From an uncultured Bacillota bacterium (GTDB lineage Bacteria > Bacillota_I > Bacilli_A > RF39 > UBA660): a stretch of DNA of 54,058 nt. The position numbers were made by a program, and so were the translations under genes. Shown piece by piece: positions 1 through 54,058 of the stretch; positions within the stretch are counted from its first letter, which is position 1; every line of letters starts with the position of its first letter. The stretch lies in contig CAMVLZ010000007.1 in NCBI GenBank assembly GCA_947168485.1, positions 1-54,058 of the forward strand, written 5' to 3'. The notes under the pieces are model-generated. The model ran no database searches, was not told the origin of the DNA, and worked only from the letters and a program-made list of their open reading frames with translations.

Positions 1-320
1 CATTCAGGAAGCTTTTTCTCTAGTGTATCAAAAGCATGCTCAGTTTCTACAATTTTTTTCAATTTCTTTTTACCTATTTGATAATCAATGTCTTTGATAC
101 TTAATTTTAAATGATTTTCTTCATCAATTACATCAATTACTTTACATTTTATAGTTTGACCTATTTCTACATAATCATTGACATCTCTTACAAATAAATT
201 TGATACTTCAGATATGTGTATAAGACCTGTATAGTACTCATCTAAGTTTACAAATACTCCATATTTTTCTATACCTGTTACACATCCTGTTACTATATCT
301 CCTACTTTATATTTTGTCAT
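1..320 (-). CDS. S1 RNA-binding domain protein (CvfD/YugI/GSP13-like), C-terminus truncated by window edge
   Basis: Minus-strand reading from ATG at 318-320: MTKYKVGDIVTGCVTGIEKYGVFVNLDEYYTGLIHISEVS...; a typical S1 domain start. Open to the window edge, so not in the ORF track. Confidence 0.85.
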   Translation of the reverse strand, partial: MTKYKVGDIVTGCVTGIEKYGVFVNLDEYYTGLIHISEVSNLFVRDVNDYVEIGQTIKCKVIDVIDEENHLKLSIKDIDYQIGKKKLKKIVETEHAFDTLEKKLPE

Positions 321-420
321 ATTATTCTTCCTCGTGTTTATTGTATCAAATATATTTTAATCTAACAAGTTATTCTTTACATTATTTATAATTTGATTTA
401 TTATAGTTTTGGTGATGTAA

Positions 421-663
421 ATGGATAAGATAGATACACAAAGTAAGATTATTAATCTAATAGATAAAATGAGGCCATTCTTAATAAGTGATGGTGGTAA
501 TATAGAATTTGTTAAATATGAAGATAATATTGTATATGTTAAAATGATGGGTGCTTGTGCTGACTGTGCACTTATAGATGTTACTTTGAAAGAAGGTATA
601 GAAGAAATTATTGTTTCTGAAATACCTGAAGTAAAAGAAGTTAGATTATATGATTTTGAATAA
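421..663 (+). CDS. NifU C-terminal-domain-like Fe-S scaffold protein
   Basis: 80 aa with MRPFLISDGGNIEFV...GACADCALIDVTLKEGIE (CxxC of the NifU C-terminal domain). Confidence 0.85.
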   Translation: MDKIDTQSKIINLIDKMRPFLISDGGNIEFVKYEDNIVYVKMMGACADCALIDVTLKEGIEEIIVSEIPEVKEVRLYDFE

Positions 664-668
664 AAAAA

Positions 669-690
669 AAGACGGATTTTAATCCGTCTT
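669..690. terminator. Bidirectional intrinsic terminator
   Basis: aagacggatt-tt-aatccgtctt perfect stem between convergent genes, A/T tracts on both sides. Confidence 0.85.
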
Positions 691-692
691 TT

Positions 693-1862
693 CTATTTCT
701 TTTTTACTTTTTTTTCCTCTTCTTTTGTATCCATTTTTTCTAAAAGCATTTCAATAGCTCTATCTGTTGCTTTAGTACGATCTTCAATTGCTTTTGTTTC
801 TTCTGAAATAGCTTTAGCACGTTTTTCTGCTTCTTCTTTAGCTTTTCTTTCAGCAGCAATCTTTTCTTGTTCTTTCTTAATATTTTCTCTATATTTAGCA
901 ACAGCTTCTTTTAATGCTTTATCACGAGTTTCTTTTAATTTTTGAGCTTCTTTTCTCTTTTCTTCTTCTTTAGCAATTTTTTCTTCAGCTTGTTTTCTTT
1001 CATTTGATACATCGCTAACTTGTTGTTTTACATCCTCTGCTTCTTTGAATAATAACTCAACTTCTTCTAAAGTATCTATCTTTTCTTCTTTTTCTTCTAC
1101 TTCAGGTTCTTCCTCTGGTATATCAGTTTTTACACTCTTTACTTCATCTTCAGTTAAACCTAAAGCTACGCTTTCATCTAATTCTACTTCTTCTTTAGCA
1201 TCAACTTCTTCATATTGAGGATTTATTTGTTCTTCTAAGTCTTCTTCATCAGCACTTTTTGCTTCTTTATAAATATCAAAAGGAACTTTTAATGACTCTT
1301 CATTATCTAATTTTATATAATAATCTTCAGGTTTTTCTTCAGTAGCAACTTCTTCTACTGCTTCTGCCTCTTCAACTTGTTCAACAACTGGCTCTTCTTT
1401 TTCTTCACTTAGTTCTTCACCAATTAAACCTTCGATTAATTCTTGTTCATCTTTAGAAACTAATCCTAATTCATTACTCTTTAGTTTAATTGCTTTAGAA
1501 GTAGTTCTAATACCTTTATCCATATCTTCATTTACTTTTAAAGGTCTAGCTTTAACTAAGGCAGGATATTCATCAACTGTTTCTGCAGATGGAGTAACTC
1601 CAGTTTTTATAAAATCTAATTGCATCTCTAAACGAGCAATCTTTTGAGCCATTGCATCAGTCATTTCAAATTTAGATTCTTCTTTAGCTTCAGCTAATTC
1701 TTTTTCTTTACTTTTTACTGTTAATTTTTTAGACATTCCTTTTAATCCTGCTAACTTACTTAAGCTTTTATATGTTTCTTGTCTAAATCTAATTTTGTTA
1801 GCTTCAGTTTCACATTTAGCTAATTCATCATTAAATGCCAAAACAATAGTGTTATCAGTCAT
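693..1862 (-). CDS. Hypothetical Glu/Lys-rich coiled-coil protein
   Basis: 389 aa ORF, highly charged, long predicted helical C-terminus, no evident TM segment. Confidence 0.7.
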   Translation of the reverse strand: MTDNTIVLAFNDELAKCETEANKIRFRQETYKSLSKLAGLKGMSKKLTVKSKEKELAEAKEESKFEMTDAMAQKIARLEMQLDFIKTGVTPSAETVDEYPALVKARPLKVNEDMDKGIRTTSKAIKLKSNELGLVSKDEQELIEGLIGEELSEEKEEPVVEQVEEAEAVEEVATEEKPEDYYIKLDNEESLKVPFDIYKEAKSADEEDLEEQINPQYEEVDAKEEVELDESVALGLTEDEVKSVKTDIPEEEPEVEEKEEKIDTLEEVELLFKEAEDVKQQVSDVSNERKQAEEKIAKEEEKRKEAQKLKETRDKALKEAVAKYRENIKKEQEKIAAERKAKEEAEKRAKAISEETKAIEDRTKATDRAIEMLLEKMDTKEEEKKVKKK

Positions 1863-1880
1863 AATAAAACCTCCTTATTA

Positions 1881-2156
1881 TTATTCAGTCTTTGCTAATT
1901 CTCTTAAAACGTCTTTAATCTTATTCCATTCAGCTTCATCATCTACACCATAAAGCTTAGTTTCTCCACTTGAACGATCAACATTAGAAACATATACAGT
2001 AATAAGACCTTTATCATCTTTTTCGTTTTTTGTATAAATTACATATTCTTTGTCAGTATCTTTAAATTTAAATGCAATGATTACTTCAACTTCTTCAATT
2101 GAACCATCTTGTGCTACAATTGACATCATTTGTTTTTCATTAGTATTTTCTATCAT
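1881..2156 (-). CDS. DUF1292 (YrzB-like) family protein
   Basis: IVAQDGSIEEVEVIIAFKFKDTDKEYVIYT...VYVSNVD pattern of DUF1292; SD upstream. Confidence 0.8.
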   Translation of the reverse strand: MIENTNEKQMMSIVAQDGSIEEVEVIIAFKFKDTDKEYVIYTKNEKDDKGLITVYVSNVDRSSGETKLYGVDDEAEWNKIKDVLRELAKTE

Positions 2157-2219
2157 AATAAGTCCTCCCTTTATTATTCACTAATTTAATTTTATCATAT
2201 TTTCTAGTTTTTACAAGTT

Positions 2220-2510
2220 TTATTTATTTTTTTCTAGTACAAAAATATTAGATCCTGGTTGACAATAATTTTCTATATAATCATCCATTGTTTTATAATC
2301 ATTAATCTTAGTTGCATTTTTATTTTTAGAATTATAATATCCTTTTAATCTTACTTTATCATAAGAATAATCTCCCATTATATAGTCATATTTATCAAAG
2401 TAATCTGTTTCTTTAATTCTTTCTTGTACTACTTCTTGATCATAACAATTATTATCATTTCTTATAATATTATATTCTATATTATTTAATATTACTTTTT
2501 TATCTTTCAA
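2220..2510 (-). CDS. Hypothetical protein
   Basis: 96 aa ORF, overlaps the trmL end by 11 nt on the same strand. Confidence 0.5.
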   Translation of the reverse strand: MKDKKVILNNIEYNIIRNDNNCYDQEVVQERIKETDYFDKYDYIMGDYSYDKVRLKGYYNSKNKNATKINDYKTMDDYIENYCQPGSNIFVLEKNK

Positions 2511-3018
2511 GCCAATCAGCTCCTTTAAAACTTTCTCCTTCTGGTTCTTCTTTTAGTAACCCAGGATAATTTTGTTGTCTTAATACTTCATATATAGCAA
2601 TTGCTGCTGTATTAGATAAATTAAGTGCTCTTACATTATCACTCATTGGTACTCTCATACAATGAGATAAATCATCTTTAAGTATTTCTTTTGGTATACC
2701 TGTTGATTCTTTTCCAAATACTAAGTAAATATCTTCTTTAGTATTGGAATAATCAAATTCAGTATGTGGTTTTCTACCATATCTTGTAAAGTAATAATAT
2801 GTACCTTTATTCCTACTTTTAAATTCTTCCCAGTTTTCATATACTACATAATCTAATTTATCTATATAATTAACTGCACATCTTTTTAAATGAGCTGTAT
2901 CTAGAGAAAAACCTAATGGTTTAATAAGATGCAATTTAGTATTAGTAGCTGCACAAGTTCTCATAATATTTCCAGTATTACCTGGTATTTCTGGTTGATA
3001 TAATACAATATTATTCAT
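2500..3018 (-). CDS. trmL: tRNA (cytidine(34)-2'-O)-methyltransferase
   Basis: SPOUT features: VLYQPEIPGNTGNIMRTCAAT, LVFGKESTGIP, MRVPMSDNVRALNLSNTAAIAIYEVLRQ. Confidence 0.93.
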   Translation of the reverse strand: MNNIVLYQPEIPGNTGNIMRTCAATNTKLHLIKPLGFSLDTAHLKRCAVNYIDKLDYVVYENWEEFKSRNKGTYYYFTRYGRKPHTEFDYSNTKEDIYLVFGKESTGIPKEILKDDLSHCMRVPMSDNVRALNLSNTAAIAIYEVLRQQNYPGLLKEEPEGESFKGADWLER

Positions 3019-3045
3019 AATTCACTCCTAAATGAAATAAGGAGA

Positions 3046-3561
3046 TTACTCTCCAAATTCATTATCTTTAAAAAATTCTTTAGTTTTATTTAATGTTAGT
3101 GTATTTCCCTTTTTACCTTGAATCATGTCTTTTATTTCTCCTTCAGAGAAATATATTATAGCAGGATAATTAGTATTCAATTTAACTTTATAATGATATT
3201 TTTGATTAAATTTCTTAATAAATTTAGTTTGGTCTATATTAGTTAAATTAACATAAATAATACTACTATTTAATCCTGATTTAACAAAATATGATTTAAC
3301 ATCTTTTTCATAATTTCTACATTGTTGACTATCAGAAGTACATAAATAAATTACACTAGTTGGATTTTCTAATAAATAATCATCTAATTCTTGATAAGAT
3401 ATTTCAGATAATGTTCCTCTAATAATTGGAACAGACTTTTTATTTTGATCTATTACTTGGTACCATCTACAAAAATATAATGTTAATCCAATACCTACTA
3501 AAAATATTATTATTAATATAACTACATTCTTAGTTTTAATTTCTTTATTATTTGTTTCCAT
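3046..3561 (-). CDS. Membrane-anchored hypothetical protein, possible thioredoxin-fold
   Basis: N-terminal TM followed by SVIYLCTSDSQQCRNYEKDV...YPAIIYFSEG; thioredoxin-like arrangement without a CxxC. Confidence 0.5.
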   Translation of the reverse strand: METNNKEIKTKNVVILIIIFLVGIGLTLYFCRWYQVIDQNKKSVPIIRGTLSEISYQELDDYLLENPTSVIYLCTSDSQQCRNYEKDVKSYFVKSGLNSSIIYVNLTNIDQTKFIKKFNQKYHYKVKLNTNYPAIIYFSEGEIKDMIQGKKGNTLTLNKTKEFFKDNEFGE

Positions 3562-3609
3562 AATAGTCTCCTTCGTACTTTATTCTATCATAAAGAATAA
3601 TATTTTTCA

Positions 3610-5784
3610 CTATAAGATTGCTATTCTCTTTATTTCATCTTCTGTTTCAGTGTAGAAATCATATCTTAATGATACATAATCTGATAATAATTTTCTATTT
3701 TGTATATTAACTGGTTCATAATTAAGAACATGAGTATTTTCTCCATCATAATATACAGGGAAAGCATTACCTTTTTCATCTCTTAAATCATAGTTATAAT
3801 CATTTGCTACTATATCTAAGATATTACCTTTTATAATCATATTCTCTATTCTACCATAAACTAATACTTCAAATCTTGGATATACTTTAAATGTATTAAT
3901 ATAATTATTAATTAAATTAATAATTTCTTGTTCTGATAATTCTACTGATAATGTTAATACATCTAATCCACATTTATATAAATAATATGCTGTATATATA
4001 TTAGTTATATTTAAATGATAATCACCAACTAATTGATTATCAGTATCATAAGTAAAATAATCACTAACTAAAGTTCTAGGTTTAACTAATCTACTTGGAT
4101 TTCTACTACATCTTGGCATTTTATAATATACTTTTGAATCAATTTTATAATTATTATATATTTTGTCAATACCAATATAACATCTAAGTGTATTTCTTCT
4201 TGTAGCATAACTTGCTTGTTCTTCAGTCATTGCAGATACAGTTTTACCTTTTTCTCTATCTGTATTAGGTATTGATAATTTTACTTCATTTATTATTGCT
4301 TCTTTTTTATCATTCATTCTAATATTAATTAAGTTATTAACAAGGGTTCTTCTCAATTCATTTATTTCAGCTATTTGAATAAAACTATTTGGTTCTAAAT
4401 CAATTATAGTTGCTCTTGAAGTAAATGGAGTACCTCCTAATTTTTCAATTTGTTGTCTAATACGAGATTCTTCAATTGGTGCCGTTTTAGCAGGTTCAAC
4501 ATTTTTTCCTGATACTTTTAAATAATTTTTACCATCATTTATTTCTAATACTAAAGGTTGATTAATATGAGAAGTTAATTTAAATGTAACTGGTATTTGT
4601 CTAGCTGGTAAATCTTTTAAATGTTCTAATAGTTTGTGATCTTGTGTTTTACCAACTTTATCTAGTATTTTTAAATCTACTTTATTATCAACTAAACATA
4701 TTTCTCCTTCAGGAACAGAATTTACTAATTTACCTGATGCATCATATAAGTAATTAACAATAAAACCTTTATCACTTTTTAAGAATTTAATCGCATCATG
4801 TTGATTAAGATCTTTCTTTAATTGAATTTTTATTTTATCTTTTGTTATTTCAATTACTTTTCCTATTTCTAAACCAATATGATTAGGATAATCTACGTTA
4901 AGTAAATCTTTTGATTCAAATAAATTGCCTTCAGTAAATCCTCTATTATATAAAGTTTCTAAATTCTCTTCTTCTTGTTCTAAGTTAAGATTTTCTGCAT
5001 TGTTATCTATTATTTTACGATACATACTTGTTACATATCCTACATACTCAGGACTCTTCATTCTACCTTCAATTTTAAAGCATGTTATATCACTATTTAA
5101 TAAATCTTTAAAATGCATTGAAGTATTTAATTCTTTCATACTTAGAAGATACTTATCAGCTTTTAATACGTGATTATTCTTTTCTAGAGTGTATTTCATT
5201 CTACAACAACCAACACATTCTCCACGGTTAGCACTTCTTGGTCCTTGAGATGAAGACATCAAACAACATCCTGAATATGATACACAAAGAGCTCCATGGA
5301 TGAATACTTCTTTTTCAATAGGTACTTTGATTGCTTCAATTTCTTTTAGACTCATTTCTCTAGAAAATACTACTCTTTTAACTCCAATATTATATAAGAA
5401 TTCACATGTATCTTTAGATGATATATTTGCTTGTGTTGATGCATGTATTTCTAAATTAGGATACTTCTCTCTTAATAGCATCAACATTCCAAAATCTTGT
5501 ATTAAGACTGCATCTATACCATTTCTATATAAAAATTCTATTTGAGTTAGGAATTCTTGTACTTCATTATCTTTTATTAAAGTATTCATTGTAGCATAAA
5601 TTCTAACTCCATATAGGTGACATAATCTAATAGCATATAACATTTCTTCATTATTAAAATTTTTGGCAAACTTTCTAGCTCCAAAATTCTCACAACCTAC
5701 ATAGACTGCATCTGCTCCATTCGCAATTGCTTGTTTTAGACAATCCATGTCTCCAGCTGGTACTAATAATTCATGTTTCATCAT
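3610..5784 (-). CDS. Peptidase U32 family protein, long form (RlhA/TrhP-related)
   Basis: ELLVPAGDMDCLKQAIANGADAVYVG, IEVFIHGALCVSYSGCCLMSS, RGECVGCCRMKYTL, CFKIEGRMKSPEYV. Confidence 0.9.
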   Translation of the reverse strand: MMKHELLVPAGDMDCLKQAIANGADAVYVGCENFGARKFAKNFNNEEMLYAIRLCHLYGVRIYATMNTLIKDNEVQEFLTQIEFLYRNGIDAVLIQDFGMLMLLREKYPNLEIHASTQANISSKDTCEFLYNIGVKRVVFSREMSLKEIEAIKVPIEKEVFIHGALCVSYSGCCLMSSSQGPRSANRGECVGCCRMKYTLEKNNHVLKADKYLLSMKELNTSMHFKDLLNSDITCFKIEGRMKSPEYVGYVTSMYRKIIDNNAENLNLEQEEENLETLYNRGFTEGNLFESKDLLNVDYPNHIGLEIGKVIEITKDKIKIQLKKDLNQHDAIKFLKSDKGFIVNYLYDASGKLVNSVPEGEICLVDNKVDLKILDKVGKTQDHKLLEHLKDLPARQIPVTFKLTSHINQPLVLEINDGKNYLKVSGKNVEPAKTAPIEESRIRQQIEKLGGTPFTSRATIIDLEPNSFIQIAEINELRRTLVNNLINIRMNDKKEAIINEVKLSIPNTDREKGKTVSAMTEEQASYATRRNTLRCYIGIDKIYNNYKIDSKVYYKMPRCSRNPSRLVKPRTLVSDYFTYDTDNQLVGDYHLNITNIYTAYYLYKCGLDVLTLSVELSEQEIINLINNYINTFKVYPRFEVLVYGRIENMIIKGNILDIVANDYNYDLRDEKGNAFPVYYDGENTHVLNYEPVNIQNRKLLSDYVSLRYDFYTETEDEIKRIAIL

Positions 5785-5833
5785 ATCACCTTCTATTCTA
5801 TATTATATCATTAAATCTATTTATTAAAAATAA

Positions 5834-5856
5834 AAGAATGACATTTTGTCATTCTT
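5834..5856 (-). terminator. Intrinsic terminator downstream of rubrerythrin
   Basis: aagaatgac-attttgtcattctt hairpin, U tract on the minus strand. Confidence 0.75.
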
Positions 5857-5866
5857 GTTTGTTAAA

Positions 5867-6406
5867 TTAATAATTTTCACTTTTTAGTTCAAAATAACTT
5901 TGAGGATGAGCACAAACTGGACATACTTTTGGAGCTTTCTTTCCAACTACTACATGTCCGCAGTTTCTACAAATCCAAATAGCATCTTCATCTTTAGAAA
6001 ATACTACTTCATCTTCAATATTTTTAAGTAATTTTCTATAACGTTCTTCATGATGTTTTTCAATTTCTCCTACTGCTTTAAACTTAGCAGCAATTGCTTT
6101 AAATCCTTCTTCTTCAGCAACACGAGCAAATTCTTCATACATGTCAGTCCATTCATAGTTTTCACCATCAGCAGCATCATTTAAGTTTGTAACTGTATCA
6201 GGAACTTCTCCTCCATGTAATTCTTTAAACCACATTTTAGCATGTTCTTTTTCATTATTAGCTGTTTCTTCAAATAAAGCAGCAATTTGTTCATATCCAT
6301 CTTTCTTTGCTTTTGATGCATAATATGTATATTTATTTCTAGCTTGAGATTCACCAGCAAAAGCAGTCATTAAATTTTGTTCAGTTTTTGATCCTTTTAA
6401 TTCCAT
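5867..6406 (-). CDS. Rubrerythrin
   Basis: [49 protein letters not shown] and C-terminal rubredoxin CRNCGHVV...[11 protein letters not shown]. Confidence 0.95.
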
Positions 6407-6437
6407 AATTAATCCTCCTTTTCTATTACATTATAAC

Positions 6438-7061
6438 TTATTTCTTTAAGTTTTTCATCTCTTTTATCAATGTTTTTCTAAGATTATTCTCTCTTATATT
6501 TAAATTAGCTTTTTTATCATCTAAAACATCACAACTATTAGCTAAAAATTCTTCATCATCATATAATTCAGGACAAGAATTTAAGAAATAACAAGATGCT
6601 TCTTCTATTAAATAAAGAGTTGGTTGATTCATATTACCATCTAAAAGAGTTTGATAAATAATCATATCATTTCTTAATAAATATTTTAATTCATATAAAT
6701 TACCTATCTCTAAACAACGAAGATCAGCTTGCTCTTCTGTATATATATCAATAATATCTCTTCTTACATCATTAGGTAGAGAAATAGAAACATTCATTTT
6801 CTTAATTAGATCATTTGCTCTATCAGAATATTTACGATATTCAGGATTAAACCTATAATTTTCAATAACAGATTCTACACTAGAAGGAATTGATGAATCT
6901 ATCATAAAAAAATTAGGATCCATTTCAAAACTATCTTCAGCTAAATCTAAAAAGAAACCAAATGAGTCATCACTTTTATTTAACATTTTAATAAGTTCTT
7001 TATAATCATTAGCTAAAACTAAATGTTTAAATAACATTGAATTAATAAATTTTTCTTTCAT
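6438..7061 (-). CDS. Hypothetical protein
   Basis: 207 aa ORF directly downstream of lon on the same strand; no recognised motif. Confidence 0.6.
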   Translation of the reverse strand: MKEKFINSMLFKHLVLANDYKELIKMLNKSDDSFGFFLDLAEDSFEMDPNFFMIDSSIPSSVESVIENYRFNPEYRKYSDRANDLIKKMNVSISLPNDVRRDIIDIYTEEQADLRCLEIGNLYELKYLLRNDMIIYQTLLDGNMNQPTLYLIEEASCYFLNSCPELYDDEEFLANSCDVLDDKKANLNIRENNLRKTLIKEMKNLKK

Positions 7062-7074
7062 TTATATACCTCTT

Positions 7075-9375
7075 CTAAAATATTTTTTTGTATAATTCTT
7101 GATAATTCTTAATAGGAATAAACTTAATATTTTCTCTTATTTCTTTAGGAATATCATCTAAGTCTTTTTCATTATCTTTAGGAATAAAAATACGTTTAAC
7201 TCCTGCTCTTTGAGCACCTATTACTTTTTCTTTTAGACCACCGATGGCTAGAACTCTACCACGTAAAGTTATTTCTCCAGTCATCGCAATATCATTAGAT
7301 ACAGATTTATCTTTTAATAGTGAGATAATTGCTGTAGTAATAGTAATACCAGCAGATGGTCCATCTTTATTAACTGCTCCCTCAGGAACATGAATATGGA
7401 TATCATTCTCTGTTAATAATTTAGTATCTATTCCAAACTTTTTAGCATTTGACTTAATATAAGAAAATGCTATTTGACAAGATTCTTGCATTACTTCTCC
7501 TAAAGAACCAGTTAAAATTAATTCACCTTTTCCTTTGAAGAATGTTACTTCTATTGGTAGAACATCTCCTCCAAAAATAGTATATGCAAGTCCATTTACT
7601 ACTCCTGCTTCACCTCGAGTAGCTTTTTCTTGATATGAATATTTTGGCTTACCAAGAAATTCTTCTATATCTTTTTTCTCAATCGAAAAGAAATTTTCTT
7701 CATTATTTAATAATAATTTTTTAACTATTTTTCTAAGTAGTGTCGCTATTGTTCTTTGTAATTCACGAACACCAGCTTCTTTAGTATAATTTCTAATAAT
7801 GTACATAATTGCTTCATCAGATACTGTTACTTGAAGCGCAGTAAGTCCATGTTCATCTAAAGCAATTGGTAATAGATGAGTTTTAGCTATATCTAATTTT
7901 TCATATTCAGTATAACTAGATACTTCTATTACTTCTAAACGATCACGTAATTCATATGGAATTTGTTCAATGTAGTTAGCTGTCGCTATAAACATAACTT
8001 GTGATAAATCAAATTCTTCTTCGATGTAATGATCAGAAAACTTAGAATTTTGTTCAGGATCTAAAACTTCTAATAAAGCAGAAGCAGGATCTCCTTTAAT
8101 ATCTTTAGTCATCTTATCTATTTCATCTATTATGAATACTGGATTTGTAGTACCAGCTCTTCTAATACCTTGAATGATACGTCCAGGATTTGCTCCTATA
8201 TAAGTACGTCTATGTCCAATTATTTCTGCTTCATCGTTTATTCCACCAACTGATATTTTAGTACAACTTCTACCAAGAGCCCTTGCTATCGCAAAAGCTA
8301 AAGATGTCTTACCAACACCAGGTGGTCCAACTAAACATAGTATTGGACTACGTAGATTATTAGTATTTTGTTTAACAGCTAAGTATTCTAAAATTCTCTC
8401 TTTAACTTCATTTAACGCATAGTGTGAAGAATCTAGATCTTCTTTTACATTTCTTAGGTTACTTTCATCTTTCGTATATTTTTGCCAAGGTAGGTTTATT
8501 AACCAATCTAGATATTCTCTTATGATACTTAGTTCTGGTGAAGCTGATGGTGTAGCTTCATAACGTTTTAATTCTCTATTAATTCTATCTTTAATCTTTT
8601 TATTACATTTAAGTTTAGAAACTTTATTTTTTAGATTTACTAATTCATCATCTTTAGAAGAAACATCTCCTAACTCTTTTTCCATTGCTTTGATACGTTC
8701 TCTTAAAAAGAATTCTTTTTGTTGATCAGATAATTCTTTTTCTACTTCTTGTTCTAATTTTCTTTGTAAATCTATTAATTTTAAGTCTTGTGACATATCT
8801 TCTATTAATAATTCACATCTTTTTATAGGATTTAATTCTTCGATATATTTTTTCTTTTTATCATAACTTACTTCTATATATGAAGCTACTAAATCACATA
8901 AATCTGACAAAGTATCAACTTTATCTACTTGAGATACTATAGCATTACCCATATATGGAACTTTATCAACATATTTATCAATAAATTTTAATAAGACATT
9001 AAAATAATTTTCTTCTTCTTCAGAAAAAGTATTTTCTATTATTTTATAATTTGCTTCAAAGAAATGATTGGCTTCTTCATAGTTAGAAATTTCTACTCTA
9101 TGTAGACCTTCTACTACTACTCTTGTTCTTCCATTAGGAACATTTAATTTCATTTTTAAGCGCGCTAAAATACCTATCTTTGGTAATTGAGTAATATTAA
9201 ACTCTTCTCCATCATCGATAGGATTAACTAATAACATATTTTCATCAACTTGATCGATTATATCGATTACTTCACGGTCATAAATATTATCGTATTCTAC
9301 TCTAAGTTCTGTATTTGGAAATAGTACCATATCATTTAGAATCAAAACTTTTAATTTTTCGTCTTTCAACGGCAC
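7075..9375 (-). CDS. lon: ATP-dependent Lon protease
   Basis: CLVGPPGVGKTSLAFAIARALGR, GGINDEAEIIGHRRTYIGANPGRI, proteolytic EGAVNKDGPSAGITITTA, MTGEITLRGRVLAIGGLKEKVIGA. Confidence 0.97.
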   Translation of the reverse strand: MPLKDEKLKVLILNDMVLFPNTELRVEYDNIYDREVIDIIDQVDENMLLVNPIDDGEEFNITQLPKIGILARLKMKLNVPNGRTRVVVEGLHRVEISNYEEANHFFEANYKIIENTFSEEEENYFNVLLKFIDKYVDKVPYMGNAIVSQVDKVDTLSDLCDLVASYIEVSYDKKKKYIEELNPIKRCELLIEDMSQDLKLIDLQRKLEQEVEKELSDQQKEFFLRERIKAMEKELGDVSSKDDELVNLKNKVSKLKCNKKIKDRINRELKRYEATPSASPELSIIREYLDWLINLPWQKYTKDESNLRNVKEDLDSSHYALNEVKERILEYLAVKQNTNNLRSPILCLVGPPGVGKTSLAFAIARALGRSCTKISVGGINDEAEIIGHRRTYIGANPGRIIQGIRRAGTTNPVFIIDEIDKMTKDIKGDPASALLEVLDPEQNSKFSDHYIEEEFDLSQVMFIATANYIEQIPYELRDRLEVIEVSSYTEYEKLDIAKTHLLPIALDEHGLTALQVTVSDEAIMYIIRNYTKEAGVRELQRTIATLLRKIVKKLLLNNEENFFSIEKKDIEEFLGKPKYSYQEKATRGEAGVVNGLAYTIFGGDVLPIEVTFFKGKGELILTGSLGEVMQESCQIAFSYIKSNAKKFGIDTKLLTENDIHIHVPEGAVNKDGPSAGITITTAIISLLKDKSVSNDIAMTGEITLRGRVLAIGGLKEKVIGAQRAGVKRIFIPKDNEKDLDDIPKEIRENIKFIPIKNYQELYKKIF

Positions 9376-9443
9376 TCACCTCCAAATTTTTGATATGCTT
9401 ACTATACTAACATAATTTAAAATATTTTCAACACTAAAAGTAA

Positions 9444-9473
9444 AAAAATAGATAAATTTCTTTATCTATTTTT
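9444..9473 (-). terminator. Intrinsic terminator at the end of the DHH gene
   Basis: aaaaatagataaa-tttc-tttatctattttt 13-bp stem. Confidence 0.75.
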
Positions 9474-10397
9474 ATCAATCAAATATTTAATCAAATCTTG
9501 TTTTTGATCACTTGTAATAGGAGAAGCTGCTGCTTTATCATGTCCTCCTCCACCTAAAGATTCAGCTATCTTTCTAATGTTTACTTCTTTCAACGCTCTA
9601 AAAGATATTTGATTATTATCAAGTGCTATCATACCAACCGCATCTAACTCTTTTGAGTTATTATTAATCAAATAATCAGATACTTCATTGCGGGCATCAT
9701 AATCTATAAAGATGAATCCTATCTTAAGGTTAGATATTTCTTTTATATACATATCTTTTATAAATAATAGTACTTTTTCTTTTAATTCTTTTTTTCTATT
9801 ATTTATTATTGAATAATCATCTTCATCTAGATTAAATTCTTCATTTGATTTAATCTTTTCTAACACTCTTTCAGTATACTTTTCTGGACCTAATGCCATA
9901 AATAGAATAGCTAAATCATGTGATGATTGATCATTATACTTTTTAAATTCATAATTATCTTCTCTTCTTGTCATTTCAGTAAATCTATCTAAACATTTAT
10001 TTTTAGTTAAATAATTATTTTTACTTAAATAATCATAGAATACTGTAGTAGCACATGTTTTAATATTATCTTTTTCTACTATTATATTAGAAAAATCATA
10101 TTTATTTAGTCCTTCTTCTATAGCAGATTCATGATGATCACAAATAATAATTTTATCTTTTAATTTATTATCTTGAGCTATCTTTGTAAGTGTTGGTTCT
10201 TGTAGAGATAAGTCTGTTATAAATATTTTGTCATATTCATATAACTTATTATCTTTTAGATAGTTCTCTACTTCTTCTTGTAGTTCATTTCTATTACGAC
10301 ATAAAACATATTGTACTTCATCAAATGATAATTTAGCTAATACTAAATTACCTAACCCATCAATATCACTTTTATGTGTAAATAATAATACTTTCAT
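9462..10397 (-). CDS. DHH family phosphoesterase
   Basis: THKSDIDGLGNLVLAK (DHH-like motif I), IICDHHESA, C-terminal GGGGHDKAAAS (DHHA1). Confidence 0.9.
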   Translation of the reverse strand: MKVLLFTHKSDIDGLGNLVLAKLSFDEVQYVLCRNRNELQEEVENYLKDNKLYEYDKIFITDLSLQEPTLTKIAQDNKLKDKIIICDHHESAIEEGLNKYDFSNIIVEKDNIKTCATTVFYDYLSKNNYLTKNKCLDRFTEMTRREDNYEFKKYNDQSSHDLAILFMALGPEKYTERVLEKIKSNEEFNLDEDDYSIINNRKKELKEKVLLFIKDMYIKEISNLKIGFIFIDYDARNEVSDYLINNNSKELDAVGMIALDNNQISFRALKEVNIRKIAESLGGGGHDKAAASPITSDQKQDLIKYLIDKNR

Positions 10398-10405
10398 AAT
10401 ACCTC

Positions 10406-11065
10406 CTATTTTAATTTCTTTGATATATAAAGAAATGGTGTATCACATAAAGCTATAATTACTTCAAATAATGTTGTGGTTGTTGCGATTGAGAATATTG
10501 TTCCTAAACTGAATATTCCTACAAAAGCAAAGAAATTAAAGAAATAGTTTTCTGTACAATTACATATTATTGTTGAAAAGTTATTTCTAAACCATAACTT
10601 CTTTGGAAATTTTTCTTTTAACTTATTGTAAATATAAATATCTAACATATTAGCTATAAAGAACATTACCATACTAGCTATAGATGTTCTTATATTAATT
10701 GAGAATAATGTTTTCATAGATTCTTGAACTATATCTTCACTACTTGGTATAAATACTAATGATAATTGAGTTATTATTAAGAAAGATATTTGTGCAAATA
10801 TAGATAAATATACTGCTTTTTTAGCTATATCTTTTCCATATTTTTCTGAGATAATATCTGTTGCGAGAAAAGTAGATGCGAAAGCTACTTGTCCAAGGCT
10901 TGTTGTAAAAGACATAATATCAATCATTTTACATACTGTTAGATTAGCTATTATTGTAGCGATTGATACCCAAACAATTAATCCTTCTTTTTTAAAAAAC
11001 TTATCAATTAATACTACTAATGTGAATATTACTAATATGTTATTGAAACCTAATAATATATTCAT
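10406..11065 (-). CDS. Queuosine precursor transporter (YhhQ/VUT family)
   Basis: Polytopic membrane protein with FASTFLATDIISEKYGKDIAKKAVYLSIFAQ and late CDTPFLYISKKL, typical of the VUT/YhhQ family. Confidence 0.88.
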   Translation of the reverse strand: MNILLGFNNILVIFTLVVLIDKFFKKEGLIVWVSIATIIANLTVCKMIDIMSFTTSLGQVAFASTFLATDIISEKYGKDIAKKAVYLSIFAQISFLIITQLSLVFIPSSEDIVQESMKTLFSINIRTSIASMVMFFIANMLDIYIYNKLKEKFPKKLWFRNNFSTIICNCTENYFFNFFAFVGIFSLGTIFSIATTTTLFEVIIALCDTPFLYISKKLK

Positions 11066-11077
11066 AAATTTTCTCCT

Positions 11078-11114
11078 TTCCTTTTTTATACTAGGATGAG
11101 TAGGTTAACTAGTA
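11078..11114 (-). promoter_or_regulatory. Candidate preQ1-I riboswitch
   Basis: Minus-strand TACTAG-TTAACCTACTCATC-CTAGTA-TAAAAAAGGAAAGGAG: 6-bp stem, C-rich 14-nt loop with CCT able to pair with AGG in an A-rich tail overlapping the SD; directly 5' of a queuosine-precursor transporter. Confidence 0.6.
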
Positions 11115-11142
11115 CTAGGTAATTATAACAAATAATTAATAA

Positions 11143-11169
11143 TAAAAAAAGGCATAATTATGCCTTATT
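11143..11169 (-). terminator. Terminator of the trigger factor gene
   Basis: AAGGCATAATTATGCCTT stem followed by T tract on the minus strand. Confidence 0.75.
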
Positions 11170-12471
11170 TAATTCTTTTAATTTTTCAATTGTCTTATTC
11201 ATTTCAACATCATATTTGAAGCCTTCTATTCCACCCATTTGTTTTAATATTTCTTCTTTAGGTGCTTGATATCTATCAGCTACTTTTTGTGCTTCTTCTT
11301 CAGCTTCTTTATCAGTTGCTTCAATCTTTTCTAAAGATCTGATTTCTTCTAACATCAATCTATATAAAACATTTTTATATGCTTCTGTATCTAATTGAGC
11401 ATTTAAATCAGCCTCAGTTTGACCAGTAAATTGGAAATACATATCTAACGTTAATCCTTGATGAGACATTTCATGTTCCATTCTATGTTTTAAGTTTTCA
11501 ACTTCTTCATTAACCATCTCTTCTGGAATATCTACTTCAACGTTCTTAGATACTTCTTCTAATAATTTATCTAAGTAAGCATTTTCAGCTTCATATTTTT
11601 TATGATCTTCAATATTTTTCTTGATACTTGCACGTAACTCTTTTTCATTAGTTACATCTTTCATACCTAAATCTTCAAAGAAATCTTCATCTAATTCACG
11701 TTCAACTTTTGTTTTAACTTCATTTACTTTTACTTTGAATACTACTTTAGCTCCAGCTAAATCTTTAGCAGCATAATCTTTTGGGAATGTTAAATCTATA
11801 TCTTTTTCATCTCCAGCTTTCATACCAACTACACCATCTTCAAATCCTGGTATAAATGTATTTGAACCGATTTCTAAAGAATAGTTTTCACCTTTTCCAC
11901 CATCAAATGCTACTCCATCTTTAAATCCTTCAAAGTCAATAATAGCAATATCTCCTTTTTCTACTTTTCCATCTTTAGTAGCCATTTCAGCATAATGTTC
12001 TAAGATATGAGATATTTCATGATCTATTTCTTCTTTAGTAACTTCTACTTTTTCTTCTTCAACTTTTAATCCAGAATATTTTTTAATCTTTATTTCTGGT
12101 TTAGTAATAATAGTAAATTTAAATACTACTCCTTTTTCATCAATAGTCTTTAAATCTACTTGAGGTTGAACTACTGGTACTAATTTAGATTCAGTTAAAG
12201 CTTTTAAATATGCTCCTTGAAGTACTTCATCAGCAGCATCTAAAAATAGAGATTCTTTTCCAAATTTCTTTTCATAAACACTTCTTGGTACTTTACCTTT
12301 TCTAAATCCATCCATTGATAAATTCTTTTGTTTTTTCTTAAAAGTTTCATCAATAGCGTTCTTCCAATCATCACCGTCAATTTTAATTTCTACTTCATGT
12401 AAATAGTCTTTAGTCGACTTCTTTGTTTCTTTTTTTGTAGTTTTAGTTTCTTTTTCTTCTTTTTTTGCCAT
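11158..12471 (-). CDS. tig: Trigger factor
   Basis: N-terminal ribosome-binding GFRKGKVPRSVYEKKFG, FKBP-like GDIAIIDFEGFKDGVAFDGGKGENYSLEIGSNTFIPGFEDGVVGMKAGDEKDI. Confidence 0.96.
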   Translation of the reverse strand: MAKKEEKETKTTKKETKKSTKDYLHEVEIKIDGDDWKNAIDETFKKKQKNLSMDGFRKGKVPRSVYEKKFGKESLFLDAADEVLQGAYLKALTESKLVPVVQPQVDLKTIDEKGVVFKFTIITKPEIKIKKYSGLKVEEEKVEVTKEEIDHEISHILEHYAEMATKDGKVEKGDIAIIDFEGFKDGVAFDGGKGENYSLEIGSNTFIPGFEDGVVGMKAGDEKDIDLTFPKDYAAKDLAGAKVVFKVKVNEVKTKVERELDEDFFEDLGMKDVTNEKELRASIKKNIEDHKKYEAENAYLDKLLEEVSKNVEVDIPEEMVNEEVENLKHRMEHEMSHQGLTLDMYFQFTGQTEADLNAQLDTEAYKNVLYRLMLEEIRSLEKIEATDKEAEEEAQKVADRYQAPKEEILKQMGGIEGFKYDVEMNKTIEKLKELNKA

Positions 12472-12604
12472 TATTATCCCTCCAACGCTTAATATTATAA
12501 CGTATTATTTACTTTTTAACAATAATATTTATAATATTATTATTGTAAATTTATTAATAATTAGATAAAATTATATTTATAAATTATTTATTGGAGGAAT
12601 TATT

Positions 12605-13609
12605 ATGAAGAAAACAATTTTAACTGGAATACGTCCAACTGGTAACTTACATTTAGGACATTATTTTGGAGCTGGTCAAAATTGGGTTAAACTTCAAGAT
12701 GATTATGAATTTTATTTAGAAATAGCAGATGTTCAAGGATTAACTGATAATTTTAATAATCCTGAAAAAGTAAGAACTAATGTTTATGAAATAGTAAAAG
12801 ATCTTTTAGCAATTGGTATTGATCCTAAGAAGGTTCATGTATTTATTCAATCTAGAATACCTGAAATTGCTGAATTAACTGTATTCTATTCTAATTTAGT
12901 AACTGTTGCGAGATTACAAAGAAACCCTACTGTTAAGAGTGAAATGTTACAAAAGAAAGAATTATTTGGTAATGAAGGAGAATCTATTACATATGGTTTC
13001 TTAGGTTATCCTGTATCTCAAGCTGCTGATATAACTTGTTTTGATGGAGAATTAGTACCTGTTGGTGAAGATCAAGCTCCACTTATCGAGCAATGTAGAG
13101 AAATAGTTAGAAAGTTTAATTCTATCTATGGTGAAGTATTAAAAGAACCTGAAGGTTTATATACTGAAACTCGTAGAGTTAAAGGACTTGATGGTAATGA
13201 AAAGATGGGTAAAAGTTTAGGTAATGCTGTTTACTTAGTTGATGATCCTGATACTATAAGTAAAAAAATTATGGGAGCTGTTACTGATACTAAGAAAATT
13301 AGAAAAGATGATCCTGCTGATCCTGAAGTATGTATGGTTTATTATTATCATAAATTAGTTAATAATGAAGAAAATAATAAGACAATATGTTCTGAATGTA
13401 AAAAAGGAGCACGTGGATGTGTTCAATGTAAGAAAGAATTAATTCAAGCTATGAATGATTTCTTAAAACCTATTCAAGATAGAAGAAAACATTATGAAGA
13501 TAATCCTGATGAAGTTACAGCTATCTTAGAAGAAGGACATATTGCTGCTAAAGAAAAAGCTCGTGAAGTTATGAAGAATGTTAAAAAAGCTATGAAGATT
13601 GATTATTAA
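12605..13609 (+). CDS. trpS: Tryptophan--tRNA ligase
   Basis: TGIRPTGNLHLGHYFGA (HIGH region), KMGKSLGNAVYL (KMSKS region). Confidence 0.97.
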   Translation: MKKTILTGIRPTGNLHLGHYFGAGQNWVKLQDDYEFYLEIADVQGLTDNFNNPEKVRTNVYEIVKDLLAIGIDPKKVHVFIQSRIPEIAELTVFYSNLVTVARLQRNPTVKSEMLQKKELFGNEGESITYGFLGYPVSQAADITCFDGELVPVGEDQAPLIEQCREIVRKFNSIYGEVLKEPEGLYTETRRVKGLDGNEKMGKSLGNAVYLVDDPDTISKKIMGAVTDTKKIRKDDPADPEVCMVYYYHKLVNNEENNKTICSECKKGARGCVQCKKELIQAMNDFLKPIQDRRKHYEDNPDEVTAILEEGHIAAKEKAREVMKNVKKAMKIDY

Positions 13610-13625
13610 TCTCATAGCTTTTTAT
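13584..13625. terminator. Bidirectional terminator between trpS and the transglutaminase-like gene
   Basis: aaaaagctatga...tcatagcttttt inverted repeat. Confidence 0.8.
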
Positions 13626-14905
13626 TTTCTATTAATTATGTTTAATTGTTCTTTTTCAAATTCTCTATCATAAAACATAGTTTTATCTTCTACAAAGCCT
13701 ACATATCCATTAAAGTTTTCTACTTTTCTAATTAATCTTTCTTGTTTTAATAATTTATTCGCAATAGTTTTTTCTTCAATAGTAGTATTTGGTTTGATTA
13801 GATTAGATTCTGAATATATACGATAACTCTTATATGAATTATCTTGTTCATTTAATTCACAATATATATAAGAATTATCTTTATCTTCATCTTTTAGGAT
13901 ACAAAAACTTGTATTATTATCTCTATAATATATTTTATATTTAGGTAGAGTTATATCACTTTCATTACTACTTGGAAGATTTACATTAAATGTATTTTCT
14001 TTAGACATTCCTTCTTGATAGTAATTTACAAATAATCTATTATTTATTTTATATAAACAAATATTCTTATCATTTATTTGTTCCATAGCATATTCTACTT
14101 TATTATTAAATAAAGATTCTACTTGTATTGGTGATTGATGAGAATTCTTTTTTACTATTCTTTGATATGATTCTCTTAATACTTCTTCTGGAATTGTTGT
14201 TATTGGAAAAGCTTTTTCATCTTTTTCATCAAATATATTATGATGTTTGTTACTATAGAAGTCTTGATCATTAGCAAAATATTTAAAATGACATTTTCCA
14301 TCTTTTGCTGCTTTTTTAGCATTAATATCCCAAGTTAGATCTACAGCGACATACTTATCATCTAATTTTAATACATTCCATCCATGATGATGTTTTTGAT
14401 TTTGATATTCACAAGGTATTCCTAGTCTATCCATCATCTCTTTATATAGTAAAGCAAAGCCTGCACAAACACCTCTTCTTGTTTTTAATACTCTTAGTGT
14501 TCTATCATACTCATCTGTTGCATTTTGATTATTATAAGTTAAATTTTCTACTAATGCTTTATATACAAACATTGCTTTTTCTAATTGAGACCATGAAGGG
14601 TCTATTTTTCTTTCTAATGATTCAAATGTTTTTATAATAGCTGATAATTCTCTTGGTCTATAAAAAGTTCTTTGTCTATACTCATCATCATTATATTTAT
14701 CTTTATGAACATAATCTAGTCCACCCATAATACTTATAGTAATATTACTATCAAATCTTTTGAATACTTCACTATTTTGACCTTTAGTATTTTTTATTTC
14801 TACAATAATATCTTCATTTTTAGCTAGAGCATTTAATTTAATAACATCAGTTAGAGTAATAACATTATTATCTACTCTTATTATTCTTTTACTCATCGTT
14901 TTCAC
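13622..14905 (-). CDS. Transglutaminase-like domain protein
   Basis: LKTRRGVCAGFALLYKEMMDRLGIPCEYQN...HHGWNVLKLDDKYVAVDLTWD: Cys-His-Asp triad. Confidence 0.85.
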   Translation of the reverse strand: MKTMSKRIIRVDNNVITLTDVIKLNALAKNEDIIVEIKNTKGQNSEVFKRFDSNITISIMGGLDYVHKDKYNDDEYRQRTFYRPRELSAIIKTFESLERKIDPSWSQLEKAMFVYKALVENLTYNNQNATDEYDRTLRVLKTRRGVCAGFALLYKEMMDRLGIPCEYQNQKHHHGWNVLKLDDKYVAVDLTWDINAKKAAKDGKCHFKYFANDQDFYSNKHHNIFDEKDEKAFPITTIPEEVLRESYQRIVKKNSHQSPIQVESLFNNKVEYAMEQINDKNICLYKINNRLFVNYYQEGMSKENTFNVNLPSSNESDITLPKYKIYYRDNNTSFCILKDEDKDNSYIYCELNEQDNSYKSYRIYSESNLIKPNTTIEEKTIANKLLKQERLIRKVENFNGYVGFVEDKTMFYDREFEKEQLNIINRK

Positions 14906-15506
14906 CTAACTTAGTATATACAAATTCACTATCTTCATCCATAACAGTTACTCTGTATCCTAAATTTTCATATATAGATGGATTTTCTTCATATTGAAAA
15001 GTAGAAATAATTAATTCTTTAATTGGTAATCCTTTTAGTACTTCAGGATTATCTATTTCACAGTGTTCTAGATTAAGTTTATTACAACTTATTTTTAATG
15101 GTTCAGAAATAGTTTCTGTTGATATATTTACTACGTTATATTCTTTATTTTCTATAAATGATAATTCAAAGTCATAGCAATTACTTATATAAATATTTTC
15201 AGTATTAATAGATTTTATATTATCTAAATCAGAATCAAATTCACATGATATGAATGATAAATTTTTTAATTCAAATGATTTTATTATTTCTATAGAATTA
15301 TAATCTATAGTACAAAATTCTATACTTAGATTCTTTAAATTAGGAAAATATTTTAAGTCATTAAAATCTACTTCTTGATAATCATTATTAAAATCTCTTC
15401 CTGATATTTCTAATGAATCAATATCTTCTAATTTATCTTCACTAATTTCATTTAGATCATCTATTATTTCTAATTTTTCTAATATACTTACTGTTTTTAC
15501 TTCCAT
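14889..15506 (-). CDS. Hypothetical LRR-like repeat protein
   Basis: Leu/Ile/Asn periodicity (LKYFPNLKNLSIEFCTID...LKNLSFISCEFD); 17-nt overlap with the downstream gene. Confidence 0.5.
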   Translation of the reverse strand: MEVKTVSILEKLEIIDDLNEISEDKLEDIDSLEISGRDFNNDYQEVDFNDLKYFPNLKNLSIEFCTIDYNSIEIIKSFELKNLSFISCEFDSDLDNIKSINTENIYISNCYDFELSFIENKEYNVVNISTETISEPLKISCNKLNLEHCEIDNPEVLKGLPIKELIISTFQYEENPSIYENLGYRVTVMDEDSEFVYTKLGENDE

Positions 15507-15541
15507 AGTAGACCTCCTACTATCATTATAACATATAATTA

Positions 15542-15565
15542 AAAAGAACTTAATTAAGTTCTTTT
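15542..15565 (-). terminator. Terminator of rmuC
   Basis: Perfect palindrome AAAAGAACTTAATTAAGTTCTTTT. Confidence 0.7.
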
Positions 15566-16623
15566 GTTTCTTTATTTTCTACTTCTACTTTGTTAATAGA
15601 AGCAAATTTTTTTGTTATTTTATCTGTAGTTATAGATACACTTTGTATATCTTTATTAACAGTATCAATACTTCTAGTTAGTTTATCCCAACGTTCTTTA
15701 TATCTAGCAAATTCTAATCCTAGTTTATTTAATTCATCATGAATAATAGAAGCATATTTATCTCTTTCCATATTCTTTATAATCATTTCTATTACAGTTA
15801 ATGTAGAGATTAGAGTTGTTGGTGAAGTTAACCATACTCTCTTTTTATATGCATAGTTAATTATATCAGGATGATATGCATTTACTTCAGCAAATATTGC
15901 TTCTGCTGGTAAGAAAAGAATTGCTTGATCTGTTGTTTCTCCTGGAATAATATATTTTTCACTTATCGCATCTATATGTTTTTTCATATCCATTTTAAAT
16001 AATTTTTCTGCTTTTTCTCTATCACTTGGAGATAATTTTTTATCTACCATTAATTGATAGTGTTCTAAAGGGAATTTTGAATCTATTGCGATAGTACCTA
16101 GAGGTTTTGGCGCAAATAAAACTGAATCAGCTATTACTCCTGTTGATAAAGTATATTGAAGTCTATAAATCTTATCATTATTTTCTCCAAAGACACTACT
16201 AAGTATATGAGCTAAATTAACTTCTCCATAAATACCTCTTGTCTTTTTATCAGTTAATATACTTTGAAGAGATACTATATCTGTAGATAGATTTTCTATT
16301 TTCTTTTGAGCTTCATCTATCTTAGATAATCTTTCTATTACATTCATAAATGTCTTATTAGTTTTTTCAAAGTTTTGATCTAGTCTTTCATTTACTTTTT
16401 CATTTATATTAAGTAATCTTCTTTCTACTTGTTCATTTAATTTAGTAAAATCTTCATTTAGATTTTTATTTATATCTACTTTGAATTCTCCTAACTCTTT
16501 AGTTAAATTTAATTCTAATTTACCTAGTCTTTCAGTTATATTAGATTCATTTATATTTTTACTAATAGATATTACTACTAGTATTATTAGTACTACTAAT
16601 AAACCTATAATTACATATTCCAT
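15550..16623 (-). CDS. rmuC: DNA recombination protein RmuC
   Basis: N-terminal TM, coiled coil, then TRGIYGEVNLAHILSSVFGE...AIDSKFPLEHYQ...DQAILFLPAEAIFAEV. Confidence 0.92.
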   Translation of the reverse strand: MEYVIIGLLVVLIILVVISISKNINESNITERLGKLELNLTKELGEFKVDINKNLNEDFTKLNEQVERRLLNINEKVNERLDQNFEKTNKTFMNVIERLSKIDEAQKKIENLSTDIVSLQSILTDKKTRGIYGEVNLAHILSSVFGENNDKIYRLQYTLSTGVIADSVLFAPKPLGTIAIDSKFPLEHYQLMVDKKLSPSDREKAEKLFKMDMKKHIDAISEKYIIPGETTDQAILFLPAEAIFAEVNAYHPDIINYAYKKRVWLTSPTTLISTLTVIEMIIKNMERDKYASIIHDELNKLGLEFARYKERWDKLTRSIDTVNKDIQSVSITTDKITKKFASINKVEVENKETKELN

Positions 16624-16672
16624 TTAATCATCTCCATTATGTACTTATTATAATACTTAAATGCCAAAATTA

Positions 16673-16692
16673 AAAGAGTCTAACGACTCTAT
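16673..16692 (-). terminator. Terminator at the 3' end of the T4SS/Tad locus
   Basis: agagtc-taac-gactct stem with minus-strand TTTTAATTTT. Confidence 0.65.
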
Positions 16693-17951
16693 TTAATCTT
16701 ATAAGGATCTGTTTTAGTTCCTTTTCCACCATTATAGAAAACATTTGATTTTAAGTAAACTACAGGTCTTAAATATGCTTGACTACTTGCATGTTTAACT
16801 TGTACTCCTAAGTTTGTTGCGAAGTGATAAGCATCATATGAATTTGATTTATCTGCAGTCGCTAACCACCAATTATAATCAGTATTTAAATAATTATAAT
16901 TTTGACAACTCTCAGATAAAGTAGAATTACAATTGTTATCTAATGATGCTTGCATGTACTCAGAAACTGTTAATAAACCTATTTGTTGAGAAGTTTCTTT
17001 TTCACTACATTCAGTTGCATTATTATTAGTTTTATCATTTTGAGCACGTTTACCTACACATAAATCAAATTCTGTTAAATAAGCTCTATGTTTAGATTTT
17101 AATATTGTTATAGTTTCATCTAATGTTCCATTATATAGTTTAGCTAAATTTTCTTTTACTCTACTTGTAGAATAATTATTATTACCTATATTATAATCTT
17201 TAGCTTTATTATATCTATCATCCCAAGGTAGAGAAGATAAACTTATTTTATCATTAAAGATTAAAGCTATATTACCATCAGAAGTAACTTTTACAATTCT
17301 CCATAGATAACCATTAAGTTTAACATAATTATCTACTTCTTCACCTCTAAATACATAATTACCATATAAACTATATAATCCATATCCTGATGTTTTAAGA
17401 TTATCTTCTTTTGTTACTTTTTTATATAATTCTGTAGTTTCGTAATTATCTCCACAATTAAGATATCCTTTATAATCATATCCTTCAGTTAACTTTTGAA
17501 CAGTAACACGTCCTGTACAAGTTACTCCTTCTTTTAAATAAGTAGATAAATCTTTCATATATTTACCTTCTACTAAGTTTTCTACAGGAACATTTCTTGT
17601 ATCATTTACTTCTTTAGGTAAATAGTTAGCATAATCTACAAAATACTTTTGACAAGCTTTTTCCATTATTTCTTCTATATCAGAATAACTATATTCTTTT
17701 TTAACAAATAAACTCATCATTAATATTATTAATACTAATACTCCTAATATTACTCCAGCTACTACTAAAACTTTTTTGATTTGTCCTTTTAATTCATCTT
17801 TATCAATTGAACTTTTAACTTGAGTGTAGTCTGTATCCTCTTCTTCAAAGTCAGTGATTATTTCACCATCTTCAGAAATCATTTGTTCTTGTGATTCTGT
17901 TTCAGAAGTATTATTTAATTCTTTTTTTCCTTCATTAAAATTAATTTCCAT
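16689..17951 (-). CDS. Single-pass membrane surface protein, paralogue of 39501-41279 (WRI...RPV...GTxxDPYxIK module)
   Basis: Cytoplasmic acidic N-terminus, TM, KACQKYFVDYANYLP... domain, YVKLNGYLWRIVKV...RPVVYLKSNVFYNGGKGTKTDPYKIK. Confidence 0.75.
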   Translation of the reverse strand: MEINFNEGKKELNNTSETESQEQMISEDGEIITDFEEEDTDYTQVKSSIDKDELKGQIKKVLVVAGVILGVLVLIILMMSLFVKKEYSYSDIEEIMEKACQKYFVDYANYLPKEVNDTRNVPVENLVEGKYMKDLSTYLKEGVTCTGRVTVQKLTEGYDYKGYLNCGDNYETTELYKKVTKEDNLKTSGYGLYSLYGNYVFRGEEVDNYVKLNGYLWRIVKVTSDGNIALIFNDKISLSSLPWDDRYNKAKDYNIGNNNYSTSRVKENLAKLYNGTLDETITILKSKHRAYLTEFDLCVGKRAQNDKTNNNATECSEKETSQQIGLLTVSEYMQASLDNNCNSTLSESCQNYNYLNTDYNWWLATADKSNSYDAYHFATNLGVQVKHASSQAYLRPVVYLKSNVFYNGGKGTKTDPYKIK

Positions 17952-17961
17952 AGTCTACCTC

Positions 17962-20244
17962 CTAATTATCAAAAAAGTCATCGAAGAAATCATCATCATC
18001 TTCATCTAATTCATCTAAATTAATAGTTTGTTTAGGTTGAGTTGGAGTCTCAGTTGCGACAACAGGTTTTTGAGTTGTTGTTGAACCTTTAATTCTTGAC
18101 TTAGTCTCTACTCCACGTTGTCTTTCCATTTCTTCTTCTTTTTCTAATTCTGCTATTTTAGCATCTATTTTCTTTACTAACTCATCTACATCAAAATCTA
18201 ATTCATCATCGTCATCATCTTCTAATTCAGGTTCTTTCTTATGATCAAATACAATTGAAGGAGATGGATTTTCTTTTGGTCCATCCATAATTTGACCAAA
18301 TGGTGTAGCTTTGATAGTTTGTTTATCCATTGGTATGCTAGACATATCTCTAGTTGAATCTAGAGTAGGTTTCTTTGGCATATCAGCAATAGGATTAGCT
18401 TTTAATTCTCTATCAACTTCAGCTTGTTTTTCTCTAATTTTTTGTTCAAAAGGACTTACTGGAGGCATTGGTCTTCCTCCTGCACTTGAGCCAGATGGTC
18501 CTTGTGAATCTTGATTCATCATTTCTAATAATTTTTTCTTCTTTGTATCTTTAACAAATTGTTTAATATCGAATGTTTGAATTTCACGTTTCTTTCTAGT
18601 TGGATATCCTGATTTAGGATATTTTTCTCCCCAATTTAATTGGTAGTTTGGAGTAAAATGTGTTTTGAATGGTTGAAGTCTTGTACGCATGATAATAACA
18701 TCGAACTTCTTCATTCTTTGTAAGTCTGAAACTGTTACTAAAGGTGTTGAAGCTGTTTTATCATCTTTCTTAGATTTAACTTCACCACACATTTTAGATA
18801 TTTCTTCTAAGGCTTTTAACTCAGTTGTTAATAAGTAAATTAAGTTACCACAGTTACCACGAATAGTTTCTGCTTCTTCTTTACCATATACTTGGTCTAA
18901 CTGTGCATAGTTTTGAATTATCATTGTAAATCTTATTTTACGTGAACGTGCAGCAGTGATCATTGTAGTAACATCTTTTAATGGGGGCATGTTAGCAAAC
19001 TCATCTAAAATGAAGTTTGTTCTAACTGGTAATCTACCACCATGTTTTTGAGCTGTAGCAATTAATGTTTCATATATTTGTTTTAAAAGAATAGTTGCTA
19101 GAGCATGGTATGTTTTCTTTTCATCTTGAATAACTATAAATACTGCTGTTTTTCTTTCTCCTATTGTTGATATATCAATATCAGAATAAGATAACATTTC
19201 ACTTAAATTTTCACGTGAAGCGAACAGTTTAATTTTTTGTTTAAATACTGCTAAGATTGAGTCTTTTGTTTCATCTGGTGCCATAATTGTAGATGATGCA
19301 TCTATAGCAGCAGCACTCTTTGGATCTTTATCTCCAAAGTATTCTTTAATATATGTTGATCCTCCAAATTTTTCTTCACCAACTGTTGTTGCTAAAGATA
19401 TTGAGTTAATATTAATTTCATCTGGTTTAGCATCTTCAAATAAACCTAAAGCAATACCAGCAAAGTAGTCTGCTGAAGTTTTTTCCCAGAAAGGATCTTG
19501 TTGAGATGATGAAGCATCATACAAAATATTTAATGCTAAGTCATCTAATAACTCTATTGCTTTATCTTGATTACCTTGTTGATATAGATTATATGGTAAA
19601 CTCATTGGATTCCATGCATTTCCTTTTTGAGGATCACGGAAGTTTAATAATAATATTTGATATCCTCTTCTACGTAACATATTAGCTGTTTCTTCATAGA
19701 TTTCACCTTTAGGGTCAGTGATAATCATACTTTCACCATGACGAGCTAATACTCTAACTTGTGGAAATACTACTGTTTGAGTTTTACCTGAACCAGTAGA
19801 ACCAATTACTAGGGTATGATATTCTCCATTATCTACCCATAGTTTATCTTTTTTTACCATTAATGGAATTCCTGCTCCATTAACTTTTCTATCAAATACG
19901 TTTAATTCCATGATATCAGTATCATTTTGAATTTCTTTTTCTTTTGCCCATCTAGAATATCCTTTTGATACTTTTTCTGTAGTTATACCTATTCCTGAAT
20001 CTCTTTCAAATATATATGATTTAACACTAAAAAGAATAGCACCTAAAGATAATAACCATATTGGTATTGTGATTGCTATATATCTAGGACTAAATGCTTC
20101 AAATGGATTTAATCCAGCTAATTTTCCTTCTGAAGCTAGTGTTGATATATTTACTATAAGTAATGCTATAACAAATAATAAGAATACAGCAAATACACCA
20201 AACATTAATAAATCATCTGAATCTACACGTAATTTTAGTTTCAT
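17962..20244 (-). CDS. VirD4/TraG-type coupling ATPase
   Basis: Two N-terminal TMs, TLVIGSTGSGKTQTVVFPQVRVLAR (Walker A), TNFILDEFANMPPLKDVTTMITAARSRKIRFTMIIQNYAQLDQVYG (Walker B region); acidic C-terminal tail. Confidence 0.94.
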   Translation of the reverse strand: MKLKLRVDSDDLLMFGVFAVFLLFVIALLIVNISTLASEGKLAGLNPFEAFSPRYIAITIPIWLLSLGAILFSVKSYIFERDSGIGITTEKVSKGYSRWAKEKEIQNDTDIMELNVFDRKVNGAGIPLMVKKDKLWVDNGEYHTLVIGSTGSGKTQTVVFPQVRVLARHGESMIITDPKGEIYEETANMLRRRGYQILLLNFRDPQKGNAWNPMSLPYNLYQQGNQDKAIELLDDLALNILYDASSSQQDPFWEKTSADYFAGIALGLFEDAKPDEININSISLATTVGEEKFGGSTYIKEYFGDKDPKSAAAIDASSTIMAPDETKDSILAVFKQKIKLFASRENLSEMLSYSDIDISTIGERKTAVFIVIQDEKKTYHALATILLKQIYETLIATAQKHGGRLPVRTNFILDEFANMPPLKDVTTMITAARSRKIRFTMIIQNYAQLDQVYGKEEAETIRGNCGNLIYLLTTELKALEEISKMCGEVKSKKDDKTASTPLVTVSDLQRMKKFDVIIMRTRLQPFKTHFTPNYQLNWGEKYPKSGYPTRKKREIQTFDIKQFVKDTKKKKLLEMMNQDSQGPSGSSAGGRPMPPVSPFEQKIREKQAEVDRELKANPIADMPKKPTLDSTRDMSSIPMDKQTIKATPFGQIMDGPKENPSPSIVFDHKKEPELEDDDDDELDFDVDELVKKIDAKIAELEKEEEMERQRGVETKSRIKGSTTTQKPVVATETPTQPKQTINLDELDEDDDDFFDDFFDN

Positions 20245-20294
20245 ATTCTTCGTCCCTTCCTCTTATATATTATATCTTAACTTTTAAAAACTGT

Positions 20295-21098
20295 CTATGA
20301 ATTAGAAGCTTTTAATTCAAAAGATAATTTGTTATTTTCTTTTGTTAATTCATATATATTAACTCTTTGTTCATTGATACTCATAGTACTACAAGAAATA
20401 ATAATTTCATATTGATTATCTCCATTTAAATTAATAAATCCTTCTATATTTGGTTGACATGAATAATTACTATACTTTGTAGTTAATGTGTTATAAATAA
20501 TATATATTTTATTATCTTTAACCATAAATACTACAGCATATTCTTTAGTATCACTTGAAATAACTGGTAATGCATTACTAAATAAATAGAATGTTTCATT
20601 ATTACCATCGTTATCTATATCCATATCAAGTTCTTTATTAACAGTTAAATGTTCTACTATTATTCCTAATTTATCAGCTACATTATATACATAAGTATCA
20701 TCTACTATATCTGTTCCTTCTTTATATATATAATCTATATCATAATTAGATTTATATGCTATTAAAGTATTACTTTCATATGATATAGATTTCCTATCTT
20801 TATCAAATAAGTACCATTTATCATCATAATGCATTAAGTAATTACCTTTTACTTTATAATTATCTAATACTTTAAATTCATTCCAATCTAGTTCTTTTCT
20901 TAATTGACTATTTAGTGGAACATTATACATTTTCTTATTATGATATGAAAACATAGCATTTTGTCCTACTACTAAATAAGCTTCATTTTTATTTGATTGA
21001 AAAGTCACTCCATCTTTTTTAGATAATAAGTAAACTACTAATAGAAATACTACTAATACTATTATAATTATTATTGATGTCTTAGTACTTTTACTCAT
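20295..21098 (-). CDS. Membrane-anchored hypothetical protein with VCBS/FG-GAP-like element
   Basis: N-terminal TM; DMDIDNDGNNETFYLFSN. Confidence 0.5.
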   Translation of the reverse strand: MSKSTKTSIIIIIVLVVFLLVVYLLSKKDGVTFQSNKNEAYLVVGQNAMFSYHNKKMYNVPLNSQLRKELDWNEFKVLDNYKVKGNYLMHYDDKWYLFDKDRKSISYESNTLIAYKSNYDIDYIYKEGTDIVDDTYVYNVADKLGIIVEHLTVNKELDMDIDNDGNNETFYLFSNALPVISSDTKEYAVVFMVKDNKIYIIYNTLTTKYSNYSCQPNIEGFINLNGDNQYEIIISCSTMSINEQRVNIYELTKENNKLSFELKASNS

Positions 21099-21111
21099 AA
21101 TTTTCTCCTTT

Positions 21112-23433
21112 TTATACTTTATAACATGATAGATATGTTGTTTTACTAGGATTATAAGTTTTCCACATATCTTTTGCTGAAGTAGCTGGATCCATCATAG
21201 TTATTTTATTTCCTTGTACTTGGTCTATAGCTACCCAGTGTTGACTATTAGGAGTTGCTCCTTTAACTTCTGCTATGATGTAATATCCTTTTCCTACTAA
21301 TTCTTTTATTTTAGATAGTTTTTCATCTTGTGTTTTTCCACTTACATCAACAGTTGTTACATATTTAAAGTCTGGTATTAATTCAGTTACCTTATTCCAC
21401 ATAATACCTCCATTACCAGAGAATCCTCCTATTTTATTAAGTGCAGTTACAAATGTTCCTGGATTAAAGTCTCCTGGTACTTTTGAAGTATCTACTCCAC
21501 TTCTCTTTATTTGCATTGCGATAGAAGTAATTGTACATCCTGAATGAGCAATATCAGTTGAAGAATTACCTAATGGAACACTTCCCCAAACTTTATTTGC
21601 CTGTTTCCAAGTAGTATAGTTTCCAGAAGCTGCTGTACCTACAGTTGAACAAGCAACTGATTGTGTACAAGATGATTGACTAATATCAGTAGCATTACTA
21701 TAAGTTGATAATAATATTTCTTTATAGTCTTTTCCACTATTAGCTAGACTATTAAATTTCTTTTGTGTTGTATCAGTATAAGTTGTATATACTACATAGC
21801 CTTGATCATTTAAAACTAATTGTCCTTCTACTTCTTTAGCATATGATCTATATTTATGATCTGAAGATAATGCTTTCTTATACAAAGTATATTCAGTACC
21901 ACTACGCATATTGCTACCATCTTGTGAACATCCTTTGTCTGGATCACAATATACTTGATCTTTAGTACAAGAAGCTGTTTCAATTATATAGTTGTCTCCT
22001 TCTTGTTTAATCTTTCCACCTATATCTGCATGTCTTCCTAAAATATAACTTCTAGCAGCAACTAATTGTGCTTTAAAAGCTTCTTCTGGTGCTCCTTCAT
22101 TTTCTGCATAAGCAACACCTAAAATATACTTTTCAAAGTCTACTAATTCTTCTCCAGACACTTCTTTATTTTTATTGTCACAATCCATAATTCTGACTTT
22201 TACTTTATTTAAATTTAGTTTTTCTTTTACATTTCCTTTACCACTTATATAGAATCCTTTTATTCCATATGTACATGAACTTGTAGAAGAATAATCACAA
22301 GTACCATTAGTTTTATTATAACCAATATAACTATAATAGTTATTAACATATTCAAATACTTGATCTGCTAGAATTTCATATTCTCCTTGTGATAAGTTTT
22401 CAAAGTATTTAGGAAATATATCATTAGCTAGATTTGTTTTTGTTTGTATCTCATCTCCAGCGATTGCTCTTTTTATTTTTCTTAGTTTTCCATTAGTAAA
22501 ATATTTATATGTATATGTACCATCTTTATCCATAATAATATGAACAGTTCCAGTTACAATTAGATATGGACTATCTACAGATGAAGTATATTCATCAGTT
22601 CCATCATCTCCAGTAACACCAATTACTCTTTGAATATAATCTCTAAATTCATCATTTGTTGAATTATATTGAGTATATCCAGTTGGTCCACCTGATGCTG
22701 TAGAAGTTGCTAAAGCATCTTCATATTTTGAATCTTCTTCAACAACATTTACAATCATAATTGCCATAAAAGATAGTGCAAATACTAATGGTAATCCAAA
22801 TAAAAGGGCTATTTTTACTGGATCTTTCATTATTACTTTTAAAACACCTTGAGTAATATCAAATCCACCATCAGATGATGAACCACTTTGTTTTCCACCT
22901 GATCCACTACTTGATTGGCTATTTTCTGATTTATTATCAGATTTATCTTGCCCTAATTTAGAAAGTGCACTTTCATCTGAAGAAGGAAGAGAACTATCTT
23001 GCCCTCCTCCTATATTTCCTTTATTGGCTGCTCCTGCGGCATTAGCACCTGAAGTTGGAGTAGCACCAGCAGCTCCACCTGTGCCTCCTGCTCCACCGGC
23101 TCCGCCTGCAGCACCATTATAGGTTTGTGCAGCTTTACCAATTTTATCACTTGCGCCACTTTCACTTAATTTATTTGAGGCGTCTTGTATTTTCTTTCCA
23201 GCTGGTGAATATTGGTTTGCTCTAGTCATTGCTTTTCCTAAGGCTTGTGTACTTTTTCCACCAGTTAATTTATCTGCTGCTTTAACTGCTGTACCTGCAG
23301 CCACAGCATAAGGGTTTTTGGTAGCTATGGCAACATCTGCAGCATTTTTAATATTCTTGGCATTGTTTTCATCATTTCTTTGTTTTTGAGATTTTACTTC
23401 ATTATCAGTGCCTCTATTTGCTTGATATGCCAT
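21112..23433 (-). CDS. SpoIID-domain plus C39-like peptidase-domain wall-remodelling protein of the T4SS locus
   Basis: A/G/S-rich cytoplasmic N-terminus, TM, VDFEKYILGVAYAENEGAPEEAFKAQLVAARSYILGRHA (SpoIID), C-terminal HSGCTITSIAMQI...GYYIIAEVKG...HWVAIDQVQGNKITMMDP (C39-like Cys/His/Asp). Confidence 0.85.
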   Translation of the reverse strand: MAYQANRGTDNEVKSQKQRNDENNAKNIKNAADVAIATKNPYAVAAGTAVKAADKLTGGKSTQALGKAMTRANQYSPAGKKIQDASNKLSESGASDKIGKAAQTYNGAAGGAGGAGGTGGAAGATPTSGANAAGAANKGNIGGGQDSSLPSSDESALSKLGQDKSDNKSENSQSSSGSGGKQSGSSSDGGFDITQGVLKVIMKDPVKIALLFGLPLVFALSFMAIMIVNVVEEDSKYEDALATSTASGGPTGYTQYNSTNDEFRDYIQRVIGVTGDDGTDEYTSSVDSPYLIVTGTVHIIMDKDGTYTYKYFTNGKLRKIKRAIAGDEIQTKTNLANDIFPKYFENLSQGEYEILADQVFEYVNNYYSYIGYNKTNGTCDYSSTSSCTYGIKGFYISGKGNVKEKLNLNKVKVRIMDCDNKNKEVSGEELVDFEKYILGVAYAENEGAPEEAFKAQLVAARSYILGRHADIGGKIKQEGDNYIIETASCTKDQVYCDPDKGCSQDGSNMRSGTEYTLYKKALSSDHKYRSYAKEVEGQLVLNDQGYVVYTTYTDTTQKKFNSLANSGKDYKEILLSTYSNATDISQSSCTQSVACSTVGTAASGNYTTWKQANKVWGSVPLGNSSTDIAHSGCTITSIAMQIKRSGVDTSKVPGDFNPGTFVTALNKIGGFSGNGGIMWNKVTELIPDFKYVTTVDVSGKTQDEKLSKIKELVGKGYYIIAEVKGATPNSQHWVAIDQVQGNKITMMDPATSAKDMWKTYNPSKTTYLSCYKV

Positions 23434-23456
23434 TTGCTCACCTTCTTTTTAAAGTT

Positions 23457-25250
23457 CTAGAAACCTCCTCCAGAACCAAATGATTCTAATTCTTCTTTAG
23501 TTACAGCAACATTTATTTGCATACGTTTATTACCACAAACAAATAATGCTTCACCTTGAGAATATCTCTTTATACCCTCTCTTTCACTTTCATTTAAGTC
23601 TATTAATAAACTTAAATCTTCAACTGCTTGTTTCTTTAATCCCATTACTAAGTAATAAGATGCATTATCAAATATTGCTTTACCATGCATTAATATTTGT
23701 TCATTAGCAACAAAGTCTGATGGTTGTTGTGTAATTAAAATTGTACCTGTATTATACTTTCTAGCACGACGTTGTACTTGTGATAAGAATTCTGCTCCTA
23801 AAGCATTTTTATCTCCTAATAATACGTGTGCTTCATCAACCATTAATACTGTATTAACATTAAAATCTAAACATAAACTCCATGCATATTTTAATACGTT
23901 AAAGAATAATGCATTTCTAATATTAGAATCAGAGTTCATTAACTCTTTAATATTAAATACCATAAAATCAGAATCTCTTCTTAATGTAGTCTTACCATCA
24001 AAGTAGAATTTTAATTCATTTACAATAGGTCTAACTTTTAATTCTAATCTTTCCATAATATCTTTTTCATGTGTTTGATCAGTCATAGCCATTAGACGTC
24101 CTTTGATAGTAGCATATACATCACTAAATGTTGGATAATCTTCTGATGTAAATCTAGAGAAATCTGTATTAAAATCTATTCCAAAACGTTTATATGTATC
24201 TTGTACTACTTCAGAAAACATTGTTAATACATCATCTTGCATAGATGGATCATAATATGTCATAAATGCTCTTAAGAATTGAAGTGTTCTTGTTAAAACT
24301 GTATAACCAAGTCCTTGTCTTATTTCTTCTTCATCAGCATCGATAACTACTTCTAATGGATTTATTAATCCAAATTCTCCACCTTTTCCTATATCAACAG
24401 TATCTCCTCCAAAAGATTGAGTCATTTCTCTTAACTCATCTTCTGGGTCGATTATTACTATTTGACAACCATTTCTAATATGAGTTCTAAGCATCAATTT
24501 AGCTGCAGTTGATTTACCTGAACCAGATGTACCTAAAATAATCATATTAGCATTATTTCTATTATTTTCTTTTCTTATCTTATATAAGAATTGATTGAAT
24601 AAAATAACTCCACCTGAGAAATCAACTCCTAATAATGTTGATAATCCAGGGTCTTTTACACTATCAAAGATGAATGGATACATAGCAGAAATTGTAATAC
24701 TTGGAATTGGTGTACCAATTCTTTCTTCAATATCTTGTTTTGGAAAGACTGGTAAAATTGATTTTAATACCTTTTCTTGTTCAAAACGTAGAGATACTGC
24801 TTTTAATTCCATAGCATCTAAATAGTTTTTAACATTAATCTTCTTTATTTCTAATTCTTCTTTAGAACCAGCTGTAATCATAATATGCATTTGAAAATCA
24901 AATATCTTTGCTTGAGAACCAGCTAACATTGATGTGAAGTATTCCAAACTTTCAGCATCTTGTCTAATACGTTCTCTTGCTGTATGATCACGTTCATTTT
25001 TATATTGTTCTCTTAATTCAGCAACTTGTTTATTTAACATCTTTGCCATTTCAGAGAATGGTACTGGAATATGTTTTACTACAACTTTAATTCCAGACAT
25101 ATTTGTTAATGATGATAAATATCCAGGCATTATATATTTTGGATATGAAACTACTGTTAAAATAGTAGCATAATGATCACTTATGAAGAAATCACTAGGT
25201 GAAAAACTTAATCCTTTTGGAGCAACTTGACTCTTAAAATTTAAACTCAT
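23457..25250 (-). CDS. VirB4-family T4SS ATPase (ATPase domain half)
   Basis: NMIILGTSGSGKSTAAKLMLRTHIRNGCQIVIIDPEDEL, NTVLMVDEAHVLLGDK, RARKYNTGTILITQQPSDF. Confidence 0.93.
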   Translation of the reverse strand: MSLNFKSQVAPKGLSFSPSDFFISDHYATILTVVSYPKYIMPGYLSSLTNMSGIKVVVKHIPVPFSEMAKMLNKQVAELREQYKNERDHTARERIRQDAESLEYFTSMLAGSQAKIFDFQMHIMITAGSKEELEIKKINVKNYLDAMELKAVSLRFEQEKVLKSILPVFPKQDIEERIGTPIPSITISAMYPFIFDSVKDPGLSTLLGVDFSGGVILFNQFLYKIRKENNRNNANMIILGTSGSGKSTAAKLMLRTHIRNGCQIVIIDPEDELREMTQSFGGDTVDIGKGGEFGLINPLEVVIDADEEEIRQGLGYTVLTRTLQFLRAFMTYYDPSMQDDVLTMFSEVVQDTYKRFGIDFNTDFSRFTSEDYPTFSDVYATIKGRLMAMTDQTHEKDIMERLELKVRPIVNELKFYFDGKTTLRRDSDFMVFNIKELMNSDSNIRNALFFNVLKYAWSLCLDFNVNTVLMVDEAHVLLGDKNALGAEFLSQVQRRARKYNTGTILITQQPSDFVANEQILMHGKAIFDNASYYLVMGLKKQAVEDLSLLIDLNESEREGIKRYSQGEALFVCGNKRMQINVAVTKEELESFGSGGGF

Positions 25251-25843
25251 AATGACATCACCGTTCCAAACTCAGTTTTAACTCCTCCATTTAAGAAGTT
25301 ATCTAAAATGACTCTTAAGTCTTCATTATTTACTTGTGATGCATTAAGTCCACATGTTGCTAAACCATTTATCATCAATCTTATTTTTTTATCTATTACA
25401 TCTTGATCTTTATCTTTAAATAAGAAGTAATACTCAGTATCTACAATATTATTTCTAATAAAATTATTACCCTTTTCTAAATCTTGAGCAATCAATTTTC
25501 TAATCGCAGGTACTTGAGTTTCATTATATAGAAGTTGTAATTGTGACATGTAGACACTTAAATCTACTGGTCTATCTGCTACAACTAACCAAAATTCAAA
25601 ATCAAGCATATTATAGAAATTCTTTAATCCAGTTAATACTCTATTTTGAGAATCCATATCTAAAATAAATATATTTCTAGGTGTAATTTTAACTCCGGTA
25701 ACTTTTAAATTACTTCTAGTGATAATACAATTATTTTGAATGCTTTTAACTGGTAACCAATCTTCTGTCCATTTAGAAGACTCTTGAACACTAGTCTTAC
25801 TAGCTGGAGCCTTATTTACGGATCCTTTTTTTACTTGTGCCAT
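25247..25843 (-). CDS. VirB4 N-terminal/TraC-like domain protein
   Basis: WTEDWLPVKSIQNNCIITRSNLKVTGVKITPRNIFILD...; overlaps the VirB4 ATPase start by 4 nt (ATGA). Confidence 0.7.
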   Translation of the reverse strand: MAQVKKGSVNKAPASKTSVQESSKWTEDWLPVKSIQNNCIITRSNLKVTGVKITPRNIFILDMDSQNRVLTGLKNFYNMLDFEFWLVVADRPVDLSVYMSQLQLLYNETQVPAIRKLIAQDLEKGNNFIRNNIVDTEYYFLFKDKDQDVIDKKIRLMINGLATCGLNASQVNNEDLRVILDNFLNGGVKTEFGTVMSL

Positions 25844-26138
25844 TAGTCACACACCAACCTCTCCAATAGTATTTTTGATTATGAGTTAAAAACTCATACA
25901 TTTCCATTATTATAGTTAAAATATTGTGATAATTAGGAATTGGAACTACCAAGAAGGCAGTTATTAAACCAGGAGCTAGTGATAATATTGTGAACAATAA
26001 ACTAGATTGTGGTACAAAAGCTAATAAAATTAATGTTATTAAAACTCCAGTACTAAATAGAATTAAGTCCATTGGTTTAAATAATCCCATTATCAGTTTT
26101 CCTTGTTTTGTATTTGCAGGTATCAAGTAATTATTCAT
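25812..26138 (-). CDS. PrgI/VirB3-like T4SS membrane protein
   Basis: 108 aa, two adjacent TMs, IPANTKQGKLIMGLFKPMDLILF ... HNQKYYWRGWCV, as in PrgI-family proteins preceding VirB4. Confidence 0.75.
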   Translation of the reverse strand: MNNYLIPANTKQGKLIMGLFKPMDLILFSTGVLITLILLAFVPQSSLLFTILSLAPGLITAFLVVPIPNYHNILTIIMEMYEFLTHNQKYYWRGWCVTNGTSKKRIRK

Positions 26139-26162
26139 CTAGTATCACACTCCTTTATTCTA

Positions 26163-28313
26163 TTATGGATGTGGTCCTCCTGGAGGTGGTCCGCCACCTG
26201 GATTACCGTTTCCTCCATTATGACCTCCAGCTATATTAACAAATGTTGTTTCATCGATAGCACCATCATAATCTTCATTATTTCTTTCATATTGATAATC
26301 TGCAGGATTTCTTGTAGGGTTACCGTTAGAATCGATTGCAACTTTTGCTCCAGTTTCTTCGATTGTTGTTGTAACAACCTTTTCAGGTTCTCTATAGTAA
26401 ATAAAGTCTTGTATGTCTCCTGCAAGTCCTTGATAATTATGTCTATGATATCTTTCAACGTCGCTAATTCTAGGTAAGACATTCAATGCTTCTCTTTCTT
26501 TCTTCATTCTGTCTACGTTGTCTTGAGAATCACCATATGTCTTAGCAGCAGCTTGATAAGCAGCTTTAGTTTGTTTAACTCTTTCTTTAGCTGCATTGTA
26601 TTTAGAAGTATATGCACTGTAAGCAGAATCAAGTGCTCCACCTGACAATCCAGTTTTAGCTGCATATTGTTGTTTAGACATTCTATTACCATCCATTTGA
26701 AGTCTAGATAATTCTGCATTAGCAGCATTCATGTCTGCCTCAGCTTGTTCCATATTAGCTTTATTAGCTTTGTTAACATATGAAGCTTTAGCCCAGTCTC
26801 TACTACCAAGACCCAATCTACTTGCTGCAGCTTCTCTATTTTGATAATCCAATCTATCTTGTAAGTAACCCATTGGACCTCCACGGGCTTGCTTATCACC
26901 AGTTCTAATTTTTGCCATGTTATCAGCAGACTGTCTCCAAGTGTCCATAAGTCCTGGAGCTTGTTTACCTTGTGCACCAGCTTCTACTTGTTCATTGAAT
27001 GCGTTCAATGCTCCAGCTGCCATTCCTCTAGCTCCACCAGATAATGAACCTAAACCACCCATTATAGTAGCAAGTCCTATATTTGAACCAAAAGATTTAA
27101 CTCCTAGTACATCTTTAATAAATTGTGGAGCTTGTTTTGCGAAGATGAATAAACCAATAATAATAAATATCATTGAGAATGCTCCTATAATTCCTCCACC
27201 TATATTAATAGTAATACCATTTATTAAGATATCTTGTACTAAGAATAATACAAAGAATACAATTGCTAAACGTATAAATAAATCTACATATGTACCTATA
27301 ACAGCTTTAGTCCAGTTAGAAAAAGCAGTATTGTCTTTTGATTGAGGTCCCATATAAGCAATAATTGGAATTGGTGCGATTAATCTTAATACAGATAGTT
27401 TAATAGCACGTACTGCTATATCAACAGTAAATCCTAATAATATTACTGTCATTATTATCGCAACTATTGTTCCTAAAATTGGAACATAGTTAAATGCATA
27501 TCTTGCTTTTCCAGAATACCATAAGTTATGTCCTGTAATTTTATTAAATGCTTCTGATATAAATCCATTACTACATGTCGTTGTAAGTAGCGCCGATGAA
27601 GTTAAATCAGATGGATCAGCATCTATTTTAGTATATGTTTGTAATACACTATTTTCTATTGGACACATCCAGTTGTTTGAATCCGTTATATCATCAGTAT
27701 GATTTTCTCTTAAGTTAATTCTTACAAATATACGAAGGATTGTTGCGGAAAAGACATTGGCCATCGTACTTAGTCTTTGTCCTTCTAAATCAGTTTGTTC
27801 AGTACTATCTGGATCAGCATTTGATGTAGATACATCGGTTGTACCTAGTACTATCCTACCAATAGTATTATTTGCTAAAATACGTTTTTGTAATGAATAA
27901 AGTGTTCCGAATACTAATCCATTGTTATTTAATTCTCTAGAAAATTCATTACTAGCATTAGGTATATTAATAGGAGTTAATGCAGCTAATAGTAGTAAAC
28001 CTATTACTACTCTTTTTATTACTGCAGAAAATCCTTCTTGTTTATCATTTGCTTTATCTGGATCAATTATTGTTTGTAAAACGGTAATAGATAATCTAAA
28101 CACCATAAAAACTCCAAGTATTAATTGGACTCTACCATAGAAACTTCTAATAGTTGCATTACTAAAGAATTCAGCAGTTGCAACATTAAAGAAGATCATA
28201 TACATAAACTTCATAACTGAAAAAGAAATCCAGTCTAATTTACTGAAAATGATTCTAATTAAGTTATGACCTACGCCAGGCTGATCTTGATTAACCTCGA
28301 AGTCTAAAATCAT
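26163..28313 (-). CDS. VirB6/TrbL-like polytopic membrane protein
   Basis: Multiple TMs followed by Ala/Gln-rich coiled coil and PG-rich tail; LRLIAPIPIIAYMGPQSKDNTAFSNWTKAVIGTYVDLFIRLAIVFFV. Confidence 0.8.
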   Translation of the reverse strand: MILDFEVNQDQPGVGHNLIRIIFSKLDWISFSVMKFMYMIFFNVATAEFFSNATIRSFYGRVQLILGVFMVFRLSITVLQTIIDPDKANDKQEGFSAVIKRVVIGLLLLAALTPINIPNASNEFSRELNNNGLVFGTLYSLQKRILANNTIGRIVLGTTDVSTSNADPDSTEQTDLEGQRLSTMANVFSATILRIFVRINLRENHTDDITDSNNWMCPIENSVLQTYTKIDADPSDLTSSALLTTTCSNGFISEAFNKITGHNLWYSGKARYAFNYVPILGTIVAIIMTVILLGFTVDIAVRAIKLSVLRLIAPIPIIAYMGPQSKDNTAFSNWTKAVIGTYVDLFIRLAIVFFVLFLVQDILINGITINIGGGIIGAFSMIFIIIGLFIFAKQAPQFIKDVLGVKSFGSNIGLATIMGGLGSLSGGARGMAAGALNAFNEQVEAGAQGKQAPGLMDTWRQSADNMAKIRTGDKQARGGPMGYLQDRLDYQNREAAASRLGLGSRDWAKASYVNKANKANMEQAEADMNAANAELSRLQMDGNRMSKQQYAAKTGLSGGALDSAYSAYTSKYNAAKERVKQTKAAYQAAAKTYGDSQDNVDRMKKEREALNVLPRISDVERYHRHNYQGLAGDIQDFIYYREPEKVVTTTIEETGAKVAIDSNGNPTRNPADYQYERNNEDYDGAIDETTFVNIAGGHNGGNGNPGGGPPPGGPHP

Positions 28314-28339
28314 CTAATCCCTTCTTTCGATTTATGCCA

Positions 28340-28813
28340 TTACTTTAATAATCCGCAATCTGATACAATTCCAAATACTTGGAATAATAATTGAGTAATA
28401 ATTGGTATCATAAACAATAATCCTGTCATTATCAATCTTGTTTTTAAATGTGTAGTTGCTTTTTTCATTGTATCATCATCACTATTAATAATAGCTTTTG
28501 TAAATTCAATTCCACTTAAAACTATTACAGCAAGTGGACCTAATATTTTAATATAATCTAGGATTTTATTCAATAGCCAAGCAACTGAATTTTGATCATT
28601 AATATCACCTAAAAGTGAATTACAAGTTTCAGAATCTTGTTTATATACACTATTGTTTCCTTTAAAACTATTAATATATGAATTTACATCTTGTGAATTA
28701 TTAGATGTTAATACATATGGTGCATCAATTGTAGTTTTTGCATATGTATTTTCAGGAATAATAACAAAAAGACTTGTTATTAATAAAATTATTATTATAA
28801 TTGTTTTTTTCAT
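28340..28813 (-). CDS. VirB2/TrbC-like protein with signal peptide
   Basis: Signal peptide, then two TMs: ILGPLAVIVLSGIEFTKAIINSDDDTMKKATTHLKTRLIMTGLLFMIPIITQLLF. Confidence 0.65.
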   Translation of the reverse strand: MKKTIIIIILLITSLFVIIPENTYAKTTIDAPYVLTSNNSQDVNSYINSFKGNNSVYKQDSETCNSLLGDINDQNSVAWLLNKILDYIKILGPLAVIVLSGIEFTKAIINSDDDTMKKATTHLKTRLIMTGLLFMIPIITQLLFQVFGIVSDCGLLK

Positions 28814-28895
28814 AAAATCACATCACTTGTTCTATCATAATTAGTATAGCAAATCAATACAAAAATATCAATTATCTTTGATTTTTTTACAAAAA

Positions 28896-28919
28896 AAAAT
28901 AGTAAATAAATACTATTTT
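28896..28919 (-). terminator. Intra-locus intrinsic terminator after the 113-aa VirB2-like gene
   Basis: aaaatagta-aataaa-tactatttt stem; minus strand continues TTTTTTTTTGT. Confidence 0.7.
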
Positions 28920-29254
28920 ATTTGTTTCCAGCATGAGAACCACGCATTTGTATCTCCAACACTTGATGTTGCAACTACTTGCATTAATAATGAAACTAAG
29001 AAGACAATTAAGAATACTAAAGCTGCATAGATAAATCTCTTGATTAATTTTCCTTGAGCTTCTTTAATTTCTTTTTCATCACTTGCGATAACTGCTTTAC
29101 CTAAATCAATAACTCCAAATAAGATTAGAGCAACTGGAATTATGATATAGAACATTGGAAGTAATGCTTTCTTTACTATTCTAACAAATGGTTCAAGTCC
29201 CATACAATCTGATGAAATATCAGTGTTTGTTCCTATTAAAAAATACTTGTTCAT
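28913..29254 (-). CDS. VirB2-like two-TM protein
   Basis: LLPMFYIIIPVALILFGVIDLGKAVIASDEKEIKEAQGKLIKRFIYAALVFLIVFLVSLLMQVV. Confidence 0.65.
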   Translation of the reverse strand: MNKYFLIGTNTDISSDCMGLEPFVRIVKKALLPMFYIIIPVALILFGVIDLGKAVIASDEKEIKEAQGKLIKRFIYAALVFLIVFLVSLLMQVVATSSVGDTNAWFSCWKQIK

Positions 29255-29304
29255 AAAATCTCTCCTCTACTTAATTATATTTTTTTATTAATAATTTGTC
29301 AATA

Positions 29305-30330
29305 TCAGCGTCTAAATAGACCAAATATTTTTTTGTCACCATCATTAGGTTTTTGAATAAGATTTATTCTTCCTAAAAAGTCTACAATGATTTCATTATT
29401 TTTTCTGTCATTTAATGGTGGTATATTATAAAATATTTTCAATCCTGATTCATATTCTAAATCATTAACATCTTTATTTGATAATAAACTTTTATTTAAT
29501 ATTACCATTTTATTTTTTAATTTCTCTAATATCAATCTATTCTTATCAATCATTTTATTCAATCGAACAATTGATGGTTCAACTAAATATATTATTGAAT
29601 TACACATAGATGTATCAGTACTTTTATTTAGATCAATTATAATGTATTTAGCATTAGTTTGACCTATAACTTGTCGTGCATTACTTGCACTTGTTGATAA
29701 CAAGTTTCTTTGTTTAAAGTACTTAAAATCACTCTTATCTAATTCTAGTCCTAATACTTTGTCTGAACCAAATATTCTTGATAGTTCTTTTACCATCATA
29801 TAAGTTAAAGTAGTTGCTCCAGCATGATCAGTAGCATTTCTTATACCAAAGACTACTGTAGTTGAACTTATTGTTTGAGCTTCAGTAGTAACTGGTTGGA
29901 CTGCTGCTGAAACTGTTACAGCTTCATTCGTTGATTCAGCTCCTGTACCTCCCATCTTTTGAATATGGGATACATCATTATATGTATTAGATTTTTTTAA
30001 TAAATATTTTATACCTTCTAAGTTAGTAGTAAAATTATAGATTCCAATAGATATTAAATTAGATAAGAAGTTTGCTTTACAAAAGTCACTTCCTTCTGGT
30101 AAAAATAATATTATTTTATCAGTTTCTAATCCATCAGCAAGTGCTTGAAAATTACGTATATCATTATTTCCATCTATTGCTGTAATATCAATAATCATCT
30201 TATTGTAGAAAAAATTTCTAAACATATCTACTATTTCTTTAGTGGAATAAGTTCCAGAGATATGTTTAATAATATCTATATCTAGGGATGATAATTCTTT
30301 ATCTAATGTATTTGTAATCAAAATATTCAT
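29305..30330 (-). CDS. TadZ/CpaE-like MinD-superfamily protein with degenerate P-loop
   Basis: N-terminal receiver-like region; VFGIRNATDHAGATTLTYMMVKELSRIFGSDKVLGLELDKSDF; gene order adjacent to Tad genes. Confidence 0.75.
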   Translation of the reverse strand: MNILITNTLDKELSSLDIDIIKHISGTYSTKEIVDMFRNFFYNKMIIDITAIDGNNDIRNFQALADGLETDKIILFLPEGSDFCKANFLSNLISIGIYNFTTNLEGIKYLLKKSNTYNDVSHIQKMGGTGAESTNEAVTVSAAVQPVTTEAQTISSTTVVFGIRNATDHAGATTLTYMMVKELSRIFGSDKVLGLELDKSDFKYFKQRNLLSTSASNARQVIGQTNAKYIIIDLNKSTDTSMCNSIIYLVEPSIVRLNKMIDKNRLILEKLKNKMVILNKSLLSNKDVNDLEYESGLKIFYNIPPLNDRKNNEIIVDFLGRINLIQKPNDGDKKIFGLFRR

Positions 30331-30352
30331 TATTTCATCCCCTTTTTATATT

Positions 30353-30841
30353 TTATGTTCTCTTCTTTATAGTTTTTGTTTCTCCTGTTACTTGAAATAT
30401 TGACATATGTGGCATCAAATTTCTTATAACTGGAATATCAATAGTTACTTGTGTTAATACTTGATAATAAGCTCTTGTATCTCCATCTGTTTGAGTACCT
30501 CCACTTTTACCAGTACCTTTTTCAACTATTTTTTCATTTATACAAAAACCTCTATCACTATTGCAACATACCTTCCCTGTTGCACAAAAATTACCTGGAT
30601 TAACTGCTATTCTAGTGTTATATCCTATATCATTCATGTAACTTAAGATTTTTTTTGTGCAAACGTTTGATGGATCGCTAGGAGAACAATTACCTTCATA
30701 TTGTTCAACTAAATCTATTATTCTATTTTTAACTTTGAAGGCTTTTACATAACTAACATTAAAAGCCATGTAACCTGAAACTAATACCATAAATACTGCA
30801 ATAATAACAATATTTACAGTACCTCCTATAGCATCTCTCAT
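30353..30841 (-). CDS. TadE-like pseudopilin, Cys-rich
   Basis: Short N-terminus then TM NIVIIAVFMVLVSGYMAFNVSYVKAFKVKNRII; six Cys; C-terminal VTIDIPVIRNLMPHMSIFQVTGETK. Confidence 0.65.
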   Translation of the reverse strand: MRDAIGGTVNIVIIAVFMVLVSGYMAFNVSYVKAFKVKNRIIDLVEQYEGNCSPSDPSNVCTKKILSYMNDIGYNTRIAVNPGNFCATGKVCCNSDRGFCINEKIVEKGTGKSGGTQTDGDTRAYYQVLTQVTIDIPVIRNLMPHMSIFQVTGETKTIKKRT

Positions 30842-30857
30842 TTAAGCCTCCTATAAA

Positions 30858-31007
30858 TTAATCTCCGTGACCAGTTATGCCTTCCCATTGCTTATTAATA
30901 TTAATTTTAATTTGTGGCCATAATACTGCAGTAAAGAATGCTATAACTAAACCAATTGCTATTAAAGTAATAACTGTTAAATTTAATTCTCCAGTAGCTG
31001 CTTTCAA
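30858..31007 (-). CDS. Flp-like Tad pilin (TTG start; not in ORF track)
   Basis: Minus-strand AGGAGG-8nt-TTG; MKAATGELNLTVITLIAIGLVIAFFTAVLWPQIKININKQWEGITGHGD*, 49 aa: short leader, G-E-type processing site, one TM; located between TadC and TadE-like genes. Confidence 0.8.
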   Translation of the reverse strand: MKAATGELNLTVITLIAIGLVIAFFTAVLWPQIKININKQWEGITGHGD

Positions 31008-31067
31008 TTTATTCACCTCCTTATTTTATTAATATAATTATATCAATTTATCTGATTTAATACAATC

Positions 31068-31868
31068 TTAAAAACTAAACATCATCATCATTGTCACTAA
31101 AATTAACAACATAACTGAAACTCCAGTAACAATTAACATTATCATAGTTTGACTTTCCATATGATTAAGTCTTTCTTTATATTTAGTTTCTCTTGCTTTA
31201 TTTTGTAATGATGAAATTGATCTAGAGAACATCATCAAACGTTCTTGTTTTTTCTCTTGACCACCTATACCTAAACGATATAGCAATCTCATCATTCTCA
31301 TTGAATCTCTAACAGGATATGTATTAGCAAATTCCATATATGGATCTACTGATGAATCTCCTGAATTAATTCTATCTATCATTCTTCTTAATCCTGGTTT
31401 AAATATATCTGGAGCATCTTCTATTGATTTACCTAGTGCTACAGGTACAGTATAGTGTTGGATTAAGATTTCTAAACTCTTTAAATAGTATGGCAACATT
31501 ATATCTATTTCATGTAAATGTCTCTTATAGAAACCTTTTAATGATATATATTGTTGTTTAAATATAAATACTGCTATAGCAGCTGAAAATACTATATTTA
31601 ATATTATATTTTGTCCTCCACCAATAGATAAGACTAATACAATAAGAAATGTTGCTATAGCTGTTGTACATCTTTTCATATAGATTTGATCTACATCTAG
31701 TTCATCTCCATATTTAGCATATAATAAGAATTCATAATCTTCTTCTTTAAAAACTTCTAAGTATTTTTCATTATCAGCAATAAACTTTTCTTTATCTATA
31801 GTATTATTATAGAAAAAGATATACATAAGTATTGCTCCTATTATTAGTATCTCCATATTACTCAGCAC
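31068..31868 (-). CDS. TadC-like (GspF-type) membrane protein
   Basis: Membrane protein with KRHLHEIDIMLPYYLKSLEILIQHYTVPVALGKSIEDAP... and C-terminal TMs; paired with a TadB-like gene. Confidence 0.78.
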   Translation of the reverse strand: MLSNMEILIIGAILMYIFFYNNTIDKEKFIADNEKYLEVFKEEDYEFLLYAKYGDELDVDQIYMKRCTTAIATFLIVLVLSIGGGQNIILNIVFSAAIAVFIFKQQYISLKGFYKRHLHEIDIMLPYYLKSLEILIQHYTVPVALGKSIEDAPDIFKPGLRRMIDRINSGDSSVDPYMEFANTYPVRDSMRMMRLLYRLGIGGQEKKQERLMMFSRSISSLQNKARETKYKERLNHMESQTMIMLIVTGVSVMLLILVTMMMMFSF

Positions 31869-32766
31869 CTACATTCTCATTATAATATTTTTCTCCTTTT
31901 AGTAAGAAGTAAGTATTGATTATTAATACTCCATGTAATATTAAATCTATATACCATAATTGTAATAATTTAATGTAAGTTTCTCTTCCTACTAAGTATT
32001 GGACTAACATAACTAATAGGTATAACATTATACCGAATTGTAAGAAGTTTCTATGGAAAGATGCTCTTTCAATTCTATCTCGATATACACTTTCTATTAA
32101 CATATCTATATCCATTTGCATGTTATCTAAAGAATCAGCTGAGTTTCTTGCTCCTTCTTTAGTAATTTGTAAGAATAATTGGTGCATATTCTTAACAATA
32201 TAATATGGATATAGTTGAGTCATATAAGCAAGTGCTTCATCGATAGTACCATTATCATATGATAAATCTATCATATGCTGTACATCTGATTTTACAGGGT
32301 CTTCTAATAATCCTGAATTTAATACACCTTCTAATGATTTAACAAAAGATTGTGTAGTAGCAAATTCCATAATTACGTTAGATGTATATACTTGTATTTG
32401 CTCAAATATGAATTCTGAATATATTTTTTTTGATCTTAAATAAGAAAGATAAGGAACTATGAATGAAGAAATAATTACATAAACTATACTTATAGCTAAA
32501 TTATAGAAGTATAAATATGTAATGATTCCAGCAAAACCACCTATTGCAACTAATTGAATAGTATATTGACGTGGTGTATAATCTTGCCCTAGTTCTTTTG
32601 TTTTTTCTCTAACTGCTCTAAATGAATATGGAGTAATTTTATCCATAACTCCTGCTAAACCTTCAGAGAAAAATTTACTAACATTTTGTCCTTGGTATAC
32701 TCTATATAAATATATTCCAACAACTATTACAATAATTAGTAAAAGTTCTTCTATATACATATGCAT
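31858..32766 (-). CDS. TadB-like (GspF-type) membrane protein
   Basis: IYSEFIFEQIQVYTSNVIMEFATTQSFVKSLEGVLNSGLLEDPVKSDVQHMIDLSYDNGTIDEALAYM; overlaps tadC start by 11 nt. Confidence 0.78.
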   Translation of the reverse strand: MHMYIEELLLIIVIVVGIYLYRVYQGQNVSKFFSEGLAGVMDKITPYSFRAVREKTKELGQDYTPRQYTIQLVAIGGFAGIITYLYFYNLAISIVYVIISSFIVPYLSYLRSKKIYSEFIFEQIQVYTSNVIMEFATTQSFVKSLEGVLNSGLLEDPVKSDVQHMIDLSYDNGTIDEALAYMTQLYPYYIVKNMHQLFLQITKEGARNSADSLDNMQMDIDMLIESVYRDRIERASFHRNFLQFGIMLYLLVMLVQYLVGRETYIKLLQLWYIDLILHGVLIINTYFLLKGEKYYNENVGAE

Positions 32767-32778
32767 TCCCCTTTCTTA

Positions 32779-34140
32779 TTAATTTAATTTTTCTAATTGA
32801 GGTGCAGCTTGTGTTTGCACTGGTTGTACCGCAGGTGGTGTTTGAACAACTGCAGGTACTGCTTGAATCACAGGTGTTGGACTCTCAGCAACTTGTGGTT
32901 GAGGTTGAACTACTTGTTGTGGAGCAGCTTGAGCTGCTTCTGCTGGTACTTCTTTTTGTTCAGTTTCTTGAGGTGTAACTTGCTTTTGTTCTTGTTCTTG
33001 TGATTCTTCTTTTGGTTGATCATCTTTAAATTCACTACCATCATGAAATTCCTCAAAATGATGTTCTTTATAAGGCATTTCTTCAGGTAAATGAGCAATT
33101 ATATCTGAAATATCAATATTTTGATTTTCAATATACTCTATTAAGTGATCACTTGGTCTTATCATTATTCCATTATCATCTTGTGTCTTTCTATATATAG
33201 TTCTTGATTTAGGTTCATTATTATCATCTACATAGAACTCAGTAACTTCATCTATTTCACGATGGAATTTACCATATTTTTTACTATAAAACGCTTTAAT
33301 ATGAATACCTAATTGGATATAACGATAAATTGTATTTAAGAATTGTCCAACTTCTAAATCTGTCTCCATCAATGAATAAAGACGATATGGTATAGAAGCT
33401 GCTTTATCAGCATGGATTGTTGATAAGATATTGTGTCCTGAAGATATTGAGTTACGTACAGCAGAAACAGCTTCTGCAGAACGAACCTCTGATAGTAAAA
33501 TCCATTTTGGATTTTGACGCATGCAGGTAACTAATACATCAGTATATGATGCAACATTATTAGTTTTCATTGCAACTATATCTCTTTGTGGGAATATCTT
33601 ATCTAAGTGCAATTCTAATGTATCTTCAATAGTTATTATTTTTTCTTTTGGATCAGTATGAGATGCTAAATATTTAACAAACTCTGTTTTACCTGAACCA
33701 GTTTCTCCAGCAACCATAATATTACAGTGACCTAAAACACATTTCATTAGGAAGTCATGAATATCATTAGTAAAATAATCATCTTGAAGTAATTTTTCTT
33801 TCTTCAATCTAATCTTAGCTGGAGTTTTACGTATAACTAATGCAATTCCATTTGTAGCAATTGATGAATGTACAAAGTTAAGACGTAATTCAGCAGATTC
33901 AGCATCTAAAAAAGGTTTAGCATTGTTAAATGTTGTTCCCATAACATTTGAACATTGAAATGCTAAACGTTCAACAAATTCAGGTGTAGCACCTTCTATT
34001 TGTACATGCATTGATCCTTGTTGTAATGAACGAATCCATATTTGACCACCATTACAATAAGAGATATCTGTAATATCATCATTTTCTAATAATGGTTTAA
34101 AAGGACCAAAGTCTAATTTGTCAAATATGCTTTCATTCAT
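32779..34140 (-). CDS. TadA/CpaF/VirB11-family secretion ATPase with P/Q-rich C-terminal tail
   Basis: NIMVAGETGSGKTEFVKYLASHTDPKEKIITIEDTLELHL, RQNPKWILLSEVRSAEAVSAVRNSISSGHNILSTIHAD. Confidence 0.93.
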   Translation of the reverse strand: MNESIFDKLDFGPFKPLLENDDITDISYCNGGQIWIRSLQQGSMHVQIEGATPEFVERLAFQCSNVMGTTFNNAKPFLDAESAELRLNFVHSSIATNGIALVIRKTPAKIRLKKEKLLQDDYFTNDIHDFLMKCVLGHCNIMVAGETGSGKTEFVKYLASHTDPKEKIITIEDTLELHLDKIFPQRDIVAMKTNNVASYTDVLVTCMRQNPKWILLSEVRSAEAVSAVRNSISSGHNILSTIHADKAASIPYRLYSLMETDLEVGQFLNTIYRYIQLGIHIKAFYSKKYGKFHREIDEVTEFYVDDNNEPKSRTIYRKTQDDNGIMIRPSDHLIEYIENQNIDISDIIAHLPEEMPYKEHHFEEFHDGSEFKDDQPKEESQEQEQKQVTPQETEQKEVPAEAAQAAPQQVVQPQPQVAESPTPVIQAVPAVVQTPPAVQPVQTQAAPQLEKLN

Positions 34141-34173
34141 CGTTTCACTTCCCTTTTTTATTCATTTATTATT

Positions 34174-34965
34174 CTATTCTTCATCTTCATCAATAATGCT
34201 TCCTGAATTAGTAACACTATCGATAAATTTAACTAATTTTTGACTTGATATCTTAATTCCTTCTGGAGTCTCTTCTTGTGAGTTATTTGTAGGAACAGGT
34301 ATAACTTCAGATCTATAACTATCTAATGATTCTGCTTTTTTCAATATGTTGAAATAATTTTGAGGTACTGCAAAAATCATCATAGTTGGTTTTTTCTCTT
34401 CATCTGTATCAGAGAAAACTGATTTACCATTATCATCTTTAACTGCTAAGACTTTAATGTTTTCTATTAATCTACCTACATACATTTGACTACTAGATTT
34501 CTCATCTTTAGAAATTTTTAGGTAAATATCAATATAATTTCCTGGATATATAGAGTTACCATATGTAGTATTTGTATCAACTTTCATATTGTATAATACA
34601 TATCCTTTTTCATATGACATTAAATCTCCAGCAGGTAAGTTTTCTTTTTCAACTACTGTTCTTTCAAAGAATAAACTTCCTTTAGGAATAACTGTATCAG
34701 CATTTGAATACTTATCAATAACTTGACCAGCTTCAGTAAGAACCCCGTCAGTAATCATATTTGGGGAAACTTTCATACTTCCTACCATATCTTCAGTAAT
34801 TTGTGTACCAGGTCCAATTTGCTTAATTGCATAAGGTACAGTTACTGGATTTGTAGCTTGATTTACACGCCAGTTATAAGCAAAATATAGTACTGCAATA
34901 ACTATTACTAGTCCAATGACAGTTACTGTATTTTTATTAGCCAATATTTTTTTAATACCGTTCAT
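34174..34965 (-). CDS. CpaB/RcpC-like SAF-domain protein
   Basis: TM then VPYAIKQIGPGTQITEDMVGSMKV...VIPKGSLFFERTVV...GNSIYPGNYIDIYLKIS (SAF domain). Confidence 0.8.
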   Translation of the reverse strand: MNGIKKILANKNTVTVIGLVIVIAVLYFAYNWRVNQATNPVTVPYAIKQIGPGTQITEDMVGSMKVSPNMITDGVLTEAGQVIDKYSNADTVIPKGSLFFERTVVEKENLPAGDLMSYEKGYVLYNMKVDTNTTYGNSIYPGNYIDIYLKISKDEKSSSQMYVGRLIENIKVLAVKDDNGKSVFSDTDEEKKPTMMIFAVPQNYFNILKKAESLDSYRSEVIPVPTNNSQEETPEGIKISSQKLVKFIDSVTNSGSIIDEDEE

Positions 34966-34979
34966 TCTTTTTCCCCTTT

Positions 34980-35495
34980 CTATTTAACTTTAGCATCTAA
35001 AATTATTTGATTACCATTTGCATTAACAGGTTTCCCAATAAAACTATGAGGGTTATTGTACTCAAATTTTAATGAAGGTGATTTAGCATTTCTAGTTTCA
35101 ACAAGTTGACTAATTGATGTAGTAATATCAGAATGCTCAGCTTCATCAGTTCCTGCTTTTACACCTAGTATTGTTGTAGAATCTACTTTTATATTTACCA
35201 TTGGAGGTACTTCATTTAATCCGTAGAATCCTATTTTATATTCTCTATTATCTGCTACATTGCTAGCAAATCTTTTTATAAATGTTTCCATAAATATTTC
35301 TTTATCAATTCTTGGAATTCCATGAATAGATGTGAAGGTCTCATCCAAGGCCTCTGTCATAGCGGCCTCGGATGTTTCCTTTACTAAATAATAATCTACT
35401 TCACTTCCTGTTGAATAATTTGAAATAACATTAATAATCAATAGTGCTAGTGAGCCTAATAATATAATTCCAACTCCTAAAATACTCTTGTTCAT
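34980..35495 (-). CDS. Single-TM pseudopilin-like hypothetical protein
   Basis: N-terminal KSILGVGIILLGSLALLIINVISNY TM followed by an extracellular domain; position within the Tad block. Confidence 0.5.
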   Translation of the reverse strand: MNKSILGVGIILLGSLALLIINVISNYSTGSEVDYYLVKETSEAAMTEALDETFTSIHGIPRIDKEIFMETFIKRFASNVADNREYKIGFYGLNEVPPMVNIKVDSTTILGVKAGTDEAEHSDITTSISQLVETRNAKSPSLKFEYNNPHSFIGKPVNANGNQIILDAKVK

Positions 35496-35498
35496 ATA

Positions 35499-38400
35499 TT
35501 ACTTACCTCCTATTACTTTACATGTGCTGTTATTACATTGTGTAAATTTCTTAGTTGTTCCTCTTAATTTTCTTAAGAAAGAACTTGTATAGTGAGAAAC
35601 ACCATTTTCATATTTAATCTTTTCTTCGTTAATTGTGTAATCTTTTTCATTTCTTAAACTACGTAATGTATTAGTATCTAATATGAATTCGAAGTCTAAG
35701 TTCTTTGCACTAAATTGATCTGTTGTTTGAATATGTTTTAATAATGTCTCTGGATTTTGGTTATATCCTCCAACTACATCATTAAATCCATTTAATTTAG
35801 CATCTGCAGTCCAGTTAAATCCAATTTGTCTAGTATTCTTATATTGTACTCTCTTAGAAGTAGAAGCGTTTTGTAAGAACGGATCTGCTGTATCTACACT
35901 TCTTATGTCACCTTCACCACTTCCTCCACAGTTTGGTGGGCATTCAGTAGTTGTTGGTGGGTCACCAGGTACATCTGGTCCATCTGGTACATTCAATGCA
36001 TAGAAGCATGATATCTTAAATGTCCATCTAAATAATCCAAATGTTCTTGCTTCACCATAGATATTATATCCTTCATATGAAGTCTTTGTAACTGATGGTT
36101 TGTCATAAGCTTGTCCACCAAATTTCCAAGCTCCTTGTGGTTTATAGTTATTAGCTAAAGCACTGATATAATTACGTGCCCATTCACCATTTGTAGTTGA
36201 TAGACTAGTTGGAATACATACTTTTCCTGGAACAAAATGATATCTTGTACCTGGGTTGTTTCCATATTTTCTTGAATTTCCTTTTGTTGGTAACCAAGTA
36301 CCTGGGAAAGTCCATTCAGTTAAATACCATCTTCTAGTAGAAGCATCTGCATAACATCCACCATATCTAATAATAACTTCTGGTGTTCTATTTAATGCTG
36401 GATTAGATTTATCTTCACTATATACTCTATCTTTATCTTTAGTTAATGGGAATTGAACTTCTGTTACTTCTGTTTCTCCTTGTTTCTTATACTTAAAGTT
36501 AATTGTATAAGTAGCTTGAGTTTGTGTACAAGAAGTTTTTCCTACACATTTCTTATCTACTTGATCTTTGAATAATTTTACATTGTTTTTATAATCTGCA
36601 ACTTTTAGATCATCAACTGTACATATTTGTTCAGCAACATATTTTTGTTGTGCTTTATTCCATACATACATCTTAGGACATCTATATTTCTTTTGAGCAA
36701 AGTGATTAGATACATTGTAATTGAAATATACATAGAATTTTTGATCCTTACCCTTACATTTTACAGTGTACCAATGACAATTATCTCCACATTGTCTACC
36801 ATTGTATTGTGCTCTAATGAATCCTCTTCCATTGTCATCAGATGCATATCTATAGTTAAACCATTTTGTATTATAATGTGCGAAATAATACCAAATTCCG
36901 ATATGACCAGTTCCTGCAGCATGTTTTGTAGAGCCTTTTGTTCCTATTCCACCATTATTATTGATATATGCTTTAGTATTAGTACCTTTTGTTGTACACC
37001 AATCATATCCACTTGATCCATAATAATGTTGACCAGGTAAACATTTTTTACCTAAAGTATCTGTTTCATTACCATTTTTATCATTATAATAATATTTCCA
37101 AATTTTTATATTTTTTCTTTCAGAATCTTTAATATTTTTTAATATTGGTGCATCAGAATTATTATATGCTACTTGCTCTTGTAATGTAGAACCAGAATTT
37201 GATTCTCCATATACTTCATCATAACATTTATTACTACAACTTTCTGTATATTTTCCACCATCACATTCATTAACACAAGCATCAAAATCATCATTAGGTC
37301 CAGCTTGTCTTAATCCGTGTCCACATATAGGTGCTAAATAACATGTTTTGATTTTGCTTGGTTTAGTAGGTTTTTGTACATCTTTATCAGGGTTAGCTGT
37401 ACAATTTGTAACACTACTTACTTTCATTCTATATTCAAAACACATTCCTGCATCTACTTGAACAGGTGGACCATATTCAACTTTAACAATTTCTGTACAT
37501 GTTTTTTTACATTTGAATGATGCGTCTTCTTTAACAACTGTTCTTGTTTTTTTCTTTTTTATTTTCATTAGGTAATGGTACTTATAGTATATAGAGATTT
37601 TATCAGTATGTTGCCAATATCCTCTATAATACTTAGTGTTGTTTGAATCATAATAATATTGAGTGATTTTACCAGTTTCTGAATCAATTAATGATTGTCT
37701 ATTATATTTTTCTATTGCTTCTATATCAGCACTAGTTAATTTATAATTACAACCCATTGCTATACTTTTACTTTTACCAAATTTATCTTTATCTTTTTTC
37801 TGTGCAGCTTCTTTAGTTTCTCCAGTAAAATATAGTGTGTAAGTTGAATTTTTCTTTGTACTTAATTCACCTTTTTTATCTGCTTTTGGTTCATTTGGAT
37901 GTGCTGCATAAAATGCATTTTGATATGTTTGGAAATTTTGTTTATTTCCTAAACTTCCAACTGTTTCCCATCCTTCACCTTTTGCTGATGATAAAATTGA
38001 AGGGTCAGTTTGTTGAAATTCTTGTGGATCATCTGCTTCAGCTGTCATTGTTGCATTATATGATTCAATACTACTTGAATCAAAAGTCGTTGTTCCTGTT
38101 AGCTGTAAATTTTCACCATCTAATGATGCTGATTCTGATGCTCCTGCATTTCCATTATCTTCAAGATCATCTATATTGTACACTATATAGTTTTTATCTT
38201 TACTACATACTGTGTTGCCATAAACAATATCTTTAGCAGGATAAAGTTTAATTTTATTTCCACTTGGATAAATTCTCATAGGGTGATCTTTTCCTTTATC
38301 ATCTTTTGAGCCTTTATAACAAGTATATGTATCATTCTTTTTAACTCCTTTTAATTTAACAACAAATTTATTTCCACCTGCCCAAGTAAAATGATTGTTT

Positions 38401-38702
38401 ATACGTTTTTGAGGAGCACATCCCATAACTAAATGATTATCTTCATTGTAATACATTCCAATATAGAAATCTCCAAGGATGTCCTTACATTTATTATCTT
38501 GGCCATGCACTGTATAATAGTTGGCTACTATTTGGTCTGCTGCTACTTTCTTTGCAGTTGACTTTGTAGATAGAACATATTTATTTTGTTCTTTTTGCCA
38601 ATAAAATACCCCTACGAATGCAATAATAATAAGAACTAAAAATATTCCAAATAATTTATTGCTTCTTTTCTTTTTCTTATTAGACTTCATTTTCTCCATC
38701 AC
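35499..38702 (-). CDS. Large Cys-rich exported/surface protein
   Basis: 1067 aa, N-terminal signal-anchor KKKKRSNKLFGIFLVLIIIAFVGVFYW, about 30 Cys, Tyr/Asn/Lys-rich; between sortase and Tad genes. Confidence 0.8.
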   Translation of the reverse strand: MMEKMKSNKKKKRSNKLFGIFLVLIIIAFVGVFYWQKEQNKYVLSTKSTAKKVAADQIVANYYTVHGQDNKCKDILGDFYIGMYYNEDNHLVMGCAPQKRINNHFTWAGGNKFVVKLKGVKKNDTYTCYKGSKDDKGKDHPMRIYPSGNKIKLYPAKDIVYGNTVCSKDKNYIVYNIDDLEDNGNAGASESASLDGENLQLTGTTTFDSSSIESYNATMTAEADDPQEFQQTDPSILSSAKGEGWETVGSLGNKQNFQTYQNAFYAAHPNEPKADKKGELSTKKNSTYTLYFTGETKEAAQKKDKDKFGKSKSIAMGCNYKLTSADIEAIEKYNRQSLIDSETGKITQYYYDSNNTKYYRGYWQHTDKISIYYKYHYLMKIKKKKTRTVVKEDASFKCKKTCTEIVKVEYGPPVQVDAGMCFEYRMKVSSVTNCTANPDKDVQKPTKPSKIKTCYLAPICGHGLRQAGPNDDFDACVNECDGGKYTESCSNKCYDEVYGESNSGSTLQEQVAYNNSDAPILKNIKDSERKNIKIWKYYYNDKNGNETDTLGKKCLPGQHYYGSSGYDWCTTKGTNTKAYINNNGGIGTKGSTKHAAGTGHIGIWYYFAHYNTKWFNYRYASDDNGRGFIRAQYNGRQCGDNCHWYTVKCKGKDQKFYVYFNYNVSNHFAQKKYRCPKMYVWNKAQQKYVAEQICTVDDLKVADYKNNVKLFKDQVDKKCVGKTSCTQTQATYTINFKYKKQGETEVTEVQFPLTKDKDRVYSEDKSNPALNRTPEVIIRYGGCYADASTRRWYLTEWTFPGTWLPTKGNSRKYGNNPGTRYHFVPGKVCIPTSLSTTNGEWARNYISALANNYKPQGAWKFGGQAYDKPSVTKTSYEGYNIYGEARTFGLFRWTFKISCFYALNVPDGPDVPGDPPTTTECPPNCGGSGEGDIRSVDTADPFLQNASTSKRVQYKNTRQIGFNWTADAKLNGFNDVVGGYNQNPETLLKHIQTTDQFSAKNLDFEFILDTNTLRSLRNEKDYTINEEKIKYENGVSHYTSSFLRKLRGTTKKFTQCNNSTCKVIGGK

Positions 38703-39486
38703 CTTTCATTATCTTTAATATTTTTTTATAATTATCTGTTTTTTTAACAGTATAATTCTTTGCTTTTTCCCCTATTCTTATCATTCTTGCATCCACAACA
38801 AGAGCTGACGATGTGTCAGGCCCAAAAAATCTTGTACATGTTATTAAAGAGATAAGATTATCTTTTCCATCTACTTTTACATTATATTTATATAAACTAT
38901 CTTTCTTTACTTTGTTTGCATATTTTACTATCTCATTATCATTATATGTCTTTTCAATGAGAGTTTCAACATTTTTATATGAATCATACATTCTAACAGC
39001 ATATATTTTATATAAATAATTCTTACCATCTATTGTATATTGAATATATTTATTCTTTTTGGCAAAATCATAATATACAAATGACATTAATGGCTCAAAT
39101 CTAGTAAATCTTTTATCATTCATCCTCGGATGTGTTGATAAATTTAATATATTGTGACCCATTATATTAACTTTATTAAATAATTCTTCTTCTCTAATTA
39201 GGTTATATGCAAAACTATCTTTTTTATCAGATTCTTTCCTAGGATCATATCCATGTTCATAACCAATGATTGGATAATCTATTTTTGTTCCTTGAACTCT
39301 AATCCAACCTATTGTTCTAAAATGACCTGCATCTTTTTTCTTTTCTTCTTTTACATTTGTAGTTCTATCTTCAATTTTATATATTGTTCTATTAGTAATT
39401 ATTATAATAATTCCAATTACTAATAATACTAAAAATAAGAATATTATGTATTTTTTCTTTTGTTTTTTTCTCTTATTTTTTTTCAT
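38680..39486 (-). CDS. Class B-like sortase
   Basis: IGWIRVQGTKIDYPIIGYEHGYD, NIMGHNI (His), ISLITCTRFFGPDTSSALVVDARMI (catalytic Cys, Arg). Confidence 0.88.
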   Translation of the reverse strand: MKKNKRKKQKKKYIIFLFLVLLVIGIIIIITNRTIYKIEDRTTNVKEEKKKDAGHFRTIGWIRVQGTKIDYPIIGYEHGYDPRKESDKKDSFAYNLIREEELFNKVNIMGHNILNLSTHPRMNDKRFTRFEPLMSFVYYDFAKKNKYIQYTIDGKNYLYKIYAVRMYDSYKNVETLIEKTYNDNEIVKYANKVKKDSLYKYNVKVDGKDNLISLITCTRFFGPDTSSALVVDARMIRIGEKAKNYTVKKTDNYKKILKIMKGDGENEV

Positions 39487-39500
39487 AAACTACTCCTTTA

Positions 39501-41279
39501 TTATTTTAATATATATGGATCATCATTTAGACCTGTACCACTTACAATTGATTTTGTTGACTTAATATAAGCTACTGGTCTTACTGCATAATCATATCTT
39601 GCATCATATCTTATGTTTGTTACTGTACCATATGATACAACCAAGTGTTTGTCTTTATCTTGAGAAGAATTCAATACATAATATTCGTCATATGAATCAC
39701 ATGTATATAAATCATAGATATTAGGTATTGATATTTTCATTTTATATTTTTTTGTTTTACTTTCTTTACCATATAATATATCGCTTTTATAGATTGGAAC
39801 TTCAACTTCATGAGTTACTAAATCAGATATATCAAAATATTCATTAGCTCTATTATTAACTAAGTATGCATATGAATTAATTTTTTTAGGATTAAATTCA
39901 AATATATCATTATAATCATCTTTAAAGAATAATTTTCCTTCATCAGTTACTATTACATCATTATAGATAACTTTAGTTGTATCATCATCTTCATGTTTAA
40001 TTATTCTCCATGTTCCACTATTTAAATTTATATATTCTCCTGGAAGTCTATCTTTTATTTGTTCTCCTGCTTTAGCAGGTTTAACATCTTTTTCTATGAT
40101 GTATGGTTCATCTGATGTACCACTTCCATTTGAAACTATCAAGTCACCTTTAAGAGTAATTACCGGTCTTATTCCCATATTACTATTACTAATCATAGGA
40201 GCAATTTGTGACCTAGAATTAGGTATATATGAAGCTATAACATATGGATAATTTTCTTTTTGCATGTTTGATGTCCAAACTAATTGTTTACCTATTAAAT
40301 AATTTTCTTCTCCTGTTTTTATCTTATTGATATCAGAAATTGAAGGTACATATAATTTCTTTTCATTTGTATATCTAGAACATTCTGTTGTATCTAGATT
40401 CTTTGCTGATAATTCATCATTACAATATTTTGCTTTTACTATTAATTTTTTTGATTTAGATGATAATGTTTTATAGTAGTTTTCTAATTGTTTGTCTAAA
40501 GCTGCGTAATTAGCAACTCCTATTACATCATTTGAAACTATTTTTACATTATCTCCTTCTATACTAATTATTCTATATAATTGATTAGAAAATTTAATAT
40601 AGTTCTCTTCTGAATCTCCAGGATAGAATCCTTTATCTGTTTCTCTCTTTGTAATAGATTTTATAGTATCAATTACCATTACTTTTCTTTTTACTATTGT
40701 TTCATTCATTAATGAGTCAAATGCTTGATATTTTAATTCATATTCTCCTGTTTTACTTGTATCTACTTCTCCAGTTATATGAACATCTTTTATTTGCATC
40801 TTCCCATCATTATTATCTATTACACTCTTTATACCAGGATCTTCAAATTTTTCAGCTTTGATTGTTGTGATTTCTTCTTCTCCATTTAATTTGATAACAG
40901 GTCCATCATGATCAACTTTTGATTCTAAGTAATCACAATCTAAATATACATAATATTTATAATCTGTATCTTCTAATTTTACTTTTACCCAACTTTCTTT
41001 TAAATTACATAATTTATTTGTTAATGGTACTTCAAAGTCTTCTTTAATAAACTTGTTTACTACTAACTCTCTTAACGAAACAGTACCAACGCGTTTTCCC
41101 GTTGGTAGTTTAGTAGTATTTATTTCAAAGTACTTTTTGCCTGCTTCTTCCATTGTTTTTTCATATGATTTAAAAGTTAAATATGGTTTTAAAAATAGAA
41201 AATAAATTATTGCGATAATAACAATTGCAGCAACTATATAGGTTACTTTGGTCATTACTTTGTCATATTTTCTTTCCAT
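39501..41279 (-). CDS. Surface protein with DUF5011-like Ig domain and two copies of the WRI...RPV...GTxxDPYxIx module
   Basis: TM; DGPVIKLNGEEEITTIKAEKFEDPGIKSV..GEYELKYQAFDSLMNE (Ig-like); two RPV(I/A)..LK/IKS..GT.xDPYI(I/L)(E/K) endings. Confidence 0.78.
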   Translation of the reverse strand: MERKYDKVMTKVTYIVAAIVIIAIIYFLFLKPYLTFKSYEKTMEEAGKKYFEINTTKLPTGKRVGTVSLRELVVNKFIKEDFEVPLTNKLCNLKESWVKVKLEDTDYKYYVYLDCDYLESKVDHDGPVIKLNGEEEITTIKAEKFEDPGIKSVIDNNDGKMQIKDVHITGEVDTSKTGEYELKYQAFDSLMNETIVKRKVMVIDTIKSITKRETDKGFYPGDSEENYIKFSNQLYRIISIEGDNVKIVSNDVIGVANYAALDKQLENYYKTLSSKSKKLIVKAKYCNDELSAKNLDTTECSRYTNEKKLYVPSISDINKIKTGEENYLIGKQLVWTSNMQKENYPYVIASYIPNSRSQIAPMISNSNMGIRPVITLKGDLIVSNGSGTSDEPYIIEKDVKPAKAGEQIKDRLPGEYINLNSGTWRIIKHEDDDTTKVIYNDVIVTDEGKLFFKDDYNDIFEFNPKKINSYAYLVNNRANEYFDISDLVTHEVEVPIYKSDILYGKESKTKKYKMKISIPNIYDLYTCDSYDEYYVLNSSQDKDKHLVVSYGTVTNIRYDARYDYAVRPVAYIKSTKSIVSGTGLNDDPYILK

Positions 41280-41290
41280 AATTATCCCTT

Positions 41291-42862
41291 CTATCCTTTC
41301 ACTTTATATGTATACTTATTATTTCTTATTGTATAAACTAACTCAATAGAAGGAGAATTAGTTATTTCTTCTGGAACTAATACGTATGCATATTGCCCTA
41401 GATAGCTATCATATGTTGTTGAATTTTCCATTGCTACACTATGTTTTTTATTCTTACTATCTATATAATTAATTTTACCATACTTACTAGAAAAGTCAAT
41501 TATATCTTTGCTTTCAAACTCTTCTGTCATATATGAAATTATAGCGACTTTATAGCCATCTGGAGCTTCTAATGTACGTCTATCATTAATACATATTCCT
41601 TCATCACAATCTTTTACTGTGAAGTCTGCAGAATCATCTAATTTAAAACTATCTGGAGCTAAATTTTCTATAGTTTGTTCTCCATCTCTTACATATGGAT
41701 ATTTTATTTCTTCTCCTAATTTTAAAGTACCATTATCTTTAATAGTAGATACATCTGTTACTTTTATTTTTATTTTTCTTAATTTATTATTTCCATATTT
41801 TTCTTGATAGAATAATACAAAGGAATCTTTATCTAACTTCTTATCTACTCTATATATTAAGATAATATCCATAGTTTCATCTTTACGTATTGTTGTTTTT
41901 TGAGTATATATTTTTCCAAAATCATCAAAATCTGGAGCATACTTATTAGAAATATCTGAATAATTATTTACTCCATTGTATAAGTGAAATCCATCTGTTT
42001 TAAACTCTGTATCATTTAAATTATTTCTTACACTTAATTGTACTATTACGAATGATAGGGATTTATCTATTACTTTTCCAGACTTATTCTTGTTTGTGTA
42101 ATATACATTTTTTATTTTGAATGTATATCCGTTAGCACTATATTCATCATTTTGTTTATATATTTTGTTTGTTATGAATGTTGTTTTATAGACATTGTAT
42201 CCTATTACTAATAATATAATTGCAGCAGTACCAATAACTAATCTTTTATGTTCTTCTACAAAGTATCCTAAGTTTCTTTTAAATCTTCTAAATGTTCTTT
42301 TGAATGATGCTTTATCAATATTAATATTTATTTCTAATTCCATTTGATCTTTTTCATCTAATTCTAAGTATTCAGCATCATTTTGGAAATTAAATTTCTT
42401 TAAATCTAATCCTAAAACTCTTATTAAATAAACAAGTAATGATGGTAATTGGAATATTGATAATAAATTTAATAAATCTTTATATAAAGATACTTGAGTT
42501 CTCTCAAATACTCCATTATATCCATTAAAATATACTAGGATTAAACTATACATTATTATTAAACCTATATAAGTAATTGTAGGAAATAAGTATAGTTTCC
42601 ATGGTTTATCTTTATACTTTAGTAATAATACTACTATTGTATTTAAGATAGATACTACAAATAATAATATAAATAAATATATTGGTATATATTTAGTTAT
42701 AGGATTATTCATACTATCATATACACCATAATTAGTAAAATCATTTACAAATGTTGTGATTGTTGAGTTTTTAAACAAAATAAAACTACATATTACTAAT
42801 AAGATAACATGTATGATTTTAAAGTGTTTAATTAAAAAAGCATATGGTCTTTTAATTATCAT
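41291..42862 (-). CDS. Polytopic membrane protein with extracellular DUF4352-like domain
   Basis: About four N-terminal TMs, charged linker, TM VIGTAAIILLVIGYNVY, then YSANGYTFKIKNVYYTNKN...LSFVIVQLSVRNNLNDTEF. Confidence 0.6.
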   Translation of the reverse strand: MIIKRPYAFLIKHFKIIHVILLVICSFILFKNSTITTFVNDFTNYGVYDSMNNPITKYIPIYLFILLFVVSILNTIVVLLLKYKDKPWKLYLFPTITYIGLIIMYSLILVYFNGYNGVFERTQVSLYKDLLNLLSIFQLPSLLVYLIRVLGLDLKKFNFQNDAEYLELDEKDQMELEININIDKASFKRTFRRFKRNLGYFVEEHKRLVIGTAAIILLVIGYNVYKTTFITNKIYKQNDEYSANGYTFKIKNVYYTNKNKSGKVIDKSLSFVIVQLSVRNNLNDTEFKTDGFHLYNGVNNYSDISNKYAPDFDDFGKIYTQKTTIRKDETMDIILIYRVDKKLDKDSFVLFYQEKYGNNKLRKIKIKVTDVSTIKDNGTLKLGEEIKYPYVRDGEQTIENLAPDSFKLDDSADFTVKDCDEGICINDRRTLEAPDGYKVAIISYMTEEFESKDIIDFSSKYGKINYIDSKNKKHSVAMENSTTYDSYLGQYAYVLVPEEITNSPSIELVYTIRNNKYTYKVKG

Positions 42863-42925
42863 ATTTAATTCCCCTATCTTAATTAATTATACATTATTTT
42901 TGATATAAAAAAAAGGAATAAAAAA

Positions 42926-42950
42926 AATAGTTAACAATTTGTTAACTATT
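42926..42950 (-). terminator. Terminator separating greA/sORF from the T4SS/Tad locus
   Basis: aatagttaac-aattt-gttaactatt stem followed on minus by TTTTTTTATTCC. Confidence 0.8.
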
Positions 42951-43108
42951 TATTTGTATAAAAATGTAACTTGACTGTAAATATCATTATTACTATAAGC
43001 AGATTGTATTAGATTAGTTAAACCTATAGTTATTATAGTTCCTAAAACTAATAGTAAGATTGCTATCACAATAATTGATTTTATATCAGTTGTTTCTAAT
43101 TTTACCAT
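42950..43108 (-). CDS. Small single-TM protein (52 aa; not in ORF track)
   Basis: ATG at 43106-43108: MVKLETTDIKSIIVIAILLLVLGTIITIGLTNLIQSAYSNNDIYSQVTFLYK*; stop abuts the terminator. Confidence 0.55.
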   Translation of the reverse strand: MVKLETTDIKSIIVIAILLLVLGTIITIGLTNLIQSAYSNNDIYSQVTFLYK

Positions 43109-43109
43109 A

Positions 43110-43580
43110 TTAACTTATCGCTGTTATTTCGATGTCATAACTTCCATTTGGTGATTCAACTGTAACAGTATCTCCTAATTTATGATTTAGTAAGGCTGTA
43201 GCAATAGGACTTTCATTTGATATTTTTCCTTCAAATGGGTCTGCTTCTTGTGAACCTACTATTTTATATTCATCTTCGTCTTCATCATCAACATATTTTA
43301 CTTTAACAGTATTTCCAATTGATACTTTATCTGTATCAATATCTTTGATAATAGAAACGTTTTCTAACATTTTTTCTACTTCTTTAATTCTTGATTCTAT
43401 TTGAGCTTGTTCATTACGTGCAGCATCATATTCAGAGTTTTCTGATAAGTCTCCGAATGATCTTGCTTCTTTAATAGCTTCTATGTTTGCTGGACGTTTT
43501 ACATTAATTAAATTATCTAATTCATTTTGTAATTCTTTTAATCCCTCTTCTGTTAAATAAACAGTGTTTTTATTTGGCAT
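43110..43580 (-). CDS. greA: Transcription elongation factor GreA
   Basis: MPNKNTVYLTEEGLKELQNELDNLINVKRPANIEAIKEARSFGDLSENSEYDAARNEQ; start corrected from the over-extended track ORF (43736). Confidence 0.95.
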   Translation of the reverse strand: MPNKNTVYLTEEGLKELQNELDNLINVKRPANIEAIKEARSFGDLSENSEYDAARNEQAQIESRIKEVEKMLENVSIIKDIDTDKVSIGNTVKVKYVDDEDEDEYKIVGSQEADPFEGKISNESPIATALLNHKLGDTVTVESPNGSYDIEITAIS

Positions 43581-43722
43581 TATAATCACCTCTTTTTTGT
43601 ATTTTTTAGACTTAACATGCATAAATATATCACAAGAATATTTAATAATCAAGTCATTTTTTATGAATTTTTTTCGGTTATAATATCCCCTCAAATAACA
43701 TTGCTTAATTATATCATAAAAA

Positions 43723-44868
43723 CTACTTTTTAGCAAGTTTTCTACTTATTTTAGATACTTCTTTATCAAACATAGCATCTGTCATTCCTGCGATAAAATC
43801 TATTACTTTTCTCTTATTAGGAGTGTTTTTTATATAATTAGGATTTTGATCTTGTAGGAATGTTTTATTAATAATAGAATTTTTATTATTTTCTTCTATA
43901 TCTTTTAAATATTTATTAAATAATAATTTCATACCATTTTCATAATAAGCATATTCTTCTAAAGACATTGCTTTCATATAAATATTTTTAGTATTAAATG
44001 TTTTTAAATCTAGTAATGCTTTATATACTTTATCACTTAATTTTATATATGGTTTATTCATACTTTCTTGAATTATATCTATTACTATCTTATTAATTAT
44101 TTCTTTATTACTTGTACCTAGTACATCTGTAACACTTTTAGGAAGATCTTCTTTCTTAATTTTATTCAATCTAATAGCATCTTCTACATCTCTTCCAACA
44201 TAGGCAATTATATCAGATATTCTTACTACACATCCTTCTAATGTCATAGCAGAATATTTCTTTGATGAAGATAAGTTTTTATATGATGAATTATATATAT
44301 CTAAAAATTCTTCTTTTGTTTTATCCATTGGTTTGTAGATAGGTTTTAATATTTCTCCATTATGGCAGAATATTCCATCTAATACTTGTAGAGATAAATT
44401 TAGTCCTTCTCCTTTGTTTTCAACAAACATTAAGTTTCTTACACTTTGAACATTATGAGCAAAGTATTCTCCTAGTTCTCTTCTAGATATTTTATTTAAC
44501 ATAGCTTCTCCAGCATGACCTAGTGGAGTATGTCCTATATCATGACCTAGTGCGATTGCTTCTATTAAGTCTTCATTTAAATTTAAACTTCTTCCAATAG
44601 TACGAGCAATTTTACTTACAAATTGAACATGTATCATACGATGAGATATATGATCATTATCTGGGAATGTAAACACTTGTGTTTTATTTTGATATCTCAA
44701 AAAACTAAGAGCATATATAATTCTATCTATATCATGATAATAATTTGGTCTTATATCAATTCGCTCTTCTTCTTTATATCTGATAGCTGAAGATGACAAT
44801 GTTGCATATTTAGATAAGTTTCTTTCTTTTTTTAAAAAATTAAGTTTAGCTTCTTCTAATATTTCCAT
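43723..44868 (-). CDS. HD-domain dGTPase-like triphosphohydrolase
   Basis: DHISHRMIHVQFVSKIARTIGRSLNLNEDLIEAIALGHDIGHTPLGHAGE. Confidence 0.9.
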   Translation of the reverse strand: MEILEEAKLNFLKKERNLSKYATLSSSAIRYKEEERIDIRPNYYHDIDRIIYALSFLRYQNKTQVFTFPDNDHISHRMIHVQFVSKIARTIGRSLNLNEDLIEAIALGHDIGHTPLGHAGEAMLNKISRRELGEYFAHNVQSVRNLMFVENKGEGLNLSLQVLDGIFCHNGEILKPIYKPMDKTKEEFLDIYNSSYKNLSSSKKYSAMTLEGCVVRISDIIAYVGRDVEDAIRLNKIKKEDLPKSVTDVLGTSNKEIINKIVIDIIQESMNKPYIKLSDKVYKALLDLKTFNTKNIYMKAMSLEEYAYYENGMKLLFNKYLKDIEENNKNSIINKTFLQDQNPNYIKNTPNKRKVIDFIAGMTDAMFDKEVSKISRKLAKK

Positions 44869-44877
44869 AATAATCTC

Positions 44878-46065
44878 CTAACTTGCTTTTATAAGTCTTA
44901 TCATTGAATATTCAGGTAATTCTTTTTCAAATGGTAATTTTAATACTTCTTCTGGATGACGAGCAATATCAATTATATTATTATCTTCATCATATATTTT
45001 ATCTATAGTATATTCATATGTTTCTCCTGATGGTGTAAATATTTCTACTAAGTCACCTTTTTTAAAGTAATTTCTTTCTACTAAGATTATTGAATTTAGT
45101 TCTTTATCATAACCTGTTACTAAGGCTAAATAATCTTGATTAGATAATTCTTGTCTGCCTGTATAGTATTGATCAGTTTCATCTGCTTCTTTTAAGAAAT
45201 AATGTGATGAAGTTTCTCTATTAGCAACTCTATTTAATCTTTCTTCATATACTTTCATTTTTTCATCTGTCAAAGTATTATCATATATTTCATCTATTAT
45301 CTTTCTATAGGTACCTATTACAGTAGCAAGATAATAAAGTGATCTCATACGACCTTCTACTTTTAGAGATGTTACTCCAATATCAATTAAATCTTTAATA
45401 TACTTAGACATATTCATATCTTTAGTAGCAAGAGTAAAATCTTGTTCATTACCATTAGAGAAAGTAAATCTACATACTTGAGAACATCCTCCTCTATTAG
45501 CATCTCTATTAGTTACATAATTAGATAATGCACATCTACCACTAAAACAAGTACACATTGCGCCATGGATAAATGTTTCTATATCTACATTAGTTTTATC
45601 AATTATTTCTTTAATCTCTTTTTTACTTAGTTCTCTAGCTAGAACTACTCTATCTACTTTTTGTGAAGCAAAGAAGTTAATTGATTCATAATTAGTAGTA
45701 GAGTTTTGTGTTGATAAATGTACTTCTACATTAGGATAATTATTCTTTATATGAGAAATAATAAATGGATCACTTACAATAAATGCATCTATTCCACAAT
45801 CAACAACATCTTTTATATACTCTTCTACTCCAGACATATCTTCATTATGGAATACAATATTTAATGTTAAATGTACTCTTTTACCTAATTTATGAGCAAA
45901 TTCACATCCTTCTTTAATTTCATCTAATGAAAAGTTAGTTGCGTTTGCTCTTAAAGAGTATTTTTGTCCTCCTATATATACAGCATCTGCTCCATATAAA
46001 AGAGTTACTTTTAATCTTTCTAAATCTCCTGCTGGAGATAGTAATTCAATACGTCTATTTTTCAT
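44878..46065 (-). CDS. Peptidase U32 family tRNA hydroxylation protein (YrrO/TrhP2-like)
   Basis: IELLSPAGDLERLKVTLLYGADAVYIGG, IETFIHGAMCTCFSGRCALSNYVTNRDANRGGCSQVCRF, LKVEGRMRS. Confidence 0.92.
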   Translation of the reverse strand: MKNRRIELLSPAGDLERLKVTLLYGADAVYIGGQKYSLRANATNFSLDEIKEGCEFAHKLGKRVHLTLNIVFHNEDMSGVEEYIKDVVDCGIDAFIVSDPFIISHIKNNYPNVEVHLSTQNSTTNYESINFFASQKVDRVVLARELSKKEIKEIIDKTNVDIETFIHGAMCTCFSGRCALSNYVTNRDANRGGCSQVCRFTFSNGNEQDFTLATKDMNMSKYIKDLIDIGVTSLKVEGRMRSLYYLATVIGTYRKIIDEIYDNTLTDEKMKVYEERLNRVANRETSSHYFLKEADETDQYYTGRQELSNQDYLALVTGYDKELNSIILVERNYFKKGDLVEIFTPSGETYEYTIDKIYDEDNNIIDIARHPEEVLKLPFEKELPEYSMIRLIKAS

Positions 46066-46930
46066 TTTTCTTCACCCTATATATAGTTTCTTTATAAAAG
46101 AAATTTGTATTATCTCCTAATACTTTATATTTATCAACATAATTATTATCTATACATTTATCATCAATATACTTTTTAGTATCATTTACTAATTCATTAA
46201 ACTTAGGTATTTTGTATTCTCTCATTATTATGTATGGAGTATTAATATCATATAAATCTTTGATTATAGATGTACCATTAACTATATTAGCATCATAAAA
46301 ACTAGTTCCATTATTATCTTCTGTAACTATATATTTATTATTAGATACTTTTTCTATTACTTCTATATTATCTTTAGGATCTTTATTTATACTTTTATAA
46401 TAATTAGTTAATAATTTTCTTTTAGAGAAAGCAATACTTGGTACTGATACTATTTCTACCATAGAAGTTATTGTTGATTTCTCTATTATAGTTTTTATTT
46501 CATTTAGAGTTATTTCTTTACTTAATAAAGCATATTTTACTCCTAATTCATTATAATAATTACATGTTTTATAATTATTAACCATATGTGTTTGATCCCA
46601 TACTAAGTCTAATTTTAAATTAAGTTCTTTTTTTAATTGAAGTAGTGCTAAATCATAAAAGAATATTCCATTTATATTTAGTTTATCTAATTCTAATAAA
46701 GATTCTTTTAATACTTCTATATCTTTATTAAATATATTTTTATTAATTTTAATAAATATTTCTAAATTAGGATATTTTTCTCTAATAGATTTTATTTCTT
46801 CTAAAGAATAATATTTTATACTTTGAATAGATAAATCTTTTAGAGATAAGATTAATCCATCTACATTTAGATCTTTAAAGTTATCATCTATTTTTTCTAT
46901 TAATAATTTCATACTTCCTCCATCGTTCAT
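46055..46930 (-). CDS. U32-like protein (YrrN/TrhP1-like)
   Basis: Position immediately upstream of the YrrO-like gene; TIM-barrel-like IDGLILSLKDLSIQSIKYYSLEEIKSIREKYPNLEIFIKINKNIF. Confidence 0.7.
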   Translation of the reverse strand: MNDGGSMKLLIEKIDDNFKDLNVDGLILSLKDLSIQSIKYYSLEEIKSIREKYPNLEIFIKINKNIFNKDIEVLKESLLELDKLNINGIFFYDLALLQLKKELNLKLDLVWDQTHMVNNYKTCNYYNELGVKYALLSKEITLNEIKTIIEKSTITSMVEIVSVPSIAFSKRKLLTNYYKSINKDPKDNIEVIEKVSNNKYIVTEDNNGTSFYDANIVNGTSIIKDLYDINTPYIIMREYKIPKFNELVNDTKKYIDDKCIDNNYVDKYKVLGDNTNFFYKETIYRVKKNEK

Positions 46931-46951
46931 ATTATATGATAAATAATAAAA

Positions 46952-46974
46952 AAAATAAAGTTAGACTTTATTTT
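46952..46974 (-). terminator. Terminator after the VirB2-like/NlpC-P60 gene
   Basis: aaaataaag-ttaga-ctttatttt hairpin. Confidence 0.7.
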
Positions 46975-47890
46975 AATTAATACCTTTAACTCTATAGAAT
47001 GCGATAATATCAGCTCCTCTATAGTTATAAGTTGATGTGTACTTTATTCCATCTCTTGCATTAGATGCATGAATAATTTGATTTCCATTACCTGTTAACA
47101 TTGCGACATGTCCACTATATAATACTAGATCTCCTGCTTGTAGATTACTTTTTGATACTTTCTTTAGAGAACTACTTGAATTATATAGTGATGCTGAAGC
47201 AACACGAGGAATATTATATCCAAAGTGAGCATAAACTCCTTTTACAAATCCACTACAATCAGTTGGAGTATAATTAGGAGAACCATTCCATTGTCCACCA
47301 TATTTATATCTTTTTCCAATAAACTGTTTAGCATATTCAACTACTTTTTTACCATCTGATGTAGAAGTAACAGTACTTGAATCATCTCCTGATGATGAAG
47401 ATCCTTGTTTTGAATAAGTTCCTTCTCCACCATTAGCATTTTCAGTATTACCTTTGTATTTTGATGGATCTATTATAAATGGAGATGTTTTTTCATTTGA
47501 GTTTTTAGAATCTTTATAAGATCCATATGATTTATCTATAGTATTAGCAGTATTTTTAGCTTCTTTTAGACATGCTAGAGTTTCATATTTATCTAGATTA
47601 GCACTATCAGATACTATTGATATTACTAAGTTTACAAAGACTGGTATAAAGAATACTATTGATGCTGCTATAAACTTATTTTTTAATGATTTTACATGTT
47701 TCTTTTCAGCAGGATCGCTCATCATTTTAAATAATTGGGCTGCTGCCATTACCATTAGTAATATAGGTACTATTATTTGTATCATTGAAAAAACAGAATC
47801 ATACATAGATACTATTTTAACAATACCATAGTCTTTACAACAAGTACCTAAACTAGAATTGCAACCATCTAATATATTAATATAGTTCAT
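46973..47890 (-). CDS. VirB2-like two-TM domain fused to NlpC/P60 endopeptidase
   Basis: IQIIVPILLMVMAAAQLFKMMSDPAEKKHVKSLKNKFIAASIVFFIPVFVNLVISIV then KRYKYGGQWNGSPNYTPTDCSGFVKGVYAHFGYNIPR...GDLVLYSGHVAMLTGNGNQIIHAS. Confidence 0.88.
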   Translation of the reverse strand: MNYINILDGCNSSLGTCCKDYGIVKIVSMYDSVFSMIQIIVPILLMVMAAAQLFKMMSDPAEKKHVKSLKNKFIAASIVFFIPVFVNLVISIVSDSANLDKYETLACLKEAKNTANTIDKSYGSYKDSKNSNEKTSPFIIDPSKYKGNTENANGGEGTYSKQGSSSSGDDSSTVTSTSDGKKVVEYAKQFIGKRYKYGGQWNGSPNYTPTDCSGFVKGVYAHFGYNIPRVASASLYNSSSSLKKVSKSNLQAGDLVLYSGHVAMLTGNGNQIIHASNARDGIKYTSTYNYRGADIIAFYRVKGIN

Positions 47891-47898
47891 ATTATCAC

Positions 47899-48663
47899 CT
47901 ACTGTTCTGCTGGAGGATTAGATAAATCTATAGAAAAATGATCATCTTGAAAATACTCTTCTTCTCCATATATAGAATAAGGATTAAATGGTACATAAGC
48001 AGCTAATTTACCATCATTTATATAATAAGAATAATCTTTAGTATCTATAGAATCAAATAATCTCATTCTTAAGTATCTATCAAAATCTACTTCTTGAACG
48101 CTAAAATACTTATTAGCTTCTTCTTTATAGTATTTATATAAATTAGATTTAACTATATTTTTTATTTGAGTAGAATCTATAGAATAATAATTTAATAGAT
48201 ATTCATCACTTAATAAAGTTTCTTCATCTAGATTAACATTATAAGATCTAAATTTTACTATGTAATTTTCTGCATCATTTATCTTTATTATTAGAGACAT
48301 CATAATACCATTAATAGTATATTCATAATCTATTTTTACATTAGAATTATTTAGATAAGGTTTAACATATTTAGATATATTATCATTAATTAATTGTAAA
48401 TCTTTATTCTTAGTATTAAAATATGGTACTTTTTGATCACTAGATTTACTTTCATATAATGTATAAACTAAATCTTTTGAGTTGTCTTCTTTAAATGTTA
48501 TTCTCTTATTATTAATTAATGAATCTATACCTAAAAAGACTAATAATCCGATAACTAATATTGAAATTACTATAAGTAATTTAATAGTAGAATTATCTAA
48601 TCTAGTATTAGTCTTTGTAGTTACTTCTTCATATTGATTGTCTAAGTTAAACCTATTAAACAT
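47899..48663 (-). CDS. Membrane-anchored PdaC/RsiV-like (DUF3298-like) protein
   Basis: TM then VPYFNTKNKDLQLINDNISKYVKPYL...; FNPYSIYGEEEYFQDDHFSIDLS. Confidence 0.55.
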   Translation of the reverse strand: MFNRFNLDNQYEEVTTKTNTRLDNSTIKLLIVISILVIGLLVFLGIDSLINNKRITFKEDNSKDLVYTLYESKSSDQKVPYFNTKNKDLQLINDNISKYVKPYLNNSNVKIDYEYTINGIMMSLIIKINDAENYIVKFRSYNVNLDEETLLSDEYLLNYYSIDSTQIKNIVKSNLYKYYKEEANKYFSVQEVDFDRYLRMRLFDSIDTKDYSYYINDGKLAAYVPFNPYSIYGEEEYFQDDHFSIDLSNPPAEQ

Positions 48664-48671
48664 AACAACTC

Positions 48672-49286
48672 CTATTTATCTTCTTTTCTTCTAGAAACAG
48701 CTATTCCATCTCCTATATCATCTAAGAACTCAGTCTCAAAAGTTTTATTATTTCTTAAGAATTCACGATATTCTTTTACTTTTCTTACTAGTCCTCTTAA
48801 GTTTCTACTTTTTATTTCTGATTCATCTTTATCTACATAACCATGAAATTTCATATTATCAGTAATAATTGTTCCATTTTCATTTAATTTAGTAGAAAAC
48901 TTTTCAAAGAATTCTGTATTTTTAGATTTAGCAGCATCTATAAAGATACAATCATAAGTATTATTTAGAGATACATCTAAAGCATCTTTGTAAAGAAGAG
49001 TAATTTTATCTTCTAAACCTAACTTCTTAACATTTTTTACTGCTTCCATATATCTTGTTTCATCTTTTTCTATACTTGTAATAGTAATATCTTCTTTAGT
49101 TAGAGCCATCATTATAGCTGAAAAACCTATTGCTGTACCTATTTCTAAAACTGAATGTATATCATTTTTTTCAATATAATTAGTTAAATAACTTATTCCT
49201 TCTTCTTGCATAATAGGAACATTATTTTCTTTAGCATAATTAATTATTTCAATTATTTTATCTTTATAATCTTCTACCATAACCAA
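48672..49286 (-). CDS. O-methyltransferase (YrrM-like)
   Basis: VLEIGTAIGFSAIMMA, ITSIEKDETRYMEAVKNVKKLGL, YDCIFIDAAKSKNTEFFEKF. Confidence 0.9.
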   Translation of the reverse strand: MVMVEDYKDKIIEIINYAKENNVPIMQEEGISYLTNYIEKNDIHSVLEIGTAIGFSAIMMALTKEDITITSIEKDETRYMEAVKNVKKLGLEDKITLLYKDALDVSLNNTYDCIFIDAAKSKNTEFFEKFSTKLNENGTIITDNMKFHGYVDKDESEIKSRNLRGLVRKVKEYREFLRNNKTFETEFLDDIGDGIAVSRRKEDK

Positions 49287-50359
49287 TCTCCACTTTCTTT
49301 TAATCTTGCGATTGTACGATTATGTTCTTCTGAATTTTTAGAATAATATATTTTTCTATTTTTATCAGCAACAAAGAAATAATAAGAATTACTAGTAGGA
49401 TTAACTGCTGCATCTATACTTTCTACAGAAGGATTACATATTGGTCCAATAGGCATCTTTCCTCCCATATTAGCGCTTCTAGTGTTATAAGCATTTGTTT
49501 CAGCAAATTCTTCTGATGTTACTTTTTCTTTTAATGATCTTTGTAATCCATAATAAGTAGTAACATCACTACCTAAGTTCATATTAGCTTTTAATCTATT
49601 ATTAAATATTCCTACTATCATTTTTCTATTAGTTGAGTTAGTTCCTTCTATCTCTGTTATAGAAGCCATAGTTATATAATGATGTGGATCATTTTGTATT
49701 TTAGATTTATATACTTCTAATTCTTTTTCTTCTTGATCTAACATAGTTTCTATAATAGATTCTAAAGGTACTTGTTTATTTGTAAAATCATAAGTATTTG
49801 GTGCTAGATAACCTTCTAATGGATAATAGATTCTATTATCTAATATTTTATCTGTTAAGAACCAATATTTTTCTATATATTTTTTAGCAAATTCTCTATC
49901 CTTTAATGTACTTATAATATCATCATAATGATTATCTGTTTTATCTGCTATTTGTTTAGCAAAAGTAGTAATTCTTTCTCCTTCATTAAAAGTAATTTGT
50001 ACTTCTCCCATACTAGTAGCATTTTCTAACTTATCAATTATTTCATTTAAATTCATAGTTTTATCAAATGTATAAGTTGCTGCTTTTAGAGTTTTATGAT
50101 GATTTAATTTCATTTCTATTAAGAATAGAATTTCACTTCTAATTAAGTCATCTTCTTTTAAAGTTTTAGCTATTTGTTTAGTGCTTGCTCCTCTTTTAAC
50201 TTCTACTTTTATAGGAGTATTATCTAATTTATCTACTGGAGATATCAAATAAGCATAAAATACTCCTGTTAATACAAGGAGTATTGTTAATACAATAATA
50301 ATTTTAATTGGTTTTCTTAGTTTCATAATCGTGTTGTCCCCTCTTTTTATTCTATTCAC
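49274..50359 (-). CDS. mltG: Endolytic murein transglycosylase MltG (YceG/YrrL)
   Basis: MASITEIEGTNSTNRKMIVGIFNNRLKANMNLGSDVTTYYGLQ, MPIGPICNPSVESIDAAVNPTSNSYYFFVAD. Confidence 0.93.
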   Translation of the reverse strand: MNRIKRGDNTIMKLRKPIKIIIVLTILLVLTGVFYAYLISPVDKLDNTPIKVEVKRGASTKQIAKTLKEDDLIRSEILFLIEMKLNHHKTLKAATYTFDKTMNLNEIIDKLENATSMGEVQITFNEGERITTFAKQIADKTDNHYDDIISTLKDREFAKKYIEKYWFLTDKILDNRIYYPLEGYLAPNTYDFTNKQVPLESIIETMLDQEEKELEVYKSKIQNDPHHYITMASITEIEGTNSTNRKMIVGIFNNRLKANMNLGSDVTTYYGLQRSLKEKVTSEEFAETNAYNTRSANMGGKMPIGPICNPSVESIDAAVNPTSNSYYFFVADKNRKIYYSKNSEEHNRTIARLKESGDWLW

Positions 50360-50630
50360 TCTTTTTTGATTTAATTTCTTCTTCTATGGAAGAAAGAATT
50401 GTTTCAATAATTTTCCATTCTTTATCAGTTTTAATTTCTTCTAACTTAGAATGTGGATCTTTTGGATCATAAATTGAAGCATACACTTCAACATTTCCAT
50501 TACTATCAAGAGTATTATCAGTATAAATTATATAACTCTTTTTAGTTTCTTCATTATCAAAAGTAAATAAAACATCATATGTTTTTTCTACTCCTTCTGG
50601 ATCTATTATTGTGAATGAATTCTTATTCAT
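50352..50630 (-). CDS. DUF1292 protein (YrzB-like)
   Basis: ITIIDPEGVEKTYDVLFTFDNEETKKSYIIYTDN...VEVYASIYDP; syntenic with yrzB. Confidence 0.85.
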   Translation of the reverse strand: MNKNSFTIIDPEGVEKTYDVLFTFDNEETKKSYIIYTDNTLDSNGNVEVYASIYDPKDPHSKLEEIKTDKEWKIIETILSSIEEEIKSKKSE

Positions 50631-50631
50631 A

Positions 50632-51048
50632 TTATTTTTCCTTTCTATCTAGAAAATCTTGTAAAATGATAGTAGCTGCTACTTGGTCAACTACTTTTTT
50701 ACGATTTTTTCTTCTAACATTTCCTTCTATTAGTATATTTGTAGCGATAGTTGTGGTTAATCTTTCATCTTGAAGATATATTGGAATATTAATCTTTTTT
50801 TCTAATTCTTCTTTAAATTTAATACTTAATTCTGCTTTAGGTCCGATAGTATTATTCATATTTTTAGGAAAACCTAATACTACTGCTTCTATCTCTTCTT
50901 CTTTAACAATATCTTTTACGACATTCAACAAATGACGATAATCTTCATTATGTCTTATTGTTTTATAGGTAGACGCAATAGTCCCTGTCTTATCAGATAT
51001 AGAAATACCTAATGTATGAGAACCTAAATCTAGTCCTAAATATCTCAT
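50632..51048 (-). CDS. ruvX: Holliday junction resolvase-like YqgF/RuvX (YrrK)
   Basis: YLGLDLGSHTLGISISD, AVVLGFPKNMNNTIGPKAE, PIYLQDERLTT. Confidence 0.94.
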   Translation of the reverse strand: MRYLGLDLGSHTLGISISDKTGTIASTYKTIRHNEDYRHLLNVVKDIVKEEEIEAVVLGFPKNMNNTIGPKAELSIKFKEELEKKINIPIYLQDERLTTTIATNILIEGNVRRKNRKKVVDQVAATIILQDFLDRKEK

Positions 51049-51299
51049 TTATTATTTTTATAAAAATCTTCAAGAATTATTTCTACTATTTTAGCACGAT
51101 CAATCTCTTGAATCTTTTTACGTGCTCCATTATAACTTGAAATATATCCAGGATCACCACTAATTAAATATCCTACTATTTGATTAATAGAGTTATATCC
51201 TCTCTCTTCTAATGAAGCATATACTTCGTTTAATGTTTCACTTACATGTTTTTCATTAATATCTTTGATGTTAAATAAAGAAGTTTTTTCTTTTTCCAT
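51045..51299 (-). CDS. IreB family regulatory phosphoprotein (YrzL)
   Basis: VSETLNEVYASLEERGYNSINQIVGYLISGDPGYISSYNGARKKIQEIDRAKIVEIILEDFY. Confidence 0.93.
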   Translation of the reverse strand: MEKEKTSLFNIKDINEKHVSETLNEVYASLEERGYNSINQIVGYLISGDPGYISSYNGARKKIQEIDRAKIVEIILEDFYKNNK

Positions 51300-51353
51300 A
51301 ATATCACCTCAACTATATTTTAATTTTATCAAATATTATTTTTATTTACAATA

Positions 51354-52502
51354 TTAAGTCCTTATGACAAAAGCCATATATATTGAGAATGCTATAAACA
51401 ATATTGTTATGATTATTCCATTTGTTTTTTCAAATGTTGTAGATTTTCCATCTATACCTAATCCCATAGTAGCAATAGTTCCTCCTATTAATCCACCTAT
51501 ATGGGCAAAGTTATCTATACCTGGACTCATTCCAATTATTAAGTTTAATACTACTAATGGTATTAATTGAGTTTTAACATAGTTTCCTAAATATACTCTG
51601 TAATGATATCCAAAATAAATTAAAGATCCCATTAATCCAAAGATAGCTCCTGATGCTCCTACTGATGGATATGATGAGAAAATAATTGAGAATAAACTAC
51701 CACAGATACCTGATATAAAATATATAATAATATATTTAAATTTACCTATAAAACTTTCTAATTGAGAACCTATTACATATAAAACCCAGCAATTGAATAA
51801 TAAATGGGGAATATTTCCATGTAAGAATATACCAGTAATTAATCTATAATACTCTCCTGCTCTAATAGATGGTCCATATACACAAAATGCATTTATTATA
51901 TTATTATAATTTCCTAATATAGTTGATCCTGCAAAGATAATTACATTAATTAAAATCAATATATAAGTTATAATAGGAATCTTTGGTTTAAACACATTAT
52001 CTACTTTTTTAGCATCTTTTTCATTATGTTTATTAATATCATTTGTAATCTTAACAAATAATTCTATTCCTTTTTCATTAAATTTTAATTTTTTAGATAT
52101 ATCAGGAAATTGTTCTTTAATAATTCCATTCTTAATTAAATCAGATTCTTCATTTATATTTATACATAGAGAATTTGGATTAGAATTTAATAAATCTTTA
52201 GATACATTTTCTCCTAAATCTAAGAAAATACTAAGAACATTAACATTAAATGATAATGTTTTTCTTTTTATCTTTTTAACAATTCTCTCTGTTTTAAACT
52301 TATCAAAATCAAATTGTTCATTATTATGAATATAGTTTGAAACAATTCTTATTACTTTATAATCTTCTTCCATATTTTCAAGCCATATTTCGTCTTCTAC
52401 ACCTTGTAATATGATAGGATTATAATTCTTCTCTGTAATAAAATAATGAAGAAGTTTCATAACTATAATATTTTTATCATCTAACTTTATTTCTTGATTC
52501 AT
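51354..52502 (-). CDS. Rhomboid family intramembrane serine protease
   Basis: ITGIFLHGNIPHLLFNCWVLYVIGSQLE, SVGASGAIFGLMGSLIYFG (GxSG-type), FAHIGGLIGG. Confidence 0.93.
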   Translation of the reverse strand: MNQEIKLDDKNIIVMKLLHYFITEKNYNPIILQGVEDEIWLENMEEDYKVIRIVSNYIHNNEQFDFDKFKTERIVKKIKRKTLSFNVNVLSIFLDLGENVSKDLLNSNPNSLCININEESDLIKNGIIKEQFPDISKKLKFNEKGIELFVKITNDINKHNEKDAKKVDNVFKPKIPIITYILILINVIIFAGSTILGNYNNIINAFCVYGPSIRAGEYYRLITGIFLHGNIPHLLFNCWVLYVIGSQLESFIGKFKYIIIYFISGICGSLFSIIFSSYPSVGASGAIFGLMGSLIYFGYHYRVYLGNYVKTQLIPLVVLNLIIGMSPGIDNFAHIGGLIGGTIATMGLGIDGKSTTFEKTNGIIITILFIAFSIYMAFVIRT

Positions 52503-52564
52503 TATAGTCCTCCTTGACTAGATATATTATATAATATTTTAATAAATATTTAAAGAGATAAGAA

Positions 52565-52588
52565 AAAAGTCATATAATAATGACTTTT
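52565..52588 (-). terminator. Terminator after the zinc-ribbon protein gene
   Basis: aaaagtcat-...-atgactttt hairpin. Confidence 0.65.
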
Positions 52589-53600
52589 ATTTTTGTAAAA
52601 TCCAATCTTGAAAATATTTAATCTCAGAATGACAATAAGAACAATGACCTTCTGTTATATCAATACTTGCTCCACAATTATGACATTTTATATGATTAGT
52701 GCCATCTTTTAACTCTAATTTTTCATTAACATTTTTCATCAATGTAAAAGTATCAGTAATATACTTATGTTTAATTGTACCTAGTTCATATAACATTAAT
52801 CTTAATTCTATTTTTACATCAATGTATTCTTTTTCATCTTTTTTATAATAATTAAAATCAATATAATCTAATATATCATAATCAATAATATTATCTTTAG
52901 AATAGTAATAATTTCTTATTTCATAGTTTAGATTATTAAAGAAAGATTTTTTATCTAGATTAGTTTTATTCCAGAAATCTATTTGTTTTTGATTTAATCT
53001 ATCTTTATATCTTTTTATTGGTCCTAGTACAATATATGCATCTACAATATAGAATAAATAATATAGTATTAAAGATAAGATAAATCCATAGATAAATACT
53101 TTAATAATATCTATATTATTGAATGTTCTTGATGTAGTTTTTATAAATATAAAAGCTATTATTAAACTAATAATAATATCAATAATACCTGTTATAATTC
53201 TATATTTATTACTTCTAAGTACTCTATCATAATGATTCTTACTACCTAATTCTTTATCAGTATAATCAATATTATAATAAGATCCACAATATGGACATCC
53301 ATCTTTAAAATCTTTTAATTTAGAATTCATACCACAGTTAGGACAAGAATAATCAGTATTTTCCATTTCTTTAGAAATATAAGTATATTCTATTCTTGTA
53401 TCAAACTCATTTTCTTTTTTCATTAATATATTATTTAAATAATAATCTTTTTCTGTACGTACTCCTAGAGTAATATCATCATTATGAGAATCATCAGTAT
53501 TTCTTTCTAGAATAGTATTATCAACTATATATTTAGTTTTAATATTAATATTTAATTTTTTTAATTTATCTTTTTGAGATTTTTCTGATATTAAACCCAT
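52587..53600 (-). CDS. Zinc-ribbon, two-TM protein (Tim44-like C-terminal region possible)
   Basis: CPNCGMNSKLKDFKDGCPYCGSYY, two TMs, C-terminal CHNCGASIDITEGHCSYCHSE. Confidence 0.65.
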   Translation of the reverse strand: MGLISEKSQKDKLKKLNINIKTKYIVDNTILERNTDDSHNDDITLGVRTEKDYYLNNILMKKENEFDTRIEYTYISKEMENTDYSCPNCGMNSKLKDFKDGCPYCGSYYNIDYTDKELGSKNHYDRVLRSNKYRIITGIIDIIISLIIAFIFIKTTSRTFNNIDIIKVFIYGFILSLILYYLFYIVDAYIVLGPIKRYKDRLNQKQIDFWNKTNLDKKSFFNNLNYEIRNYYYSKDNIIDYDILDYIDFNYYKKDEKEYIDVKIELRLMLYELGTIKHKYITDTFTLMKNVNEKLELKDGTNHIKCHNCGASIDITEGHCSYCHSEIKYFQDWILQK

Positions 53601-53608
53601 ATATACTC

Positions 53609-53983
53609 CTATCTATTATTATTGTTATTATTATTGTTATTATTATTGTTATTAGAAGAGCCTCCTCCACTATATCCTCCTCCACTATAACCACTAGAAT
53701 GGGTATAATGAGGAATTATTTGATAAAAATCATTAGATAGTTTTACTCCATCTATTGTTGGATCAATACATTTACAATTAAGTACTATAGGAGCTATAGC
53801 TGTATTATAAAGTACTCTCATTGTTAAACTAGATTTATTTCCACTTATTTGAGCTTTAGGATTATCCTTCAAAAAATTATAAATTTGTTCTAACTCTTCA
53901 GCTGTTAAGTCATAACTTTGAATTAGATCAACACATCTTTTATGTCTAATTAAATCTTCATATGTTTCAGGTTCAGTATTCAT
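53609..53983 (-). CDS. Hypothetical protein with Gly/Ser and poly-Asn C-terminal tail
   Basis: 124 aa ORF ending SGYSGGGYSGGGSSNNNNNNNNNNNNNR. Confidence 0.55.
   Translation of the reverse strand: MNTEPETYEDLIRHKRCVDLIQSYDLTAEELEQIYNFLKDNPKAQISGNKSSLTMRVLYNTAIAPIVLNCKCIDPTIDGVKLSNDFYQIIPHYTHSSGYSGGGYSGGGSSNNNNNNNNNNNNNR
53614..53654. repeat. Microsatellite of ATT/GTT units (12-nt unit attattattgtt) encoding poly-Asn
   Basis: Direct reading of ctattattattgttattattattgttattattattgttatt. Confidence 0.85.
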
Positions 53984-54058
53984 TATTTCAACTCCTTATC
54001 TATATAGAAAAATTCTATATTTTGAAATGGTAAATTAATTGCTTGAATATGATAATAA
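53983..54058 (-). CDS. C-terminus of an upstream CDS truncated by the window edge
   Basis: Open minus frame ...YYHIQAINLPFQNIEFFYIDKELK* with TAATG overlap to the next gene. Confidence 0.5.
   Translation of the reverse strand, partial: YYHIQAINLPFQNIEFFYIDKELK

What the first reader, a model, noticed from the sequence alone, without database searches (positions are those of the whole stretch)
30858..31007. Overlooked 49-aa Flp-like pilin gene with TTG start
Between tadC and the TadE-like gene the minus strand has AGGAGG, 8-nt spacing and TTG, then MKAATGELNLTVITLIAIGLVIAFFTAVLWPQIKININKQWEGITGHGD*. It has the Flp size, a very short leader ending in G before E, and one TM. It is absent from the supplied track because of its start codon and length. 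It is the likely major Tad pilin and would otherwise make the Tad set look pilin-less.
Basis: partly seen in the sequence, partly recalled or inferred. Interest (0 to 1): 0.72.

Follow-up and report, generated by a model that had tools for sequence, protein, structure and literature searches.

The report
Tad pilin gene apparently lacking leader
A small overlooked gene between tadC and the TadE-like gene is real and conserved in hundreds of uncultured gut Bacilli, and is most likely the main subunit of their Tad pilus, but it does not carry the cleavable leader that such subunits normally have.

Summary
The ORF is real: 30858-31007 (-), TTG start, AGGAGG 8 nt upstream, 49 aa. It has homologues in 26 of 60 sampled relatives, 380 or more matching stretches in GTDB genomes, an unchanged place (tadC - pilin x1-2 - TadE-like x1-2 - tadZ) and strong protein-level selection (pN/pS about 0.2). 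No Pfam or NCBIfam family covers it. It is the only Flp-sized candidate found at the Tad locus, and no canonical Flp was found elsewhere in this genome. Major Tad pilin is the best reading.

None of 32 homologues, and none of 36 TadE-like neighbours, fits the prepilin rule G|xxxxE, while 11 of 11 canonical Flp-like genes elsewhere in relatives do. A second family has an equally overlooked ORF at the same place, MK[AIMS]FFEEYGL..., in register with mature Flp (xxxxEYGL) and preceded only by Met-Lys. Starts are fixed by immediate upstream stops, and residues 2-6 are the best-conserved block. I favour a leaderless, uncleaved Flp-type pilin (about 0.5). Cleavage after G6 by the genome's PilD remains possible (about 0.28). 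No experiment exists.

The parts
30858..31007 (-). 49-aa Flp-type pilin candidate (TTG start)
   Evidence: conserved frame, start and place in one bacterial family; no Pfam or NCBIfam match
31016..31021 (-). Shine-Dalgarno AGGAGG, 8 nt before TTG
   Evidence: sequence; comparable purine-rich sites before nearly all homologues
30353..30841 (-). TadE-like minor pilin (MRDAIGG..., also without prepilin motif)
   Evidence: place; predicted helix 2-47 plus small beta domain, pLDDT 87; no Pfam hit; 0 of 36 homologues fit the prepilin rule
29305..30330 (-). tadZ/CpaE-like gene
   Evidence: place and size only; no Pfam hit
31068..31850 (-). tadC (platform protein)
   Evidence: conserved order; f1 tadC profile finds the tadC-position gene in cpaB-tadA-tadB-tadC loci of another family, E down to 1e-31
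31858..32766 (-). tadB (platform protein)
   Evidence: conserved order
32779..34140 (-). tadA ATPase
   Evidence: PF00437 E=3e-27
34174..34965 (-). cpaB/rcpC
   Evidence: PF16976 E=2e-9
34980..35495 (-). DUF5411 protein, constant first gene of the tad order
   Evidence: PF17424 E=4e-38; order

Best explanation
The ORF encodes the major (Flp-type) pilin of a chromosomal Tad locus. It belongs to a lineage-restricted family that is made almost at mature length: Met-Lys, a short conserved segment ending at Glu7 (the counterpart of mature Glu5), then one uncharged helix of about 26 residues and a short outer tail. It would insert in the membrane N-in/C-out, held by Lys2, and be extracted and polymerised by TadA/TadB/TadC behind a TadE-like tip, without removal of a conventional leader; Met1/Lys2 and Glu7 would make the core contacts that the processed N-terminus and Glu5 make in other pili. 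Shown here: the gene, its conservation, its place, the fixed start, and the absence of the prepilin motif in it and in its TadE-like neighbour. Inferred: that it is the major subunit, that it stays uncleaved, and how it assembles.
For: Conserved frame and place. Prepilin rule met by 0 of 32 homologues and 0 of 36 TadE-like proteins but by 11 of 11 stand-alone Flp-like genes of relatives. Starts fixed by upstream stops. A second family has MK[AIMS]FFEEYG... at the same slot; its profile's best hit in the whole PDB is the Caulobacter Tad pilin 8u1k with E7 on mature E5, best register mature residue 1 on residue 3, and 45 residues after Met-Lys in the commonest copies, the length of mature PilA. 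The two families align in register from M1 (P=8e-5). Residues 2-6 are the most conserved block, unlike a leader. No tadV at the locus. No canonical Flp elsewhere in this genome.
Against: The PDB match is weak (E=0.21). For this family alone the register is undecided. G6 is nearly invariant in both the pilin and the TadE-like protein, as a cut site would be. A PilD-type peptidase is present elsewhere in the genome. AlphaFold starts the pilin helix only near residue 10. Nothing shows that a filament is made.
Confidence: 0.5

Rival explanations
1. Major Tad pilin with a real six-residue leader (MKAATG) removed after G6 by the genome's PilD acting in trans, leaving Glu at +1.
For: K2 and G6 are nearly invariant in the pilin and likewise K/R2 and G6 in the TadE-like protein; a PF01478 peptidase is present; sharing of peptidases between systems is documented (PMC6668835).
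Against: No Glu/Asp at +5 in any homologue; syntenic homologues of the second family lack G6, and one lacks any G/A/S there; residues 2-6 are conserved like mature sequence.
Confidence: 0.28
2. A minor or accessory small membrane protein of the Tad machine (adaptor or platform partner) and not the filament subunit; the subunit would be the TadE-like protein or a gene elsewhere.
For: Imam et al. propose TadE-like proteins as subunits of tad loci that lack Flp (PMC3244431); no profile match to known pilins.
Against: Size, single helix and EYGL core in the second family; duplication in several genera, as for flp genes.
Confidence: 0.15
3. A pilin or accessory piece of the adjoining type IV secretion genes (VirB2-like) and not of the Tad genes.
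For: VirB2-like, TrbL, VirB4 and VirD4 genes follow in the same cluster.
Against: The gene keeps its place in Tad loci without T4SS genes nearby, in this family and in the second one; separate T4SS_pilin-like genes exist; one TM segment instead of two.
Confidence: 0.05
4. A chance ORF, not a gene.
For: Short, TTG start, no family match.
Against: Conserved frame, Shine-Dalgarno sequence, start and place in dozens of genera; pN/pS about 0.2.
Confidence: 0.01

Closest known systems
Flp/Fap pilins of Tad pili (PF04964; C. crescentus PilA, PDB 8u1k)
   Same: Small, single helix, in a tad locus; the second family shares the EYGL core in register with the mature protein
   Different: No leader with G/A before xxxxE; below the Pfam cut-off; Tyr+6 absent in this family
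Gram-positive Flp-like pilins and 'no Flp' tad loci of Imam et al. 2011 (PMC3244431)
   Same: tad loci where motif tools find no prepilin
   Different: Those Clostridial loci keep tadV; here a specific small ORF is proposed as subunit and no tadV lies at the locus
Type IVa / N_methyl prepilins (PF07963)
   Same: The short MKxxxG start resembles their leader (own knowledge)
   Different: No GFTLxE core; the genome has separate true N_methyl proteins (16 matches), and its PilD lies next to PilC
Archaeal type IV pilin N-terminus (PF07790)
   Same: Five members give weak hits, best 0.027
   Different: Not significant; no archaeal machinery

Membership tests
Flp/Fap type IVc pilin | Small all-helical protein (about 50-80 aa) | tested here: met
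   49 aa; homologues 49-90 aa; one helix predicted
Flp/Fap type IVc pilin | Encoded with tadA, tadB, tadC, cpaB | tested here: met
Flp/Fap type IVc pilin | Leader ending in G/A/S, then xxxx and Glu/Asp at +5 | tested here: not met
   0 of 32 homologues; 11 of 11 stand-alone Flp-like controls pass
Flp/Fap type IVc pilin | Tyr at +6 and Flp motif | tested here: not met
   Residue 8 is L, A, T or V in this family; Y8 only in the second family
Flp/Fap type IVc pilin | PF04964 score above the curated cut-off | tested here: not met
   no hit for the window protein; the PF04964 genome search finds only other loci
Flp/Fap type IVc pilin | Cleavage by TadV/PilD and polymerisation into a pilus | not testable with these tools
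   no tadV at the locus; PilD elsewhere
Type IVa N_methyl pilin | GFTLxE core, PF07963 | tested here: not met
   no hit
T4SS pilin (VirB2/TrbC) | PF04956 or PF18895 match and two TM segments | tested here: not met
   neither family listed for the 32 members among the 25 shown; one uncharged segment only

The most novel reading that the evidence does not exclude
A branch of Tad systems in Bacilli (this family and the second family, f19) builds its filament from pilins translated without a leader peptide, so that neither a TadV-type peptidase nor a processed N-terminus is needed; this would break the rule that type IV filament subunits are cleaved prepilins.
Probability: 0.4. Interest if true: 0.8.

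Novelty: new variant of a known kind. Interest (0 to 1): 0.55.

Why it matters
Cleavage of a leader by a prepilin peptidase is treated as a defining step of type IV filaments. In 2011 some Gram-positive tad loci were reported without any gene bearing the prepilin motif, which left their subunit unknown (PMC3244431). The ORFs found here, at the same slot in two bacterial families, offer a concrete candidate subunit for loci of that sort and a clear prediction (an uncut N-terminus), and they show why motif-based tools and length filters miss them.

Tried and rejected
Genomes that keep the pilin but show no PF01478 peptidase (G115, G017, genus of G523) looked like natural tests of peptidase independence, but they still carry canonical N_methyl pilins and one has a weak peptidase hit, so a missing or diverged peptidase is the likelier cause. 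An orphan TadV-sized peptidase exists in one f19 genus, so cleavage in trans cannot be excluded there. hhalign against the GQALVEY class aligned only the hydrophobic stretch and did not fix the register; the ungapped register test was undecided for the window's own family. Fold search with the TadE-like model found nothing at E<=0.001. The pilin model, a lone helix, was not searched because any helix would match. PF04964 as a finder gave only stand-alone genes and weak noise. Whole-genome scripts were not possible.

Full report
OBSERVATION. The minus strand at 31007-30858 reads TTG...TAA and encodes MKAATGELNLTVITLIAIGLVIAFFTAVLWPQIKININKQWEGITGHGD, with AGGAGG at 31021-31016, 8 nt before the TTG. 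A protein search of 60 related genomes found it in 26 (own included), all of one family (f1), down to E=1e-17 besides the own copy. A profile of 32 members found 33 of 38 sampled family members (one only weakly) and essentially none of the other genomes of the class. A scan of one genome per GTDB species gave at least 380 stretches that encode a relative; the 80 returned are uncultured MAGs, mostly titled Bacilli, Bacillales, Erysipelotrichaceae or Tenericutes, many from gut or rumen.

Over 1335 pairs of homologues the mean proportion of synonymous change is 0.51 against 0.10 for non-synonymous change, with pN<pS in 1334; the +1 frame has no such bias. The start is fixed: it falls on the same codon in relatives (ATG in 29 of 31, GTG in 2), and in 16 of 31 at most one open codon precedes it before an upstream stop. 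The gene is real.

SURROUNDINGS. In the 25 loci read at length the order is DUF5411 - cpaB - tadA - tadB - tadC - [this gene, one or two copies] - [TadE-like, one or two copies] - tadZ-like, as far as the contigs reach (a few are cut or have insertions), followed in many by VirB2-like, TrbL/VirB6, VirB3, VirB4 and VirD4 genes. tadA and cpaB are supported by Pfam (PF00437 3e-27; PF16976 2e-9). tadB, tadC, tadZ and the TadE-like gene have no meaningful Pfam hit and are named by order, size and model. The TadE-like protein is predicted as one helix from residue 2 to 47 plus a small beta domain (pLDDT 87), the outline of a pilin, although no solved structure matches. No tadV lies at the loci. Where found, the PF01478 peptidase lies elsewhere; in this genome it sits beside pilC on another contig.

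IS IT AN FLP PILIN? Size, single helix, place and company fit. Pfam and NCBIfam give nothing credible. The published prepilin rule ([GAS], four uncharged residues, [DE], 14 uncharged residues; PMC3244431) is met by 0 of 32 homologues and 0 of 36 TadE-like neighbours, but by 11 of 11 stand-alone Flp-like genes (KGQALVEY...) that occur away from the tad locus in other members of the family. That stand-alone gene was not found in this genome (assembly about 92% complete).

LEADER OR NO LEADER. To decide the register I looked at the nearest tad loci outside the family. A TadC profile found a second family (f19) with a bare cpaB-tadA-tadB-tadC-TadE-like locus. Between tadC and the TadE-like gene is a gap of about 150-170 nt in most of them, and in it lies an ORF of 47-54 aa with a strong Shine-Dalgarno sequence. 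Twenty-two copies from a wider search all read MK[AIMS]FFEEYG..., some with a stop immediately before the start.

EEYGL is the core of mature Flp pilins (C. crescentus PilA: ATAIEYGL after a 14-residue signal, mature length 45; its Glu and Tyr hold the filament core, PMC11067988). The f19 profile's best hit among 177,635 PDB sequences is that pilin, 8u1k, with E7 on mature E5 (E=0.21). The best ungapped register against PilA puts mature residue 1 on residue 3 (score 24.5 against 8.4 for the next). Against the GQALVEY class the best register is one residue earlier, so Glu6 instead of Glu7 may be the Glu5 counterpart in f19; either way only one or two residues precede the mature start. Without Met-Lys several f19 copies are exactly 45 residues. 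One copy (MKIFFEE) has no G, A or S before the glutamates, so no recognised prepilin peptidase site exists. The f19 and f1 profiles align in register from M1, E7 on E7, to the shared tryptophan near residue 40 (P=8e-5).

In f1, residues 2-6 are as conserved as residues 7-12 (3.8 and 3.7 bits) and more so than residues 13-30 (2.8 bits); in the canonical class the residues before the Gly are less conserved than those after it. All this favours a pilin translated nearly at mature length, with Met-Lys in place of the leader.

WHAT SPEAKS AGAINST. In f1 G6 is almost invariant in both the pilin and the TadE-like protein, which is what a cut site would show, and M-K-x-x-x-G resembles a type IVa leader (own knowledge). 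The genome's PilD could act in trans, and such sharing is documented (PMC6668835). For f1 alone the register against canonical Flp is not decided. AlphaFold starts the pilin helix only near residue 10. I therefore put about 0.5 on leaderless and 0.28 on a cut after G6.

VERDICT. A real, overlooked, lineage-restricted Tad pilin gene. It works like an Flp pilin as far as sequence can tell, but fails the leader/Glu+5 test and the profile test, so it is not filed as a PF04964 member. Novelty: new variant of a known kind.

Noticed in passing
window 17962-35495: The Tad genes run straight into type IV secretion genes (VirD4 PF02534 1e-55, VirB4-like ATPase, TrbL/VirB6, VirB2-like T4SS_pilin, a SpoIID-domain protein) in one chromosomal cluster between housekeeping genes, with no tRNA found; the joint order recurs in many members of the family, while others have the Tad part alone.
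   Followed up: partly
L192, L194-L198 (gap between tadC and the TadE-like gene): In a second family (f19) the same slot holds an easily missed 47-54 aa ORF, MK[AI]FFEEYG..., in one genus starting at ATA or an upstream GTG.
   Followed up: yes
L055-L066: About half of the sampled members of the family carry a stand-alone canonical Flp-like gene (KGQALVEY...) away from the tad locus; none in this genome.
   Followed up: partly
L033-L037, L040: Several genera have two tandem pilin copies with Cys-containing C-terminal tails; two second copies have Ser instead of Gly6.
   Followed up: no
window 34980-35495: The DUF5411 protein at the head of the tad order often begins MKES..., like the MKEA/MREA starts of the pilin and TadE-like protein; three unlike membrane proteins of one cluster share this start.
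   Followed up: no
window 38680-39486 and 35499-38702: A sortase-domain protein (PF04203) next to a 1067-aa Cys-rich protein upstream of the tad genes.
   Followed up: no
window 46973-47890: A T4SS_pilin-like membrane segment fused to an NlpC/P60 peptidase domain, away from the main cluster.
   Followed up: no
own genome, other contigs: Sixteen N_methyl prepilin starts, several in open frames of 700-900 codons, an unusually large prepilin set for a 1.26-Mb genome.
   Followed up: no
L238, L239: An orphan TadV-sized peptidase (about 136 aa) lies away from any tad gene in one f19 genus.
   Followed up: partly
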